64,000 nt of DNA. It comes from Ophiocordyceps camponoti-saundersi (nom. inval.) (lineage: Eukaryota > Ascomycota > Sordariomycetes > Hypocreales > Ophiocordycipitaceae). Shown one piece after another: positions 1 to 64,000 of this stretch. Location: contig PDHQ01000127.1 in the NCBI GenBank assembly GCA_003339415.1, positions 29,178 to 93,177 of the forward strand, written 5' to 3'. The notes under the pieces are model-generated. The model saw only the letters and a list, made by a program, of their open reading frames with translations, was not told where the DNA came from and made no database searches. The translations under genes and the position numbers were made by a program. Numbering within the stretch: the stretch's first letter is position 1; each line of letters opens with the position of its first letter.

Positions 1-430
1 TAAGAAGTAATATAAATAGCTTAAAGGAAGTAGGAAAAAATAGAGGGTTACTCTTTTAATAAGTTAAGAGTAATTATAAGGTTAGTTAATATATTCTTAT
101 AGAATATAATATTAGTTTTCTAAATAATATATATATATATATATAGGAAGATATAATAGGAAAGGAATTATAAGAATAATAATATTATATTAATAGTACC
201 TTATTATAAGCAGCGCGGAAGAAGGCTAGCTTATTATATAAAATAACGCGATAAACTTTAAATATTCGATTATAATAAATAATAATAAGATTAGAATATT
301 TAAATTAAAGGGGGATATATCGGTTCCTTAGTAAACGTTTATAATAATCGTTATTTTATTTCTTCGGAATTAGGGGGAATAGAAACCTTAATAACAGTAT
401 AAGCTATATAGTAGGTATTTTTTTTTATTT
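1..430 (+). repeat. Left copy of a direct-repeat pair (possible LTR, truncated by window edge)
   Basis: This block matches 1995-2415 in the same orientation. Shared anchors include TAACGCGATAAACTT (about 244 and 2229), the AATAAGTTAA segment near 58 and 2058, and a T-run near the right end of both. The offset is about 1985-2000 bp, so small indels separate the copies. Two ~420-bp direct repeats around a ~1.5-kb interior could be LTRs of a short retroelement or a tandem duplication. I could not see target-site duplications because the left edge is cut by the window. Confidence 0.55.
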
Positions 431-1994
431 ATTTTTAATTATAAGAAAATTAAAATAAGAGAGTAATAAAATAAGAAACTAAGAAAAGTAAATAATAATA
501 TAGAATAAAAAGGAAGAAGGATATAGATATACTATATAATAGTATATTAATATATATATAATATATATATAATATATTAAAGGGAAGTGTTAATAAAAGG
601 TAAAAAAATATAGGTAGATTTTAATATATTTTAATAACCTAATAAAATAATATTATCGTAAGTTATAAAGTTTTATAGGGAGTATATAATATTATTTATA
701 TAAGAGGGAATTAATATAAAGTAGGTACCGCTAAGTTATTTATTATTATAGCTTAGAAATACGTTAAGTAAATAATAGTATTAGTATTTAGTATTATAAA
801 TAAAGACTTTAAGCTAATAAGAAAGAAAGAAAAGGAGAAAAACTCTTATAAGCGAAGTTCTAGTAAAATATATAAAGAAATATACTAGTAGAGATAGGAG
901 AGGCCTTAAGAGGGCATAGTAAAAACTAAAATCTTAGTAGAGAAGCGGTTACTTTCCTTAGCGGTTACTATTAAGGTTCTTTACGATAAGATTCCTAAAT
1001 ATTACGCGATAAAAATATCTTAAATTAACGTAATAAGATATTATATAATTATAGTTTATATAATTATATAGCGCTAATTATTATATATACGTAAGTATTA
1101 GCGCTATCCCTTATCCCTTTTTTAATAACGCGTAGATAATATTAAACGGCGAGTAATAAGCTTTTATAATATATAATAATTTAGCCCTATTTAACTAAGC
1201 GATATTAACTAATAAAATTAGTTAGATAAATTAGAACGGCTAATTTAAACTATTAATATATACGATAAGTACGATAATATAGCTAATAGTGCTACTTTCT
1301 TAATACTATTTTACCCGCGCAGGCTATATATTTTAGAGTTTAGAGTATAAGTTACTAAAGCTAAAATAATATATATATTTATAAGTATTAGATATAGATA
1401 TATTAATAACTATTATAATAATATTTAAACGGTAATTATAACTTAAAAGTAAACTAGTAATAATTAACTATTTTTCTTTACGTAAGTTTATTATAAGATA
1501 TAATATATATAATATATAATAAATAACTATAAAGATTATTATATAAAAGAAATTATAAAGAAAGTTACCCTTTTTTAAACTTAAGTATATATTTTAGAAG
1601 CGAGAGTATTAATTTAAGATACTTAAGTATAAATAACTTATATAAGTTAAGTATTTTTTTCTTCTTAGATAGTATAAAAATAATAGCTTTAAATATTTTA
1701 TTATAAAGTTAAGACTTTTCTTATAACTATTTAGTTTATACTTAAGTAAAAAGCTATAAAATAATATAAGAATTTATACCGTAAAAATACTTTATTATCT
1801 ATTAGTAAGTATACTTAATAGCTAAGAGCTAGATATAAGAGGACCTAGTCTTAAAAGCTAGCTTATAAATGCGAAGATAGAGGAATATATTATATAGCTC
1901 GGTATCGCTAGCGTAAAGAATAATATTATCTTTTTTAGAATCGAATAATAAGTTACGATTAGCTAGCGAAAAGTAGTAGGTTTTATAATTTTCT
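431..1994. other. Interior between direct repeats, no recognisable gene
   Basis: A+T-rich RIP-altered sequence between the two direct repeats. All frames I followed carry dense TAA/TAG codons and I recognise no protein motif. If the flanking repeats are LTRs, this is the internal part of a small, probably non-autonomous element. Confidence 0.4.
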
Positions 1995-2415
1995 TTACTA
2001 TATTAATCTATATAAGTAGCTTATAAAAAGTATTAGAGAATTAAAAGTTACTTTTCTAATAAGTTAATAGTATTATTTAGGTAATATAGCGGATCCTTAT
2101 AATATATAAAGTTAGTTATTATATTATATATATATCGAAAGTTTAGAAAAAGAGGGATATAAAAATATTAATAAGAAAAAATACCTTATTATAAAAATTA
2201 TAAGGAAATATTAAGTTATTAAATAATATAACGCGATAAACTTAGAAAATATACTTACGATAAAGAATAGTAAAATTAGAATATTCGGGGTTAAAGAATA
2301 TATATCGGTGCTTTATTTTTCGTAATACGTTATAAGTATCTTTATCTAATAAAAATAAGGAGGAGTATTAAGGTAATAATTTAAAGGATATTTTTTTTTT
2401 CTTTACCTTTTAGTA
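1995..2415 (+). repeat. Right copy of the direct-repeat pair
   Basis: Same-orientation match to 1-430, ending at a T-run near 2390-2400 that parallels the T-run at 420-427. Many of the differences between the copies are C/T or G/A changes, as expected from independent RIP. Confidence 0.55.
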
Positions 2416-2801
2416 TTAGAAATATAAGAGGAGAGATATAGTACTAGAAAGAAATATAAGAAAAGTAAAATAAGTAGAAGAAAGGAATAAAAAGGTATTA
2501 TATAAATATAATTTAATATAAGTAATATAAAAATAAAATAAATAAAGGGGGTTTAAAAAAAATATAAATTATATATATTACTTAGATATTATTATAAGAA
2601 AATAGAATTCTAAAAGTAATATTTAGAGTTCGGCAAGGGAGAGATATTATTATATTAAGAATTTAATAAATAAATCTATAATATTAAACTCGTAATTACT
2701 TTTTTTTCCTATACTCTTTAATAAGTAATAAGTAAAGTATAATATAGTAAGTTTACGATAAATATTTAAAAGTAATAGAGGTATAAGAAAAAAATATAAG
2801 T
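2416..2801. other. Intergenic A+T-rich stretch
   Basis: No frame, repeat or RNA gene that I can support; purine-rich in its first half (about 2416-2540). Confidence 0.5.
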
Positions 2802-3600
2802 GCTAAAGTAAAAAAAATATAGTTAGGGGCTAAGAAGGGTTTTAATTAAATAGTTCTTAAATACTTCCCGTCCCGAAAAAGCTTCCGAGGAATAAAGTTA
2901 AGAGGGGCGATTAAGATAAGATAGCGGTTATTACGAAATTTAGCAAGTAATTAGCTCTTAAGCTTATCTTCGCAGCTATCTAAAAAGCCATATATTTAAT
3001 ATCGTAAAAAAATATTAAAATAAGTATTATAAAGGATATATAAAAAACCTTCGTATAGTTTAATTAAATAATTATAAAGCCTATTTTTTCTATTAAGAGC
3101 CTTAAGAGATAAGGATATAAGGGGCGCTTAAAATAAGAGAAGGCTATTATAAAGTATATAGCGTAGATTAGTTTCCTTTAAAAATAAAAAAATTATATAA
3201 AATTAGCCTTTAATATTATATTTATACTTACCTTAAAAGTTATATATTATAAATTAAGTTTTAGAAACTAAAAAGTACTTATAATAAAAAGTATACTTAA
3301 CGAAATTATAGCTTTATTTTAAATCTTATACCCTAAAATAATAAATTACTAGCTTAAATATATATTTCGAAACCTTAGTTTACCGATTAAGTAGTTTTTA
3401 CCTTTCTTTTTATAGTTTACTTTATCTTTTTATAGGAAAATAACTTCCTATTATTTTCCTTATAGAGAAATACTATATAGCTTATACTTATATAGCTAAA
3501 AATAACTTATAATATTTAAAAACTATAGTTACTTACGAAGTTAGATATAATAAGTATTTAGTAAGTATATTTAGGGTAATATTAACCCTTCCTTATTATT
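2802..3600 (+). repeat. Family M repeat, copy 1 (diverged)
   Basis: Carries the family M hallmarks in order: TTTAATTAAATAG near 2852, the TAGATTAGTTTCC block near 3165, a TATTATTTTCC box near 3447, the GCTTATACTTATATAGCTA segment near 3480, and the 3' GTATTTAGTAAGTATA terminus near 3555. It is longer and more diverged than copy 2 (7495-8117), which is the best reference copy. Confidence 0.7.
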
Positions 3601-4689
3601 TAATAAATACTAAGAGGGAATAAAATTAGTTTTTCTCTTCTTAACTATAATAGATAGTAATAAAGCGGATATAGAGAAGAGATTAGTAGAATAAAAAAAT
3701 AAACTAGAAAATATAATACCTTTATAGAAATTTCGTTAAAGTACGGAAACCTTTAGATATAAAAAAATCCTACTAATACGTTAAGTTAGCATTTTTAGAT
3801 AATAGTATATAATCTAATAATATTAAGTATAAATTATAATCTAAGGAATTAATAAACTATTATTTATTAAAAAGGAAATAGATAATAAGGATATATTTAT
3901 AAGTAGATAAAGTATAATAAGAGGGAAAAGTAAAAATCTATAGAATTTTAAATATATATAGAAGATAAAAGTATAATATATAAGTAATTAGGAGGATAAT
4001 AATAGAAATAGAATATATATATAAAATAGCGTTAAGATTATAAAAAGCTATAAGATATTAAGGTATAATAAATATAAATACTAAGTATTAAGGTTAAAAG
4101 GGAAAAAACTAATTATATATAATTTATAAATAAATAAAAAAAAGAGAAAAACGGTAAATTATAAAGATAATAAGTTATATAAAATAGGATATAGAAACGT
4201 TATTATAAAATAAATTAACTATTATACGTAAAATACCTTAATAAAGATATAAAAGGTAATTTAACGAGAATAAGAATAGTTACGTAAAAGATAAGAATAC
4301 GGAGCTAAAAGTATAGAGAGAAGCGTAAAAATTACTAAAATAAATATTTTATAAGGAATATTTATATATACTTCATAGCAGCGAGTTTTAAAAATATTAT
4401 AAAGAAATAAGTTAAATAGTAAATAGTTTACGTAGTTATCTATATCTTATATATACTAATAGCGGCTAACTTTATATATTAAAAGGACTTACGACTATTA
4501 TTAGCTACTAAATTATAAAAGTAAAAAGATATATATATATAAGTTTAAATATATATATAAAGTAATATTCTTAGGATAAATAGCTTAATAATATATATAT
4601 TAACCTTATCTTATTTATATATATACTTAGTTATAAGATATAAATTTAAAAAATCGGTTAAATTATTTAAATTAACTAGTAATATATAA
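3601..4689. other. A+T-rich DNA, no recognisable gene
   Basis: The plus strand is purine-rich from about 3850 to 4340, which might be a relic Lys/Glu-rich frame, but stops are dense in the frames I followed. The stretch from about 4500 grades into the satellite that follows. Confidence 0.4.
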
Positions 4690-5860
4690 ATAGCTTATAT
4701 AATATAAAAGACCCGCAGAACCTATATAATAATATAATAGTATTAAGGCCACTTCTTAGAAAATAAATCTATAAAGTTCGTAAAATAGCTAATTAAAGGA
4801 AATAAATAACTATAAAATACTTATAAACTAATATAGCTAATAAGATAATAATAAAACTACTTTATTAAAAATAAATCCGAAAAAAATTATAATATAGCTT
4901 ATTATACAGGATAACCTATATATATATATATAATAATACGATATTATAAGACTTATATATATATAATATAAGATAATAAAAAACTTAGCTTATTAAAAAT
5001 AAACTTATAAAGTTTAGAAAATAGCTTATAGTTATAACTTACTAGAAATAAATAACCCGTATAATACCGACAAGCTAGTATAACTAATAAGAGAGTAATA
5101 AATTTACTTACTCGAAGAAAGTTCTATTAAATTTAGGAGATAGCTTATTAGATAAGATAACTTATAAATATAAGTATATATAAATAAATACTAAGAGACT
5201 TATATAATAAGTAAATAGTAATAAACTTAACTTATTAAAGATAAATCCGTTAAGTAATAAAATAGCTTATAATTATAAGTTATTTAATATAAATAACTTA
5301 TACGATTCCTAGGGACTGTTAAGGCCGATAAGATAGCGATAAATCTATATATATACTTAAAGAAAGTTCCGTTAAATTTAACCCTAGCTTATTTATAAGA
5401 TAACTTATAAATATAAGTATATATAAATAATTATAAACTTATACTATATATATATATATATATAATAGTACGATAAAAGAATAGTAATAAACTAACTTTA
5501 TTAAAAATAGATTTATTAAATTATAAAATAGCTTATAATTATAATTTATTAGATATAAACAACTTATAAATATAATACTAAGAGACTAGTAAGGCTAAAA
5601 AGATAGTAATAAATTAACTTCCTTAAAAATAGCTTTGTTAAATTTAAGAAATAGCTTATTAGATAGGATAACCTATATATATATATATATAAATATAGAT
5701 ACTAAGAGATATATATATATAATAAGTAAGAGAGTAACAAACTAACTATATTAAAAATATATTTATAAAATTATAAAATAAAATAGTTATAAGTTATAAA
5801 ATATAAAAGCTAATATTATTCTTATTAACTAGTAATATAAGTAAAATAGTAACTAACTTA
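4690..5860 (+). repeat. Degenerate ~120-bp satellite array
   Basis: The anchor ATAGCTTAT(T/A) recurs near 4690, 4785, 4894, 5021, 5140, 5262, 5384, 5528, 5651 and, altered, 5783. Spacings are 95-144 bp and mostly near 120. Alternate monomers are more alike (spacing about 240-266 bp), for example GAAAGTTC(C/T)RTTAAATTTA units near 5117 and 5363, so the array has a two-monomer higher-order pattern. Short TA-rich runs cause the length variation. It is not CRISPR-like: there are no unique spacers between short palindromic repeats. Confidence 0.7.
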
Positions 5861-7494
5861 CTTACTTAATAGCAGATTAGTTTTAAATAAAATAGTTTAT
5901 TTTATATAAGTAATTAGTATAATATATATAAACTTATATAATATATATATATAAAAGTTACTAGTAACTTACCTAAAGCTATTTTAATTATTATATAAAG
6001 AATTATTATATAAGGTTAAGCGGGTATTTATTAATATTATAAAAGTATTTCGAGATTAATAAAAAAAACTTAAATAAATAGAAATAAATTATATATATAA
6101 AAGTAATATATATATTTTAATAGATATATAGTTAAACGTAAAGGAAGATTAGTATAAGAATAAGAAAAGGGGAAGATAAGCATAATACGCGTAGGTAATA
6201 TATAAGTAGTATAATATATTAAGTTTATATATATAATATTAATTTATCGATAAGGGAATAACTTTAAAGTAAAATAATAAAAGTAAGATATGTTAAATAA
6301 TGTAGATTTATTCTTAAAAAGCTTAAATATATTTATATAAAATAGTTAACTTAAGTAGGAAAAATAAAATAATAAATAAAATAGTAACGGTAAAATATAA
6401 TACGAATTAAAGTTAGGAATTAGAAGTAATAAGAAATTATTTTATTTATAATAAAGTTTTATATTAGATTATATATAAAATTAAAAAAATAAGGTAAGTA
6501 ATATAATATATAAGTAATAACTTAATTTTTAGTAAGATAAGATATAGTTAAGAGAGAGGACCTTTTAAATTTATAAAATTATATATAAGGGTATATCTTA
6601 TATAAGTTTTATATCTTTATTAAATAGTTTTAATAATAAAGTAATAAATAAAAAAACATATTAGCGTATATCTTATAAAGCGAAGATAATAAGTAAGTTA
6701 TCGTATATTATAAAAGTAATACTAATATTTTATAAATAATAATATATATAACTAACATTATATATATAATTAAATTAAGGACGTTATAATTAAAAACGTA
6801 TATTAGATATATTAAGTATTAGAATATAAGGGAAAGAAAAGTTTATAAACTAAAAGAATAAGGATATATTTATAAGTAGTTACTAGCTGCTAATATTTAA
6901 AATAAAAATAATAATATAAGATAAAAAGTATATAAAAGATAATAAGGGCGGAAGTTTAAATAGTTAACGTAAAGACTTACGATAAGTTATAAGAACTAGT
7001 ATTAGTATTCTAACTATATAAGCTAAAAGATTTAAAAAACTACTATAGCTTATAATACTAATAATAGTATATAGCGTAATATTCGATATTATTAGTAAAA
7101 AAGGCTATATAAGGATATAAGAGTATTATATTAATAATACTAGTTATAAATACTTTATATTAAGAGACTAGCTAAACTTTATCTTATACTTAGAGAAAAA
7201 TATAAGGAAGTTAACTAATATTAAAAGTTTTAATAATTAGGGGATAAAAAGTTAGGCGGAATTTATAGTTTATATTTTAAGTATAAAAGATAAAACGCTA
7301 TATATCGGAATAGTTAGGATTAGGGTATAAATTATAGATAATTTTATAAAAGGCCTTATATTAAGATAAGAATAGCTTCTACTAAATAAAATATATATAT
7401 TTAGTTTAATAAAGATAGTTTAGATATATTTATATATAGGCTTATATATACTAATAAAGGTTTATAGAAAATAATTATAAATTTTAAGCTAAAG
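5861..7494. other. A+T-rich region with one weak plus-strand coding-like stretch
   Basis: Mostly featureless. In the plus strand, about 7190-7440, one frame reads with few stops (for example a stretch like DKTLYIGIVRIRV followed by a stop and IIDNFIKGL). This may be a relic of an unknown gene. I recognise no family and the boundaries are unclear. Confidence 0.25.
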
Positions 7495-8117
7495 TATTTT
7501 AGCGGCGGTAAAAGACATACCTTAAAGAAAAATAACGCTAAACTAAAATAGTAAGTTATTAGGGGCTTATATAAGTTACGATTAAATAGTCCTTTAAGTC
7601 CTTTTAGTTTTTAGATACTTTAACGCTTTAGAATTATTAAGGGAGATAATAATAAAATAAGGGGCTATCGCTAGGTATATAGCATAGTTTAGTTTCCTCG
7701 AAAAGAGGAAGGAATTAAGTAAGAATTAGCCCTTAAGCTTGTTTTTATAGCTTTTATAAAAGTTATATATTATAAATTAAGTTATAGAGAGGACTTATAG
7801 TAAAAACTTTACTAAATAGAATTATAACTTTATTTTAAACCTTATACTTTTATTTTTTAAATTACTAATTTAAATACTTATTTTAAAGTCTTTAACTATT
7901 AATTAAATAGTCCCTAAGTTTTTCTCCTTTACTACTCTTATCTTTATATAGAAAATCGACTTTTTATTATTTTTCCTATAAAGAATTATATTTAGCACCT
8001 CCCCTTATAGCTAGAGATCCCCCCTTATATTAGTTAAAGACTTTAGTTACTTAAAAAGTTACGCCTTTTAGGTATTTACTACGCTCGCTTAGGGTGTCCT
8101 TCTTCCCCTGCTAAAGT
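7495..8117 (+). repeat. Family M repeat, copy 2 (reference copy, MITE-like)
   Basis: Full-length copy of a ~620-bp repeat found about fifteen times in the window. The 5' end reads TTTAGCGGCGGTA and the 3' end reads CTTCTTCCCCTGCTAAA. Read on the opposite strand, the 3' end also begins TTTAGC and contains GCGTAGTA followed by a diverged ATAC; the 5' ends of copies 4 and 5 carry GTAGTAGATAC or GTAATAGATAC. The ends therefore look like imperfect subterminal inverted repeats, about 25 bp further from the terminus on the 3' side. Internal landmarks are TTAATTAAATAG near both ends, TTAGTTTCC, a purine box GAGGAAGGAATTAAG and GAATTATAACTTTATTTTAAA. No coding capacity is visible. A non-autonomous DNA element or a solo LTR are the main options. 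Confidence 0.7.
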
Positions 8118-8228
8118 ATATATTTTAAATAATACTTACTATATAAATTTATAACTATATCTTTAATCTGTTAATTCTAAATATTATAAAATACTAAGAA
8201 AAAATATAATAATACCGAATATAGGAGG

Positions 8229-8233
8229 GTAAG
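8229..8233 (+). repeat. Target-site duplication GTAAG (left)
   Basis: GTAAG lies immediately before the left LTR and is repeated exactly at 15292-15296 after the right LTR. Five-base duplications are typical of Copia integrases. Confidence 0.85.
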
Positions 8234-8534
8234 TATTAGATATTATCTCTCTATACCCCTTTATATCTACTATATAATATATATATAGAGGACAGCACGG
8301 ATATAAGGAAGCCTTTAATAAAATATATATTAATACCTAAGTTATGCCTTATATAACTTAGGAGGTAGGAGGTAGCTTAGATAAGAAGAAGGAGGGTATA
8401 AAAGTAAAGTATTATCTAGCTATATAACCGCTCTTCCTTATACGATAAAAGAAAGGTATCTATCTCTAATTATACTTAATATAGGTTACCTTTACTTTCT
8501 CTTACCTATACGTATATATAAAGACTACTTAATA
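8234..8534 (+). repeat. 5' LTR of Copia element 1
   Basis: 301 bp, aligned without gaps to 14991-15291. It begins TATTAGATAT where the right LTR has TGTTAGATAT, so the canonical TG start has been converted to TA; both copies end AATA, probably once ..CA. By hand I count 24 differences, all transitions, with the A/T state in this copy 21 times. Confidence 0.9.
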
Positions 8535-8639
8535 CTAATTAGTAGTTATACTAGTTATTATTAGTTAACTATAGATTAGCTAAAGTAACGAGACGGGTAT
8601 CGTACGATACTGAAAAGCCCCTATACCCGCTATTAACCG

Positions 8640-11600
8640 ATACCCGTGCTTTTACCCTACTTCTTAACACTAGTTCTTACCGAAAAGCTATTTTTTTACC
8701 CGGTGCTACTATTAAGACTAAAAGATTAAGGTAACGTATAATACTTACTAATAATAAAGTCCTTACCGAAGAGCTATATTTAGCCTAGTACTTTTTTATT
8801 AGTTATATAATATTACTTTTAATAGCGTTCCGGAAACGTAATAACGATAATATAGCTTTTATAACTTTAGAAGTTAAATAAAAAGTAGTAAATATATTAA
8901 TTATAATAATAGTAATAAATAAGACTTTAGCTTTATATAACGAAATAATAAAAGGAAGTAAAGTTAACCTTTATATCTAAACTTAAAGCACGAACCCGCT
9001 CTATTAGGATATATAACCTAACCTTATATAACCTTTTAATAAGATTAAATTAATAACGTTTATTACTCGGTAAATATATAATATTATATACTTTAACTTT
9101 TATAAGGAAAACCTTCTTCGTATAATCTAATCGGAACTTTAAGGATAGACCTACTATTAGCTAAAATATATCTACTATATATTCTTAAAAAAACTAACTT
9201 AAATTATAGTTGTATAATACGTCCCGCTTATCGGAAATAGTATATTAATTAAACGCTTTATATAACTTTTTAAAACTAAACCGGAAGACATTTTACGCTC
9301 TAACCCGTAAGGAGCCTCTTCTATATAGTTAAACTACCCTCCCTCTTCTAAACTAACTCTTCTAGATCGTATAATATAAGCTTTATACTTAGCATAGCCC
9401 CCTAAGTTAAGACATATCTTAATATAGCTACTATAAAATATCTTAGCCGAACCCCTACTTCGTATAACTTTTACGTAGAAGTTAACTACTTTATATAACT
9501 TAAATATATAGCTACCTTCGGTAACCCTAACTTAAACCCTCCTAGAACTAATAAATTAGGCCTTAATAGGTATTGTATAAGTTTATATATTACTACTAAT
9601 ACGAAAGGTAGCAAATAGACTAATCTTCTTAGATAAGGTTACCGCTTTCCTTAAAAGTTAGCGAAAAGATTAAAACTATATAAGGCGGCCGTATAATATA
9701 TTAATTAATAAGGCTAGGATTTTTATTAGCTATTACTCCCGTATTAGTATAATAGAAGATTAATTCTACGCTATTTTTCTAAATATTCTTTTAGATAAAG
9801 CTTAGGACTATTATTTATACTTTATTAGATCGGATAAAAAATAAGATAAAATTTACACTTTTTTAGATATATACTTTAATACTCGTACGAACTATTCGTT
9901 ATATTAGATAGATTAAACTACTTTATCTTTTAATATCGTACGATAAGAAAACCTTAATAAAACTATAATAGATTTACTTAATACCCTCCTTAATAAACTC
10001 CGACTTATTTAATAAGCTTTTAAATCCGACTATTAAGGAGAAAAGTAACTTCTTACTACTATTATATAAGCTTATCGCAGCGTTCCGGAACTTAAATTAG
10101 CTATAATATTCTAAGATATATTATACGAAATATTTATTAATCGCCTTTATTCCTCCCTTACTATTATTACGGATAAAATAACTAACTAGTTTTTTATCGA
10201 ATAATACTACCTTAATTATAATAAGTATCGTACGAACTCCGGACAATTTTTTTTTACTCCCCGCTAACGATAATCGCCCCTTATATAACGTTTTTCCCTA
10301 TAGCGATGCTAGTTCTAACCTTATACGATATAAAGGTATTTTATATATAAAAAGGAAAAATATTAGTTTATAAACTATAAGTTAGATAATATCTAATATA
10401 TATATAAGTAATACTTTACTAGTTATAAAAAAACTAGCTAAGAACTCCTTACGAAGGAAGAATTTAATATATTCCTCTTATTATACGAAGGTTTTAATAA
10501 ATAAGATTCCTAGTTTTTATAATTATATAATAAAGACTCTAAAATTAAAAAAGAAATCGTTTGCGGCGAAAACGCGGTTTCGTTTTTTACTATAGCGGCC
10601 TATATACACCGCCTTACCGGCGATAATATCTACTAACTAAAGGCCTTATTAGTTCCCGCGGAATAATTCCTCCTTTTCGATACGTATTATATAATATATT
10701 AAGGCAAGCTTTAAGATATAGGAGCTACGTAAATCTTAACTATAAGTAAACTATAAGCAGAAGCCTATATCCGGGAATACCCTCGTATAACTATTAACTA
10801 AACCCTAACTAAGAATATAATCTATTTTAGCTCCTTAAAACCTACTTAGCTAATCGGAACTATTATCGTACGAAACTTACTCGGTAAAGTTTTTTACTAT
10901 ATCCTTAATATTTCCACTCCCTTTCTCTTTTACCTTAAAGATGCCGACCGCCTTCGCGCCTTCTACGATAATATAAAAGATATTATTATATAATATAATA
11001 ATATAATAATCTTTATTATTAGGAAATAAGGATATCTATTCTTTAACGTCTCTAAATAAGAATCTACGTTATATTATATAGAATAAGAGTTACGATAGCT
11101 TTACTAATATTTTAGCTACTCTTATATATAATAACTTTATAACTTACTAAAAAAAGCTAGTCTTTTAAATATAACCCCCGTAGCCCTTAAGTTAATCTAA
11201 CGCTTATACTATTAATACTAATCGTATAACTTAAAACCTTAGCAATTTAAATTCTCCCTTAAAGATAACTATAATTTTAACTACTTGCTAGTTATTAACG
11301 TTTTTTACCTTTACGGTAGGCCGGTCCTATACGCTATTAATAAAGCTATATCTTTTTAAGTAGCTGCCTTCGTATAAAGTATATCGGCGGCAGACGCTTA
11401 GAACGCCTTATATAAGTGCTAGATTTATATATACTAAGGCTTACTAGATATTATCTCCTATAACGCCGGGACTAATTTTTCCTCTTTAAAGTTTTATATA
11501 AACGTAAAACTACTTAGTATTATATATAAGGAAGTGCCTATCGAAGCGTATTAGGCGATTAGCAAGGTTAAATATATATACGCTCCCCTTAAATAAGCGT

Positions 11601-13753
11601 ACGATATCTTACAATAAGAAATTAGCACTAAGACTAATAATATAACTATCTTTTAGATAGCTATTAAGGCTATTAACGATACGGCTAGACTAGATAGTCT
11701 TATCCCGATACTTCTTATTTTTAGCGCTTACCCTCGTATTTCGTATAACTCGCCCCTAGCCCCTAATATTACTATAAGAGCCTAAGCGATTTAGCGCGCT
11801 ATAAAATAAGTATAATAAATTAAGGCTCGAGCGGATATTTCACGCGCTCTCTATACCCGAAACGAACCTAACTCGTACGATATCTTATTACTTCCCTTTT
11901 AAAGCGAAGTTCTTATTTAGTATAAAAAGGATAAATAGTAAGGTCCTTTCTATATTTCTAGTTTTAATAGCTAGGACGTTATCCTTAAACTCCCTATAAA
12001 ACCGACTAGATTTCGTACGATATAAGTTAAACCTTATCTCCGCTCCCTCCCTACTATACTTATAGAGAAAAAGGTACGGTTAGAAATCCCGATTATACCC
12101 CCGTATAATAAAGACTTATATAAAGCTTTTCCCTTTATATTTATTATTACGAAGGAAAAAGATAACTACGCACTTACTATATAATTACGGTAATAAAGTA
12201 TTATTATTACCCTAGGATAACTATTCGAGGCCTCCGACTATAAGGAAATTAATACCCTCTTTATATAAGAAGTCTTTACTTTTATTTAATATAACTTTTT
12301 TTTAAACCTTACTAAATATATTTTTAAAACACGTCTCGTATAAGAGGTAAAAAATCTAAATAATAGCCCTTACGAAAAATCCTAGCTAATCGTTTAAGGC
12401 TATAGTAATAATAATAAAGAAGAAATTCTTATATAATTACCTATAATTCTGCGTATATTATAGCGCCTCCTCTTTACCCTCGGACTTACCCTTATAAAGT
12501 TATATAACTGCTAAGGCGAACTGCGAGATATTATATAAGCGTATACGCAGTCTGCTAATCTTTTAAGTTATACGATTTACGCATACCTTCCTAAAAAATT
12601 ATAGGATTAATATTTACTTTATACTCTTTTATATATTAAAAAGCCGCTATATAGGCTAGTAGAATTAAGATTATACTAGTTTAAGATATATTATAATTAT
12701 TATCGTACGAACTTTTATATAACGCCCTTATTATATAATTTATATCTTTTATTTATAATAGCTAGCCCTAACTTATTCGGAATAACGGGCTTATAAACAA
12801 ACGATATATTCTCTTTTATATCTAATATATTCTCTAAACTTAAGGAAAATAAGTTAAAACGGGCAGAGCTTCGTGCGAAGCTTAAAATATTCCTTACTAA
12901 TAAATTATCTATTAACTTTAATAATAGTTATATTACGCGCGAATCGTATAATATCGTTTTTATATAGAAAGGATAAGTAAAGGGCCTCTATATTATTAAC
13001 CTAATAGCTAATACTGCCCTATAGGACTTTATTAGCTAGCGAGCTTAAAGAGTATATATTACTTTTACTTATTAACCGGAGGCGTCGTATAACCTTATAG
13101 TAGCCGCTTAAGTAACCGATCCTTTTATATAAGATATTTTAGCCCTTAATAAATATATCTAATAGTAAATTAATAATACTACCCGTAGTTTATAGTTTAT
13201 TCTACTTAACCTATCTTATACGAAACTATTTATTTTTACGGATAAGTTATTTATAAATAATAGGGACCTTACCTTATAGCTTAGCACCTTAATTATTCTT
13301 AATAAAGAAAACTAGTCCTCTAACTCGTTCGTCGTACGAGGTAATATCCTTTACTAAACCTCTATAAAATATAAAAGGGTTACTCGAAGTATCCTAGTAA
13401 GCGAACTTTACGGTATAGTAAATAGCGTTAATATTAGCCTAGCCTTTTACTTAACTATTTAGGCTATCGTATAATCCCTAAGTACGCCTCCGATCCCCCT
13501 TATTCTTTATATAAACTTACGTTCGTTATATAACTACTTAGTATAGCTTAGCTTAACGATAGAAAAACAGTTAATAATTAATATTATAGCTATTCGTAAG
13601 TTATATAAGTATAAGGAAATTTCCGAAATACGATAAATTAATAATAAAAATAACTTAGCTAATATATATACTAAGGATAGCCCTAACTTAGCCTTATTAA
13701 CCCTTATTTTTATAAATTCCTATAAGTTATAAATTAAAGCTACTATCTAATAA
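8640..13753 (+). pseudogene. Copia gag-pol polyprotein relic
   Basis: A single plus-strand frame family can be followed through TAA/TAG codons. The gag-like part is about 8640-10250. The protease region ends near 11030 with motifs such as PFLFYLKDADRLRAFYDN. The integrase core follows, with a DDYNFNY stretch, VINVFYLYGRPVLYAIDEA near 11290 (first Asp changed to Asn), NAGTNFSS near 11463 (second Asp changed to Asn), and PIEA near 11537 (catalytic Glu). Reverse transcriptase starts around 12170 (FEASDYKEIN) and includes PNLFGITGLQTNDIFS near 12770, where a DD motif is now ND. RNase H includes KLFIFTDKLFINNRDLT near 13220 and RSILVSELYGIVNSVNISL near 13387, ending about 13753. Nearly every break is a stop derivable from Gln, Arg or Trp. 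This is a family long known in ascomycetes, here non-functional. Confidence 0.88.
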
Positions 13754-14025
13754 CTTACCTAGGTTATATAAGACTCACACTTTTTTTTTCTTTCCTATAT
13801 TTCTACTTCGTCTAACCCTCTATCCTTACTTTTTTTTATATTTTTATATTTTTTTTTTTATTATTTTTATACGAAAATTACTATTAATTCTTTCCGGGTA
13901 TTGTCCGACCCTTATACTTAATTTTAAAGCAAAGCTATAAGTCCTAAATACCTAATTTTTTTTCTTTTTTCCTTTTTCCTTATTATCTAACCTTACTACT
14001 ACTTCTTTTCTACCCCCGCCCCCTA

Positions 14026-14766
14026 TTACTCGTTATCCGAGATAGTAATATACTCCTCTATATTAGGAGGCGCTCCGCTTAGAACTACTATTACCTATCC
14101 CCGCCGCCGGCTATTAAGCGACTTAATAAGAGCAGTTACTAAAATATAAGGTACCGGCCTAGGAGTCTGCGACGCTTAACCTTATTATACGAAAAAGTAT
14201 CTTATTATATAGGACTACTATATATAAGTAGTATAAGCCCCGTTACTATTTATCCGATATATATCGAAAAGGTAAGGATTTCTAGCGTAAATATAGTATA
14301 GTTCTACTACTACCTTACTATAACTTATAAGAAAGACCGCTAAAAAATAACTTAGGCGTCGGATAATAATAGCCTCGATACGCTTAGGATCCTAAGTATT
14401 ATTAAGGCGGATAAAGATATCGGATAACGGTATAGCCGCTAGTCGGATCTCCGCTTACTACTCTCCTATTAGTATTATTATTATATAATAGCTAAACTTT
14501 TCTTTCTAATATTTAAGGATATCTACTATATAAAGCGCCGGTTATCCTCCTTACTATAAGGTATATAAACTTAGTAAAACTTAGGTTAATAAGCTATAAC
14601 GCTATTAGGATAGGGAGGTATATTATATAACTAATAACTATTAATAAAAACGACTTAAGTATATCGTACGACTTATTAATCTTTGTTAAAGATTTTTTAA
14701 GTCGTCGTTATTATCTTCGTTAATTAGCTTAAAGAAGAAAGAAGAAGAAAGGAAGAGAAAGAGAGA
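14026..14766 (-). pseudogene. Antisense relic ORF inside Copia element 1, unknown function
   Basis: On the minus strand one frame runs about 245 codons from near 14766 down to a stop at 14026-14028. All internal stops are TAA or TAG, none TGA, as expected from RIP of Gln/Trp/Arg codons. Recognisable stretches are LINEDNNDDLKN near the amino end, AEIRLAAIPLSDIFIRLNNT in the middle, KVVVELYYIYARNPYLFDIY, and the acidic carboxyl end IEEYITISDNE followed by two stops. Gln would be frequent after reversal. I do not recognise the family. It lies wholly between RNase H and the 3' LTR and runs opposite to pol. It could be an element-encoded antisense gene, a captured host gene or chance, but the length and stop pattern argue for real coding origin. 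Confidence 0.6.
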
Positions 14767-14990
14767 GGGAGAGAGAGGGAGCGAGGAGGGGTTTTTATAC
14801 CCCTCCGCCTTTTACCACGGCACTGCGGGCGTTATTTACCTTTGCAGAATTTTTCGATCACATACTCGTTTAACATCGTACGACTATTTTTCTCTAGAAA
14901 CGTCTACCTTTTAGGAAGACGGAGTTTTTTTTTTTTTTCTTACAATGCCCTTTTATTTAGTATATCTTTTTATAAAAAGAAAAAGTCGAG

Positions 14991-15291
14991 TGTTAGATAT
15001 TGTCTCTCTATACCCCTTTATATCTGCTATACGATATATATATAGAGGATAGCATAGATATAGGGAAGCCTCTAACGAAATATATATTAATACCTAAGTC
15101 GTGCCTTATATAACTTAGGAGGTAGGAGGTAGCTTAGATAAGAAGAAGGAGGGTATAGAAGTAAAGTATTATCTAGCTATATAGCCGCTCTTCCTCGTAC
15201 GATAAAGGAAGGGCATCTATCTCTAATTATACTTAATATAGGTTACCTTTACTTTCTCTTACCTATACGTACGTGTAAAGACTACTTAATA
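14991..15291 (+). repeat. 3' LTR of Copia element 1
   Basis: Retains the TG start and more C/G than the left LTR. It is gap-free against 8234-8534, followed by GTAAG at 15292-15296. A segment just upstream, 14800-14990, keeps unusual CpA/TpG sites (for example GATCACATAC), so this end of the element was hit less. Confidence 0.9.
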
Positions 15292-15296
15292 GTAAG

Positions 15297-15660
15297 GGAG
15301 GTAAGGTTTATTTAGTATTATTATAATAGATAACGCTAATAGCTAGAATAAAAGTAACTAAAGTAGGATAATATATCTTTAATAGCGGAGGTAGGAAGAC
15401 TAATATAAACGCGTCCGCTTTTTTAAGTAAAGGATAATATAGCGTTATTAATAGCCGTAATAATAGCGGAGGAGATAGCTTATTATATAATATAATTTTC
15501 ATATTACTTCGCTAAGGTAAATAGAGGTTACGAGAGAGAATTAGTACTTATTAAGTCGATTACGTTTACTAGAAACGGTAACTTGCTCTAAGGAGTAAAG
15601 TTAATTAAGTTAGTAAGTAGTGCGGAGAGGGGAGAAGGTAAATAACTAGTAAATATATTA
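15297..15660 (-). pseudogene. Short hydrophobic relic frame interrupted next to the Copia insertion
   Basis: A minus-strand frame with an ATG at 15500-15502 is open to 15308 (64 codons). It is rich in Leu, Ile, Tyr and Pro with two hydrophobic segments, e.g. LLLRLLITLYYPLL and IYYPTLVTFILAISVIYY. Upstream on the same strand to about 15660 the same frame continues with stops that look like converted Gln codons, so the ATG may be internal to a longer relic. The Copia target site (GTAAG) lies directly downstream, so the element may have split an older sequence. No family recognised; a chance open frame in low-complexity DNA is possible. Confidence 0.3.
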
Positions 15661-15959
15661 AGAGGTATTATAATAAGATAAGGGTAATATAGTTAGAAAT
15701 AACGTAAGTAATTTAAGTTATAGCGGGTAGAAATAAATAGCTACTACTAAGGTATATATATTAAAATAAAAAGATAAAAGGGTAAAAAGATAAAGAGGTA
15801 GCTTATATATAGTTTTTTTTTATCTATATAGGTATAAGTTATAATATATATTAATAAGATTATAAAAATATAATACGCTAAATATATAAAGTTATCTAAC
15901 ATTATATAATAAAATATAAAAATATTAAAAAATTTAAATAAAGTTTTATATCGTTAATA
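15661..15959. other. A+T-rich spacer
   Basis: No gene or repeat recognised. It contains short purine-rich runs and TA-rich stretches. Confidence 0.4.
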
Positions 15960-18900
15960 TAAGGAGGGAGGTTTATTATATATATTAAAAATAAACTAGG
16001 AATAAGCAGGTATCCTTAGTTAAGAAAGTAGGAAAAAACCCTATAAGGTCCTATAATATATATATATATATAAGGGATTATACTAAAGTTTCAAGCCTTA
16101 ATTAAATTACTCTTCTTAAAACGCTCTCTTTATTTTCTATTATTATATTAGAAATTAAATCCTTATCTCTTTTCCTATAGAAAATTACTATATACCTTAA
16201 CTAGCTAAGGTTAAAAATCTTAACTTTATACTAATTAAAAAGTAAGATTATATATAATAATACGCTAAGGTAAGTATTAGCTAAGCTAGCATAAGGTATT
16301 ATTAAAAGTAAAAAATATAGAAAGTTAATTAATTATCTTATAATTTCTTTAACTTATCTAAGGAGTATTACTTAAATAGCTATAAGAATTAAGTTAAAGA
16401 ATATTCCGATATTACGATATAAAATTTATATAATAACGGAAAACCGAATAGAATAGTTATATATTTATTAAAAGATTTCGCTTCCTTAACGCTAGTTTAC
16501 TATTATTATTTTTAATATTCTTTATTATAGCGAAGCTATAACGCTAATTCCTATCTTATATTATTAACTTACTATAATACTAAGTATAAGTATATAATTA
16601 GTAATTATATTAAAACCGATCTAATATATATTTAGGATAAATTCTAAAACTAAATAAAGCTATAATATTAGCTTATTATATCTAAAGCTAAGATAGATAA
16701 TAGAAGCTTACTTATCCTTTACTTATAAGAATAGCTAGTTATTATTCTCCGCCTCTCCTCTTAATATTATATATATTAAAATAATATTACTAAATATTTT
16801 TAAGATATTAAAGCGGAGAGTATAATTTATATAAGTTTAGTATCGGTTTTCTTCTAAATATTAGCTACTAACTATTTAAGCTGCTTTTTACTTACTTAAT
16901 TATATTATATTAGTATATTATAAATAAAAAACTCTATTTAAGTATTTTTAAGGTTAGCTAGGATTATATAATATAAAGTTCTTTTTAATCTCCGTTTTCT
17001 TAGCCGATTTTAATTATTTTTAAGCTTTTAACTATTAAGTATATTTAATTACGAGGAAAGTCTTATATAAGTAAAAGGATTCTCTTAATTAAAAACTATA
17101 TCTTAGTTATATTATTAGATATATTTCCTTTACTTAATTTCTTATTTAAGTTTTATCTTTTTAATAAAACGCGTTTTTATTAATATTTATATTATTTTTA
17201 TTAAAATAATATTTTATTATAATAATAAAAGCTAATAATTATCTTTTACTAAAGTAGAAAATTAGCTCTTAATAATTAAACTCCTTAACTAAAACTTATA
17301 TACTAAGCTTAATATAGATATTATTATAATATTATAAGACGCTTACTATTAACTTAGCACTTAAGAATAACCTTAAATTATTAAGTTACGATAATTCGCT
17401 ATTATAGCTTTATAAGCTATTAGTAAGGTATTAAAAAAAGAACTTAAAAAATAATTAAAGTATTAGTTACTACTAGCTAATAATAATCTCTTACTAGCGA
17501 TAACTAATACTTTACTAAAAGCTCCTAGATTTAAACTAAAAATTACTAAACTTAATAACTAGTTAATATAGAGATACTTAACTTTACTAATAGTTAACTT
17601 AAATATAAAAAAAGAAACCCTTTTTACTATATCTATATCTTTTAAGTATTTTTACGGTTTCTAAGAAATTTCTTTAATAGCTATATAAAGGCTTTATTTT
17701 ATAACCTTAAGCGTTCGTAAACTAAGTATATAAATATTTAGATAAAATTTTTCTAATATTAAGCGATATAAGATAAGTTAAAGAAACTTAGGTCTTACGA
17801 TACTTATTAACTATTAATAAATAACTAAATATTAAGCTACTAAAAATAAGTATTTATTTATAAGTTTAATAAGAATAGCTTTAATATAAAGTATAAAGCT
17901 TATATAGTTATTTAAGGCGATTTTTAAAAAGAGTCTAACTTACCTCTCTATACCTTAACTTTACTAATAAAGTCTTATAAACTATTAATAGGTTTTATAA
18001 TATCTTATAACTTTAAAATATATTAGTTTAACCTTATTAACGCCTTCCTAAACTTTACGCTATAATAAGATAAATAAGTATTTTATTAATTACTTAATAG
18101 TTTTAAGTAACTTAGTAAAGTTATGCTCCCTTTTTTAATATAAGACTTTTTCGGCTTACCTTCTTCGTAAGGGTTTTATTTCTCTTAAAAAGATAATTAT
18201 ATCTAGATTAAAGATTCTCTAATTCTTTTCCTTTATATCGATAATCTTAGCTTAATATATTTACCTTAAAATAAGGGGGTAAGGTTTTCCTTAATAAACT
18301 TAAGAAAGATTTTATAATCTTAAATTTAGGAGGTTTATCGTAGTTTTTTAGATTAATATATAACGGGATAAGATAATATAATAAATTTTTCTCTTATAAT
18401 AAGCGTATACTAAGAAACTTAATATAAAATTTAAGATATAAATATAGAAAAAATTCTTTAAGGCGTTTTCGCTTAAGAAACTCTTTTTATAAAAAGGATA
18501 AATAACTCCCTAGTAAGTAATACTATACTAACTATATATTAACTTTATTAGTTACGTAGTAATTATTATTCGGTAAGATTTTATAAAATCTATTAGATAT
18601 ATATATTTAAGCTATATTTTAGAATTTACTTTTCTTTTACTAAACCTAAGACCTATACTTTATATTTTATAGAAACGAGTTAAAATCCGTATTACTATAT
18701 ACGGAATACTTTAATAATACTTAATTCGTAAAGATACTTAAAAGGAGGAGTACTTTTAGATATATTATATATTTCTTTAATATTATATTTTAATATAATT
18801 AGGAAACTAAAAGACGATTATAATAAGCATTATTAAAGTAAAACTACTTACCCTTACTTTTATAGTAAAAAAACTAATTGCCTTTTATCGCCTCGGCGAT

Positions 18901-20780
18901 AAATTTCGTATTATTCTTTTAAACTTTTCGAAGTTTTTTTATAATAATATATAAATAAAACGCTTACTAACGGAAAATATATTAAAGCTATTAACTAAGC
19001 TACGATATATTAATATTTTTTTTTTTTTAATATTAGCTATAATAGGAGATTTAAGATATATATATTAAAATCGCTTAGATTTAAATTTTAGCTAAAGTTA
19101 AAAATAAGTTTATAAAACCTATTTAAGGATAATTACTTAAGGAATTATAAAATAAACTTAAGCTTTAAAGTAAGGCTAATTAGCTTACTATAAGTTATAT
19201 ATATTTTATTTTACTTTATATATCTTATTTTAACTTATATTCTAATATTATTATTCGGGTAAGCGTTATTCTTTTAGATTTACTAAATATAAATAATTTT
19301 ATATTATCTTAAAAGTTTAGTTATAACTCTATTAATAACGCTCCCTTTTAGCGTTTACTTAACGCTATTAAGTAAAAGTAAGTTTATAAGGATAGGGTAT
19401 TCCTATAAGCTAGGTAATAGTATAGTAAAAATATAAAGGCGATAGGAGGCCGCTATACTTATCTTTAACTTTAGGGCTATTTTTTAGCTTAATAACTTCC
19501 TTTTCTTTCGTAAGGTTATCGTTATCCGGAATAGTAATAGCTAATTAAGTAAATAAACTAGCTATTTTAGTAGCGCGCTAGAATATATAGTAATAAGTAT
19601 AGCTAGCTTAGATATATAACCTATAAGCTTTATATTAGAACCTTTTAAAAGAAACGTAATACTTAAAAAAATAAGCTAAAGTTTATTAACGCGGGTATTA
19701 CTTATAAGGTATAGCGTTAGTAAAACCGTAACTTTATATAAGAAGTATATAGAAATATCTATTATTATATATAATTTAACTTTTAACTATCTATAACGGA
19801 GTTATAATAAGGGCTTAGAGGGTAACGTTATATATAAGCGTAGCGAGTGCTTATATTTCGGCGTCCTAAAAAGAAGCTTTATATTTTTTTTTTTTTTTCT
19901 TCTAAGAGTCTTAAATATAAAGAATTTATAAGGAGAGATTTATATTAATATATAATATATTTAATATATTATTTATCTAGGGATCGGCTATTATAATACT
20001 AAGTAGGTAGTATTTTCTATTAATACCCCTTTATATAAGAATAGGAAACTTTATTTTTAAAAGTAATATAAAAAAGAAAAAAGAAGCTACCGAAAGAAGG
20101 AGAAGAAGAGGATAAATAAAGAAGAAAGGTAAAAGAGGATAAGGAAAAAAGAAAAGAAGAAAAGAAAGGGAGAAGGGAAGAGGGCTATTTATACCCTTTT
20201 AAGATATCTTATTAAGCTTAATTAATTTATAAGTATAAAAGAGTAATAAACGAATAGATATCTCCCTTAGGGAATAAGAAAAGTAATAAATAAGTTTATT
20301 TTTTAAAAGATAAGAAGAGTAATAAATAAGTTTATCCCTTAGAGATAGGAAGGATAATTAATAAGTTTATTACCTAAGGGATAAGCAAAGTAGTTAAAAA
20401 GATATATATATAAAGTCTTTTACGTTTTTTTTTTTTCGCTTTAAGGTTTCGATAATCTCTTCTTATAATTTTTAAAAATAAGGTTCTAGCTTATTAAATA
20501 CTTCTAAATAAGCTTATAAGCTTAAGTAAGTATATTATATATATATATATAAGAAAGTATCTCTTTTATATTATAAAAGTAAGTATTAGTCTTATAAATA
20601 ATAGTTATAAACGTAAAAAGGAAACGGTTTTTAGAGAATAGTTATAAGTATATATCTAAGCGGTAAGATTAAAGCGTTATTATTTATATTTACTACTTAT
20701 AAAAAAGGATATCGGTCCCTATTATATTTTTAGATAAGACTTAAGAAATAATATCTAAATCTAAAAAATAAAAAGTAAAG
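15960..20780 (+). mobile_element. Unresolved transposon family X, longest copy
   Basis: A ~4.8-kb block whose parts recur in the same order elsewhere. The 18200-19170 part matches 48930-49900, 19190-19800 matches 51370-51960, and 20080-20780 matches both 50770-51310 and 52250-52770. The last block starts with a GA-rich run, then shows GGGTATTTATAC-like and CTTATAAGCTTA segments. Multi-copy, co-linear and RIP-altered structure argues for a transposable element. I could not find LTRs or convincing terminal inverted repeats, and no protein family can be named. The true 5' limit is uncertain. Confidence 0.5.
17215..17570 (+). pseudogene. Possible coding relic within family X
   Basis: One plus-strand frame across this stretch reads with stops that are only TAA/TAG. 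It includes ALQAISKVLKKEL-like residues (Q where a TAA now stands) followed by LLLANNNLLLAITNTLL. A Leu/Asn/Lys-rich helical tail of this kind resembles the carboxyl ends of some fungal pogo-type transposases, but that is only a weak compositional likeness and I see no catalytic triad. It could equally be another transposon protein. Confidence 0.25.
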
Positions 20781-21042
20781 GAAAATTATTATACGGTTTA
20801 TTTTATAAACTTTACTTATAGTTACTACTAAGCGTAGCTAGTCTTATATTTTAGGGACTAGCTTAGCTATATAAATATAGTAAAGTTATTATTATTATTA
20901 TAAGTATTTAAAATATCGATACCTTTATTAGTGCTAATATTATATTCTAATAAAAATAAAAACTTCTTAGGGCTAGGTACGTCCCCTCCTTAGTTTAGAA
21001 AAATAACGCGCTATTAGCTAAAATATATACTTATACTTATAA
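20781..21042. other. Spacer between family X and the Gypsy element
   Basis: A+T-rich, with no gene seen. It contains a GTACGTCCCCTCC patch near 20980. Confidence 0.4.
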
Positions 21043-21250
21043 AAGCTAGATAAGCTAACGATAAAAGGATTAAATAAGCTAATTATAAGTATAAGAAATA
21101 AGCTTAATATAAAGATTAATAAGTGCCCTTATTTATTAATATATATATATATCTTTTAGGAATAGCTGCCCCCTTATATAAGCAGTTAAGTAAATATTAA
21201 TTATATAATTAAAATAATATAATCCCCTTTTAACCTTCCCCCTCTAGCTA
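21043..21250 (-). repeat. 3' LTR (left) of Gypsy-like element
   Basis: 208 bp, matching 30161-30368. Shared core includes AATAAGCTAATTATAAGTAT, TAATAAGTGC, ATAGCTGCCCCCTTATATAA and AACCTTCCCC. Ends read (A/T)AGCTA...TAGCTA, consistent with an original TGGCTA/TAGCCA short inverted repeat. Because the coding relic is on the minus strand, this is the 3' LTR. Confidence 0.8.
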
Positions 21251-24200
21251 GTTTATTACTAATACTAAAATAATAAATTAAAGTCTAAAAGTAAAATAGA
21301 TAAAAAAGAGGATAAAAAGTAAAATAATAAATAAAAGGGGAATAAATAAATAACGAAGGGAATAAATAAGCTATAATAACTAAGTAAATAATTAAACCTT
21401 ACTAGATTCTATTATAAATAAAGACTTTATAGATAAAGTCTTCTAGTTAGGCTTCGTTAATACCTTAATAATATTTAAAGTCTATTTAAAAAAAACCTAA
21501 TTATTACGAAGTTTTTTTCGCAGCTTACTATTTTCCTCCTTAAGTGCTTAAAGCTTATCGTTAACCTTTATTATTTACTTAGTAAGAGGTAATAAATATC
21601 TAAGTTTAAGGTTATTAACTTTAAAAAGAGCGTTAATCTTCTTTTATATTCTAGTTATAAATATCTCTCTATCTTTTCTATTATCTCTAATAGTCGCCTA
21701 ATTAGTTTAGTTATTATTATTATTAATAACTCTTATTATTATTAGTTTAACTACTATTAATTTAGCTACTATTATTAGCTTAGTAGCAGTAATCTTTATA
21801 AAAATATTATTTATTTATTAGTTAATAACTTAACTATTATTTAAGGAAGAGTTAAAACTAGAAATAGCGATAAGAGGAGCTTTATTAACTATAAGAGTCT
21901 AGGTTAATATACCTTATTTAAAATAGCTTATCTATTTCGTTATATAACCCTTAGTTATAAGCGTTATCTTAATAGCTATCGCTAGTAATAATAATAATAT
22001 TATAGCTAATATCTTCGGTAGCGGCTTTTAAGCTAGTAATTTTTATCGCTTATATTATATAGCTACTTAATAGTTTATATTATTCTATACTATATTATAA
22101 AGTAATTATTTTAGCATATTTTAGCCGGTATTTAATAGCTTAGCAAGGGCTATTATAGTTTATATAATATTAATATTAGAATCTAAGTTAGTTTATAAGT
22201 TATTAATCCGTTTAGTAGTCTTTATTAGTGCTATATATATCTCGATCTTATTACTTAACGCCGGGTATAATATATAATAAATTCGATATAATACCGCTCG
22301 ATAAATCTAGCGTTTAAAGTATCCGATTTAAAATATTATTATACTCTTAATTAAGAGGTTATTAGGAGGGTATTAAATATAATTATTAACCTTAAGCGTT
22401 AAGCTATAGAAGTCTTATAAAGGCGTCTAAGCTAGGGTAAAGAATATAATGCTAATATTATTAGCGATAAGGAATAGCTTCTTTAAGGTATATAAGTATA
22501 TAAGTAAATATTATAACTTAAAAGCCTCCGCTTCGAAAATACTTTAGAACTTAATAATATAAAGTATAACCTTTTTATTTTCTATCTTTATCTATATTAT
22601 TCTAATAACTAGCTAAGCTACCTATTAGCTATTCTAAGCTTTATTTTTAAAGTTACTATTAGCTAGCTTAATTATATAATTTATTACTTTCTTTTAAGAT
22701 TTTAAAATTTTAATCTATTTAAAATAGTAATTACGGGTAAGGTAAGCGTATACTTAGTTAAATTTTACTTTAGAAGCTACTTATATAGGGGCTGCCTTTT
22801 TAGCTAGCTTATCGTTATTTACTAATAGAGGCGAAAGGTGCTTATCCGTTAGCTCCCTTTTAGCACTTTATCTTAGCTTACGGAAAATAAAGTTTATATT
22901 TTATAACTAAAGGAAGTAGTTATATAATATTCTTATAGGTAAAATATATTTATCCGGGCGAATAAAACGCTTCTTATTATAATAATCCTTATAAAATATT
23001 TTAAATAATATTCCTTAAAAGTCCTTATCTTTATTATAAACGTTAAGCTCGCTTAATAATTAGTATAGTATATTTTCGTTATCGGAAATATAGTTAGGCG
23101 TTTTTTTTTAAGTTTTCGTATCTTAAAATATACTTATTATAAGGGCCTTACTCTTAGATAGTCGCGGGGCTATTTTAAAAAAAAAAAAGGTAAGAGAAAT
23201 ATAGATAAGTTATAAAAAGGCTTGAAAAATAAAAATATATAATAGTGCAGTTCTATTATAGTACGTAGTTAGTTAAAAAGTAAATATTACGGGAGGATAA
23301 GAAGGTAAAGTTACGAAACTATAAAGTAAGGAAAAGAAAAGTATATAAAGGAAAAGAGGAAGGAAAACGATATAGTTATACTTAAAGTTTTTATAAGCCT
23401 ACTAGCTTACTAAGTAGTAGCTAGTTATTAGGCTTTAAATAGTTAAGTTAGTTATAGTATTTCTTTAATAAGTCCTTATAAAATAATAGCCCCTAAGCCC
23501 TTTTAATAAATAAATAGTTAATATACCTTAATATTTAAGATATTTTCCTAACTTAGTAGTATAGCTTAAATAGCCTAATTTACGTTAGCTTAAGTTTCCT
23601 AATAGCTCCGTTTATAGTTAGATAAACTTATATACTAGGGGTTAAACTAAACTTATCTCTTTTATTATAGATAAATATTTTATAATATATAATCTTATTA
23701 AACTTACCTTTAGCTGCCTATCTCCGGTATTTAGCTTAGCTTATAAATTCTATAATAAGGTTAGTATATCTCCCTTATAAGGGCTATTTTACCTACTCCC
23801 CTAATCTTAAAGCTTTACGTAATAATTCTATAAATTAAAATAGGTTTAGACTAGTTTATATTATTCCGTAAAGCACTTTAGTAAGTAAGTAGCTTAAAGT
23901 CCTAATAACTTTATAGTTAAGTTACTATATAACTATTAGCAGATATTTAAACTAAGTATTTTTAGGAGGCTATAATCTTTTTAAAAGTTATTAAAAGATC
24001 TTATTTATTATCTTAACTAAGCTTACGCTATAATATAACTTAGATAGCGCTATTACTTAAAGTATATCTTTTACTATTAAGAAAGCTAAAACTTCCCTTA
24101 ATAAAAAAGCGGAACCTAAGTTAGAGTAAATAGCTATAAATATAATTATAATAAAGTTTAGCTAATTTCTTAGCTTAATAATAGTCTCTAAAGCTCCCGT

Positions 24201-24889
24201 TATTTAGTAGGCTATAAGCTATATAAAATAAGAGAAATAGTTAACTAATATTAATATAAATTTAATCTTATTTGCAGCTATTAGGAATAATTTTATATAG
24301 TTTATAATAAGGACCTAAAAGGGTGCTAAAATATAAATTAGCTAATCCGGCGCTTTTAGCTTTTAGTTAGAATATAAAGTATATTCTTTATAACTTACTA
24401 TATAGGATATAATATCCTAAGCTATACTAGGCTAAAAAATATATATATAGAGTTATTAACGCGTAGTATTTAGCTTAAAGTAGCTACTTAAGTTGTAAGC
24501 TTAATAAAGTACTTATAAGATCTTATATTAAAGGAGGTATCTCTACTACTTAGTTAAATAACTCCCTTTATATAATAAGGTATTTATTTATATTAACTAT
24601 TTAAAAAATACCGCTTATTATTTAATATAATTTACTAAAATACGATTAAGTTTATTAGGAACTTTACTATATTATAGCTAATTAACTATATCTATATAGT
24701 AGTAGTTTATATAATAGTTTAATAGCTTTAATATCTTATCTGTCTCTTTTATAAGTACTATAGCTGCTCGGAGGTTTACTTAGGTCTTATTATCTTATTT
24801 TTCCTAAGTTTATAAAGCTAATAAGGTATTCTATTAAAGTATAGTTAGTTATAGTAAAGGGGTGCTTATTTTATTAGTAGGTAGTTTCT
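21251..24889 (-). pseudogene. Expected Gypsy integrase and 3' region, heavily decayed
   Basis: By position this should hold integrase and the 3' untranslated part. Stretches of minus-strand frame with TAA/TAG stops are visible around 24000-24890. I could not place the HHCC zinc finger, the DDE residues or a chromodomain with confidence. The lower part, 21251-22500, shows no readable frame. Confidence 0.35.
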
Positions 24890-26300
24890 TAAAAAGTATA
24901 CCTGCTAGGTATTTAAGAAGCGCCTTATAGCCTTATAAGCTATCTTTCTATTTTTATAGTCCGGTATTAATATTAACTATTCCCTAATTAGTAACGTCCG
25001 TAGCTTAGTATTTATCTAATAAGAAGATAGTTCTAAATAAACTATCTATAGCCTAGTTTCGCGAACCCTTAATATAGGCAATCTTAATATTTAGTAGCTA
25101 TAGCTTAATTACCTATTAAGCGTAGATACTTTTATAGCCCTTAGAAATTAGGAACTATATAATAAGGAAGTAGTCTATAAAAATAGTTAATTTATCTACT
25201 ATACGGAATAAATATTAGTAGTAATAGCAGAATTCGATTAAAGTATAAAGTTCCCGCTTATATATTTTATAATTACGCTATATCTTCGTAAAAAGAAAGG
25301 AGTTATATAAAATTAGCACTAAGCTATCTCCTTATTACTATAAAATAATATAACTTACTTTAAACTTTAAAGTATTTATATATATAAGTACTAGCTTATT
25401 AAGTTAAGGCCTGTAAATAGCTACTACTACTTTAGTAAGAGACTTAAAAATTATAAAAAATAAAGCTTTAGATAGCCCTTATAAGAAGGGAATATTTCTA
25501 GTAAGTCGTATTAATAGTTAAGAGAACTCCGCGTAATTAACTATTTATCTCCGGTAAGGTTTAATTACTTTAAGGAATACTTTAACTTACCTTTAATTTA
25601 TTAGCACTAGCTATTTTTAGATTTTCTAAAGCCTCCTAAGCTTAATTATAATCTATTTACCTATATAATATATTTATCCTATTATTAAGATTTTTATTAT
25701 ATTAAGAAAAACCTTTTTAAAACTTAACCGGAGTAAGGCTTATAATAATCTAAGTAGAAAGTAGTTCCTAATAAACGCTTATTATTTTTTAAATATAGTA
25801 TATTTTAAGAAGATATTATTTATATAGTTATTAAGAGGCGTAATATAATAGCTTTTAGTAAGGACCGCTAATAAAAATAGTTCGGGCAGAGGTTTAAGTA
25901 TAGCCTTAAATACTAGCTTTATTATTTTAGTAAAGCTATAAGCTATAAATTAGGTCCCTTAAGGGAGCCTTATAAGCTATAATTAGGAAAAACTAAAGAT
26001 TTAAAATACTAGAACGTAGCGTAGTTTAAATACGATAAATATAGCTTAGTAGCTATACTTTAAGTTAAATATACTAAATAAATATATTCTTAAATTAAAA
26101 AGTTTATTATAAAGCTTTAATAATAATAAGATAATAATACTTAGTAAGTCTTCGTTAATATTATAGTAGTTAATTATTAATCGTATTTTAGCTTATAAGT
26201 TAGACTTATTCTTAACTACTATAATAAGTTCCGCTAACTATTAGCTTAACTTATTATTAGCCGCTATTATATACTTATAGATTCCTAAGTTAATATTCTT
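24890..26300 (-). pseudogene. Gypsy reverse transcriptase/RNase H relic
   Basis: The clearest part is the RNase H tail at about 25053-25224, reading IDYFLII(stop)FLISKGYKSIY, then LLNIKIAYIKGSRN. It is followed, across one stop, by AIDSLFRTIF, a decayed form of the conserved ADxLSR motif that ends Gypsy RNase H domains. Upstream at 25620-25800 a frame reads SLTPVKF(stop)KGFS(stop)YNKNLNN, in the place where the RT-RNase H connection is expected. The RT catalytic YxDD could not be located, so the RT part is assigned by order only. Confidence 0.55.
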
Positions 26301-27069
26301 ATAAATAATTTTATTTATTTAATATTATTTTAAAGTACTTTATTTTTTCTTCTTATTACGGTATTATAGTTTAGTTTCTAATATAATTTTTAGGTAATAT
26401 AAGAATAAGTTTATAGATAATATATTACGTATATCCTAACCCTTAAAATTATAATAAGTATAGAATATATATATAATCTCCTCTCTTAAATAATCTAGGA
26501 CTAAAAGTCTAAGCGTAATACTATAAGCGTTAAACTATATTATAACTAAACGTTTATTAATAAAATTATTAATTTCTTATCGCTAAACTTTCCTTTATAT
26601 TAAGAATAGTAACGCTAATAGCTTATCTGCTTATAGCTTAGGCTAATATTATTTACTTAACTATTATTTAGTTATAAGTTTAGTAACTAGATTACTTTAT
26701 AATTATTAAGGACCTTTAAGTATAGTCTTTATAATAGCTATAGTTAAGGAAAGAAGATTAAAATCGATAAGGGGGTAATAGTAAGAAGTAAGAGTATAAT
26801 TTATATAAAAGTCTATCTAAGTTTATATATATATAGCTTACCTTATTAATCTAAGGGGCGTAGCTTATAAATAAAGTAATCGGGTTTATAATAAAATATA
26901 TAAAGTCTAAACTAATAATAATATTTCTAATTAGCTGCAGTTTTATAACTTACTTAGGTTAGCGCTAATAACTTAGTTTAATAATTTAATCTAGTTATCG
27001 TTATTATTCTTAGAAGTTAAGTTCTTAGAAGAGGTCTTAAAGTCGTTCTCGTTATCGCTATTTATATTT

Positions 27070-27540
27070 TTAAATATTAATTTAGGAAGCTTAATAAACT
27101 TCCTTAAGATAAATAGGGCGTTAAGCGCTAGGACTAACTTCTATCTTAGCGATATAGCTATTTATAGGCCTTATAAGGCTACTAGTATATTACCTTAATT
27201 ACGATCTTTAATTATTAAAATACCGGTTTTAATATAAATAATAGCGTTAATATTAAAAAGCTAAAGTATACCTAATAGAAAAGGTAAGTTATTAACTACG
27301 TTATTATTTTTAAGCTTAACGATCGCCTAGACTTTTTTAATTACTCTAAAAACGTTTATATTTAGGATAGTAAAGTTATAAATAGGAATTTACGATCTAT
27401 CTATAACTTTTATAGCTAGCTTACTAAACTTAATATCTTTTAAGTTTATAACGGGGATTTTATTATAATTAGCAAAATCGTAGTTAATAAAACTTACCTA
27501 AAACTCTTAGTCTATTATTATATTTTTATTTACTAGCTTT
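27070..27540 (-). pseudogene. Retropepsin-like (aspartic protease) relic of the Gypsy element
   Basis: A minus-strand frame reads FINYDFANYNKIPVINLKDI, KLAIKVIDRS, then VVNNLPFLLGIL(stop)LFNINAI followed by IYIKTGILIIKDRN. The order (start of a small domain, hydrophobic flap region, then PFLLGxxWL and a charged strand) is that of retrotransposon proteases; the TGG of the Trp is now TAG. The Asp-Ser/Thr-Gly active site should lie just upstream, where a lone Asp before a stop is visible. Downstream a Gln-rich stretch (many TAA/TAG) continues to about 26800. Confidence 0.5.
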
Positions 27541-30160
27541 AGGGACTTATTTTTACTATTAACTTAGAATAAGATAGTATATAGAACTTTAAAAGTTTTA
27601 TAATTTTTAGTTTCTTTAATTAAATAGGTATTTATATCTTACCTAGCTAAGTTAACTCTATTACTACTAATATATACTATTTTAAACTTGCCCTTACTCT
27701 TACTTTTAGCCTTTATCTTAATAAAGGTCTATCTCTTACGTAACGAGAGATACCTAAATTACTTAGCCCCTTTTAAACTTACCTGCTAGAAATCTATTAG
27801 ATTAATAAGTATAATAAATCTCTTCGCTAGTTTAATCTAATTAATATTACCTAGGCTATCTCTTACTTAAATTTCCGCTAAACTTTTAGCTCTCTTTTTC
27901 TTATTAGCTATTATACTCTTCTTAGCACTTAATAGTCTTAGCTAATTAAGCACTTTAGGCGTTTTATAATATAAGGTTACCTCTAAGTTTAAATTATTCT
28001 TAAATATTTCCTTTAAAAGTATCGGGTTAATTAATCTCTTTTTAATCGGTAGTTTACTAAGTCTTACCGCTATAACTAGCACCGTAAGTATATCGTAAAC
28101 TATTTCGCTAAGCTTAATATTATCCCTATTAATTATAGCGATAAATTTAAATTTAGCGGGGAGTATATTAGTATTATTAGTGCTATCTATAACTTTCTTT
28201 TTAGATTAATTAATTCTTAAGCTAATAATATTAATATAAATAGTTTTACTCTTATTTATAAAAGTATTATAAAGTTTCTTAAGCGGACTCTAGCTAAGGT
28301 TCCGCTTTATAAGATTCTAATACTTTAAGTTAACTTAATAAGCCGTAATAAGCTAAGCTATTTATAGCGGTGCTATAATTATTTACTAGGGGGGTAGCTA
28401 TAAGCCTCTATTAATTAAAGTTAATCTTCTTAAGATATTTTTCTCTTAACCTTAAAGCTATTACGCTTCGGGAGTAATATAAGATATAGCGTAGTGCTTA
28501 AGTTACCTATATTTAAAATAAATAACTTAGTTTAGTAGAAAGGAAAGTAAACTATTTATATATATATTAGTCGAGTTTTTTAGGTTTACTTAGTTAACTT
28601 ATCTATTATTATTATTACTATAGCCTTCGCGATAGCCTCCGTAATACTTACTCTAGTAATTATTCTAACGGTAGTTATTTAAAAAGCGATAAAACCTACC
28701 TTAACCTTTATAATAAGTCCTATAATTTAAGCTATTAAGATAATCTATCTAATTTAAACGAATATTATTTCTAAAATATCCTATTTAGTTAAGTTAGTCT
28801 TAGTAGCTTACTATAATTATATTAATAATAGCTTAGGGAGTTAATATTTACTAATAGGGCTTATATCCTAATCTCTCCTTAACTAATATATTAAGGGAGT
28901 AACTAAACTTCTCTTAGAAGAGCTATCGTATAATTAAAGCTATTACTACCTGCTTATAAGCTTAAGGCTTAACTTATTCCGTAAGATAAATATTCTTAGC
29001 TACTTAGACAATATCTTATACTTCTATAAAACTTAAAGCTATTATAGCTTATTAAGTAGTTATAATATATTAAAGTTCTTAGTTAGCTATACTTATAATA
29101 AACTTTTAGATAATTATACTAAGTATAGCTATTTTTAATAAAGGAAGGACTTATATAGCTAATACTTAGTCTTATCCCCTAATAAACTAAAATATCTAGC
29201 GAGTATAATTATAATATATTTAAAGTAACTTACTATCTTACTAGCTAAATATTATTAGTACTTAAAATTACTATAAGATATAGTTTAAAGTAAATCTTTC
29301 TTTAAGTAATATTTATAAAACTTTTAAATTTACTTCGGTTACTATATTATTCTTAGTACTAATATAGATATTATAAAGTAATATATTACTATTAACGAAA
29401 TCGGCAGCTACGCTTACTAAGCTAATATTAATTACTCGGATCTTATTATTATAATAAAGTATATCTTTATTTAAGTAAATAAATATAAGGTTAATTATTT
29501 TTAACTAATAATAAGCGCTATATATCTTATTAAACTTACTAATATCCGCTTATATTAGGGGCTTAATTTATTAGCTATACTTACTATCTTAATAAGGCTA
29601 ATCTTAGGAGGCTATAAGGTTAAGCTAATACTTACTTAAGGTATATATAGCTAATACCTTTATAATAACGTTATTTAAAAAGATTAGTTCTAGGTTATAA
29701 ATAAAGTAAGATAAAAGATAAGACGCGAAAAAATAAAGGCTAAGTTAATTTAGTATATCCTAGGTTATATATATATATATAAATAAAGGAAGAGAAGAAG
29801 AATAAAATAATAGAGAGTAGAAAAAAGGGGGCAACTCGTGTCTTATCGAAAAAGGAGTTAATATAGTTAGTAAGGCAGGACTTATCTATTATCTCCTTTA
29901 ATTAAGGCAGGCGACGTAGTAAGACTACCTTATTAATCCGTATAACTTCCCGATTATTAAGCGAATTATTATTAGGAAGGAACTTAATTACTAAGTAAGT
30001 AAGTTAGTTAAAAAAAGAGTAAAAAGTAAAGTTCTTAATAATATCTTAAAAGCCTTAAGTTTATTATTATATTAAGTTAAGTATAGTCGCGTTCTTAAGC
30101 GTATACGGTAATTAGTAATTAGTGCTAAAAAATTAATCCCCCCCCCCTTATCTTAGTTAC
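27541..30160 (-). pseudogene. Putative Gypsy gag/5' internal region
   Basis: The stretch between the protease-like relic and the right (5') LTR should encode gag. Stops are dense and I cannot point to a CCHC knuckle, whose Cys and His would both become Tyr after RIP. The part nearest the LTR (about 29760-30160) is non-coding, with a GA-rich run near 29790 and a C10 run at 30138-30147. Confidence 0.35.
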
Positions 30161-30368
30161 TAGCTAAATAAGCTAATAATAAAGGGATTAAATAAGCTAA
30201 TTATAAGTATAAGAAATAAGCTTAATACGAAGATTAATAAGTGCTTTTATTTATTAATATATATATATATCCTTTAAGAATAGCTGCCCCCTTATATAAG
30301 CAGTTAAGTAAATATTAATTATATAATAAGAATAACGTAATCCCTTTTTAACCTTCCCCTTTTAGCTA
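30161..30368 (-). repeat. 5' LTR (right) of Gypsy-like element
   Basis: 208-bp partner of 21043-21250, starting TAGCTA and ending TTTAGCTA. Most differences are C/T or G/A, but the partner's first base differs by a transversion, so the terminal base assignment is uncertain by one or two bases. Confidence 0.8.
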
Positions 30369-30384
30369 TAAGTATAGTATATAC

Positions 30385-30600
30385 TTACTTATTAGTAAAA
30401 CACGCCGTAGTACGTACCTTTTTATAAACTTACTTCGCCTATTAATAATAGCCGGTACGTACTTAACTACTTTACTTTTAACAATATTTTATAAAAATAT
30501 AACTATTATTAGTTTTTTTTACTATATCGCTAAGGCTAAAAGTTAGATATAAAAAACTAAGCGGAGGAAGCTATAAAAGGTAAAAAGAAACTAAATATTT
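30385..30600 (+). repeat. Fragment of the Copia element 2 LTR family
   Basis: Matches 52785-52990 and, in its second half, 56240-56400. Shared cores are CTTTTAACAATATTTTATAA-like, ATATAACTATTATTAGTTTT, AAAAGTTAGATATAAAAAAC and GGAGGAAGCTATAA. It starts within about 20 bp of the Gypsy right LTR, so the Gypsy element may have inserted at the edge of this older solo LTR. Confidence 0.7.
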
Positions 30601-30674
30601 CTACTAATATTCTTATAACTATTATAGATATTTATAGACGCCGCGAAATAAGTTATAAAAATTAGAAATATAAA

Positions 30675-31272
30675 TAGTTCGGCGATAGTAAGAGATATGC
30701 GAAAATAAAACGGACGTTAAATAAATATAGAATATAATAAAAAACTATTAAAGAGTTTAATTAAATAATACCTTAAGCTTCCCTTTCTTTTAAAAGCTTT
30801 AGGAGATTAAGATATAAGGGGCGCTTAAAGGTTAAGATAAGATAGTAGCTATTACTAAGTATATAACGTAGTTTAGTTTCCGTAGAAAATAAAGGAATTA
30901 AGTAATATAACTATCTTAAAAGTTATATATTATAAATCGAGTATTAAAAGGTACTTATAGTAAAATTTTTACTAAACGGGATTATAGCTTTATCTTAAAC
31001 CTTATACTTTTATATAACGAATTACTTATTTAAATATTAGTTTAGAGGACTAAGGCTATTAATAAAGTAGTTATTACCTTACTTCTCTTTATTTCCTTTA
31101 TCTTTTTATAAAAAATAACTTCTTAGGAGAATTACTATTAGGCTTATACTTATTTAGCTAAAGATCGCCTCTTCTATTAGTTAAAAATAATAGTAACTAA
31201 GGAAGTTACGCCTTATAAGGATCTGCTACGCTTACTTAGATTACCCCCCCCCCCCCCCCTTACTTACTAAAG
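30675..31272 (+). repeat. Family M repeat, copy 3
   Basis: Near full length. The C-run at the 3' end, which is CTTCTTCCCC in copy 2, is here an uninterrupted run of 16 C (31244-31259). Confidence 0.75.
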
Positions 31273-31910
31273 TAATATAACGGCAGTAGTAGATATACTT
31301 AAGGAAAAATATAATTTAGCCTTTTCTAGTAAGCTATAAAAGGTATAAATAGCGCTTAATTAAATAGTAACTTAACTATTTCCTTATCTTAGGAGCTTCT
31401 AAGGATTAGAAGATAAAAAGCAGTTAAGATAAGATAAGGGCTATAACTAAGTATATAGCGTAAATTAGTTCTATCGAAAAGAGGAATATATTAAATAATA
31501 CTTAGCCCTCTAACCTTATATTTATAGCTATTTTTAAAGTTATATATTAAGTTAAGTTTTAGAGCAAACTTATAGTATTTTTTTTTTTAGCTAAAACCTT
31601 ATTAAATAGAATTATAACTTCGTTTTAAACTTTATACTTATTAGTAAGAATTACTAATTTAATTACCCGTTTCGAAATTTTAAGAGTTTATTTAAATAGT
31701 TATTCCTTTCTTTTAGCTTATTCCTTCTATTTTCGTATAGTAAATCGACTTCTTATTATTTTCCTTATAGGGAATTACTATCTAGCTTAACCCCGTATAG
31801 GAAGGGATACCGCCTTATATTAGTTAAAGATTTCGGTTACGTAAGAAGTTACGCATTCTAGATATCTACGAAGCTTACTTAAAGTATTATTCTCCCCGTA
31901 TAAAAGAAGC
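31273..31910 (+). repeat. Family M repeat, copy 4
   Basis: Begins with ACGGCAGTAGTAGATATAC near 31279, one of the best-preserved 5' ends, and follows copy 3 head-to-tail. The 3' end reads GTATTATTCTCCCC near 31890. Confidence 0.75.
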
Positions 31911-32168
31911 TTATTATAAATAAAAGTAATATAAGTAACTAAGAAGATATAATATAATAAAATAGGCTTATTTATTATATATTAAGAATAAAGGAATATT
32001 TAAAAGGCGTTTAAATAAAGATTTATTTTCTTTCTAAGTATTCTTATAATTACGAGGGTTTATTATATATATATTATATTTTCTATAATTACGAAGAAAG
32101 GAACTAGTTTAATATAGTTTAATAGCTAATAAGTATATAGAAATAGATTATAAGATAATATTCTTCTA
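31911..32168. other. Spacer between family M copies
   Basis: A+T-rich; no feature recognised. Confidence 0.4.
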
Positions 32169-32806
32169 TTATATATAGTTTAGCGGTAGTAATAGATACG
32201 CCTAAATAAAAATAAGCGTAAAACTTAGCTAGGGGATTTCTAGGGCTTATATAGGGTTTAATTAAATAGTTTCTAAACCTTTTTCTTTTCCTAAAAATAT
32301 CTAAGGATTAAGATACGAAAGGTAAATAATATAGGACTAGAGTTATTATTAAGTATATAGCTTAGATTAGTTTCCCTTAAAAAAGGAAGAAATTAAGTAA
32401 GTAATTAGCCTCTAACTTTATCTTTATAGCTTTTATAAAAATCGTATATCGTAAGTTAAGTCTTAAAGAGGGCCTTAAGATAAAAACTTTACTAAATAGA
32501 ATTATAACTTTATTTTTAACTTTATACTTTTATATTATAAATTACTAATTTAAATACTTACTTTAAGGTCCCTAATACTTAATTAAATTAGTCTTATTTT
32601 CCTTTCTCTTTCTTCTCTTATCTTTATATAGAAAACTAACTCCTTATTATTTTCTTTATAGAGAATTACTATCCGGCTTTTTCCCTTATAGCTAGAGACC
32701 CCCCCTTATATTAGTTAAAGCTTTTAGTTACCTAAAAAGTTACGCTATTTAAGTATTTACTAAGCTTACTTAAGGTATCCTTCTTCCCCCGCTAAAATAG
32801 CTTATA
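32169..32806 (+). repeat. Family M repeat, copy 5
   Basis: Full-length copy with the 5' end TTTAGCGGTAGTAATAGATA and the 3' end CTTCTTCCCCCGCTAAA. It forms the left edge of a larger duplicated segment whose partner starts with copy 7. Confidence 0.8.
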
Positions 32807-33894
32807 TTTAAAAAAGTATTATATATTATACTTATTTATATATAAAATTTTATATAAGATTATTATTATTATTATAACTAAGTAATATATTAATAATTAA
32901 AAATATTAGCTTATTTAACTATATTATTATATCTTATAAAGCTTTAAGTATTTACTTTTTAATTTTTAAAGAAATAGTAATAATAATAGCTATCTTTTTA
33001 CGTAAATTATTAAGCTTTTCCTAAAATATTTCCTAAAAGTTATTTATTAACCTAAATACCGGTTAGGGTAAAAGGAGAAAGATATTAATATTTATTATAA
33101 AAAGTATTAATTTTAAAATATAGGATTATAATTCCCTAATACTAAACTTAAGAGCTATTTAGTAAATATAAAAATATAAGTATACGTTATTAGATAAAAT
33201 ATCCTTACTAATATAAGCGAAAAGGTTATAGTCTTTATCGGCGAATATTTCGAAGCTAATATTATCCGATATAATATTATCCTAGCTAATAAGGGGAGAA
33301 TCGTAATATAGCTTATAATAATCGTAAATATAATACTTAGTATAAGTATATTAAAAAAGGTATTAAAATATAAAAAGATATTATTCTAAGAGGTTAAGTT
33401 AAATATAATAGGAAAGGGGTAATAACTTATAAATATTAAAATTAGTTTTATTTATCTATCCCCTTAATATACTTATAAGATAAGAGAAGTAATAAGAATA
33501 AAAAATATATAAGAGTAATAACGAGATAGGAGACGAATAAGAGAAAGAGAAATAATAAGTATATACTTAGGAATCGATATTCTCGAAATATAATATATTC
33601 CGATATAGATAAAGGTAATATAGGTAAAATACTTAGTTTTAATAAGTAATCGTAATATCTAAATATTTATAATTAAATAAAATATAGCGGGTATTAAGTA
33701 AATATAAGGTATTATTACGATTAATTTAAGATTTTATATAAGAGGACTAAGGTTATAGTTAGGCCGTTATTCTAATCTTTCGTTAGAGGTAAGGGAGGTA
33801 AATAAAAAAGAGAACGGGGAAATAGGGGCTAAAAAATAAAAAATATCGAATAAGATAGTTAAAAAGGGCAAAGATAGAAGAAAGATAAGATAAG

Positions 33895-34490
33895 TAAGAA
33901 AGGAGAAAAAGGAGAGGGGGAGTAAAATAATATTAATATATATAATAATAATACTAATATATAAAATATTAAGTAATAATAAGACTTTTTTTTTTTTTAT
34001 AAATATATTAGAGTTTAGGGAGTATATAAATAGATCTCCGGAATAATATTTAACGGCCGTAAAGGTTTAAGAGAGAGATAATAAGGTATATAAGGTAATA
34101 AGTTATAATTAATAGAATATAAAAGATTAAATTCTAAGCGGAGAGGAATAATATATAGTATTATAAATAATTAGTTTAAGGGGGCGGAGATAGAAGATAG
34201 GATAAGTAAAAGAGGAGGAGAAGGAGAGGGGGGTAAAATAGTATTTATATATATAATAATAGTGCTAATATATAAAAGATTAAGTAATAATAGGAGTTTT
34301 TTTTTTTTTTTCTTATAGATATATTAAAGTTTAAGAAGTATATAAATATATCTCCGGTATAATATCTAATAGCTATAAAAGTTTAAAAGAGAGATAGTAA
34401 GGTATATAAGGTAATAAGTTATAATTAGTAGAATATAAAAGATTAAATTCTAAGCGGAGAGGAATAATATATAGTATTATAAATAATTAA
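33895..34490 (+). repeat. Two direct ~305-bp repeats
   Basis: 33895-34185 and 34200-34490 match along their length. Each has a GGAGAGGGGG run, a T-run, ATCTCCGG(A/T)ATAATAT, then AAGAGAGATA(A/G)TAAGGTATA and GATTAAATTCTAAGCGGAGA. The second leads straight into the 77-79-bp array. Confidence 0.75.
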
Positions 34491-35038
34491 GCAGTTTATA
34501 ATTAGTAAAATATAAAAAAGATCGAATCTTAAGCGAAGAGGAATAATATATAATATTACGAATAATTAGATAATTTATAATTAGTAAAATATAAAAAAGA
34601 TTAAATCTTAGGTAAATAGGAATAATATATAATATTATAAATAATTAGATAGTTTATAATTAATAGAATATAAGAGATTAGATTCTAAGTAGATAAAAAT
34701 AATATATAATATTATAAATAATTAAGTAGTTTATAATTAGTAAGATATAGGAGAGATCGAATCCTAAGTAGAGAGAAAAGATATATAATATTATAAATAA
34801 TTAAATAGTTTATAATTAGTAGGATATAAGAAAGATTAAATCTTAGGTAAATAAGAATAATATATAATATTATAAATAATTAAATAGTTTATAATTAATA
34901 GAATATAAGAGATTAGATTTTAGGCGGATAGGAATAATATATAATATTATAAATAGTTAGACAGTTTATAATTAGTAAAAATAAGAAATCGGATCCTAGG
35001 CGGAGAGGAGAATATATAATATTAAAAAAGTATAAATA
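34418..35038 (+). repeat. 77-79-bp tandem array, eight units
   Basis: The motif (A/G)TTTATAATTA(G/A)TA starts units near 34418, 34494, 34573, 34652, 34729, 34808, 34887 and 34964, and a ninth degenerate start is at 35039. Steps are 75-79 bp. Each unit continues with GGATCGAATCCTAAG-like sequence in several RIP variants, then AATATATAATATTATAAATA. The array ends before a purine-rich stretch. Confidence 0.85.
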
Positions 35039-35340
35039 GTTTAGGTAAAAAAGGGTAAGTAAGTAATAAAGTAAGGGAATACGGAAGTTATAAGGGGATA
35101 GACTATAAGATAAGGGGCGTATAGTTAAGATTAAGAGAGAGAAGAGGTTTAGTATACTAGTAAAAAATAAGTATAAATATTTATATATAAAGGTCCTTAA
35201 AAGGGATAAGCTATAAAAAAAAAATAATAAGAGAAAAGAAATATAAGATATATAAACTATATAAGTATTAAAAAGATAAGGGGTTTAGTAAAGTATTTAA
35301 AACTTAAATATATATATATCTAAAGTTTGGTAAAGAGAAT

Positions 35341-35591
35341 AAGCTAGAAAGAGAAATAATAAAAAAAAAATAAAAGAATATACTTATATTAAAGAGTAAA
35401 ATTATATAATAAAGATAGGAGGTATTATATATTTAGGTACCGTAGCGCGTAATAAAGGGGATATATTAAGCGTGACCGTAATTTATAACTAAGATAAGGG
35501 GGTGTTTAAATATTAAAAAATAAGCTAGTTTATATATATAAGATATAAAAAAAAAGTTAATTATATACGGAGAGATTATAATAATACTTAA
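35341..35591. other. Purine-rich low-complexity DNA
   Basis: A and G dominate the plus strand. No frame or repeat family recognised beyond short A-runs. Confidence 0.4.
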
Positions 35592-35860
35592 GGGGCGTAA
35601 CTTCTTATATAATAATATCTATAATAGATATAGGGGTATCCCTAGCTATTAAAAATAGGCCGGATTATAATTATTTATAATAATTAGTTAAGAAGTTAAT
35701 TTTCTATATAAAAGCGGAAAAAAAAAGAAAATAGCTATTAGATTATTTAATTAAACTATCTAAATATCTAAAATAATATTAAAGCTAGTAATCCGAAATA
35801 TAAAAATATAAAATTTAAGGTATAAATATAATACTAGTTAATATTTTTTTTTTTTTTATA
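35592..35860 (-). repeat. Family M fragment, inverted (copy 6)
   Basis: The reverse complement of the family M 3' half: GGGGCGTAACTTCTTATATA near 35594 corresponds to the AAGTTACGCC terminus, and TTAATTAAACTATCTAAA near 35750 to the internal TTAATTAAATAG. It is the only clearly inverted copy and is truncated near a T-run. Confidence 0.6.
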
Positions 35861-36467
35861 GTAAGCGGTCTCTAAGACTCGCCTTATAATATATAACTTC
35901 TATAATAGCCGCGAAGAGAAGCTTAAAAGCTAAAGATTTACTATTTTCTTAATTTATAAAGAGGGGGGCAGACTATACTATATACTCCGATTATAACCGC
36001 TATTTTACCTTAGCTAGCTTTATAATATTAATTTATAAACTCTTAGAGATAAAGAAAACGTAAATATAAATTAATATAAAGCTATATAAGTTTATAATAA
36101 TATATTATCTTTATTTAGCGTTTATCTAAACGTTTACTTAATCCTTTTCTTTAAAGAAAACTAAAATATAATATATATTATTATTAGCTATAATATTACT
36201 AAGTCTGCGTAGATAGCTTAAAATATATAAGAATAATAAAGGCTATAAAAATAAGGAAACTATTTTAATATACTTATTAAAATCTAAAAAGGTTTTATAT
36301 TTTTATTTAAAGTTATTATTTTTTAATATATCTAAAATATCCGCGAAATAAGTATATATTATAATATATAGTTATATTATAATAACGGTTAATATTATAA
36401 TATTTTAAGATATATATATAAAGGAATATATTATAAGTTATAATATATATAATTAAATATTATTTTC
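35861..36467. other. A+T-rich DNA, no gene recognised
   Basis: Mixed sequence with a short less-altered patch near 35975-36010 (CAGACTATACTATATACTCC). No supported feature. Confidence 0.35.
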
Positions 36468-37083
36468 GCAGCGGCGATAAATATACTTAGGGAAAAAGGC
36501 GCGCTTACCTTAGTTAGGAAACCGCTAGGAGCTTATATAAGGTTTAATTAAATAGTCCCTTAACTTTTTTTCCTTTTCTTAAAAGCTATTAAAAGTTAAT
36601 ACGCAAAGGTGGCCGATTTAAAATAAGGGCGATTACTAAGTATATAATATAGATTAGTTTTCCCTCGAAAGAGGATAAATTAAGTAAGTAATTAGCCCCT
36701 AACTTTATTTTTATAGCTATTATAAAAGTTATATATTATAAGTTAAGTCTTAGAGAGGACTTATAGTAAAAACTCTACTAAATAAAATTATAACTTTATT
36801 TTAAACTTTATACTTTTATATTTTAAATTACTATTTTAGATACTTATTCTAAAGTCCTTATTACTTAATTAAATAGTTCTTATCTTTTTTCCTCTTTTTT
36901 CTCTTATTTTTATATAAAAATTTAACTTCTTATTATTTTCCCTATAGAGAATTACTATCCGGCTTATCTTTTTATAGCTAGAGATCCCCTCTTATATTAG
37001 TTAAAAACTTTAGTTACTTAAAAAGTTACGCCCCTTAAGTATTTACTATACTTATTTAAGGTATCCTTCTCCCCCTACTAAAT
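36468..37083 (+). repeat. Family M repeat, copy 7
   Basis: Full-length copy starting GCAGCGGCGATAAATATACT and ending CTTCTCCCCCTACTAAA. It heads the second copy of the segmental duplication. Confidence 0.8.
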
Positions 37084-38560
37084 TATATAATAAAATAATA
37101 ATTATTATAATAAAGTAAATAATTAATAACTAAGTATATTAAACTAAGTTAAAGCTTTATTATATAGTATAATTCTTAAGGTATTTGCCTTTTAATTTAT
37201 AAAGAAGTAATAATAATAGTAGCTATCTATTTACGTAAAGCTTCGAGCTTTAACTAATATATTTCCTAAATATTATCTATTAACTTAAATATTAAATAAG
37301 AGTTAGGGAGAAAAAGGTTTTTCCTTATAAAAAAAGATATTAGTCTTAAGGTATAGAATTAAAAATTAGTCGCGCTAAACTTAATAGCTAGTTAATAAAT
37401 ATAAAAATAAAGATATATATTATTTAATAAAATATCTTTATTAACGTAAGAGAAAGGGATATAATATTAATTAGTAAATATTTCCGAGATATTATTATCT
37501 AATAAAATATAATTATAATAGCTTAAAGGAGAATAGTAATAGAGTTAGTAATAGTTAATAGTATAATACTTAATATATATATATTAAAGAAAATACTAAA
37601 ATATAAAGAGATATTAGTTTAAGATATTAAGTTAGATATAATAAGGGGGATATAATACCTAATAAGGATAGGGGTTAGTTTTTTTATTACTTTTTTTAAT
37701 ATATATAAGGTATAAGGGAATAATAATAATATAAGTATATAAAAGAAAGAAATAAAAAGTAATATATACTTAAATATTAGTATTTCTAAAATAGAGTATA
37801 TTATTATATAAATAAAGATAGTATAAATAGAAAACTTAATCTTAATAAGTAATTAAGATATTTAAGTAATTTTTATTAAAAAAAATATATTAAGTACTTA
37901 ATAATTATAAGGCGTTATTATAATTAGTAAGAGATATTTTATAAAATAATTATAGATATTATTAGGACGCTATTTTCTAGCTAGTAAGGGTATAATAAGT
38001 AAGGAGAGGAGAAGAGGAGGAGAAGGATAAGATAGAGTAAGTAAGAGAAAAATAAAAGGAGAGTAGAATAAAAGGTAATATAAAAAATAATAATAGTAAT
38101 ATATAAGTAATTTAAGCTATTTAAAAAATATACTTTTTATATAGATATATAATAATATAATAAAGTTAAAAAATAAAAATTTAAGAGATTAGCTATAAAA
38201 GTTTAAGTAAGATAGTAAGGAGCGTAAGATAATAAGTTATAGTTAAAAAAAATATAAGATATTAATATTAGAATAGAGAGGAATTAAATATAGTATTAGG
38301 AAAGATTAGATAATTTAGGTAAAAAGGAATAGGTAGGTAATAAGTAAGGTAATACGAATATTATAAAAGAATAAACTATAAGATAAGTTAAGTAGGAGGA
38401 GTTTAGTAAATTAGTAAAATATAAATATTAAAACTAAAAAAACTTAAAGAGGATATAATAAGGGAAAAGGAAAATTAAAAAAAAAAGTATAAGTATATAT
38501 ATATATATAAGGATAAATTATATAAAAAAAGAGTAAATATATATATATATAAGAGAATAT
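37084..38560 (+). repeat. Segmental duplication, copy B
   Basis: Co-linear with 32807-35340 but without the ~305-bp duplication and with only one recognisable unit of the 77-79-bp repeat (about 38235-38330). The simpler structure suggests that the arrays expanded in copy A after the duplication, or contracted here. Confidence 0.65.
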
Positions 38561-38574
38561 ATATATTAGAGCGG

Positions 38575-39170
38575 TAATAGTTATACTTATACTTAAAGAA
38601 AATATATATAAGTTTAAGATAGGCGCCTTTTAGGGACTTATATAGCGCTTAATAAAATCCCTAAACTATTTTTTTTTTTCGTTTATAAGACCTTCTAAAG
38701 ATTAATATAAAAAGCGGTTAAAATAGGAAAGCGATTATTATAAACTAATTTACGGTAATAGCTAATATATAGAAAAGATAAAGTACGCGTTAATATTAGC
38801 TAAGGAGCTTTTAAGAGCTTATATAAAGTTAAATTAAATAGTATCTTAACGCCTCCGTCCCCTTAAAAGCCTCTAAGAACTAAAATATAAAAGGGGTTAA
38901 GATAAGATAGAAGCTATTAAAAAGTATATAGCGTAAATTAGTTTCTTTTAAAAAGAGGAAGAAATTAAAGAATAATTAGCCCTTAACCTTATCTTTATAG
39001 CTATTTTAAAAGTAATATATAATAAGTTAAGTCTTAAAAAGGACTTATAGTAAAGATTTTAGAAAAACGAAATTATAACTTTATTATAAATCTTATACTT
39101 TTATATTACCAATTACTAATTTAAATACTTATTCTAAAGTTTTTTTTTTATACTTAATTAAATAGTTTTT
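38575..39170 (+). repeat. Family M fragments, copies 8 and 9
   Basis: A 5' fragment (about 38575-38740) is followed by a longer copy (about 38750-39170) that contains AATTAGCCCTTAACCTTATC and TTAATTAAATAG but stops before the 3' terminus. Confidence 0.6.
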
Positions 39171-39595
39171 TTAAAGTATATAAAGTAGTTTAGTTTCCCT
39201 TAAGTAAGGAAGAAATTAAGTAAGTAATTAGCCTTAAAGCTTTTTAGATATATTATCGAAATTATATATTATAAATTAAGCTTTAAGTAAACTTATAATA
39301 AAAACTCTAGCAGATAGAATTATAGCTTTACTTTAAACTTTACTTTTTATATAGTAAATTACTATATTAAACGTTTACTATAAGACTTTAAAAACTTAAT
39401 TAAATTATTCCTAATATTATTCCTATAATTTCTCTTATTATTATATAGAAACTTAACTTTTAATAACTTTATTTATAAAAATTTACTATTTAGCTTATAG
39501 TTTTACCTGCTTAGAAGATATAGCTAAAAATTCCGCCTTAAGTTAGTTAAAAACTATAGTAATAAACCTCCTATACTAAAATAGTTAGTTTAATA
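39171..39595 (+). repeat. Family M fragment, copy 10
   Basis: Starts inside the element (GTAGTTTAGTTTCCCTTAAG) and continues into degenerate 3' sequence. It lies tail-to-internal against copy 9, consistent with insertion into or unequal exchange between copies. Confidence 0.55.
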
Positions 39596-39689
39596 TAAAA
39601 AGTTATAATATACGATAATATATAGTTTAATTTAATAACTATAATAATATTACTAAGTTTATAATAAAAAAATATATTAGTCTTAGCTA

Positions 39690-40060
39690 AGGAAGTATAA
39701 AAGGTTTATATAAGGTTTAATTAAATACTTTTTTAACTTTTTTTTTTTTTTCCTTTAAGGGCTTTTAGGGATTAGGATATAAAAGGTAATTAGGATAAGA
39801 TAGGGGCTATACTTAAGTATATAATATATATTAGTTTCCCTTAAGAGAAGAAAGAATTAAAAAAGATTTAGCTCTTAACCTTATTTTTATAAATATTATA
39901 AAAGTTATAAATCGTAAGTTAAGTTTTAGAGAAAACTTAGAGTAAAAACTTTACTAAACGGAATTATAATATTATTTTAAACCTTACCCCTTTTCGCTAA
40001 AAGCTACTAATTTAAGTAATTATTTTAAAATACTAAAAGTTTAATATAGCGGTTTATATC
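39690..40060 (+). repeat. Family M fragment, copy 11
   Basis: Includes CTTAGCTAAGGAAGT, GGTTTAATTAAATAC, a T-run and AGTTTCCCTTAAGAGAAGAA; truncated 3' of the TTAAACCTTACC block. Confidence 0.6.
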
Positions 40061-40570
40061 TTCTATTATTTTATTTCTCTTATTTTTAGCTATAAATATA
40101 GTATTTCTTTTATATAGTATAAGATAATATATAGTTATATAATAAATAAATATTTTAAGTAATAATAATAATTATTTACTTAAATACTAAGTATATCTTA
40201 AAACTTAAGATTAATAGCTTTAAGGTATAGAATATAAAAGTTAGAGAAAAAGTAAGTAATAAACTATAAATAAAGTTTATAGAAAATAAGTTAAAGTTAT
40301 TTAAATAGGAGGTTTAAAATTATAGATTAGAATTAAATTAGGTATATATAGTATTAAAAGGTATCGGACAATTTTAACTATAAACCGAGAAGTAATAAGT
40401 TATATAGTTATACTTAATAATATATAAGATTTTAAATTATAGCTCGCGTTAAATATTTAAGTTCTCGGCACTTATATAACTAAGCTAGTAGCTTAAGTAG
40501 CTAGATAGCGTAGCTTAGATTTTTTATTATTATACTTACTAACTATATTATACTTATTTGCTACCTTTTA
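40061..40570. other. A+T-rich lead-in to the repeat-encoding relic
   Basis: No confident feature. If the relic gene at 40571-41374 once had an amino-terminal part or promoter, it lies here, but no signal peptide or start codon is readable; ATG would survive RIP only rarely (ATG to ATA). Confidence 0.35.
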
Positions 40571-41374
40571 TAATAAAAGCCCTCTTATAATAATTATTAT
40601 ATAGTAGAAATTTAAGACTATCGCTTACGAGCTTTAAAGATAATAATAGTAAAAACGATACTTACTAACTAGCGTAGGGCAGAAGATAGAGCTATAAATA
40701 ATTTATAAGGGGAGGATATAGTAATAATACTAATAAAAGAGAAGATTAAAATTAAAAAAAACGAAATTATAATAATAACTATAAAGAATAAGGTTAATAC
40801 GCTTAAGCTAAAGATAATAGCGGTTATAAAAACTATATATTTTAAACTAAAAAATAAGTTTATAGTTAAGAAAAACGAAGGCGGGATTATAATTACGAAA
40901 AATAAAGTTAGCACGCTTAAGCTAGAGATTATAGCGGCTATAAATATTATATATTCTAATATAAAGGAAGAGTCCGGAGTCGTAAAGGATAAACTTACGA
41001 TATAAATTATAAAGATCCTAGTTAATACTTATAAAGCTAAGACTTTAATAGTTAAAAAAAGGAAATCTTCTAAACTAAATAATAAGTTAGTAGTTATAGA
41101 GGAAAAAACCGCTATTATAATAAAAAAGAACCTAGTTAGTAGGTTTAAGGCTAAGACCCCTAAAGTTATAATAATAAAACTTTCTAAACTAAGTAAAAGG
41201 TTAATAGTTATAAGAAATAAAGCCGCGGTCCCGAGGGAGAAATATAAACTAGAAAAGCCTAAGGCCTAGACTTTAGGGGTCTTAAAAATAATACTTACTA
41301 AATCTATAAAAACTAAGATTTTAGCTTATTTAGCTTCTAAATATATGCCCTTATATCTAAAAGGATAGAAATAA
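40571..41374 (+). pseudogene. Relic gene encoding tandem 38-residue repeats, unknown function
   Basis: One plus-strand frame stays open far better than its surroundings. From 40685 to 41365 (227 codons) there are only three stops (40706, 41003, 41267), all TAA/TAG. The region is six units of exactly 114 bp: 40685, 40799, 40913, 41027, 41141 and 41255. Anchors are ACGCTTAAGCTA at 40799 and 40913, and GCTAAGAC(T/C) or its derivative at 41036, 41150 and 41264. Conserved residues are K-x-K-T near the unit start, S-K-L in the middle and VI-x-x-K after it; the first two junctions share KN(E)..KNKV. The frame ends at TAG 41366 / TAA 41372. Lys is abundant; many Leu/Ile codons could be former Pro/Thr, so the original may have been Lys/Pro/Thr-rich. 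I do not recognise the protein. Candidates are a host repeat protein or a transposon-carried gene. The open frame on the opposite strand at 40669-40914 is its shadow. Confidence 0.65.
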
Positions 41375-41585
41375 GAGATATATAATTCGTTATAGATAGC
41401 TTATAAAGTATAGCTTAACGATTATTTACTTTCCTTTTATTTTTTTACTTATTCTTTCCCTTTTATCTATTTTATATATAATAGCTATAATAGCTTTATA
41501 ATCCTTTATTATTTTCTTTCCTTATTTCTTAATACTCTTTCCTTATTATATATATAATAGTAAGATTAAGATTATTACGGTAATA
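41375..41585. other. Spacer
   Basis: Pyrimidine-rich plus strand (many CTTT runs); no feature recognised. Confidence 0.4.
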
Positions 41586-41765
41586 GTTTAGTAGCGATAG
41601 CTAAAATACTTAAGGAAAAAAAAAAATTAGCGTTACCCTTACTTAAGGAGCTATAAGGGGCTAATATAAAGTTTATTTAAATAGTTACTTAATAGCTCTC
41701 TTCTTATAAGGGCTTCTAAGGATTAAGCTATAAAAATAGTTAAAATAAGATATTTTAATAATATA
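41586..41765 (+). repeat. Family M fragment, copy 12 (5' end only)
   Basis: Starts TAGCGATAGCTAAAATACTT and runs through GGGCTTCTAAGGATTAAG before losing similarity. Confidence 0.6.
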
Positions 41766-41957
41766 TATAAGGTAAGATATTACTTATATAATTTAGCATT
41801 TCTTTTTTATAATATATATATATTAAAAATAAGAATTATAGTAACTAATAGTAGTAGCGAGGGGTAGGAGGCGCTTAATAAAAAAGAAATATATTATATA
41901 AAATAAGATAATAAGTAAAAAGAGAGAGGAAGGATAAAATAAAGTTAATATTATAAG
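41766..41957. other. Spacer
   Basis: A+T-rich, purine-biased towards its end; nothing recognised. Confidence 0.4.
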
Positions 41958-43700
41958 TATAATAGGATAGATATTATATTAATAAACTATACTAAGTTCC
42001 GGGCTATTAGCTTAATAGTATAGGTAGGAGGGGCTATTAAAAAAGATTTAATATTAGAAGGAGATAAGCGGCGAGGCGGATTTATTATAAACTCGTAATC
42101 TTATCGTTTATTATAGAAGTTATTAATATACCGCGCGCGATTATATCTAACGCGATATAATATATCCTTAATAATATAAGCGAGGAGATTAGTATATATA
42201 TCTTTACTTTTTTTAATAAAGGGTAAGATAGCGTTATCGATAATAGTAAGAATAGTAAATAATATAGCTTTTTTAATATTATATTTCTTACGAAGCTTTA
42301 TAAGTATTAAGGTAAAAAGTAAAAGAGGAGAGGTATAAGATATATTTATCGTATTATAAAGGGAGGGTAAAAAGGCGTAAAATATTAAATTAATTAGGTT
42401 ACTTAAGTTCGGGGGAGTAAGAGAAAGTTTATAATTTTTAGCTATACTTATAAGCGTAATAAATAATATATACGTAATAAGGGAAAATATAAAATAAAAT
42501 TAGAATATTTATAGATTTTTATATTATAAAAAGCGGAGATAATATAAGGGAGGACTTTTACTTTTTTTTTTATTTTAAAAAAAGAGAAGAGAATCGAAAA
42601 ACTTATCGGAAAATATAAAACGCTAAAAAATAGTTAATTATTAAAATAAAATATTATTAGAAGAGTAATATATAACTTATATATAGGAACGCGAGAAAAG
42701 TTTAAATAAACTTCGGATATATTTTTTTTTATTAAAAAAGGTATAACTTTATTAAAAAACTTTTATATAAATAGAAGTTAATATATAATTTATTAAAAAA
42801 AATAATAGTCTTATACGCGTAATATATTTAGGGATATTAAGGGGATTAAGATAATCTTACTTTTTTTATAATTATAAGTTATTTTATTAAAGTATAATAA
42901 TAAGGGTTTTAAAGCGGCCTTACTACTTAGTTTAAAAATCCTAAGATAAACCGTTATTTTAAAAAGCGGTTACTTTTAATAAAATAATATTAAAATATAA
43001 ATTAATATTATAAGTAAAAAAGTATAAGAGATAAAGGATTTAGCTTTATAGTTAAATAATATTAGTAAGCTACTTTTAAAGTATATTAGGCATACTTAGA
43101 GTTATAGTAAAAAGGGCGATAGTTATATTTTAATATAGATAGGTATTACTTTTCGATTTCGGGTAATATATCCTTAAAGAGAGCCTTCTTAAGCGCTAAA
43201 AAGTCTAGCTAAGAGGTTAAAATATATATTTTAAAGTAAAGTTATAATTTAGAACTAATAATTAAGGCGCTTAAGTATATATTATACGCGTTTAAAGTTA
43301 ATAGTATTAGAATATTAAAAACGAGTTTATTTAGAAAGATAAAAATAGAAATATTAAGATATACTTTATCGATATTATATAAGATAAAAAAGGGGGGGAG
43401 GGAAGAATTTCGCTAAAGCTACTATTAGTAATATATTTTTTATAATTAGTTATAACTTATAAAAGAGTAAAATTACTACGCAGCTTTAAGTATAAACTAA
43501 CTATTATTTTATTAGCTAAGTTATTATTTAAAGAGGTAATTATTTTATAAAGCGTAAGAAAATAAGTTATATTTAGAGATATAATAAGCTTTTTAGCTTA
43601 AAAGAAGCTTATAATCTTATAACTTAAACTAGGTTTATTCTCCGCTTATAATCTTATAAGAGTTATTTAAAACTTAGTTAGCAGGTAATATTTTTTTTTC
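41958..43700 (-). pseudogene. Minus-strand coding relic with a 132-codon stop-free core, unknown function
   Basis: On the minus strand 42499-42104 is a continuous 132-codon frame without any stop, unusual in such A+T-rich DNA. It has no ATG, so start-based searches miss it. It reads hydrophobic/basic stretches such as SLTPPNLSNLINLIFYAFLP, KKAILFTILTIIDNAILPF and INPPRRLSPSNIKSFLIAPP after one TAA at 42101-42103. Upstream to about 43700 the same strand gives further coding-like stretches separated by TAA/TAG, for example EIEK(stop)YLSILKYNYRPFYYNSKYA near 43180, in which Tyr may stand for former Cys or His. The Tyr-rich (ex Cys/His) pattern might reflect a zinc-finger-bearing fungal protein of mobile DNA, but I cannot name a family. 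A frameshift near 43400 is likely. Confidence 0.5.
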
Positions 43701-44019
43701 TAGTTATTTTAATACTATTAAGCTTAAAATTAAAGGAGCTTATTTTTATTAAGCTAATATTTTTAATCTTTTTTACTATTAGTCTTAATAAGGTAATTAA
43801 AAGTAAGTTTAAAGTATATATTAACTAGAAATATAATATAGCGTTTATAACTAAATTATTATTTTCTTTATTAAGTTTAAGTATATATATATTAGGTTTT
43901 ATTAGTAAAATATAGTAATTAGAGAATAGTTTAAGTATAAAAAGATTAAGCTAATTATACTATTAATATAAATAAAGATATAACGTTATATTATTAAGAT
44001 ATTTTATATATAGAGAGTT
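43701..44019. other. A+T-rich DNA upstream of the minus-strand relic
   Basis: Possibly still part of the relic (Lys/Ile-rich minus-strand frame), but not supportable. Confidence 0.3.
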
Positions 44020-44625
44020 TAGTAGCGGTAGTAGATATACTAAAGAAAAAAACTACGCGTTAGCCTTAGCTTAGGAGCTAATAAGGGCTTATAAGACTCT
44101 AATTAAATACTTTTATTAAATCTTTCTTTTCTTAAAAGCTTCTAAGGATTAGAAGAAGAAAAGTAATTAAGATAAGATATAAGCTATTATAAAGTATATA
44201 ATATAGTTAGTTTCCCTCTAATAAGGAAGGAATTAAGTAAGAATTAACCTTAACTTTATTTTTATAAATATCTTAAAGTTATAATATATAAGTTAAGTTT
44301 TAAAAAGAACTTAAGGTAAAAACTCTAGTAAATAAAATTATAACTTTTTTTAAACTTTAAACTTTTTATAATAAGTTACTAATTTAAGTAATTATTTTAA
44401 AATATTAAAAGTTTAATTAAGTAGTTCCCTTCTTCCTTTCTTTTATTTCTTTTATTTTTATATATAAAATTAAGTTATTATCGTTTTTTTAATAGATAAT
44501 TACTATTTAGCTTACTACTTTATAGTAAGAAATCCCCCTTATATTAATTAAAAATATAAGTTACTTAGGAAGTTACGCTTAGTAAGTATTTACTATACTC
44601 GCTTAAGGTATTTTATAACTTTATT
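44020..44625 (+). repeat. Family M repeat, copy 13
   Basis: Starts TTTAGTAGCGGTAGTAGATA, the best 5' terminus in the window, and ends GTATTTACTATACTCGCTTA near 44605 before degrading. Confidence 0.78.
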
Positions 44626-44913
44626 ATACTCTTTCTTTTTATAATAATATATAATATTAATCTATAAATAATATTATATTATATTCAATATATTAAATAT
44701 ATTATAAAAGCTAGTATTATAATTATTAAATTATTTATATATTTTTTATATATTTATCCTATTATTAAAAATATAAAAGAAAAATAAATAATAATTTAAT
44801 ATATTTATTTATTTTCTTTTTAAAAGAGAGACTAAGTAACTAAACTAATAATCCTATTTTTTCTATATACTAAAAAATAGTGTTTAGAACCCGGAACTTA
44901 ATATATATAATAG
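44626..44913. other. A+T-rich DNA abutting the telomeric array
   Basis: No gene. The last 40 bases (TAGTGTTTAGAACCCGGAAC) keep less-altered sequence directly before the telomeric units. Confidence 0.4.
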
Positions 44914-44949
44914 CTAACCCTAACCCTAACCCTAACCCTAACCCTAACC
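44914..44949 (+). repeat. Internal telomeric array (CCCTAA)n
   Basis: CTAA followed by five perfect CCCTAA units and CC. In this orientation the C-rich strand reads left to right, as at the left end of a chromosome, so the sequence to the right would be the subtelomere. It sits well inside the window, with normal RIP-altered DNA on the left. The perfect repeats show that it has not itself been mutated, although CCCTAA contains no CpA and is a poor RIP target. Confidence 0.9.
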
Positions 44950-45040
44950 GCCTTCGGCGCCCTCCTAGGGGGTGCCTGCGGCAGGCCTAACCTTAACCCT
45001 AACCTGCCTCCGGCGGCCCTCTTAGGGGGCGCCTGCGGCG
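44950..45040 (+). repeat. GC-rich duplicated unit with interspersed telomeric repeats
   Basis: Two related ~38-bp GC-rich units begin near 44950 and 45005, each with GCC(T/C)(T/C)CGGCG, then CCCTC(C/T)TAGGGGG, then GCCTGCGGC. They are separated by a degenerate telomeric stretch, CCTAACCTTAACCCTAACC (44986-45003). Both can fold locally (CGCC..GGCG; CCCTCCTAGGGGG). CpA and TpG survive here, unlike nearly everywhere else in the window. The block ends abruptly at GCGAGTAATAAAG. Confidence 0.85.
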
Positions 45041-45084
45041 AGTAATAAAGCTATTAGCGGTATTCGTTAAGCTTTTAAGATTAT

Positions 45085-45723
45085 ATATAAGTAAAATTAT
45101 ACTTTAGCGGCGATAATAGTTAAGCTAAAAGAAAATAAATACGAAGCTAGGATAAAATATTATTAAGAACTTATCTTAAGTAAAATTAAATAGTTTTTAA
45201 AACTTTTCTTTTTTCTTAAAAGTTTTTAAAAATAAGAACTATAAAAAGCGCTTAAAATAAGGGAGCGGTTATAACTAAGTATATAATATAGTTTAGTTTC
45301 CCTTAAGAGAGGAAAAACTAAGTAAGAATTAGCTATTAAACTTATCTTTATAGCTATCTTAAAAGTTATATATAGTAAGTAAAGTTTTAAAGAAGACTTA
45401 TAGTAAAAACTCTACTAAATAGAATTATAACTTTATTTTAAATTTTATATTTTTATATTATATATTATTAATTTTAAAGTTTTTTTTAAGGGTTCCGAGG
45501 ACTTAATTAAATAGTTTTTATTTTTATTATCTTAAGTTTCTTTTATTTTTATATAAGAAACTAACTTCTTATTATTTTCCTTATCGAAACTTATTATCTT
45601 ATTTAGCTTATTTCCTATAGCTAGAGACCCCCCCCCCCCCCCCCCCCCTTATATTAGTTAAAGATAATAGTAACCTTAGAGGAAGCTACGCCTTATAAGT
45701 ATATACTACGCTCGCTTAGGGTG
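45085..45723 (+). repeat. Family M repeat, copy 14 (left part, cut by the gap)
   Basis: From TTATACTTTAGCGGCGATAA (starting about 45087) to GCTCGCTTAGGGTG just before the Ns. It contains a 21-C run at 45628-45648 where copy 2 has AGATCCCCCC. The missing 3' terminus reappears after the gap as C-run plus GCTAAAG (45784-45808). Confidence 0.8.
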
Positions 45724-45733
45724 NNNNNNNNNN
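45724..45733. other. Assembly gap (10 N)
   Basis: Ten Ns fall inside family M copy 14. In other copies the bases between CTTAGGGTG and GCTAAA are only about a dozen (TCCTTCTTCCCC), so the real gap is probably very short apart from C-run expansion. Confidence 0.9.
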
Positions 45734-45783
45734 TATATTTGTGTTTTTGTTTTTTTGTTTTTTGTTGTAGGGGGGGGGGGGGG
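45734..45783. other. Probable artefact flank: T/G-rich segment plus G14
   Basis: 45734-45769 is a T-rich string with several GTTTTT and TTGTTG runs, containing TpG at a density unlike the rest of the window, followed by G14 (45770-45783) immediately facing C19 (45784-45802). This looks like a failed read end or gap-fill at a homopolymer rather than native sequence. Confidence 0.6.
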
Positions 45784-45810
45784 CCCCCCCCCCCCCCCCC
45801 CCGCTAAAGT

Positions 45811-47100
45811 AATAAGGGGATTTCGATAGCAAGCTCGCTCGAAAAGGTTAAAATAATAAGCTATTATAATAAAGTATTTACCTCCCTTTCTATATATATT
45901 AAATTAACTTTCTTAGGCCCTTTTAGCTCTCTCTAGCCTCTATTTAGCTAAGTAATACTAATTAATTAGATTTATTAAATTAATTAAATTAGCTTAAACG
46001 ATACTTTTTAACGCTTATAACCTTAACTTACTTATATAGTTTATAGGGGCTAGTAAACTTATATAATCTTACTTTCTTAAAACTATCTTCCTTATTAGGG
46101 GCCTTATATATATATATAAGCAGGGGTGCTTATTACTCCCGCTAAGGTAGCTTTTATCTTTTTTTTTTTTTACTAATTTATTAATAAAGAAATATTACCC
46201 GGATACCTATTATCTATTACGCGCGAAGGCTTTCTGCTAGCTAATAGTCTAATAAGACTTTATTTATCGTTATTAAGTTAAATTAAGTATAACTATTCTA
46301 CTACTTTAAGGTATATATTATATTTTTCTAAAATCTATAAAGTAGGAACCTACTAATATTATATTTTAACCGGATTTCCCTAAAAATCTAATATATTTTA
46401 TAACGGACTTATATAATAGAATTACCCGGAAAAATATATAGGGAATTAGAAATAACTAGGAAACGTAACCGCGTCTTTATTAGGATTTTACTACGCCCTC
46501 TCCCGTCCCTATAAGTATATATTTATTTATATTTAACTAAGATTTTACTAATAAAAATTTCCCTCCTTTCTATACCTTTTTACTTAGCTTCGATTTTTTT
46601 TTTAAAACTATTATTTACTTAATATATATATACTATAAGGCTAATAAGACTATCCTAAGCTTATAATTTACTAATAAGTAACTAATAAAAGTATACTAAC
46701 TTTTATATTAACGCGGAGACGGAAAAGGCTTTATATATAACTTAGATTATAACTTTATTTTAAAACGTATATTAAAAGCGTATAACGAGACCTTTTATTA
46801 ACTAAGGAGACTTATATAAGAGAAATATAACTAGGGAAAGATTAGTATCTATTTATAAATAATACCGGAAAACGATAATAAACTCCTTTTCTAAAACTCT
46901 AACTATGCTAAATACGCTAAAGAAGTAGCGTGCTAAGATAAGGTAACTATAAGTATAGATTCTTTATCTTAAAGAATAAGTAAACTATACCTTAAATATT
47001 AAGGCTAGCAATATACGCTATAAAGGATCGGCTATTTTTAGAAATAATAGGGGAACTTTAAAACTAAGTAGTAAGGCCGCTAATAAACCTCCTAAACGTA
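45811..47100. other. RIP-altered region, possible start of a coding relic
   Basis: Comparatively C-rich plus strand with many TAA/TAG-broken frames. From about 46690 a plus-strand frame grows more coherent and leads into the repeat unit pair at 47126. No family is recognised in the first kilobase. Confidence 0.35.
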
Positions 47101-47520
47101 AAATATAAGTAGTTATAAAAAACCTATAATATAACTTAAGTAGGCCGCGTTATACTTATAATAATATTAAAACCTTTTATAAATAAAGGAGTAACTTTAA
47201 TAGCTTATTAATATATAACTAATTTTACTTAATATATAAGCTATTCTTATAATATAACTTAAGCGGGCTATATTATACTTATAATAATATTAAGACCTCT
47301 TATAAATAGAGGAGTAACTTTAATAGCTTATTAATATATAACTAATTTTATTTAGTATATAAGCTATTCCGAAGCTATAAGTCTACCTGCGAATATTATC
47401 TTAATAATTCTTATAAGACTTTACTACTTTTCTTTAGCTTAAGGTACTTATAAAAAATAAAAAACTTATATTAATATACTAAGAGGGCTAAGCTTAGAGC
47501 GATAAGAAAAAGGTAATATA
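46690..47520 (+). pseudogene. Coding relic with Tyr-rich 41-residue repeats (zinc-finger-like?)
   Basis: In one plus-strand frame each 123-bp unit reads YTYNNIKTFYK, a stop, RSNFNSLLIYN, a stop, FYLIYKLF or close. Downstream are SYKSTCEYYLNNSYKTLLLF and a basic tail with KRAKLRAIRKR. RIP turns both Cys (TGY) and His (CAY) codons into Tyr (TAY), so the spacing of Tyr, Phe and Leu could be an eroded C2H2-type finger. That is inference: no intact Cys/His pair is left in the units. The relic might belong to a transposon or a regulator. Confidence 0.35.
47126..47372 (+). repeat. Two tandem 123-bp units, in frame (41 codons)
   Basis: ATAACTTAAG begins units at 47131 and 47254, exactly 123 bp apart, and both end in TATAAGCTATTC. 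Differences between units are mostly C/T or G/A. Since 123 is a multiple of three, the duplication keeps reading frame. Confidence 0.85.
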
Positions 47521-48159
47521 TTAAGATAATAGCTTTTATTTTTATTATAACGCGTTTAAATACCGCTTACCGCTAGCTAAGATAACTTAGTTTTAGGAAA
47601 AAAGCTAAACTATTATAAGCTTATTAATAGTTATAAAGTTATTACGCGTAATATAAATAGTAGGAAGATTATCTACTATTAATAATTAAGTTTAGGTTAC
47701 TTATATAATTTTACTATTTATATACTTTTACTTTTTATAAAACTAAAATAAACGCTAATCTCCTTATTAGTAGTTATTTCGTAAAGTAAGTAATAAGGCG
47801 CCTTAGCGCCGAGCTTATCTATATTTACCTTATCCTTATTACTAATTTCTAAAGCCTCTTAGTAAGTTAGGTACGTAAATAGTAAATTATTAAGTTAGTT
47901 ATTAGCAGATAATACTTTTTTAAGAAATCTATTAAGCGACAGATTACCTATAAAACCTCGTTATTTACTTTTTCTAAATAACTAAGAGAAAGTTACTACT
48001 TAATTATATTATCTAGAAAATAGAGTAGCGAGATAATTTACCTACCTTAGCTAAGCACTCGCGCTCGATTCGGCTACCTAATAAACTATTACTAAATATA
48101 AATATAAAAAGGGTAATATTAAGTAAAGACTTTATAGCGAAATAGGATAATATAGTTTA
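47521..48159. other. RIP-altered DNA, no gene recognised
   Basis: Plus-strand frames are broken throughout. Slightly higher C+G than average; no repeat identified. Confidence 0.35.
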
Positions 48160-48690
48160 GCTATAGCGGTAGAAATACTTAAGAAATAAACACGCGTTAG
48201 CCTTAGCTAAAGGGCTATTAGTAGCTTAGAAAATAATTAATTAAATAGTTTCTTAAACTTTTTCTTCTCCTAAAAGCTTCTAAAAATTAAAATATAAAAA
48301 GTAATTAAGATAAGATAAGGGCTATTATAAAGTATATAGTATAAATTAGTTTCCCTTAAAAGAGGAAGTAATTAAGTAAAAATTAGCACTTAATATTATT
48401 TTTATAGCTATCTTAAAAGTTATATATCGTAAGTTAAAACTTAGAGAGAACTTATAATAAAAACTTTACTAAACGGAATTATAACTTTATCTTAAATTTT
48501 ATACTTTTATATTATAAATTACTACTTTAAATATTTATTTTAAAATTTTAAGCTTTAAATTAAATAGTTCTTACCCTTTTCTATCTTATCCCTCCTATAT
48601 TTTTATAGAAAACTAGCTACTTATTATTTTCCTTATAGAGAATTATTATCTAGCTTACCCCCCCCCCCCCCCCCTTATTAAAATAGTAAA
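48160..48690 (+). repeat. Family M repeat, copy 15
   Basis: Starts AGCTATAGCGGTAGAAATAC and is cut short at a C17 run (48658-48674) in place of the C-containing GGCTTACCCCTTATAGC region; the 3' terminus is missing. Confidence 0.75.
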
Positions 48691-48929
48691 ATAATAGTAA
48701 GATAAATGCGAATATAAGATCCTCGAACGCTTTAGGAGGAGAGAGGACTTTATATAACTAGCGAAAGGAAAGGAGCTAACCCTAACTTACTAATATTATT
48801 AAGGAATCGACGAGAGTATAACGATAACGATAAGCTATAGCTATCCTTTATAGAGGCTAAATAATAGCTATTAACGGTTAAATTCCTAAAGCTAAATTTA
48901 CTAACTACTAACTTTAATATAATTATTAT
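48691..48929. other. Spacer with less-altered sequence
   Basis: Contains AACGATAACGATAAGC and an AGGAGGAGAGAGGAC purine run; no feature supported. Confidence 0.35.
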
Positions 48930-51310
48930 CTTTTTTTTACGCTATAATCTTACCTTATAATACTAATATTAAGATAAGGGGGGTAAGGACTATAAGGTTA
49001 AACTAAAAAAAGATTTCGTAATCTCTAAAATTAAAGATTTATTTTAATTAATTAGATTCTAGCTTTTAAGGAATAAGATAGAATAAGAAGTTTACGTTTA
49101 TTAAGAAGTATACGATTTTTAAGCTAGCGGTTAAGTTTAGGTTATAAGTATAAAAAAGTTCTTTTAGCTACTTTTGCTAGAAAAGCTTATTCCTAATAAT
49201 ATATAAGCGTCTACTTAGCAGATTAAACTATATTAGTCCTTAGTTAACCCCCTTAGCTACGCGAAGCTTATTACTTTTAGTTTAAATCTTTTTTTTTTAA
49301 TTATTAGAAAGCTATATATTTATTTATATAATCTTTTAGATAAGTATATATTAGTAATATATTAAGCGCTAATCTTCCTCTATTAGTCTTAATAATAAAG
49401 TTTAATATTTAGCGGGGATATATAAAATCTATACCTTTATACGCGGAACGCTTTAATAATACCGCTTTTATAAACTAATAAGATAGGAAAAGTATATTTA
49501 GCTATATAATTAAGCTCCTTAATATTATAATTTAATATAAATTAGGAGATAAGTAACTATTATAATAAGTAATACCGAAGTAAAACTACTTATACTTACT
49601 TTTATTATAAAAAAAATAAACGCTTTTTATTATATTAGTAATAAACTTAATATTATTCTTTTAGCCTTTTTAGAAGTTTTTTATAATAATATATAAATAA
49701 TATACTTACTTATAAAGGAAATATTAAAGCTATTAATTAAGATATAATATTTTAATATCTATTAGTATTAGTTACGATATAATATTTAAGTAAATTATAT
49801 AAAGATTACTTAGATATAAACTTCTGCGAAAGTTAGAGATTATTTTATAAAACCTTTTTAAGGATAATTATTTAAGAAGTTCTAAAACGAACTTAGATTT
49901 AAGATAAATTTACTTAATACGCTAGTTATTTATATAATTCCCCTTTATTATTATAAAGTTTACTTTATTTACTATTTTATATTATTATTATTATAGTTAC
50001 TATTTTTTATATTTATTACTTAATATTATCTTTTCTATATAAAGGACTAGTTTATTTCCTTACTAACGTCTCTTCTCTATATTTACCTAAGCTTACTAAG
50101 CCTAAGTTAAAGGATATAAGTACGGTATTAAAGCTAGCTAGCGCGTAGCGTGCTTTAGATATTATAATAATAAGAGAACTATTTGCCTATTTTTATTTTA
50201 AATATTTATAGTATTTTTAAGTTTAATAATCTTACGGTCCTTTATAATATTATCGTTATTAGCGATCGTAAACCCCCCTAACTTTATTAACTTAGCCGTT
50301 TTAATTAGACGCTATAATAAGTAATAATAACCTTATTAAGCTTAAATATATAAGCTATAAGCACTATATTAGAAACTAAGTAATAAAATATATAACTTAA
50401 AAGGATAAGCGCGTATATATAAATAAGAGTATTTTTCGTATAAAGTCGCGTTCTCGGCACTACGGCTTTAAACTAAAAGCGAGCGAAAGTATTTATTATC
50501 TCTTAAAACTTAATTTACTATAAGTTATAATACGGCCGTAATTTTAGCTTAAAGTATTACGCTAACCGCGGGCATAGTAAGCGTATAACGCTTTATATCC
50601 TAAAAAGGTATTTTATATTATTTTTAAATATTAGGAATATAGGGAATTTAAGGTAGAGATTTACGTTAATAGATAAGGTTATTATTATAACTAGTATTTA
50701 AGGATAAGCTATCGGAACCTTAATAAGGCGATATCTTCCGTATATACTTAGGTTTTAAGGACTTATAATATCTATTTTAGAAAAGGAAGAAATAAAAGAA
50801 TAATTAAAAAACTACTTACGAAAGAAGAAAAAGAGGATAAAGGAAGAAGAAAAAGGAAAAGAGAGAGAGGAAGAGAAGAGGGCATTTTATACTATACTTA
50901 GATAACTTAGCTAGCTTTACTAATTTAATAAGTATAGAAGATATATTCTTATAGTCTTTTCCTATAAGTTTTCTCTTAAAAGTTTTAATAATCTTATCTT
51001 ATAATCTTTAAAGTTATTTTTAAAGCTTATTAGATATTTTTAAATAAGCTTATAAGCTTAAGGGGGGTATATTACGTATATATATATAAGAAAATACCTC
51101 CTTTATATTATAAAAATAGGTATTAGCCTTATAAATAAGGGCTAAAAACTTAAAAAAGAAAATAGTCGCTATTAAAATAGTTAGAGGCAGATATCGGATA
51201 GGTAAAACTAAAGCGTTATTATATATATTTCCTAATTATAAAAAAAAATATAAGTTCTAACTATATTTTTAAATAAGACTTAAAATACTATATTATTTCT
51301 AAATACTTTA
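48930..51310 (+). mobile_element. Family X transposon, second copy (partial)
   Basis: Co-linear with 18200-20780. The GCTATAATCTTACCTTATAA region near 48940 corresponds to 18238, the GTAAAACTACTTA region at 49579 to 18838, AAGGATAATTATTTAAG at 49860 to 19123, and the GA-rich plus GGGCATTTTATAC block at 50780-50900 to 20085-20205. It ends in ATATTTTTAAATAAGACTTA near 51265, like 20729 and 52710. Too decayed to read a protein. Confidence 0.55.
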
Positions 51311-51369
51311 ACTTATATCCTTATAATAGTTATAAGCTTAATCTGCCTTATTTAATCCGAGTTATATTT

Positions 51370-52770
51370 AAAAATCTTAGCTAGGAAAAATATTTATTTT
51401 TTTTTTTCCTTTTATTTTTAATATATTTACGTAGGCGTTATTCTTTTATATTTATTACCTATAAACGTTTTTACTATTTAAAAGTCTAAATACCTCCTCT
51501 TAACTAATAGGTCTTTTTTATTATAACTTAAGCTTGCTAAGTAAGAGTTAAGTAATAAGGGTATAATATACTAATAAGCTAATATATAGCGTATTTAAAA
51601 TATAAACCTAATAAAAAACTATTTTATTTATTTTTAGCCTCTGGAGTATCCTTTATCTTAATTACTTCTCTATCTTTAATAATATTATTATCGTTAAGAA
51701 TAATAATAGCTAGTTAACTTATTAAACTAACCGCTTACGCGGTATACTAAAAAGAGTAATATTATCTTTATCTAGCTTAGATATAATTAGCGTAGGCGCT
51801 ATACTAAAAGCTAAGAAAAGAGGCGTAACGCTAAAAAGGGTAAGCTCTAATATATAAGTAATAGTATTTAAGGTAAGGCGGTAAGTTCCGCGTGCTATAA
51901 CTTTAAATAATAATCGCTTTAAAATATCTAAAATTATATAAAATCTTAAAATAAACGTTCTTAGCTAATATAATAATCTTAGCTTTAAGAATAATATTAA
52001 CGGCAAGCTTTAAAAGTGCCTAGTGCTTAGAATCTTATAAGGGAAAAATATATTATTTTATAGTATAAGAAATCCGCAGGCGAATACTTATATTTACGCT
52101 TAGTACGGTTATAAACGATATTATTAATAGGTTTATAATTAGAAGCTTAAGGAGGCGATACTTTTTTTAGATATTATAATCGTAAGCGGACGGAAAACTT
52201 AAGTTACTTATAAAATCTATAATCTTCTCTAAAAAAAGCTATATAAAATAAAAAAATAACCGTAGGAGAAGAAGAAGATAAGGATAAAGGAGGAAGAAAA
52301 AAGAAAAGAGAGAAAGGAAGAGAGAGGAGCTTTCTATACCCGCCCTAAATAACTTATCTAGCTTAACTAATTTAAAAGTATAAAAAATATATACTTATAG
52401 TCTTTTCCTACGTTTTTTTCTCTTAAGGGTTTAGATAATTTATTTTTATAATTTTTAAAAATAATTTTTAGGCTTATTAGATATATCTAAATAAGCTTAT
52501 AAGCTAGGGGGTATATTATATATATATATATAAGAAAATGCCTCCCTTATATATACCTAGAAAATAGGTATTAGTATTATTAATAAAAGCTAAAAACTAA
52601 AAAAGGAAATAGTTATTATAAAATAATTATAAGTATATATCTAAGTAAGGGGATTAGGGCGTTATATTCTATATTTACTATTTTAAAAAAAGATATAGGT
52701 TCTAATTATATTTTTAGATAAAACTTAAAATATTATATTATTTTTATATACTTTTACTTATATTTTTATA
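51370..52770 (+). mobile_element. Family X transposon, third copy (3' part)
   Basis: Matches 19190-20780 (GGCGTTATTCTTTTATATTTA near 51435; ATTATTATCGTTAAGAATAA near 51686; GA-rich block 52262-52335; GGTTCTAATTATATTTTTAG near 52695). It directly follows copy two, so two 3' ends of family X lie in tandem, and it abuts the left LTR of Copia element 2. Confidence 0.55.
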
Positions 52771-52794
52771 ATATAATATACCCGTATTAGTAAA

Positions 52795-53385
52795 ATATAT
52801 AGCGGTATATACCCTTTTATAAACTTACTTTATTTATTAGTAATAGCTAATATATACTATAATACTTTACTTTTAATAATATTTTATAAAAATATAACTA
52901 TTATTAGTTTTTACCGTATTATAAGGGCGAAAAGTTAGATATAAAAAACTAGGCGTAGGAAGCTATAAGAGGCAGAAATAAATAAAGTAACGATACTCTT
53001 TTCCTTATAAAGAATAGTAAGTTATATAACGACCTAGCTAGAAAAGATATAAAAAGCCTTCTCCTTTCCTAAACCCTCCCCTCTTATCTTCTTCTCTTCT
53101 TCTCTTCGCCTCTCCTTCTCTTCCTCTTCTCTTTTAGTAAAGTAGGCAGCGGCGATAATAACGATAATAACTAAGGTACGTTATAATAATATCTATAATA
53201 GCCGCGGCGGCGACCTTAATTAATAACCTTACTAACTTAATTATCTTATATAGTTATTTTTTTTTTTTAGACTATCCTTTATATATTGCTTAAGAAGTAT
53301 TATACCCTTTATTCGTAAATACTTTCCTCGAAAGGTTAGTAAGAATAGAAGGAGATAAAAACGTCCGGTGCTAAGGAAAAAAAAA
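52795..53385 (+). repeat. 5' LTR region of Copia element 2
   Basis: Shares about 550 bp with 56235-56788: CTTTTAATAATATTTTATAA, AAAAGTTAGATATAAAA, a C/T-rich run (CCCTCCCCTCTT...TCTTCTC), GCGACCTT(A)ATTAATAACC and AGGAATAGAAxGxxATAAA-like sequence. The upstream part differs in length from the right LTR, so the boundary is not exact. The same family occurs as a fragment at 30385-30600. Confidence 0.6.
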
Positions 53386-53399
53386 AAGCCCTCTTAAGA

Positions 53400-56010
53400 G
53401 GGTTATAAAGGCACTCGATCTACCCTAGAAATATAATATTAGCTAGCTACACGCCTAAAGCTATATAGTATATATAACGAAGCTAAAGGAAAAAATCGTA
53501 AGATTAAAAAAAATAGCTCCCCGCGCTTAGAAAAGTTATCTTATTAGTATTAAAAGTTTATATAGCTATATCTTTAAGATATAGCTTCTTAAATAAGAGA
53601 CCGTTATTCGGGCATAAGATATATACTTTATTAATTATGCTAGGGCCCCTACTATTAAAAAAAACCTATTAGTTAAATTTAGGGCTTATTTAGAAGAAAA
53701 AGAGGTTAAAGTTATCGATTTTAAGCTAATTTCTCTTCCTTTTAAAGAGAAGGGGCAGGAATAACGTTCCCGTAGCTAGAATAGCGGTATTAGCATTTTA
53801 TAGCCCTCTTCTATACTAAATAATAAATAATAACTAAAGAAATATCTAACTACTATAGCTAGATTATTAAATTTATCGCGCGTTAAAAAGGAATTTATAA
53901 GGCTATTAAAAGAGCGATTTAAAACGCCTAAAAGAGACCCTTCGCACCTTCCCTTACTAAACGCCACGCTTAATTAAGGTAACGAGGCACCGCGCCCGAT
54001 TTCTAAAAAAAATGCTTAAAAGTCTCTCGTTAATTAAAAAAGCTAAAAAGGTATAATTACTACCTATATCTATAAGCCTTCCTAGCTCTTAGATTAATTA
54101 TAATAATCGTAATAATCTTAATAAATTAGCTAGTACCTTATAGCTTTAATAAACCGATCTAATACCCGATAAATAACCCTTTTAATATATATATAAAGTA
54201 TTAATACTTTCTTCTACCTTAACTAATATATAATACTATAAGCGCTATTTATTTAAAAAAATCTAAGGTATTAAACTTACGAGAAGATTAAAAAGGCTTA
54301 TATAAGCTAATCTAGCTACTAAAGGTATTATTAAGATAGCTACGCTATATATTACCTTCGCTAATAAAGATAAATATATTAGTAAGGCGCTTATAATAAT
54401 TCTCTTAGCCTTAGCTATAGAAACCTTTATAAGCTATACCCCTAATAATTATTATACTATAAAAAAACTCCCCGACTTTAATAAATAATAAGTACTTATA
54501 ATAAATAAAGAACTTAATAAACTATATTAAAAGGGCGCTTAGGAGCTTATACCGAAGCCTTACGATATAAAGACCCTTCCTAAGCGTTAAGTATATATAA
54601 AGAAGCTTATTAAAAGCGTAGATCTAATAGCGAAAGCCCGCTAAGTTATCTATAAAGATCGTAATCTTATAAATTAGCTAGTTAAAAACCTTTATATTAT
54701 AGTAGCGTATTAATTATCTATTTATATCTTCCTTATACTTATCGCTATATAAGACTTTAAATAAGCTAAGTTCGACGTTATAAATACCTTTATTAACGCT
54801 AAACTTAATAAAGATATCTTTATCGAATAGCTTTATAGCTTTAAGGATAAATTAAGCTACGTTTACCGCCTAAAAAGGGCCTTTTATAGCTATTAAGCCT
54901 CGCTACGCTAGTAGTTTAAGCGTGCAGCTAAAAATCTAGCTAATCGCGGATTTAAATAACTTAACTCCGAGTTACGCCTCTATCGCTACGCTAATAGTAG
55001 CCTCCTTATTCTTTATATAAACGATATCCTCTTTATAATACTAATATAAGTATAGAATAATAATAAGGCCGTAATTCTTAATAAATTATATAAGGTTAAA
55101 TACCTTAGAAAGCTTTAAGAATTCCTTAGCCTTAAGTTCGATTATAATTATTAGGCCCGCACTATTTAAGTATATTAAACCTCCTTTACCCGTAAGATTC
55201 TTAAGCTATTCGATATTAACGATTTAAAGCTTATAAAGACGCTATAGCTAATAAAGTATATAATTCCTTATAATTAAAAAGAGGCTAAGATCGCGATAAA
55301 AGCTATAATATAGTAGAAATAAATAGGCAGCTTTAATTAGCTAGCCTTAAGTATAAGGCCCGATATTACGTATAGCGTAAAGAAGCTATTAGAGGCAAAT
55401 TCCTATATAACTTACGCTTATTTAGCTGCGATAAAGCACCTTTTCCGCTATTTACGCAGTATACTATCTCTTAGTATTACGCTTAGAAAAGTAGCTTATA
55501 GTAAGGACTTTTAGCTATACGTTTATTTTAATATATCGTTTGCGGATAATTAAGTAACCCGCGCCTTAACGGCTAGGTTTATTATCTTCCTCGCTAGTAG
55601 CCTTATCGCGTAGTGCTTAAAGCGTTAGACTATTATTATAATAAGTAATATAAAGGCCGAATTTATAGCCCTTACGCCCGCTAAGCTTATAATAATCTAG
55701 CTCTCTAATATTATTTAAGATACTAGCTACGAATAAAAGAGGCCTCTTGTAATATTTACTAATAGTTAAAACGCGAAGTTAGCTATAATTAACTGACTTA
55801 ATAAGGCACGTATAAGGTATATTAACTTATAATATAAATAAATTATTTAAAGGTATTAGATAGGCTTCTTTAATTTATAGTAAATAAGTATAGAAGATAT
55901 AATTGTAAATAGCTTAATAAAAAGTTTATAAGCGAATAAATATTAGCAGTTTATATACTAGCTAAATTTAGCTATACTAAGGAATAGGGGCGGCTCTAAT
56001 AGCTTAAATA
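53400..56010 (+). pseudogene. Copia pol relic (reverse transcriptase and RNase H)
   Basis: The first ~1.1 kb is gag-like or unresolved. From about 54520 the frame reads KGA(stop)ELIPKPYDIKTLPK, then AKAR(stop)VIYKDR, the Copia RT entry motif (W-E-L-V ... K-A-R-W-V). At 54750-54900 follow KFDVINTFINAKLNKDIFIE and YVYRLKRAFY. At about 54990 YANSSLLILYINDILF carries the RT catalytic site with the YVDD first Asp now Asn. RNase H reads FADN(stop)VTRALTARFIIFLASS near 55537, ISNIKAEFIALTPA near 55645, and ANKYQQFIY near 55935. Stops are TAA/TAG. The short minus-strand open frame at 53776-53967 is a shadow here. Confidence 0.8.
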
Positions 56011-56069
56011 TTAAAAAATAATATTACGATAATTATTCTTTAGCTTACTTAGCTTTAAGGGCGGTATTA

Positions 56070-56788
56070 TATAATATACCTTATAGTTTAAGCTATAACT
56101 TACTTAAAGCTTAAGCCCGGTTAGGTTTATATATTAGCTATATTAAATTAATATAAAAGGGATACTATTAGCTTACTTAGTAAGAGTATAATATAGCTAA
56201 GTATCTAAATAGCTTATATACTTTAATAATTAGTAGCGGTAATTATATACTAAGGTACTTAACTTTTAATAATATTTTATAAAAATATAATTATTATTAG
56301 TTTTTACTATATTATAAGGGCGAAAAGTTAGATATAAAAGACCGGGCGTAGGAAGCTATAAAAAGTAAAGATAAATAAAGTAATAATACTCTCTTCCTCG
56401 TAAAGAATAGTAAGTTATATAATAGGTTATCTAGAAAAGATATAAAAGGCCCTTTTCTTTCCTAAACCCTCCCCTCTTCTCTTCTTCCCTTCTTCTCCTC
56501 TCCTCCCCTCCTTTTCTTCTTCTTTTTAGGTAAGGCGAGGAGCGACGATAACGATAACGATAACTAAAGTAAGCGATAACGTTATCTACGATATATATAG
56601 CGGCGACCTTTATTAATAACCTTACTAACTTAGTTTTTTTATATAATTATTTTTTTTTATTTTCTAATAAGTCCTTATATTTTATATAATAACTTTATAC
56701 TTACTCTTTATCGTACGATATCCTCTAATAAGGCTTACTAGGAATAGAAAGTAATAAAGATATCTAATATTAAAGAAAAACTTTTTTA
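56070..56788 (+). repeat. 3' LTR region of Copia element 2
   Basis: Starts after the purine run GGGCGG at TATTATATAATATACC. Its last ~550 bp match the left LTR, and ~165 bp at its start are missing or diverged in the left copy. It includes a direct triplicate GATAAC near 56550. Confidence 0.6.
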
Positions 56789-57079
56789 ACTATTTGCCCT
56801 TATAGTAAGTAAAAATAATAATATATATTAGATAAAAGGAGATACTAATATATAATACGAAAGATAAAGAGAAGCGCTTAATAGCGCTCCCTAGTAATAA
56901 TATCTAAATAAGGTCTTTAAATATAATATTATATTAAGATATTATAAAGCGTATATTATAATAGCGCGGACGCTTATTAGTATATTTAATAGTAAGCTAC
57001 GCCCCGATATTATTAAGCTTATATAATATTTATTAGAAAAACTCTAGCCTTTTTAAAAAATACTTCTTATTTAAGTCTA
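56789..57079. other. Spacer after Copia element 2
   Basis: A+T-rich with a GCGCTTAATAGCGC palindrome near 56874; no gene recognised. Confidence 0.4.
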
Positions 57080-57660
57080 GTAAGTACGCGATATATATAT
57101 TTTATTCGCGGGGAGCGCGGTATTATATAACTATAACTATAATAGTAGCTACGGATTCGGTTATAGATATAATTATAATTACTTAAAATAAAGATAATAA
57201 CGATATTAAACTTAAAATTATAGATTATATAAAGTAAGTTAAGATTATTATAGCTATCCTAAGTATAATATAAGTATTAAGAGATATATATAAATATATA
57301 TAATTAACTTAATACTTTTAAAATTAATTAAGGATAAGGATAACTAAAAGATATTAGAAAAGAGGAAAATAAAAGTTTGCTTTTATATAATATAAATAGT
57401 ATACGCTAAGTATAAATATAAGCGGGAAATATAAAGAAATAATCGTTATATAACGATAACTAAAATAGTATTACGAGGGTTATTAGAGAGTATAATAAGG
57501 TTATAATAATAAAAGGCTATAATAAGCTTAAGTAAGCGTCTCTAATTCCGATTAAGGAGAAAGGTAAAGAGACGTAGCTATAATAGTTATAATAAGAAAT
57601 ATATATAAAAATATCTAGCGCGCTTATTTCTTACGAATAATATTATTATATAAAGGAGCG
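57080..57660 (+). pseudogene. Weak plus-strand coding relic
   Basis: Around 57360-57600 one frame reads KRKIKVCFYII, a stop, IVYAKYKYKREI, a stop, RNNRYITITKIVLRGLLESI and later basic residues (FRLRRKVKRR). Stops are TAA only. The basic, Tyr-rich character is similar to the relic at 60174-60761, and the two could be parts of one element. No family recognised. Confidence 0.3.
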
Positions 57661-58146
57661 TGCCGAAAAGTTACTTAATAATATATATATAAATATAATA
57701 TATATTTTAGACTTTAAAATCTAAATATATATATATATTTAAAGGTACGGGGAGTGCGTTTTAAAGTAGTAAATATATATTAAAATTAAAGGTAAAATAT
57801 ATTATAATCTTATTATTAAAAGTTAATATTACGAAGATATTTATATATTATATAATATATATATATATATATATAAGATAGTAAGGATATATATTTTAAA
57901 ATAGTAAAATAATTATACTTAATTTAACTTTAAGATAATAATAGTTAAAAAGGGGGGAGAAAAAGGGAGGGGGCAGTTTATAATAGTTTACGCCCGCGGC
58001 CCTACTAATTATACCTTCGATAATATAATATTATATATATATAAAAGTAAGTTAGTCTTTAAGGTAAAGGTAGCTTAGGTAGCCTAGTAAGTATATTAGG
58101 TATAATAAGTATAAACTAAGTAAGATAAGTATAAAATACGGTAAAA

Positions 58147-58148
<2 letters not shown>
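57661..58148. other. TA-rich DNA, no gene
   Basis: Contains (TA)n runs near 57858-57872 and a purine block GGGGGGAGAAAAAGGGAGGG near 57952. Confidence 0.4.

Positions 58149-58181
<33 letters not shown>
58149..58181 (+). repeat. Poly(A) tract, 33 bases
   Basis: Uninterrupted A33, the longest homopolymer in the window. It could mark the 3' end of a retroposed sequence lying to its left, but no LINE-type frame is readable there. Confidence 0.9.
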
Positions 58182-58184
<3 letters not shown>

Positions 58185-60173
58185 ATTAAGTATAAATTTT
58201 ATATTATTATTTTTTTTTTCTTTTTTATTTTTTTATAAAATTTAGTACGAGAACTATTTAATAGAGACGCTAATTACTAACTAAGAAAAAAAATAAAGGA
58301 GAATTCGATATTAAAATTAAAAATATTAGCAGCTATATTATAAGCGATAAACTTCTTTAAGAAAGTAACGCTAGAAGCTAGATTCTTACCTCTTATCTTA
58401 AAATATTCGATAAGCACGTAATCGGATTTATTAGGTATAAGTAATATTCTTAAAAAAGTAAAGAAAACGATTCTTATATTATTATAATTCGAGTAGCTAA
58501 GCTAGTTTAAGCTATAGCTATAGTAGCTAGATTAATATAAGCTATTACTAAGTATACGCGAGGAAAAGAAGGTTAGAATATTAAATAAAGTAAAACCGTT
58601 TACCGATATTATAAACTAATAAATATACTATACGGACCTATTCGAGTTTCTAAAAAACGCTAAGCGGTAAAACTAATACTTATTATTTAGCTTATAAGTA
58701 TTAATAAGGATTTTATAAAAAAAGCTTACGAATACTATATATTTTATAAATAACGCGCTAAAAATAATAGCTAAGTATAGTAATAAGTATAATAATAAGA
58801 TATTTCGAGGAAAAGTAAGATTCTTTACTTATAGCCTTAAAAAGCAGCTTAGTAAGTATAAGCTTATTAGCGGACTAGTTAACTTTAGAGCGAAATTAAA
58901 TAACGGGGGATATTACTAAGGTAGTTTTTTATAAGACTAAGAAACGTAAATACTTATACTATTTAACTTATAAAAGGAGGGGAGGGAGGAAAGGGTAAAA
59001 TATATAGTAAGGGTATAGAAAAAGATCTTATACTTATAAGGAAAGGGAGTAGCGTTTAACTACGTTATTATACTATATATAAAATAAAAGGAAAAATAAG
59101 AATATAGCTACTTTTTAATAATAATATGTTAGCACTAAAGTAAGGGATTTATTAAATATAAGCTAAACTATATTACTAAAATCGCTAATATTAATATTTC
59201 GAAGATAGTATAATATAAAAAGGTAAGATAGTTAATACCTAAGCTAAGACTCCTTATATAAGATTAGGTTATACCGAAAGTAGGAGAGAAGCTAATATAT
59301 ATAAGCGCGATTAATATAATTATATTAAGCTTATATAAGATAGTAGCTAATAAACTTAATATTATAAGTTTAGAAAGATAAGGGGATATAAAATACCTTT
59401 TTAAAGCTAGAAAATAGAGAATAAATAAAGGTTACGATAAGAGTAAGGGACTAATAATAATAGGAGGGATATACTTATTTTATATACCGCCCTTATATTA
59501 AGTATTTAAGATAGATAAACTATTTACGCGTACGTAAATAAAAGGTAATAAAGTAAGACTAAGTAATTACTAAAAACTAGATAAAAAAGGCGAAATAATA
59601 TAAAGCGAAGAATATAGTATAAATATATAATAAAAGGAGATAAATAACGCGGGAAAAGATACTAAAGGAATAATATTTTTTATAGCTAGCTTTATAGATA
59701 AAGTTCTTATAAGTTCGGTAAGAAGCGAAGATAAGGTAAGAGGAAATAAGGAGGTTTAGTATTATCTCTAAGCTAATATTTCCTTTTTTTTATAAGGAGG
59801 AGTGGAAAGGGAAAGCGTCGAAGGAGAGAGAGAGGGGATAATAATAAGTATATCTTATAAAGGAGGAGTATAAAATACTATACTAAGGGATATAGTAAAG
59901 AGGATAGGAGAGCTAAATATATCGGAAATATTAGGTATATAAGATAAGCGTAACGAAAATTTAGAGGAAATAAGAGAGGAGAGGGAGCGGAAAGAAAAAA
60001 ACGCGCGGAATAATAAAATAAAGGAGAAAAAGAGAGGTAACAGTTTAAGTAAAACGGTACTAATAGGGAGCGCGGTAAAAAATATAAAAGATACGCGTAA
60101 AGCTATATCGTAAAGGAGAGATTTATAATAAGCTAATAAAGCTAAAAACGAAACCTACGCTATATTATCGATA
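58182..60173 (+). pseudogene. Extended plus-strand relic region, unresolved
   Basis: About 58280-58900 and 59000-60170 have coding-like texture on the plus strand (purine-biased, stops mostly TAA/TAG), leading into the clearer frame at 60174. Short less-altered words survive (e.g. AATAATATGTTAGCACTAAAG near 59121). I cannot join the frames or name a family. Confidence 0.3.
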
Positions 60174-60761
60174 GTAAGTCCGCGAAAGCGAAAAAGGAGG
60201 CTAGCTCGCTATATTATAAAAACTAAAAGAAAAAGGAAAAGTATAAAAATTAAAAAAAAGAGGAAAAAGGTACTTAGTTTAGAATAACTAAAATAATATA
60301 AAGTAAAGGCTATAAATATAGAGGAAAATATAGATAAAGAAAAGGTAGTAAAGGCGGTAAATAAAATATCGGAATTTAAAATATTAGGAATTAGGATATA
60401 TATAAACTATAAGGACTAGATAAAGAAATACCGTATAGAAGGAAAAGGTATCTTAAGACTTAGTAAGGCTAGATTAAATATAGTAGAAAACGGAAAGAAG
60501 ATTTATATAGAGAATAGGCACGGGCGGGACACGGTACTAAAGTATATAAGAATAAGTATATTTATCTTAGCTTAACTGCTAAGTCTAATAGTAGGCGACG
60601 CGTAAAGGTAAATTAATATTATAGTTAAAAGGTATTTAAGATAAAGGCTACTAAAAAGAAAAGGTAAAGTAAGAATAAAAGAGGAGCGTAAAATAATAAA
60701 AGATAGGAAAAGGTAAAATATAGGGAATACTAAGTTAAGTAATAAGGGGATATTAAGTTAG
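60174..60761 (+). pseudogene. Basic-protein coding relic, unknown function
   Basis: One frame of 196 codons carries eight internal stops, all TAA/TAG. It begins with a very basic stretch (SPRKRKRRLARYIIKTKRKR, then KKKRKK). It continues with INIEENIDKEKVVKAVNKIS, EGKGILRLSKARLNIVENGK and ENRHGRDTVLKYIRISIF, and ends at TAG 60759-60761. The first part resembles a nuclear-localisation-type cluster; the rest is a mixed alpha/beta-like sequence that I do not recognise. It lies at the downstream end of a 2.5-kb purine-rich block and may be the carboxyl end of a larger protein. Confidence 0.42.
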
Positions 60762-60899
60762 TAAAGATAATTATAAGGGAAGCGTGCTAAGTAATATAAA
60801 AAAAATATTTAGTTTTAATTTAGTAAAAGTAAGTATTTATAAGAGAGGGGGAGAGAGAGAAAGGATATTTTTTTTTTCTTACGGATTTATTAAATAATA

Positions 60900-61000
60900 T
60901 ATAATTCCTATCTACTCTTACCGCTATCGCTTTATCGAAAGGAGAAATATTATTATTTTATATATAAAGAATTATTATTTAGCTTATACTTATATAAGCG
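60900..61000 (+). repeat. Family M fragment, copy 16 (weak)
   Basis: Matches the region near the family M 3' end: CTACTCTTACC, ATAAAGAATTATTATTTAGC and TTATACTTATATA. No terminus is present. Confidence 0.45.
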
Positions 61001-61319
61001 AAAGTAAATAAACCTAAACTTTTATACCCCTCTTAGTAAAGTAATAAGACTTATACCTCCTTACCCTCTTAATTATTCTTAGTTAAGTTATAAGATAATA
61101 AAACTTAGACTTTCCTATTTTTTAGTTTTTCCTTAGTTAAGTTATAAAGAGTTCCGTATTTATATATTTAGAAATATAGTAGCAGATTACGGGCGACCGC
61201 GAGAGGGTTTTTAATCTTTATTATTTTATTATTATTAGTTAATATAAATCGTTACTTTATAATATAAGCGGGGTAATTATACGTTTAATACGCTCCGTAA
61301 GCGCCTAAACTTATTTAAT
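61001..61319. other. A+T-rich DNA, no gene
   Basis: Pyrimidine-biased; a less-altered patch CAGATTACGGGCGACCGCGA lies near 61184. Confidence 0.4.
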
Positions 61320-61512
61320 AAAGTTATAAACTTTTACTTTAATTATAGGAAGCGTATTATAAACTTATTATTTTTAGTTTATAATATAAATAAAATAATA
61401 CCTTATATATATATATTAGGCGTACTTAATATAGATAACTTTTACTTAAACTATAATAAGCGTATAAATAAACTACTATATTTAATTTATAATATAAATA
61501 GAATAATAGCGG
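61320..61512 (+). repeat. Two imperfect ~108-bp direct repeats
   Basis: CTTTTACTT(T/A)AA followed by AAGCGTAT(T)ATAAA and TTTATAATATAAATA occurs at 61331 and 61439, offset 108 bp, with mostly transition differences. Confidence 0.6.
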
Positions 61513-63956
61513 AGGTCCGCGGATTAGGCACGTAACTTATTAAAGATTTATTTTCGAAAATCGATAATTTAAAAAAATATATTTTAATATTTTTTTTTAT
61601 ATATTCTTTATAATAGAGTAATACTAGCAAAATAAGATACCTTTTCGAAATAGAACTTATAAGTAATAATAAGAGAGAGGGTAGGGGGGCGAGGGGAGGG
61701 GGGGTTTATATATTAAGAAACGGAGACGTGAATTTATTATAACTTAGCTAAATAAGTAAATAAAAAGATAGTATAGTAAACTAACGATATTATTATATAA
61801 ATAGTAAAAAAAAACTAATAAAACGAAACTTAGAAAAATAGCGTTTATTTTATATTTTTTAAAATATAATAATATTATAAGGCTATAAATAGCTATTTAA
61901 ATAAAAAAGAAAATAAGATTAGGATAGATTAAAGTTAGCTAATAAAAGCGTTTATATATTACGATAAATTAAATAAGATAAGATAGATAAAGCTAAGGAA
62001 AAAAAGTAAAATAAAGTAACGAAACTATTAGTTAGATTAGATTATAAATAATATAATAGTTTAGAATTAATAATTAATCGCTATACTTAATAGTAGTAAA
62101 AAAGCAGGGGAGGGTAGTTTAATAAATACTTAAGATTTTATAAAGCGATAATTAATATAAATACTTAAATAGATAAGAGGTATATTATAGTAATATAAAG
62201 TTTTTTAAAAAAGTATAATACCTCTCTTTTATTTACTTACGTATAATTATACTTTTATAATTATAGCTTTATTTTAAGGTATCTTTATTATAAAAACCGA
62301 TTTACTTAGTAGGACTTATTTTCCGGATAGGTAAATTAATAAAATCTAAGGTTTAATAGTTATATAAAGCTTTAATATTAAAAGATTTTTTTTCTTCTCT
62401 TTTTTTACGTATTAAATAAAGATACCTAAATAGTTAGAAAAGTAAATAAGTAATATAAAAAGTTATATAGGAAAGCTCGTTACTAATTATATTTAGTATT
62501 ATCGTAATTACTAAGTATATCTATAATAATATATATATAAAGCTTTAGCTAAATCTTAAAAATATAAGTAATTACGCTCCTCTCTAAAAGCGGATATATA
62601 TCGCGTAAGCGCCTTTTTAAAGTAAAGGGTTAAGATATAGCTAATAAAAGAGCGCGGCGAATTAGCAAAGTAAGAATAGGGTAATCTTTAAAAATAGATT
62701 TTTAATCTTATCTTCTTAATAATATATTAAGTAATAATATCGTTACTTTTTATTTATATAGTAATAATATAAGTAAAATATAAGAGAAGTATAGTCTTAT
62801 TAGCTTATAGAGAGTAAAAAGTAGCTTTTATTATACTAAAAGAAAAGGGCGTATTACGGAAAGGTAGCCGTACGGCGAGTAAGAGTTAAGAGAGTTAGTC
62901 CTAAAATATAAAAGAATAAATTATCTATAATTAACTAATAAATAAGTTATTTATAAAAATAAGAAAAGTATAATATAAGGCGATAATAAGATTTATAGCT
63001 TTTTTTTTTTTTATTTTTAGGAAAAATAAATATAAGTAAAAGAAAATATAAAAAAAATATAAAATATTAAATAAAGTAAAAAATATAAAATAGAAAAAAA
63101 AGAAAATAAAATACTTAGCTTATTTATAGAAAAGATAAAATATAAGGAGGAAAAGATAATAAAAAAGAGAAAAATATAATATATACCAATATAAGGGCGT
63201 TTATTAGTATAAGTATATATATATATATTAATAAGTATATTAAGGAAAGGAAAAAAAGGAGAGAGAGAAGGAATAAATAAGGGGAAGTAAGATAGAGCTA
63301 GGAAAAAATACCTATTTACTTATATAATTACCGTAAGCGAGAGAATAACGGGTGCGCGAAAAGATAAGGAGAATAGTAAGGGAGTAAAAAGAGTAGCGGG
63401 GGGGAGAGAGGGCGAGAGGGCGAGAGAGAAAATAAGGCTAAGCTATTAGATTTTTTTTTTTTCAAGGTTTTAATTAAGGGCCTTAGCCGGGGCAAATTAA
63501 GTAAAAAAGCGAATAAAAAATAAGCTTTATTTTTTTTTAGAATAAGTTTTAAAATATATAAATATATATAAAAAATAAAGTTAGAATAAAAAAGTAAGGT
63601 ATAAGGCGTAATATATAAATAAATATATAATATATAAATATATATAGTTTATTTATACGGATATTATAAAAAGCGAAACGTAAAAAGAAAGCTAAATATA
63701 TAAAAATAGCGTTTATAATAATAATAGTAATTATATAGTTAAAATATAAGAGGTAAAAAAGTATAATAAAAACTATATATAAAAAGGAAAATATAGTAAT
63801 ATAATAAAAGTAAATAGGAAAATATAAATATAATATTATTAGTACTAGAATAAGTATAATAACTAAAGTAAGTTATATTTAACCTTAACCCTATTTATAG
63901 TATTTATTATAATTTATTCTTTAAGAGGAGAGTAATTAAAAAAAGGAAAAAAAAAA
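61513..63956. other. Purine-rich, A+T-rich DNA, no recognisable gene
   Basis: Long runs of A/G on the plus strand (for example 62990-63180, 63240-63290, 63385-63435). Frames are Lys/Glu/Ile-rich by composition but stops are dense. A TATATATATATAT run lies near 63215, and TAACCTTAACCCTA near 63880 is telomere-like but too short to interpret. Confidence 0.4.
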
Positions 63957-63981
63957 AAAAGAGAGAGAGAGAGAGAGAGAG
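63957..63981 (+). repeat. (GA)n microsatellite between A-run and T-run
   Basis: About eleven GA units flanked by an A-run to the left (about 63946-63960) and a T-run to the right, at the window edge. Confidence 0.85.
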
Positions 63982-64000
63982 TATTTTTTTTTTTTTTAGT

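What the first reader, a model, noticed from the sequence alone, without database searches (positions are those of the whole stretch)
40571..41374. RIP-killed gene made of exact 38-residue tandem repeats
Six consecutive 114-bp units keep perfect length and frame; only three stops in 227 codons, all TAA/TAG, in a window where other frames stop every few codons. Conserved K-x-K-T, S-K-L and V-I-x-x-K positions repeat with exact period. I know of no named family matching it. An expandable repeat protein in an AT-rich, RIP-prone block resembles the setting of fast-evolving secreted or surface proteins in plant-associated fungi, but nothing here shows secretion.
Basis: partly seen in the sequence, partly recalled or inferred. 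Interest (0 to 1): 0.75.

Follow-up and report, generated by a model that had tools for sequence, protein, structure and literature searches.

The report
Mutated repeat gene in fungal duplications
This is most likely the wreck of a small gene for a repetitive, charged protein, carried inside a large piece of DNA that a fungus copied about twenty times and then mutated heavily, as such fungi usually do to duplicated DNA; the way it was broken is ordinary, but what the protein once did is unknown.

Summary
The 114-bp periodicity is real but less exact than described: four clear units, 58-81% alike in the least mutated copy, plus part-units at each end. The + frame is unusually open. Codon statistics favour the + strand, imperfectly.

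The genome's CCT-theta protein is 100% identical to that of Ophiocordyceps camponoti-saundersi, not a plant-associated fungus. The stretch occurs in 20 places at 78-89% identity to the window copy, inside a much longer duplicated block. Of 287 variable columns, 280 are pure transitions: repeat-induced point mutation (RIP) of a duplicated block. Three copies lack exactly 114 bp; one has a 1-bp gap. At three codons with a stop in some copies, 32 of 33 non-stop copies differ only by C>T/G>A; one further stop is not of that type.

No relative was found in Pfam, PDB or a 5.8-billion-protein set. Verdict: an orphan member of a known kind, a RIP-inactivated duplicated gene. Interest is modest.

The parts
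40571..41374 (+). Degenerate reading frame (268 codons with stops) of the repeat gene; the best-supported stretch is the 233 codons at 40673-41371
40670..40783 (+). Upstream part-unit (nt identity 0.27-0.47 to the other units in copy C547)
40784..40897 (+). 114-bp unit 1 (38 codons)
40898..41011 (+). 114-bp unit 2; in-frame stop at 41003-41005 (codon 145), present in 17 of 20 copies
41012..41125 (+). 114-bp unit 3
41126..41239 (+). 114-bp unit 4
41240..41353 (+). Downstream part-unit (nt identity 0.27-0.49 to the other units in C547); stop at 41267-41269 (codon 233) in all 20 copies
40799..40912 (+). The 114 bp missing as a block from copies C246, C214 and C546
   Evidence: columns 229-342
40672..41265 (-). 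Opposite frame, 198 codons, one stop in this copy and none in 9 of 16 gapless copies; judged a mirror of the + frame
41993..42496 (-). Neighbouring reading frame, convergent with the repeat gene; open over 170 aa in copy C547; 21 close copies (this one included) and 37 weaker matches
29511..56125 (.). Stretch over which the fetched copies match at about 85-91%, with gaps and breaks; limited by what was fetched, the true ends were not found

Best explanation
A once protein-coding + strand gene, about 230-270 codons long, for a lysine/threonine/glutamate/alanine-rich protein, probably disordered, built around four to five tandem 38-residue units. It sits as a passenger in a long DNA block present in at least 20 places of the genome of Ophiocordyceps camponoti-saundersi. 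RIP, the fungal defence that mutates C to T in duplicated DNA, then mutated every copy seen, swapping residues (towards K, I, L, N, Y) and making stops. Unit number changed by a whole unit, probably through unequal recombination. Shown: periodicity, copy number, nearly transition-only divergence, unit loss, stops of RIP type, no detectable relatives. Inferred: that it was translated, that it was the + strand, that it was disordered. The function of the living protein is not known; the most likely guess is a low-complexity passenger protein of the block.
For: Period and open frame. Phase depletion of TA/CA/TG: reached in 0 of 1000 shuffles of the whole stretch. Twenty copies; 280 of 287 variable columns are pure transitions; of these 156 have a CpA/TpG-type and 116 a CpT/ApG-type neighbour in most mutated copies. 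Indels: one 114-bp loss shared by three copies, one 1-bp gap in one. Stops in 6, 17 and 4 of 20 copies at codons 46, 145 and 266, where 32 of 33 non-stop copies differ only by C>T/G>A. GC in copy C547: 0.435 in the kilobase holding most of the gene, about 0.30 in the 3 kb before and 0.37-0.39 after. Codon model from 6 of 10 chaperonin loci: + frame best of six in 16 of 16 gapless copies. Sense beat its third-position mirror in 6 of 6 intact genes, 2 of 2 RIP-mutated domains, and 16 of 16 simulated windows at each of two strengths, the windows being cut from the training genes. Frame excess of the C547 gene, 0.264, tops the 124 overlapping control windows outside the copia-type stretch (maximum 0.200). 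Composition of C547: 35% charged, 3% aromatic, no Cys.
Against: Stops at codons 34 and 233 are present in all 20 copies, and at codons 1, 2 and 268 in all 16 gapless ones, so no copy shows an intact frame. One stop, at codon 172 in one copy, is not explained by C>T/G>A against any of the other 19. No homologue in any search. The - frame is as open and its units score highest in BLOSUM terms in 4 of 4 copies tested; in C547 it has 1.61 per residue, another + frame 1.35 and this frame 1.28. Transversions between units 1-4 fall 22/55/50 on + codon positions 1/2/3 (summed), not the usual excess at position 3. The codon test ranked a wrong antisense frame first over the RIP-mutated reverse transcriptase, and the true frame first in only 13 of 16 windows at the stronger simulation; three windows in the copia-type stretch exceed the gene's frame excess. 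Four of ten chaperonin loci were dropped from the model because their longest ORF looked antisense. If one unit alone is the effective sample, phase depletion is only about 1 in 100.
Confidence: 0.72

Rival explanations
1. The coding strand is the - strand: a hydrophobic, serine-rich repeat protein (198 codons), in the same direction as the neighbouring reading frame.
For: No stop in 9 of 16 gapless copies; highest unit-to-unit BLOSUM score of six frames in 4 of 4 copies tested; fewest transversions at its second codon position; same strand as the neighbour.
Against: Mirror antisense frames of six intact genes of this genome also have only 6-11 stops in 354-555 codons. Codon model: the + frame beats this frame in 16 of 16 gapless copies, and a true frame never lost to its mirror in the controls. 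Extreme composition: 78% pyrimidine at codon position 2 in C547.
Confidence: 0.13
2. It was never a gene: a short minisatellite of 114-bp units that by chance has a phased lack of TA/CA/TG, amplified with the block.
For: A 114-bp period makes frames repeat automatically; a single shuffled unit matches the observed depletion in 20 of 2000 (C547) or 13 of 2000 (C30) shuffles. No homologue. Stops at codons 34 and 233 in all 20 copies.
Against: Apart from one 123-bp match on C124, the DNA and protein searches of this genome found the array only in these 20 places, never as a long satellite. The open frame continues through the weakly repeated ends. GC and codon-frame signal.
Confidence: 0.12
3. 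It is an ORF of a transposon that makes up the block, for instance a gag-like protein.
For: The block is multi-copy and holds a copia-type reverse transcriptase at about window 54.5-55.2 kb.
Against: No Pfam domain at E 0.01 or better in six frames over 8 kb around the gene in the least mutated copy. The copia-type domain is about 13 kb away, between its own candidate LTRs. Matching stretches are far longer than an ordinary retrotransposon.
Confidence: 0.08

Closest known systems
RIP-degraded duplicated genes in repeat families (Hane and Oliver 2010, PMC3017866; start of abstract and passages seen)
   Same: Multi-copy repeat families that turned out to hold RIP-mutated genes, for example X3X3R8 and the subtelomeric X26 of Stagonospora nodorum
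   Different: There relatives gave the genes a name (helicases, ubiquitin-conjugating enzyme); here no relative was found and the gene carries in-frame tandem units
NWD gene family and its RIP-killed pseudogenes NWDp1 and NWDp2 of Podospora anserina (PMC1805685; passages seen, abstract among them)
   Same: Tandem-repeat protein genes with changes in unit number; two members killed by RIP
   Different: Those are NACHT plus WD40 proteins with units up to identical, whose repeats largely escaped the RIP seen around them; here the units are 38 residues, divergent, match no Pfam family, and are as RIP-mutated as their flanks
AT-rich RIP-mutated compartments of Ophiocordyceps genomes (O. robertsii and O. 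sinensis, PMC10153710; passages seen)
   Same: Long AT-rich, gene-poor stretches attributed to RIP-mutated repeats
   Different: Our window is from another species and shows one 804-bp module in 20 copies

Membership tests
RIP-mutated repeat family | Copies differ by C>T/G>A transitions in preferred dinucleotide contexts | tested here: met
   280 of 287 variable columns are pure transitions; 156 with a CpA/TpG-type and 116 with a CpT/ApG-type neighbour, 8 others; neighbours were read in mutated copies and may themselves be mutated
RIP-mutated repeat family | RIP indices high, CpA/TpG depleted | tested here: met
   (CA+TG)/(AC+GT) 0.01-0.14 and TA/AT 1.30-1.70 in 32 of 32 window segments of 2 kb
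RIP-mutated repeat family | Multi-copy duplicated DNA in the same genome | tested here: met
   20 places
Protein-coding gene (dead) | Open frame beyond chance, with codon signal | tested here: met
   0 of 1000 shuffles; + frame best of six in 16 of 16 gapless copies; caveats: single unit 20 of 2000, codon test wrong on one RIP-mutated control
Protein-coding gene (dead) | Intact homologue elsewhere | tested here: not met
   No hit at E 0.01 or better among 4868 candidates from 5.8 billion proteins; the same database returned Ophiocordyceps proteins for a control.
NACHT-WD40 repeat genes | WD40 or NACHT domain | tested here: not met
   Three unrelated matches below cut-off for one of three translations, none for the other two
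Non-coding satellite | Long arrays at many places with free indels | tested here: not met
   Found only in the 20 places, apart from one 123-bp match on C124; indels are one 114-bp loss in three copies and one 1-bp gap in one
Secreted or surface protein | Signal peptide | not testable with these tools
   The 5' end is interrupted by stops (codons 1 and 2 in 16 of 16 gapless copies, codon 34 in 20 of 20); the start codon is uncertain
Retrotransposon ORF (gag) | Linked RT, integrase or gag domain | tested here: not met
   No Pfam hit at E 0.01 in six frames over 8 kb of copy C547

The most novel reading that the evidence does not exclude
The block is an undescribed large multi-copy element of Ophiocordyceps, carrying its own convergent gene pair: a fast-evolving 38-residue repeat protein of no known family and a partner gene that also has many distant relatives in a second repeat block. 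The repeat protein would be a working part of that element rather than a random passenger.
Probability: 0.12. Interest if true: 0.5.

Novelty: new member of a known kind. Interest (0 to 1): 0.22.

Why it matters
It suggests that part of the RIP-mutated repeat DNA of an Ophiocordyceps descends from genes and not only from ordinary transposons. It gives a clean case, 20 copies at different stages of mutation, for measuring RIP context in this genus. It also shows two traps: RIP creates lysine and isoleucine motifs, and a period divisible by three makes frames look open on both strands.

Tried and rejected
Tandem Repeats Finder did not report the array; autocorrelation did. Rfam at gathering scores and the tRNA scan of the window: no hits. 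Pfam with two + frame translations and one - frame translation: three sub-threshold unrelated matches for one, none for the others. Pfam over ten open stretches of the block at E 0.1: none. PDB with the profile and with the C-terminal tail piece: none. Protein database with the five-copy alignment and with the neighbouring frame: none at E 0.01.

A resemblance of the tail (APGYVPPYLRGR) to a YVPPHLR-type motif of Ded1/DDX3 helicases is recalled only; one search gave no support, so it is not used.

Codon-position transversions were meant to prove coding but did not give the classical pattern. Unit-to-unit BLOSUM scores favoured the - frame and are reported as evidence against. My first codon model included ORFs that look antisense; one search keeps six of the ten loci, chosen by eye. 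Three copies were first aligned in the wrong orientation, corrected. The line around the copia-type stretch was drawn.

I considered a subtelomeric origin because of the short CCCTAA array inside the block. The three contigs with long arrays (C343, C623, C696) do not appear among the block's hits (of which the last four scored only part of their candidates), so it is not claimed.

Full report
What is there. The window lies in contig C30 of a 45.7-Mb genome in 733 contigs. All of it is heavily mutated in the manner of RIP: GC 0.17-0.31, (CA+TG)/(AC+GT) 0.01-0.14 and TA/AT 1.30-1.70 in 32 segments of 2 kb. At 40571-41374 the + strand frame has few stops (5 in 225 codons from 40700) where the other two + frames have 47 and 33. 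Identity at a lag of 114 is 0.522 against a mean of 0.326, with echoes at 228 and 342; in 500-bp windows it reaches 0.604, against at most 0.446 outside 39.9-41.5 kb.

How exact the repeats are. In the least mutated copy (C547, GC 0.474, the highest of 20) four units are 0.58-0.81 identical in nucleotides and 0.32-0.61 in residues. The units on either side are 0.27-0.49 identical in nucleotides to the rest. So there are four clear units and part-units at each end, not six exact ones, and Tandem Repeats Finder reports no array here.

Both strands. The opposite frame that shares third codon positions is as open: 3 stops in 224 codons in the window, and over 198 codons no stop in 9 of the 16 gapless copies and one TAA in each of the other seven. 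This is one fact seen twice: a stop in that frame needs TA at codon positions 1-2 of the + frame, exactly what the + frame lacks (7, 40 and 38 TA/CA/TG dinucleotides in the three phases of C547). Intact genes of this genome show the same mirror effect, 6-11 stops in 354-555 antisense codons. A codon model from six intact chaperonin ORFs (of ten loci fetched; four were dropped because their longest ORF looked antisense) puts the + frame first of six in 16 of 16 gapless copies. The true frame beat its mirror in 6 of 6 intact genes, in 2 of 2 RIP-mutated domains, and in 16 of 16 simulated windows at each of two strengths, though these windows come from the genes that trained the model. In the frame-excess test the C547 gene (0.264) tops the 124 overlapping control windows outside the copia-type stretch (maximum 0.200); three windows inside that stretch exceed it.

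Limits of the strand call. The same model ranked a wrong antisense frame first over the RIP-mutated reverse transcriptase, and the true frame first in only 13 of 16 windows at the stronger simulation. Unit-to-unit BLOSUM scores favour the - frame in 4 of 4 copies tested. I hold the + strand at roughly 85% given that it is coding at all; this is a judgement.

Chance. Against 1000 dinucleotide shuffles of the 702 bases none was as phase-depleted, in C547 or in C30. But a period divisible by three makes units non-independent, and a single shuffled unit matches in 20 of 2000 (C547) or 13 of 2000 (C30). Coding is likely, not proven.

Copies. The 804 bases are found in 20 places, the window included; the other 19 are 78-89% identical to it, and there is one 123-bp match on C124. 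In a 20-copy alignment of 804 columns, 517 are invariant, 280 are pure C/T or A/G and 7 hold a transversion. Judged by the commonest neighbour in the mutated copies, 156 of the 280 are of CpA/TpG type, 116 of CpT/ApG type and 8 other; some neighbours may themselves be mutated, so the CpT share is uncertain. Sixteen copies have no gap, one (C32) has a 1-bp gap, and three (C246, C214, C546) lack the same 114 bp. Those three share one transversion with C30, C105, C97 and C525, which fits a single loss, though I built no tree.

Stops. A stop is present in 20, 6, 17, 20 and 4 of 20 copies at codons 34, 46, 145, 233 and 266. At the three variable ones, 14 of 14, 3 of 3 and 15 of 16 non-stop copies differ only by C>T or G>A. 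A further stop, at codon 172 in one copy, is not of that type against any of the other 19; C546 alone has a transversion in that codon (column 514), so it is probably C546's. The first two codons and the last are stops in all 16 gapless copies. No copy has an uninterrupted frame.

The block. Flanking stretches match at similar levels: window 41375-44900 in 20 other places at 84-91%, and 37500-40570, whole or in part, mostly at 88-92% (40 of about 665 candidates were scored in each). Fetched copies are collinear, with breaks, from about 29.5 to 56 kb. C97 also matches at 22.5-26.5 and 57-61 kb. Other parts have 37 matches, itself included (22500-26500), or 31 of 2.3 kb or more (57000-61000), both lower bounds. 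So the block is a mosaic and its ends were not found. A convergent neighbour frame at 41993-42496 (-) has 21 close copies, itself included, and 37 weaker matches, one of them at window 15354-15677; it too has no Pfam or database relative. Six-frame Pfam scans with X at stops found nothing at E 0.01 in 8 kb around the gene and a copia-type reverse transcriptase further along, at about window 54.5-55.2 kb.

Organism. The CCT-theta protein of this genome is 100% identical over 494 residues to one of Ophiocordyceps camponoti-saundersi; the next is O. polyrhachis-furcata at 96%. The species is placed in the Hypocreales. That it infects ants is recalled, and fits its name and its mention in a paper on zombie-ant fungi (PMC10173673, search listing only). 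The plant-associated setting does not hold. One search also shows that the protein database holds Ophiocordyceps proteins, so the empty result for the repeat protein carries some weight, limited by RIP damage in the query.

Reading. A gene for a charged, K/T/E/A-rich repeat protein (35% charged, 3% aromatic, no Cys in C547) was carried in a long block, multiplied, and killed by RIP. Duplication of the block is enough to explain RIP; the internal repeats need no role, since the flanks are as mutated. What the protein did is open. Published cases of RIP-mutated genes in repeat families (PMC3017866, passages) and of RIP-killed repeat-protein genes (PMC1805685, passages) make this a known kind. 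Passages of two Ophiocordyceps genome papers (PMC4625970, PMC5624889) showed nothing on such a repeat. I found no paper on it in the searches; none of them could search by sequence.

Noticed in passing
window 52826-56758: Probable copia-type LTR retrotransposon: RVT_2 (PF07727) and SH3_retrovirus (PF25597) in copy C324, mapping to about 53.4-55.3 kb (+), with candidate LTRs at 52826-53359 and 56219-56758 (79% alike, direct).
   Followed up: partly
window 44914-45039: Short interstitial telomere-like array (CTAACC x6) running into a GC-rich 57-bp repeat, inside the duplicated block; CCCTAACCCTAA is in 9 of the 28 loci held, from nine block copies.
   Followed up: partly
window 3029, 7387, 30755, 31283, 32061, 36357, 38785, 39677, 43971, 45184, 48150 and others: A family of dispersed repeats, mostly 300-800 bp and mostly in direct orientation, more than ten copies in the window, about 67-81% alike; identity unknown.
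   Followed up: no
window 41993-42496 and 15354-15677 (-): Neighbouring reading frame with 21 close copies and 37 weaker matches (36-47% aa) elsewhere; no Pfam or database relative.
   Followed up: partly
window 34419-35043 and 47125-47408: 79-bp tandem repeat (about 8 copies) and 123-bp tandem repeat (about 2 copies), not examined further.
   Followed up: no
20-copy alignment of 40571-41374: RIP in this species may use CpT/ApG contexts (116 columns) nearly as often as CpA/TpG (156), with only 8 columns of other type; neighbours were read in mutated copies, so the CpT share is uncertain.
   Followed up: partly
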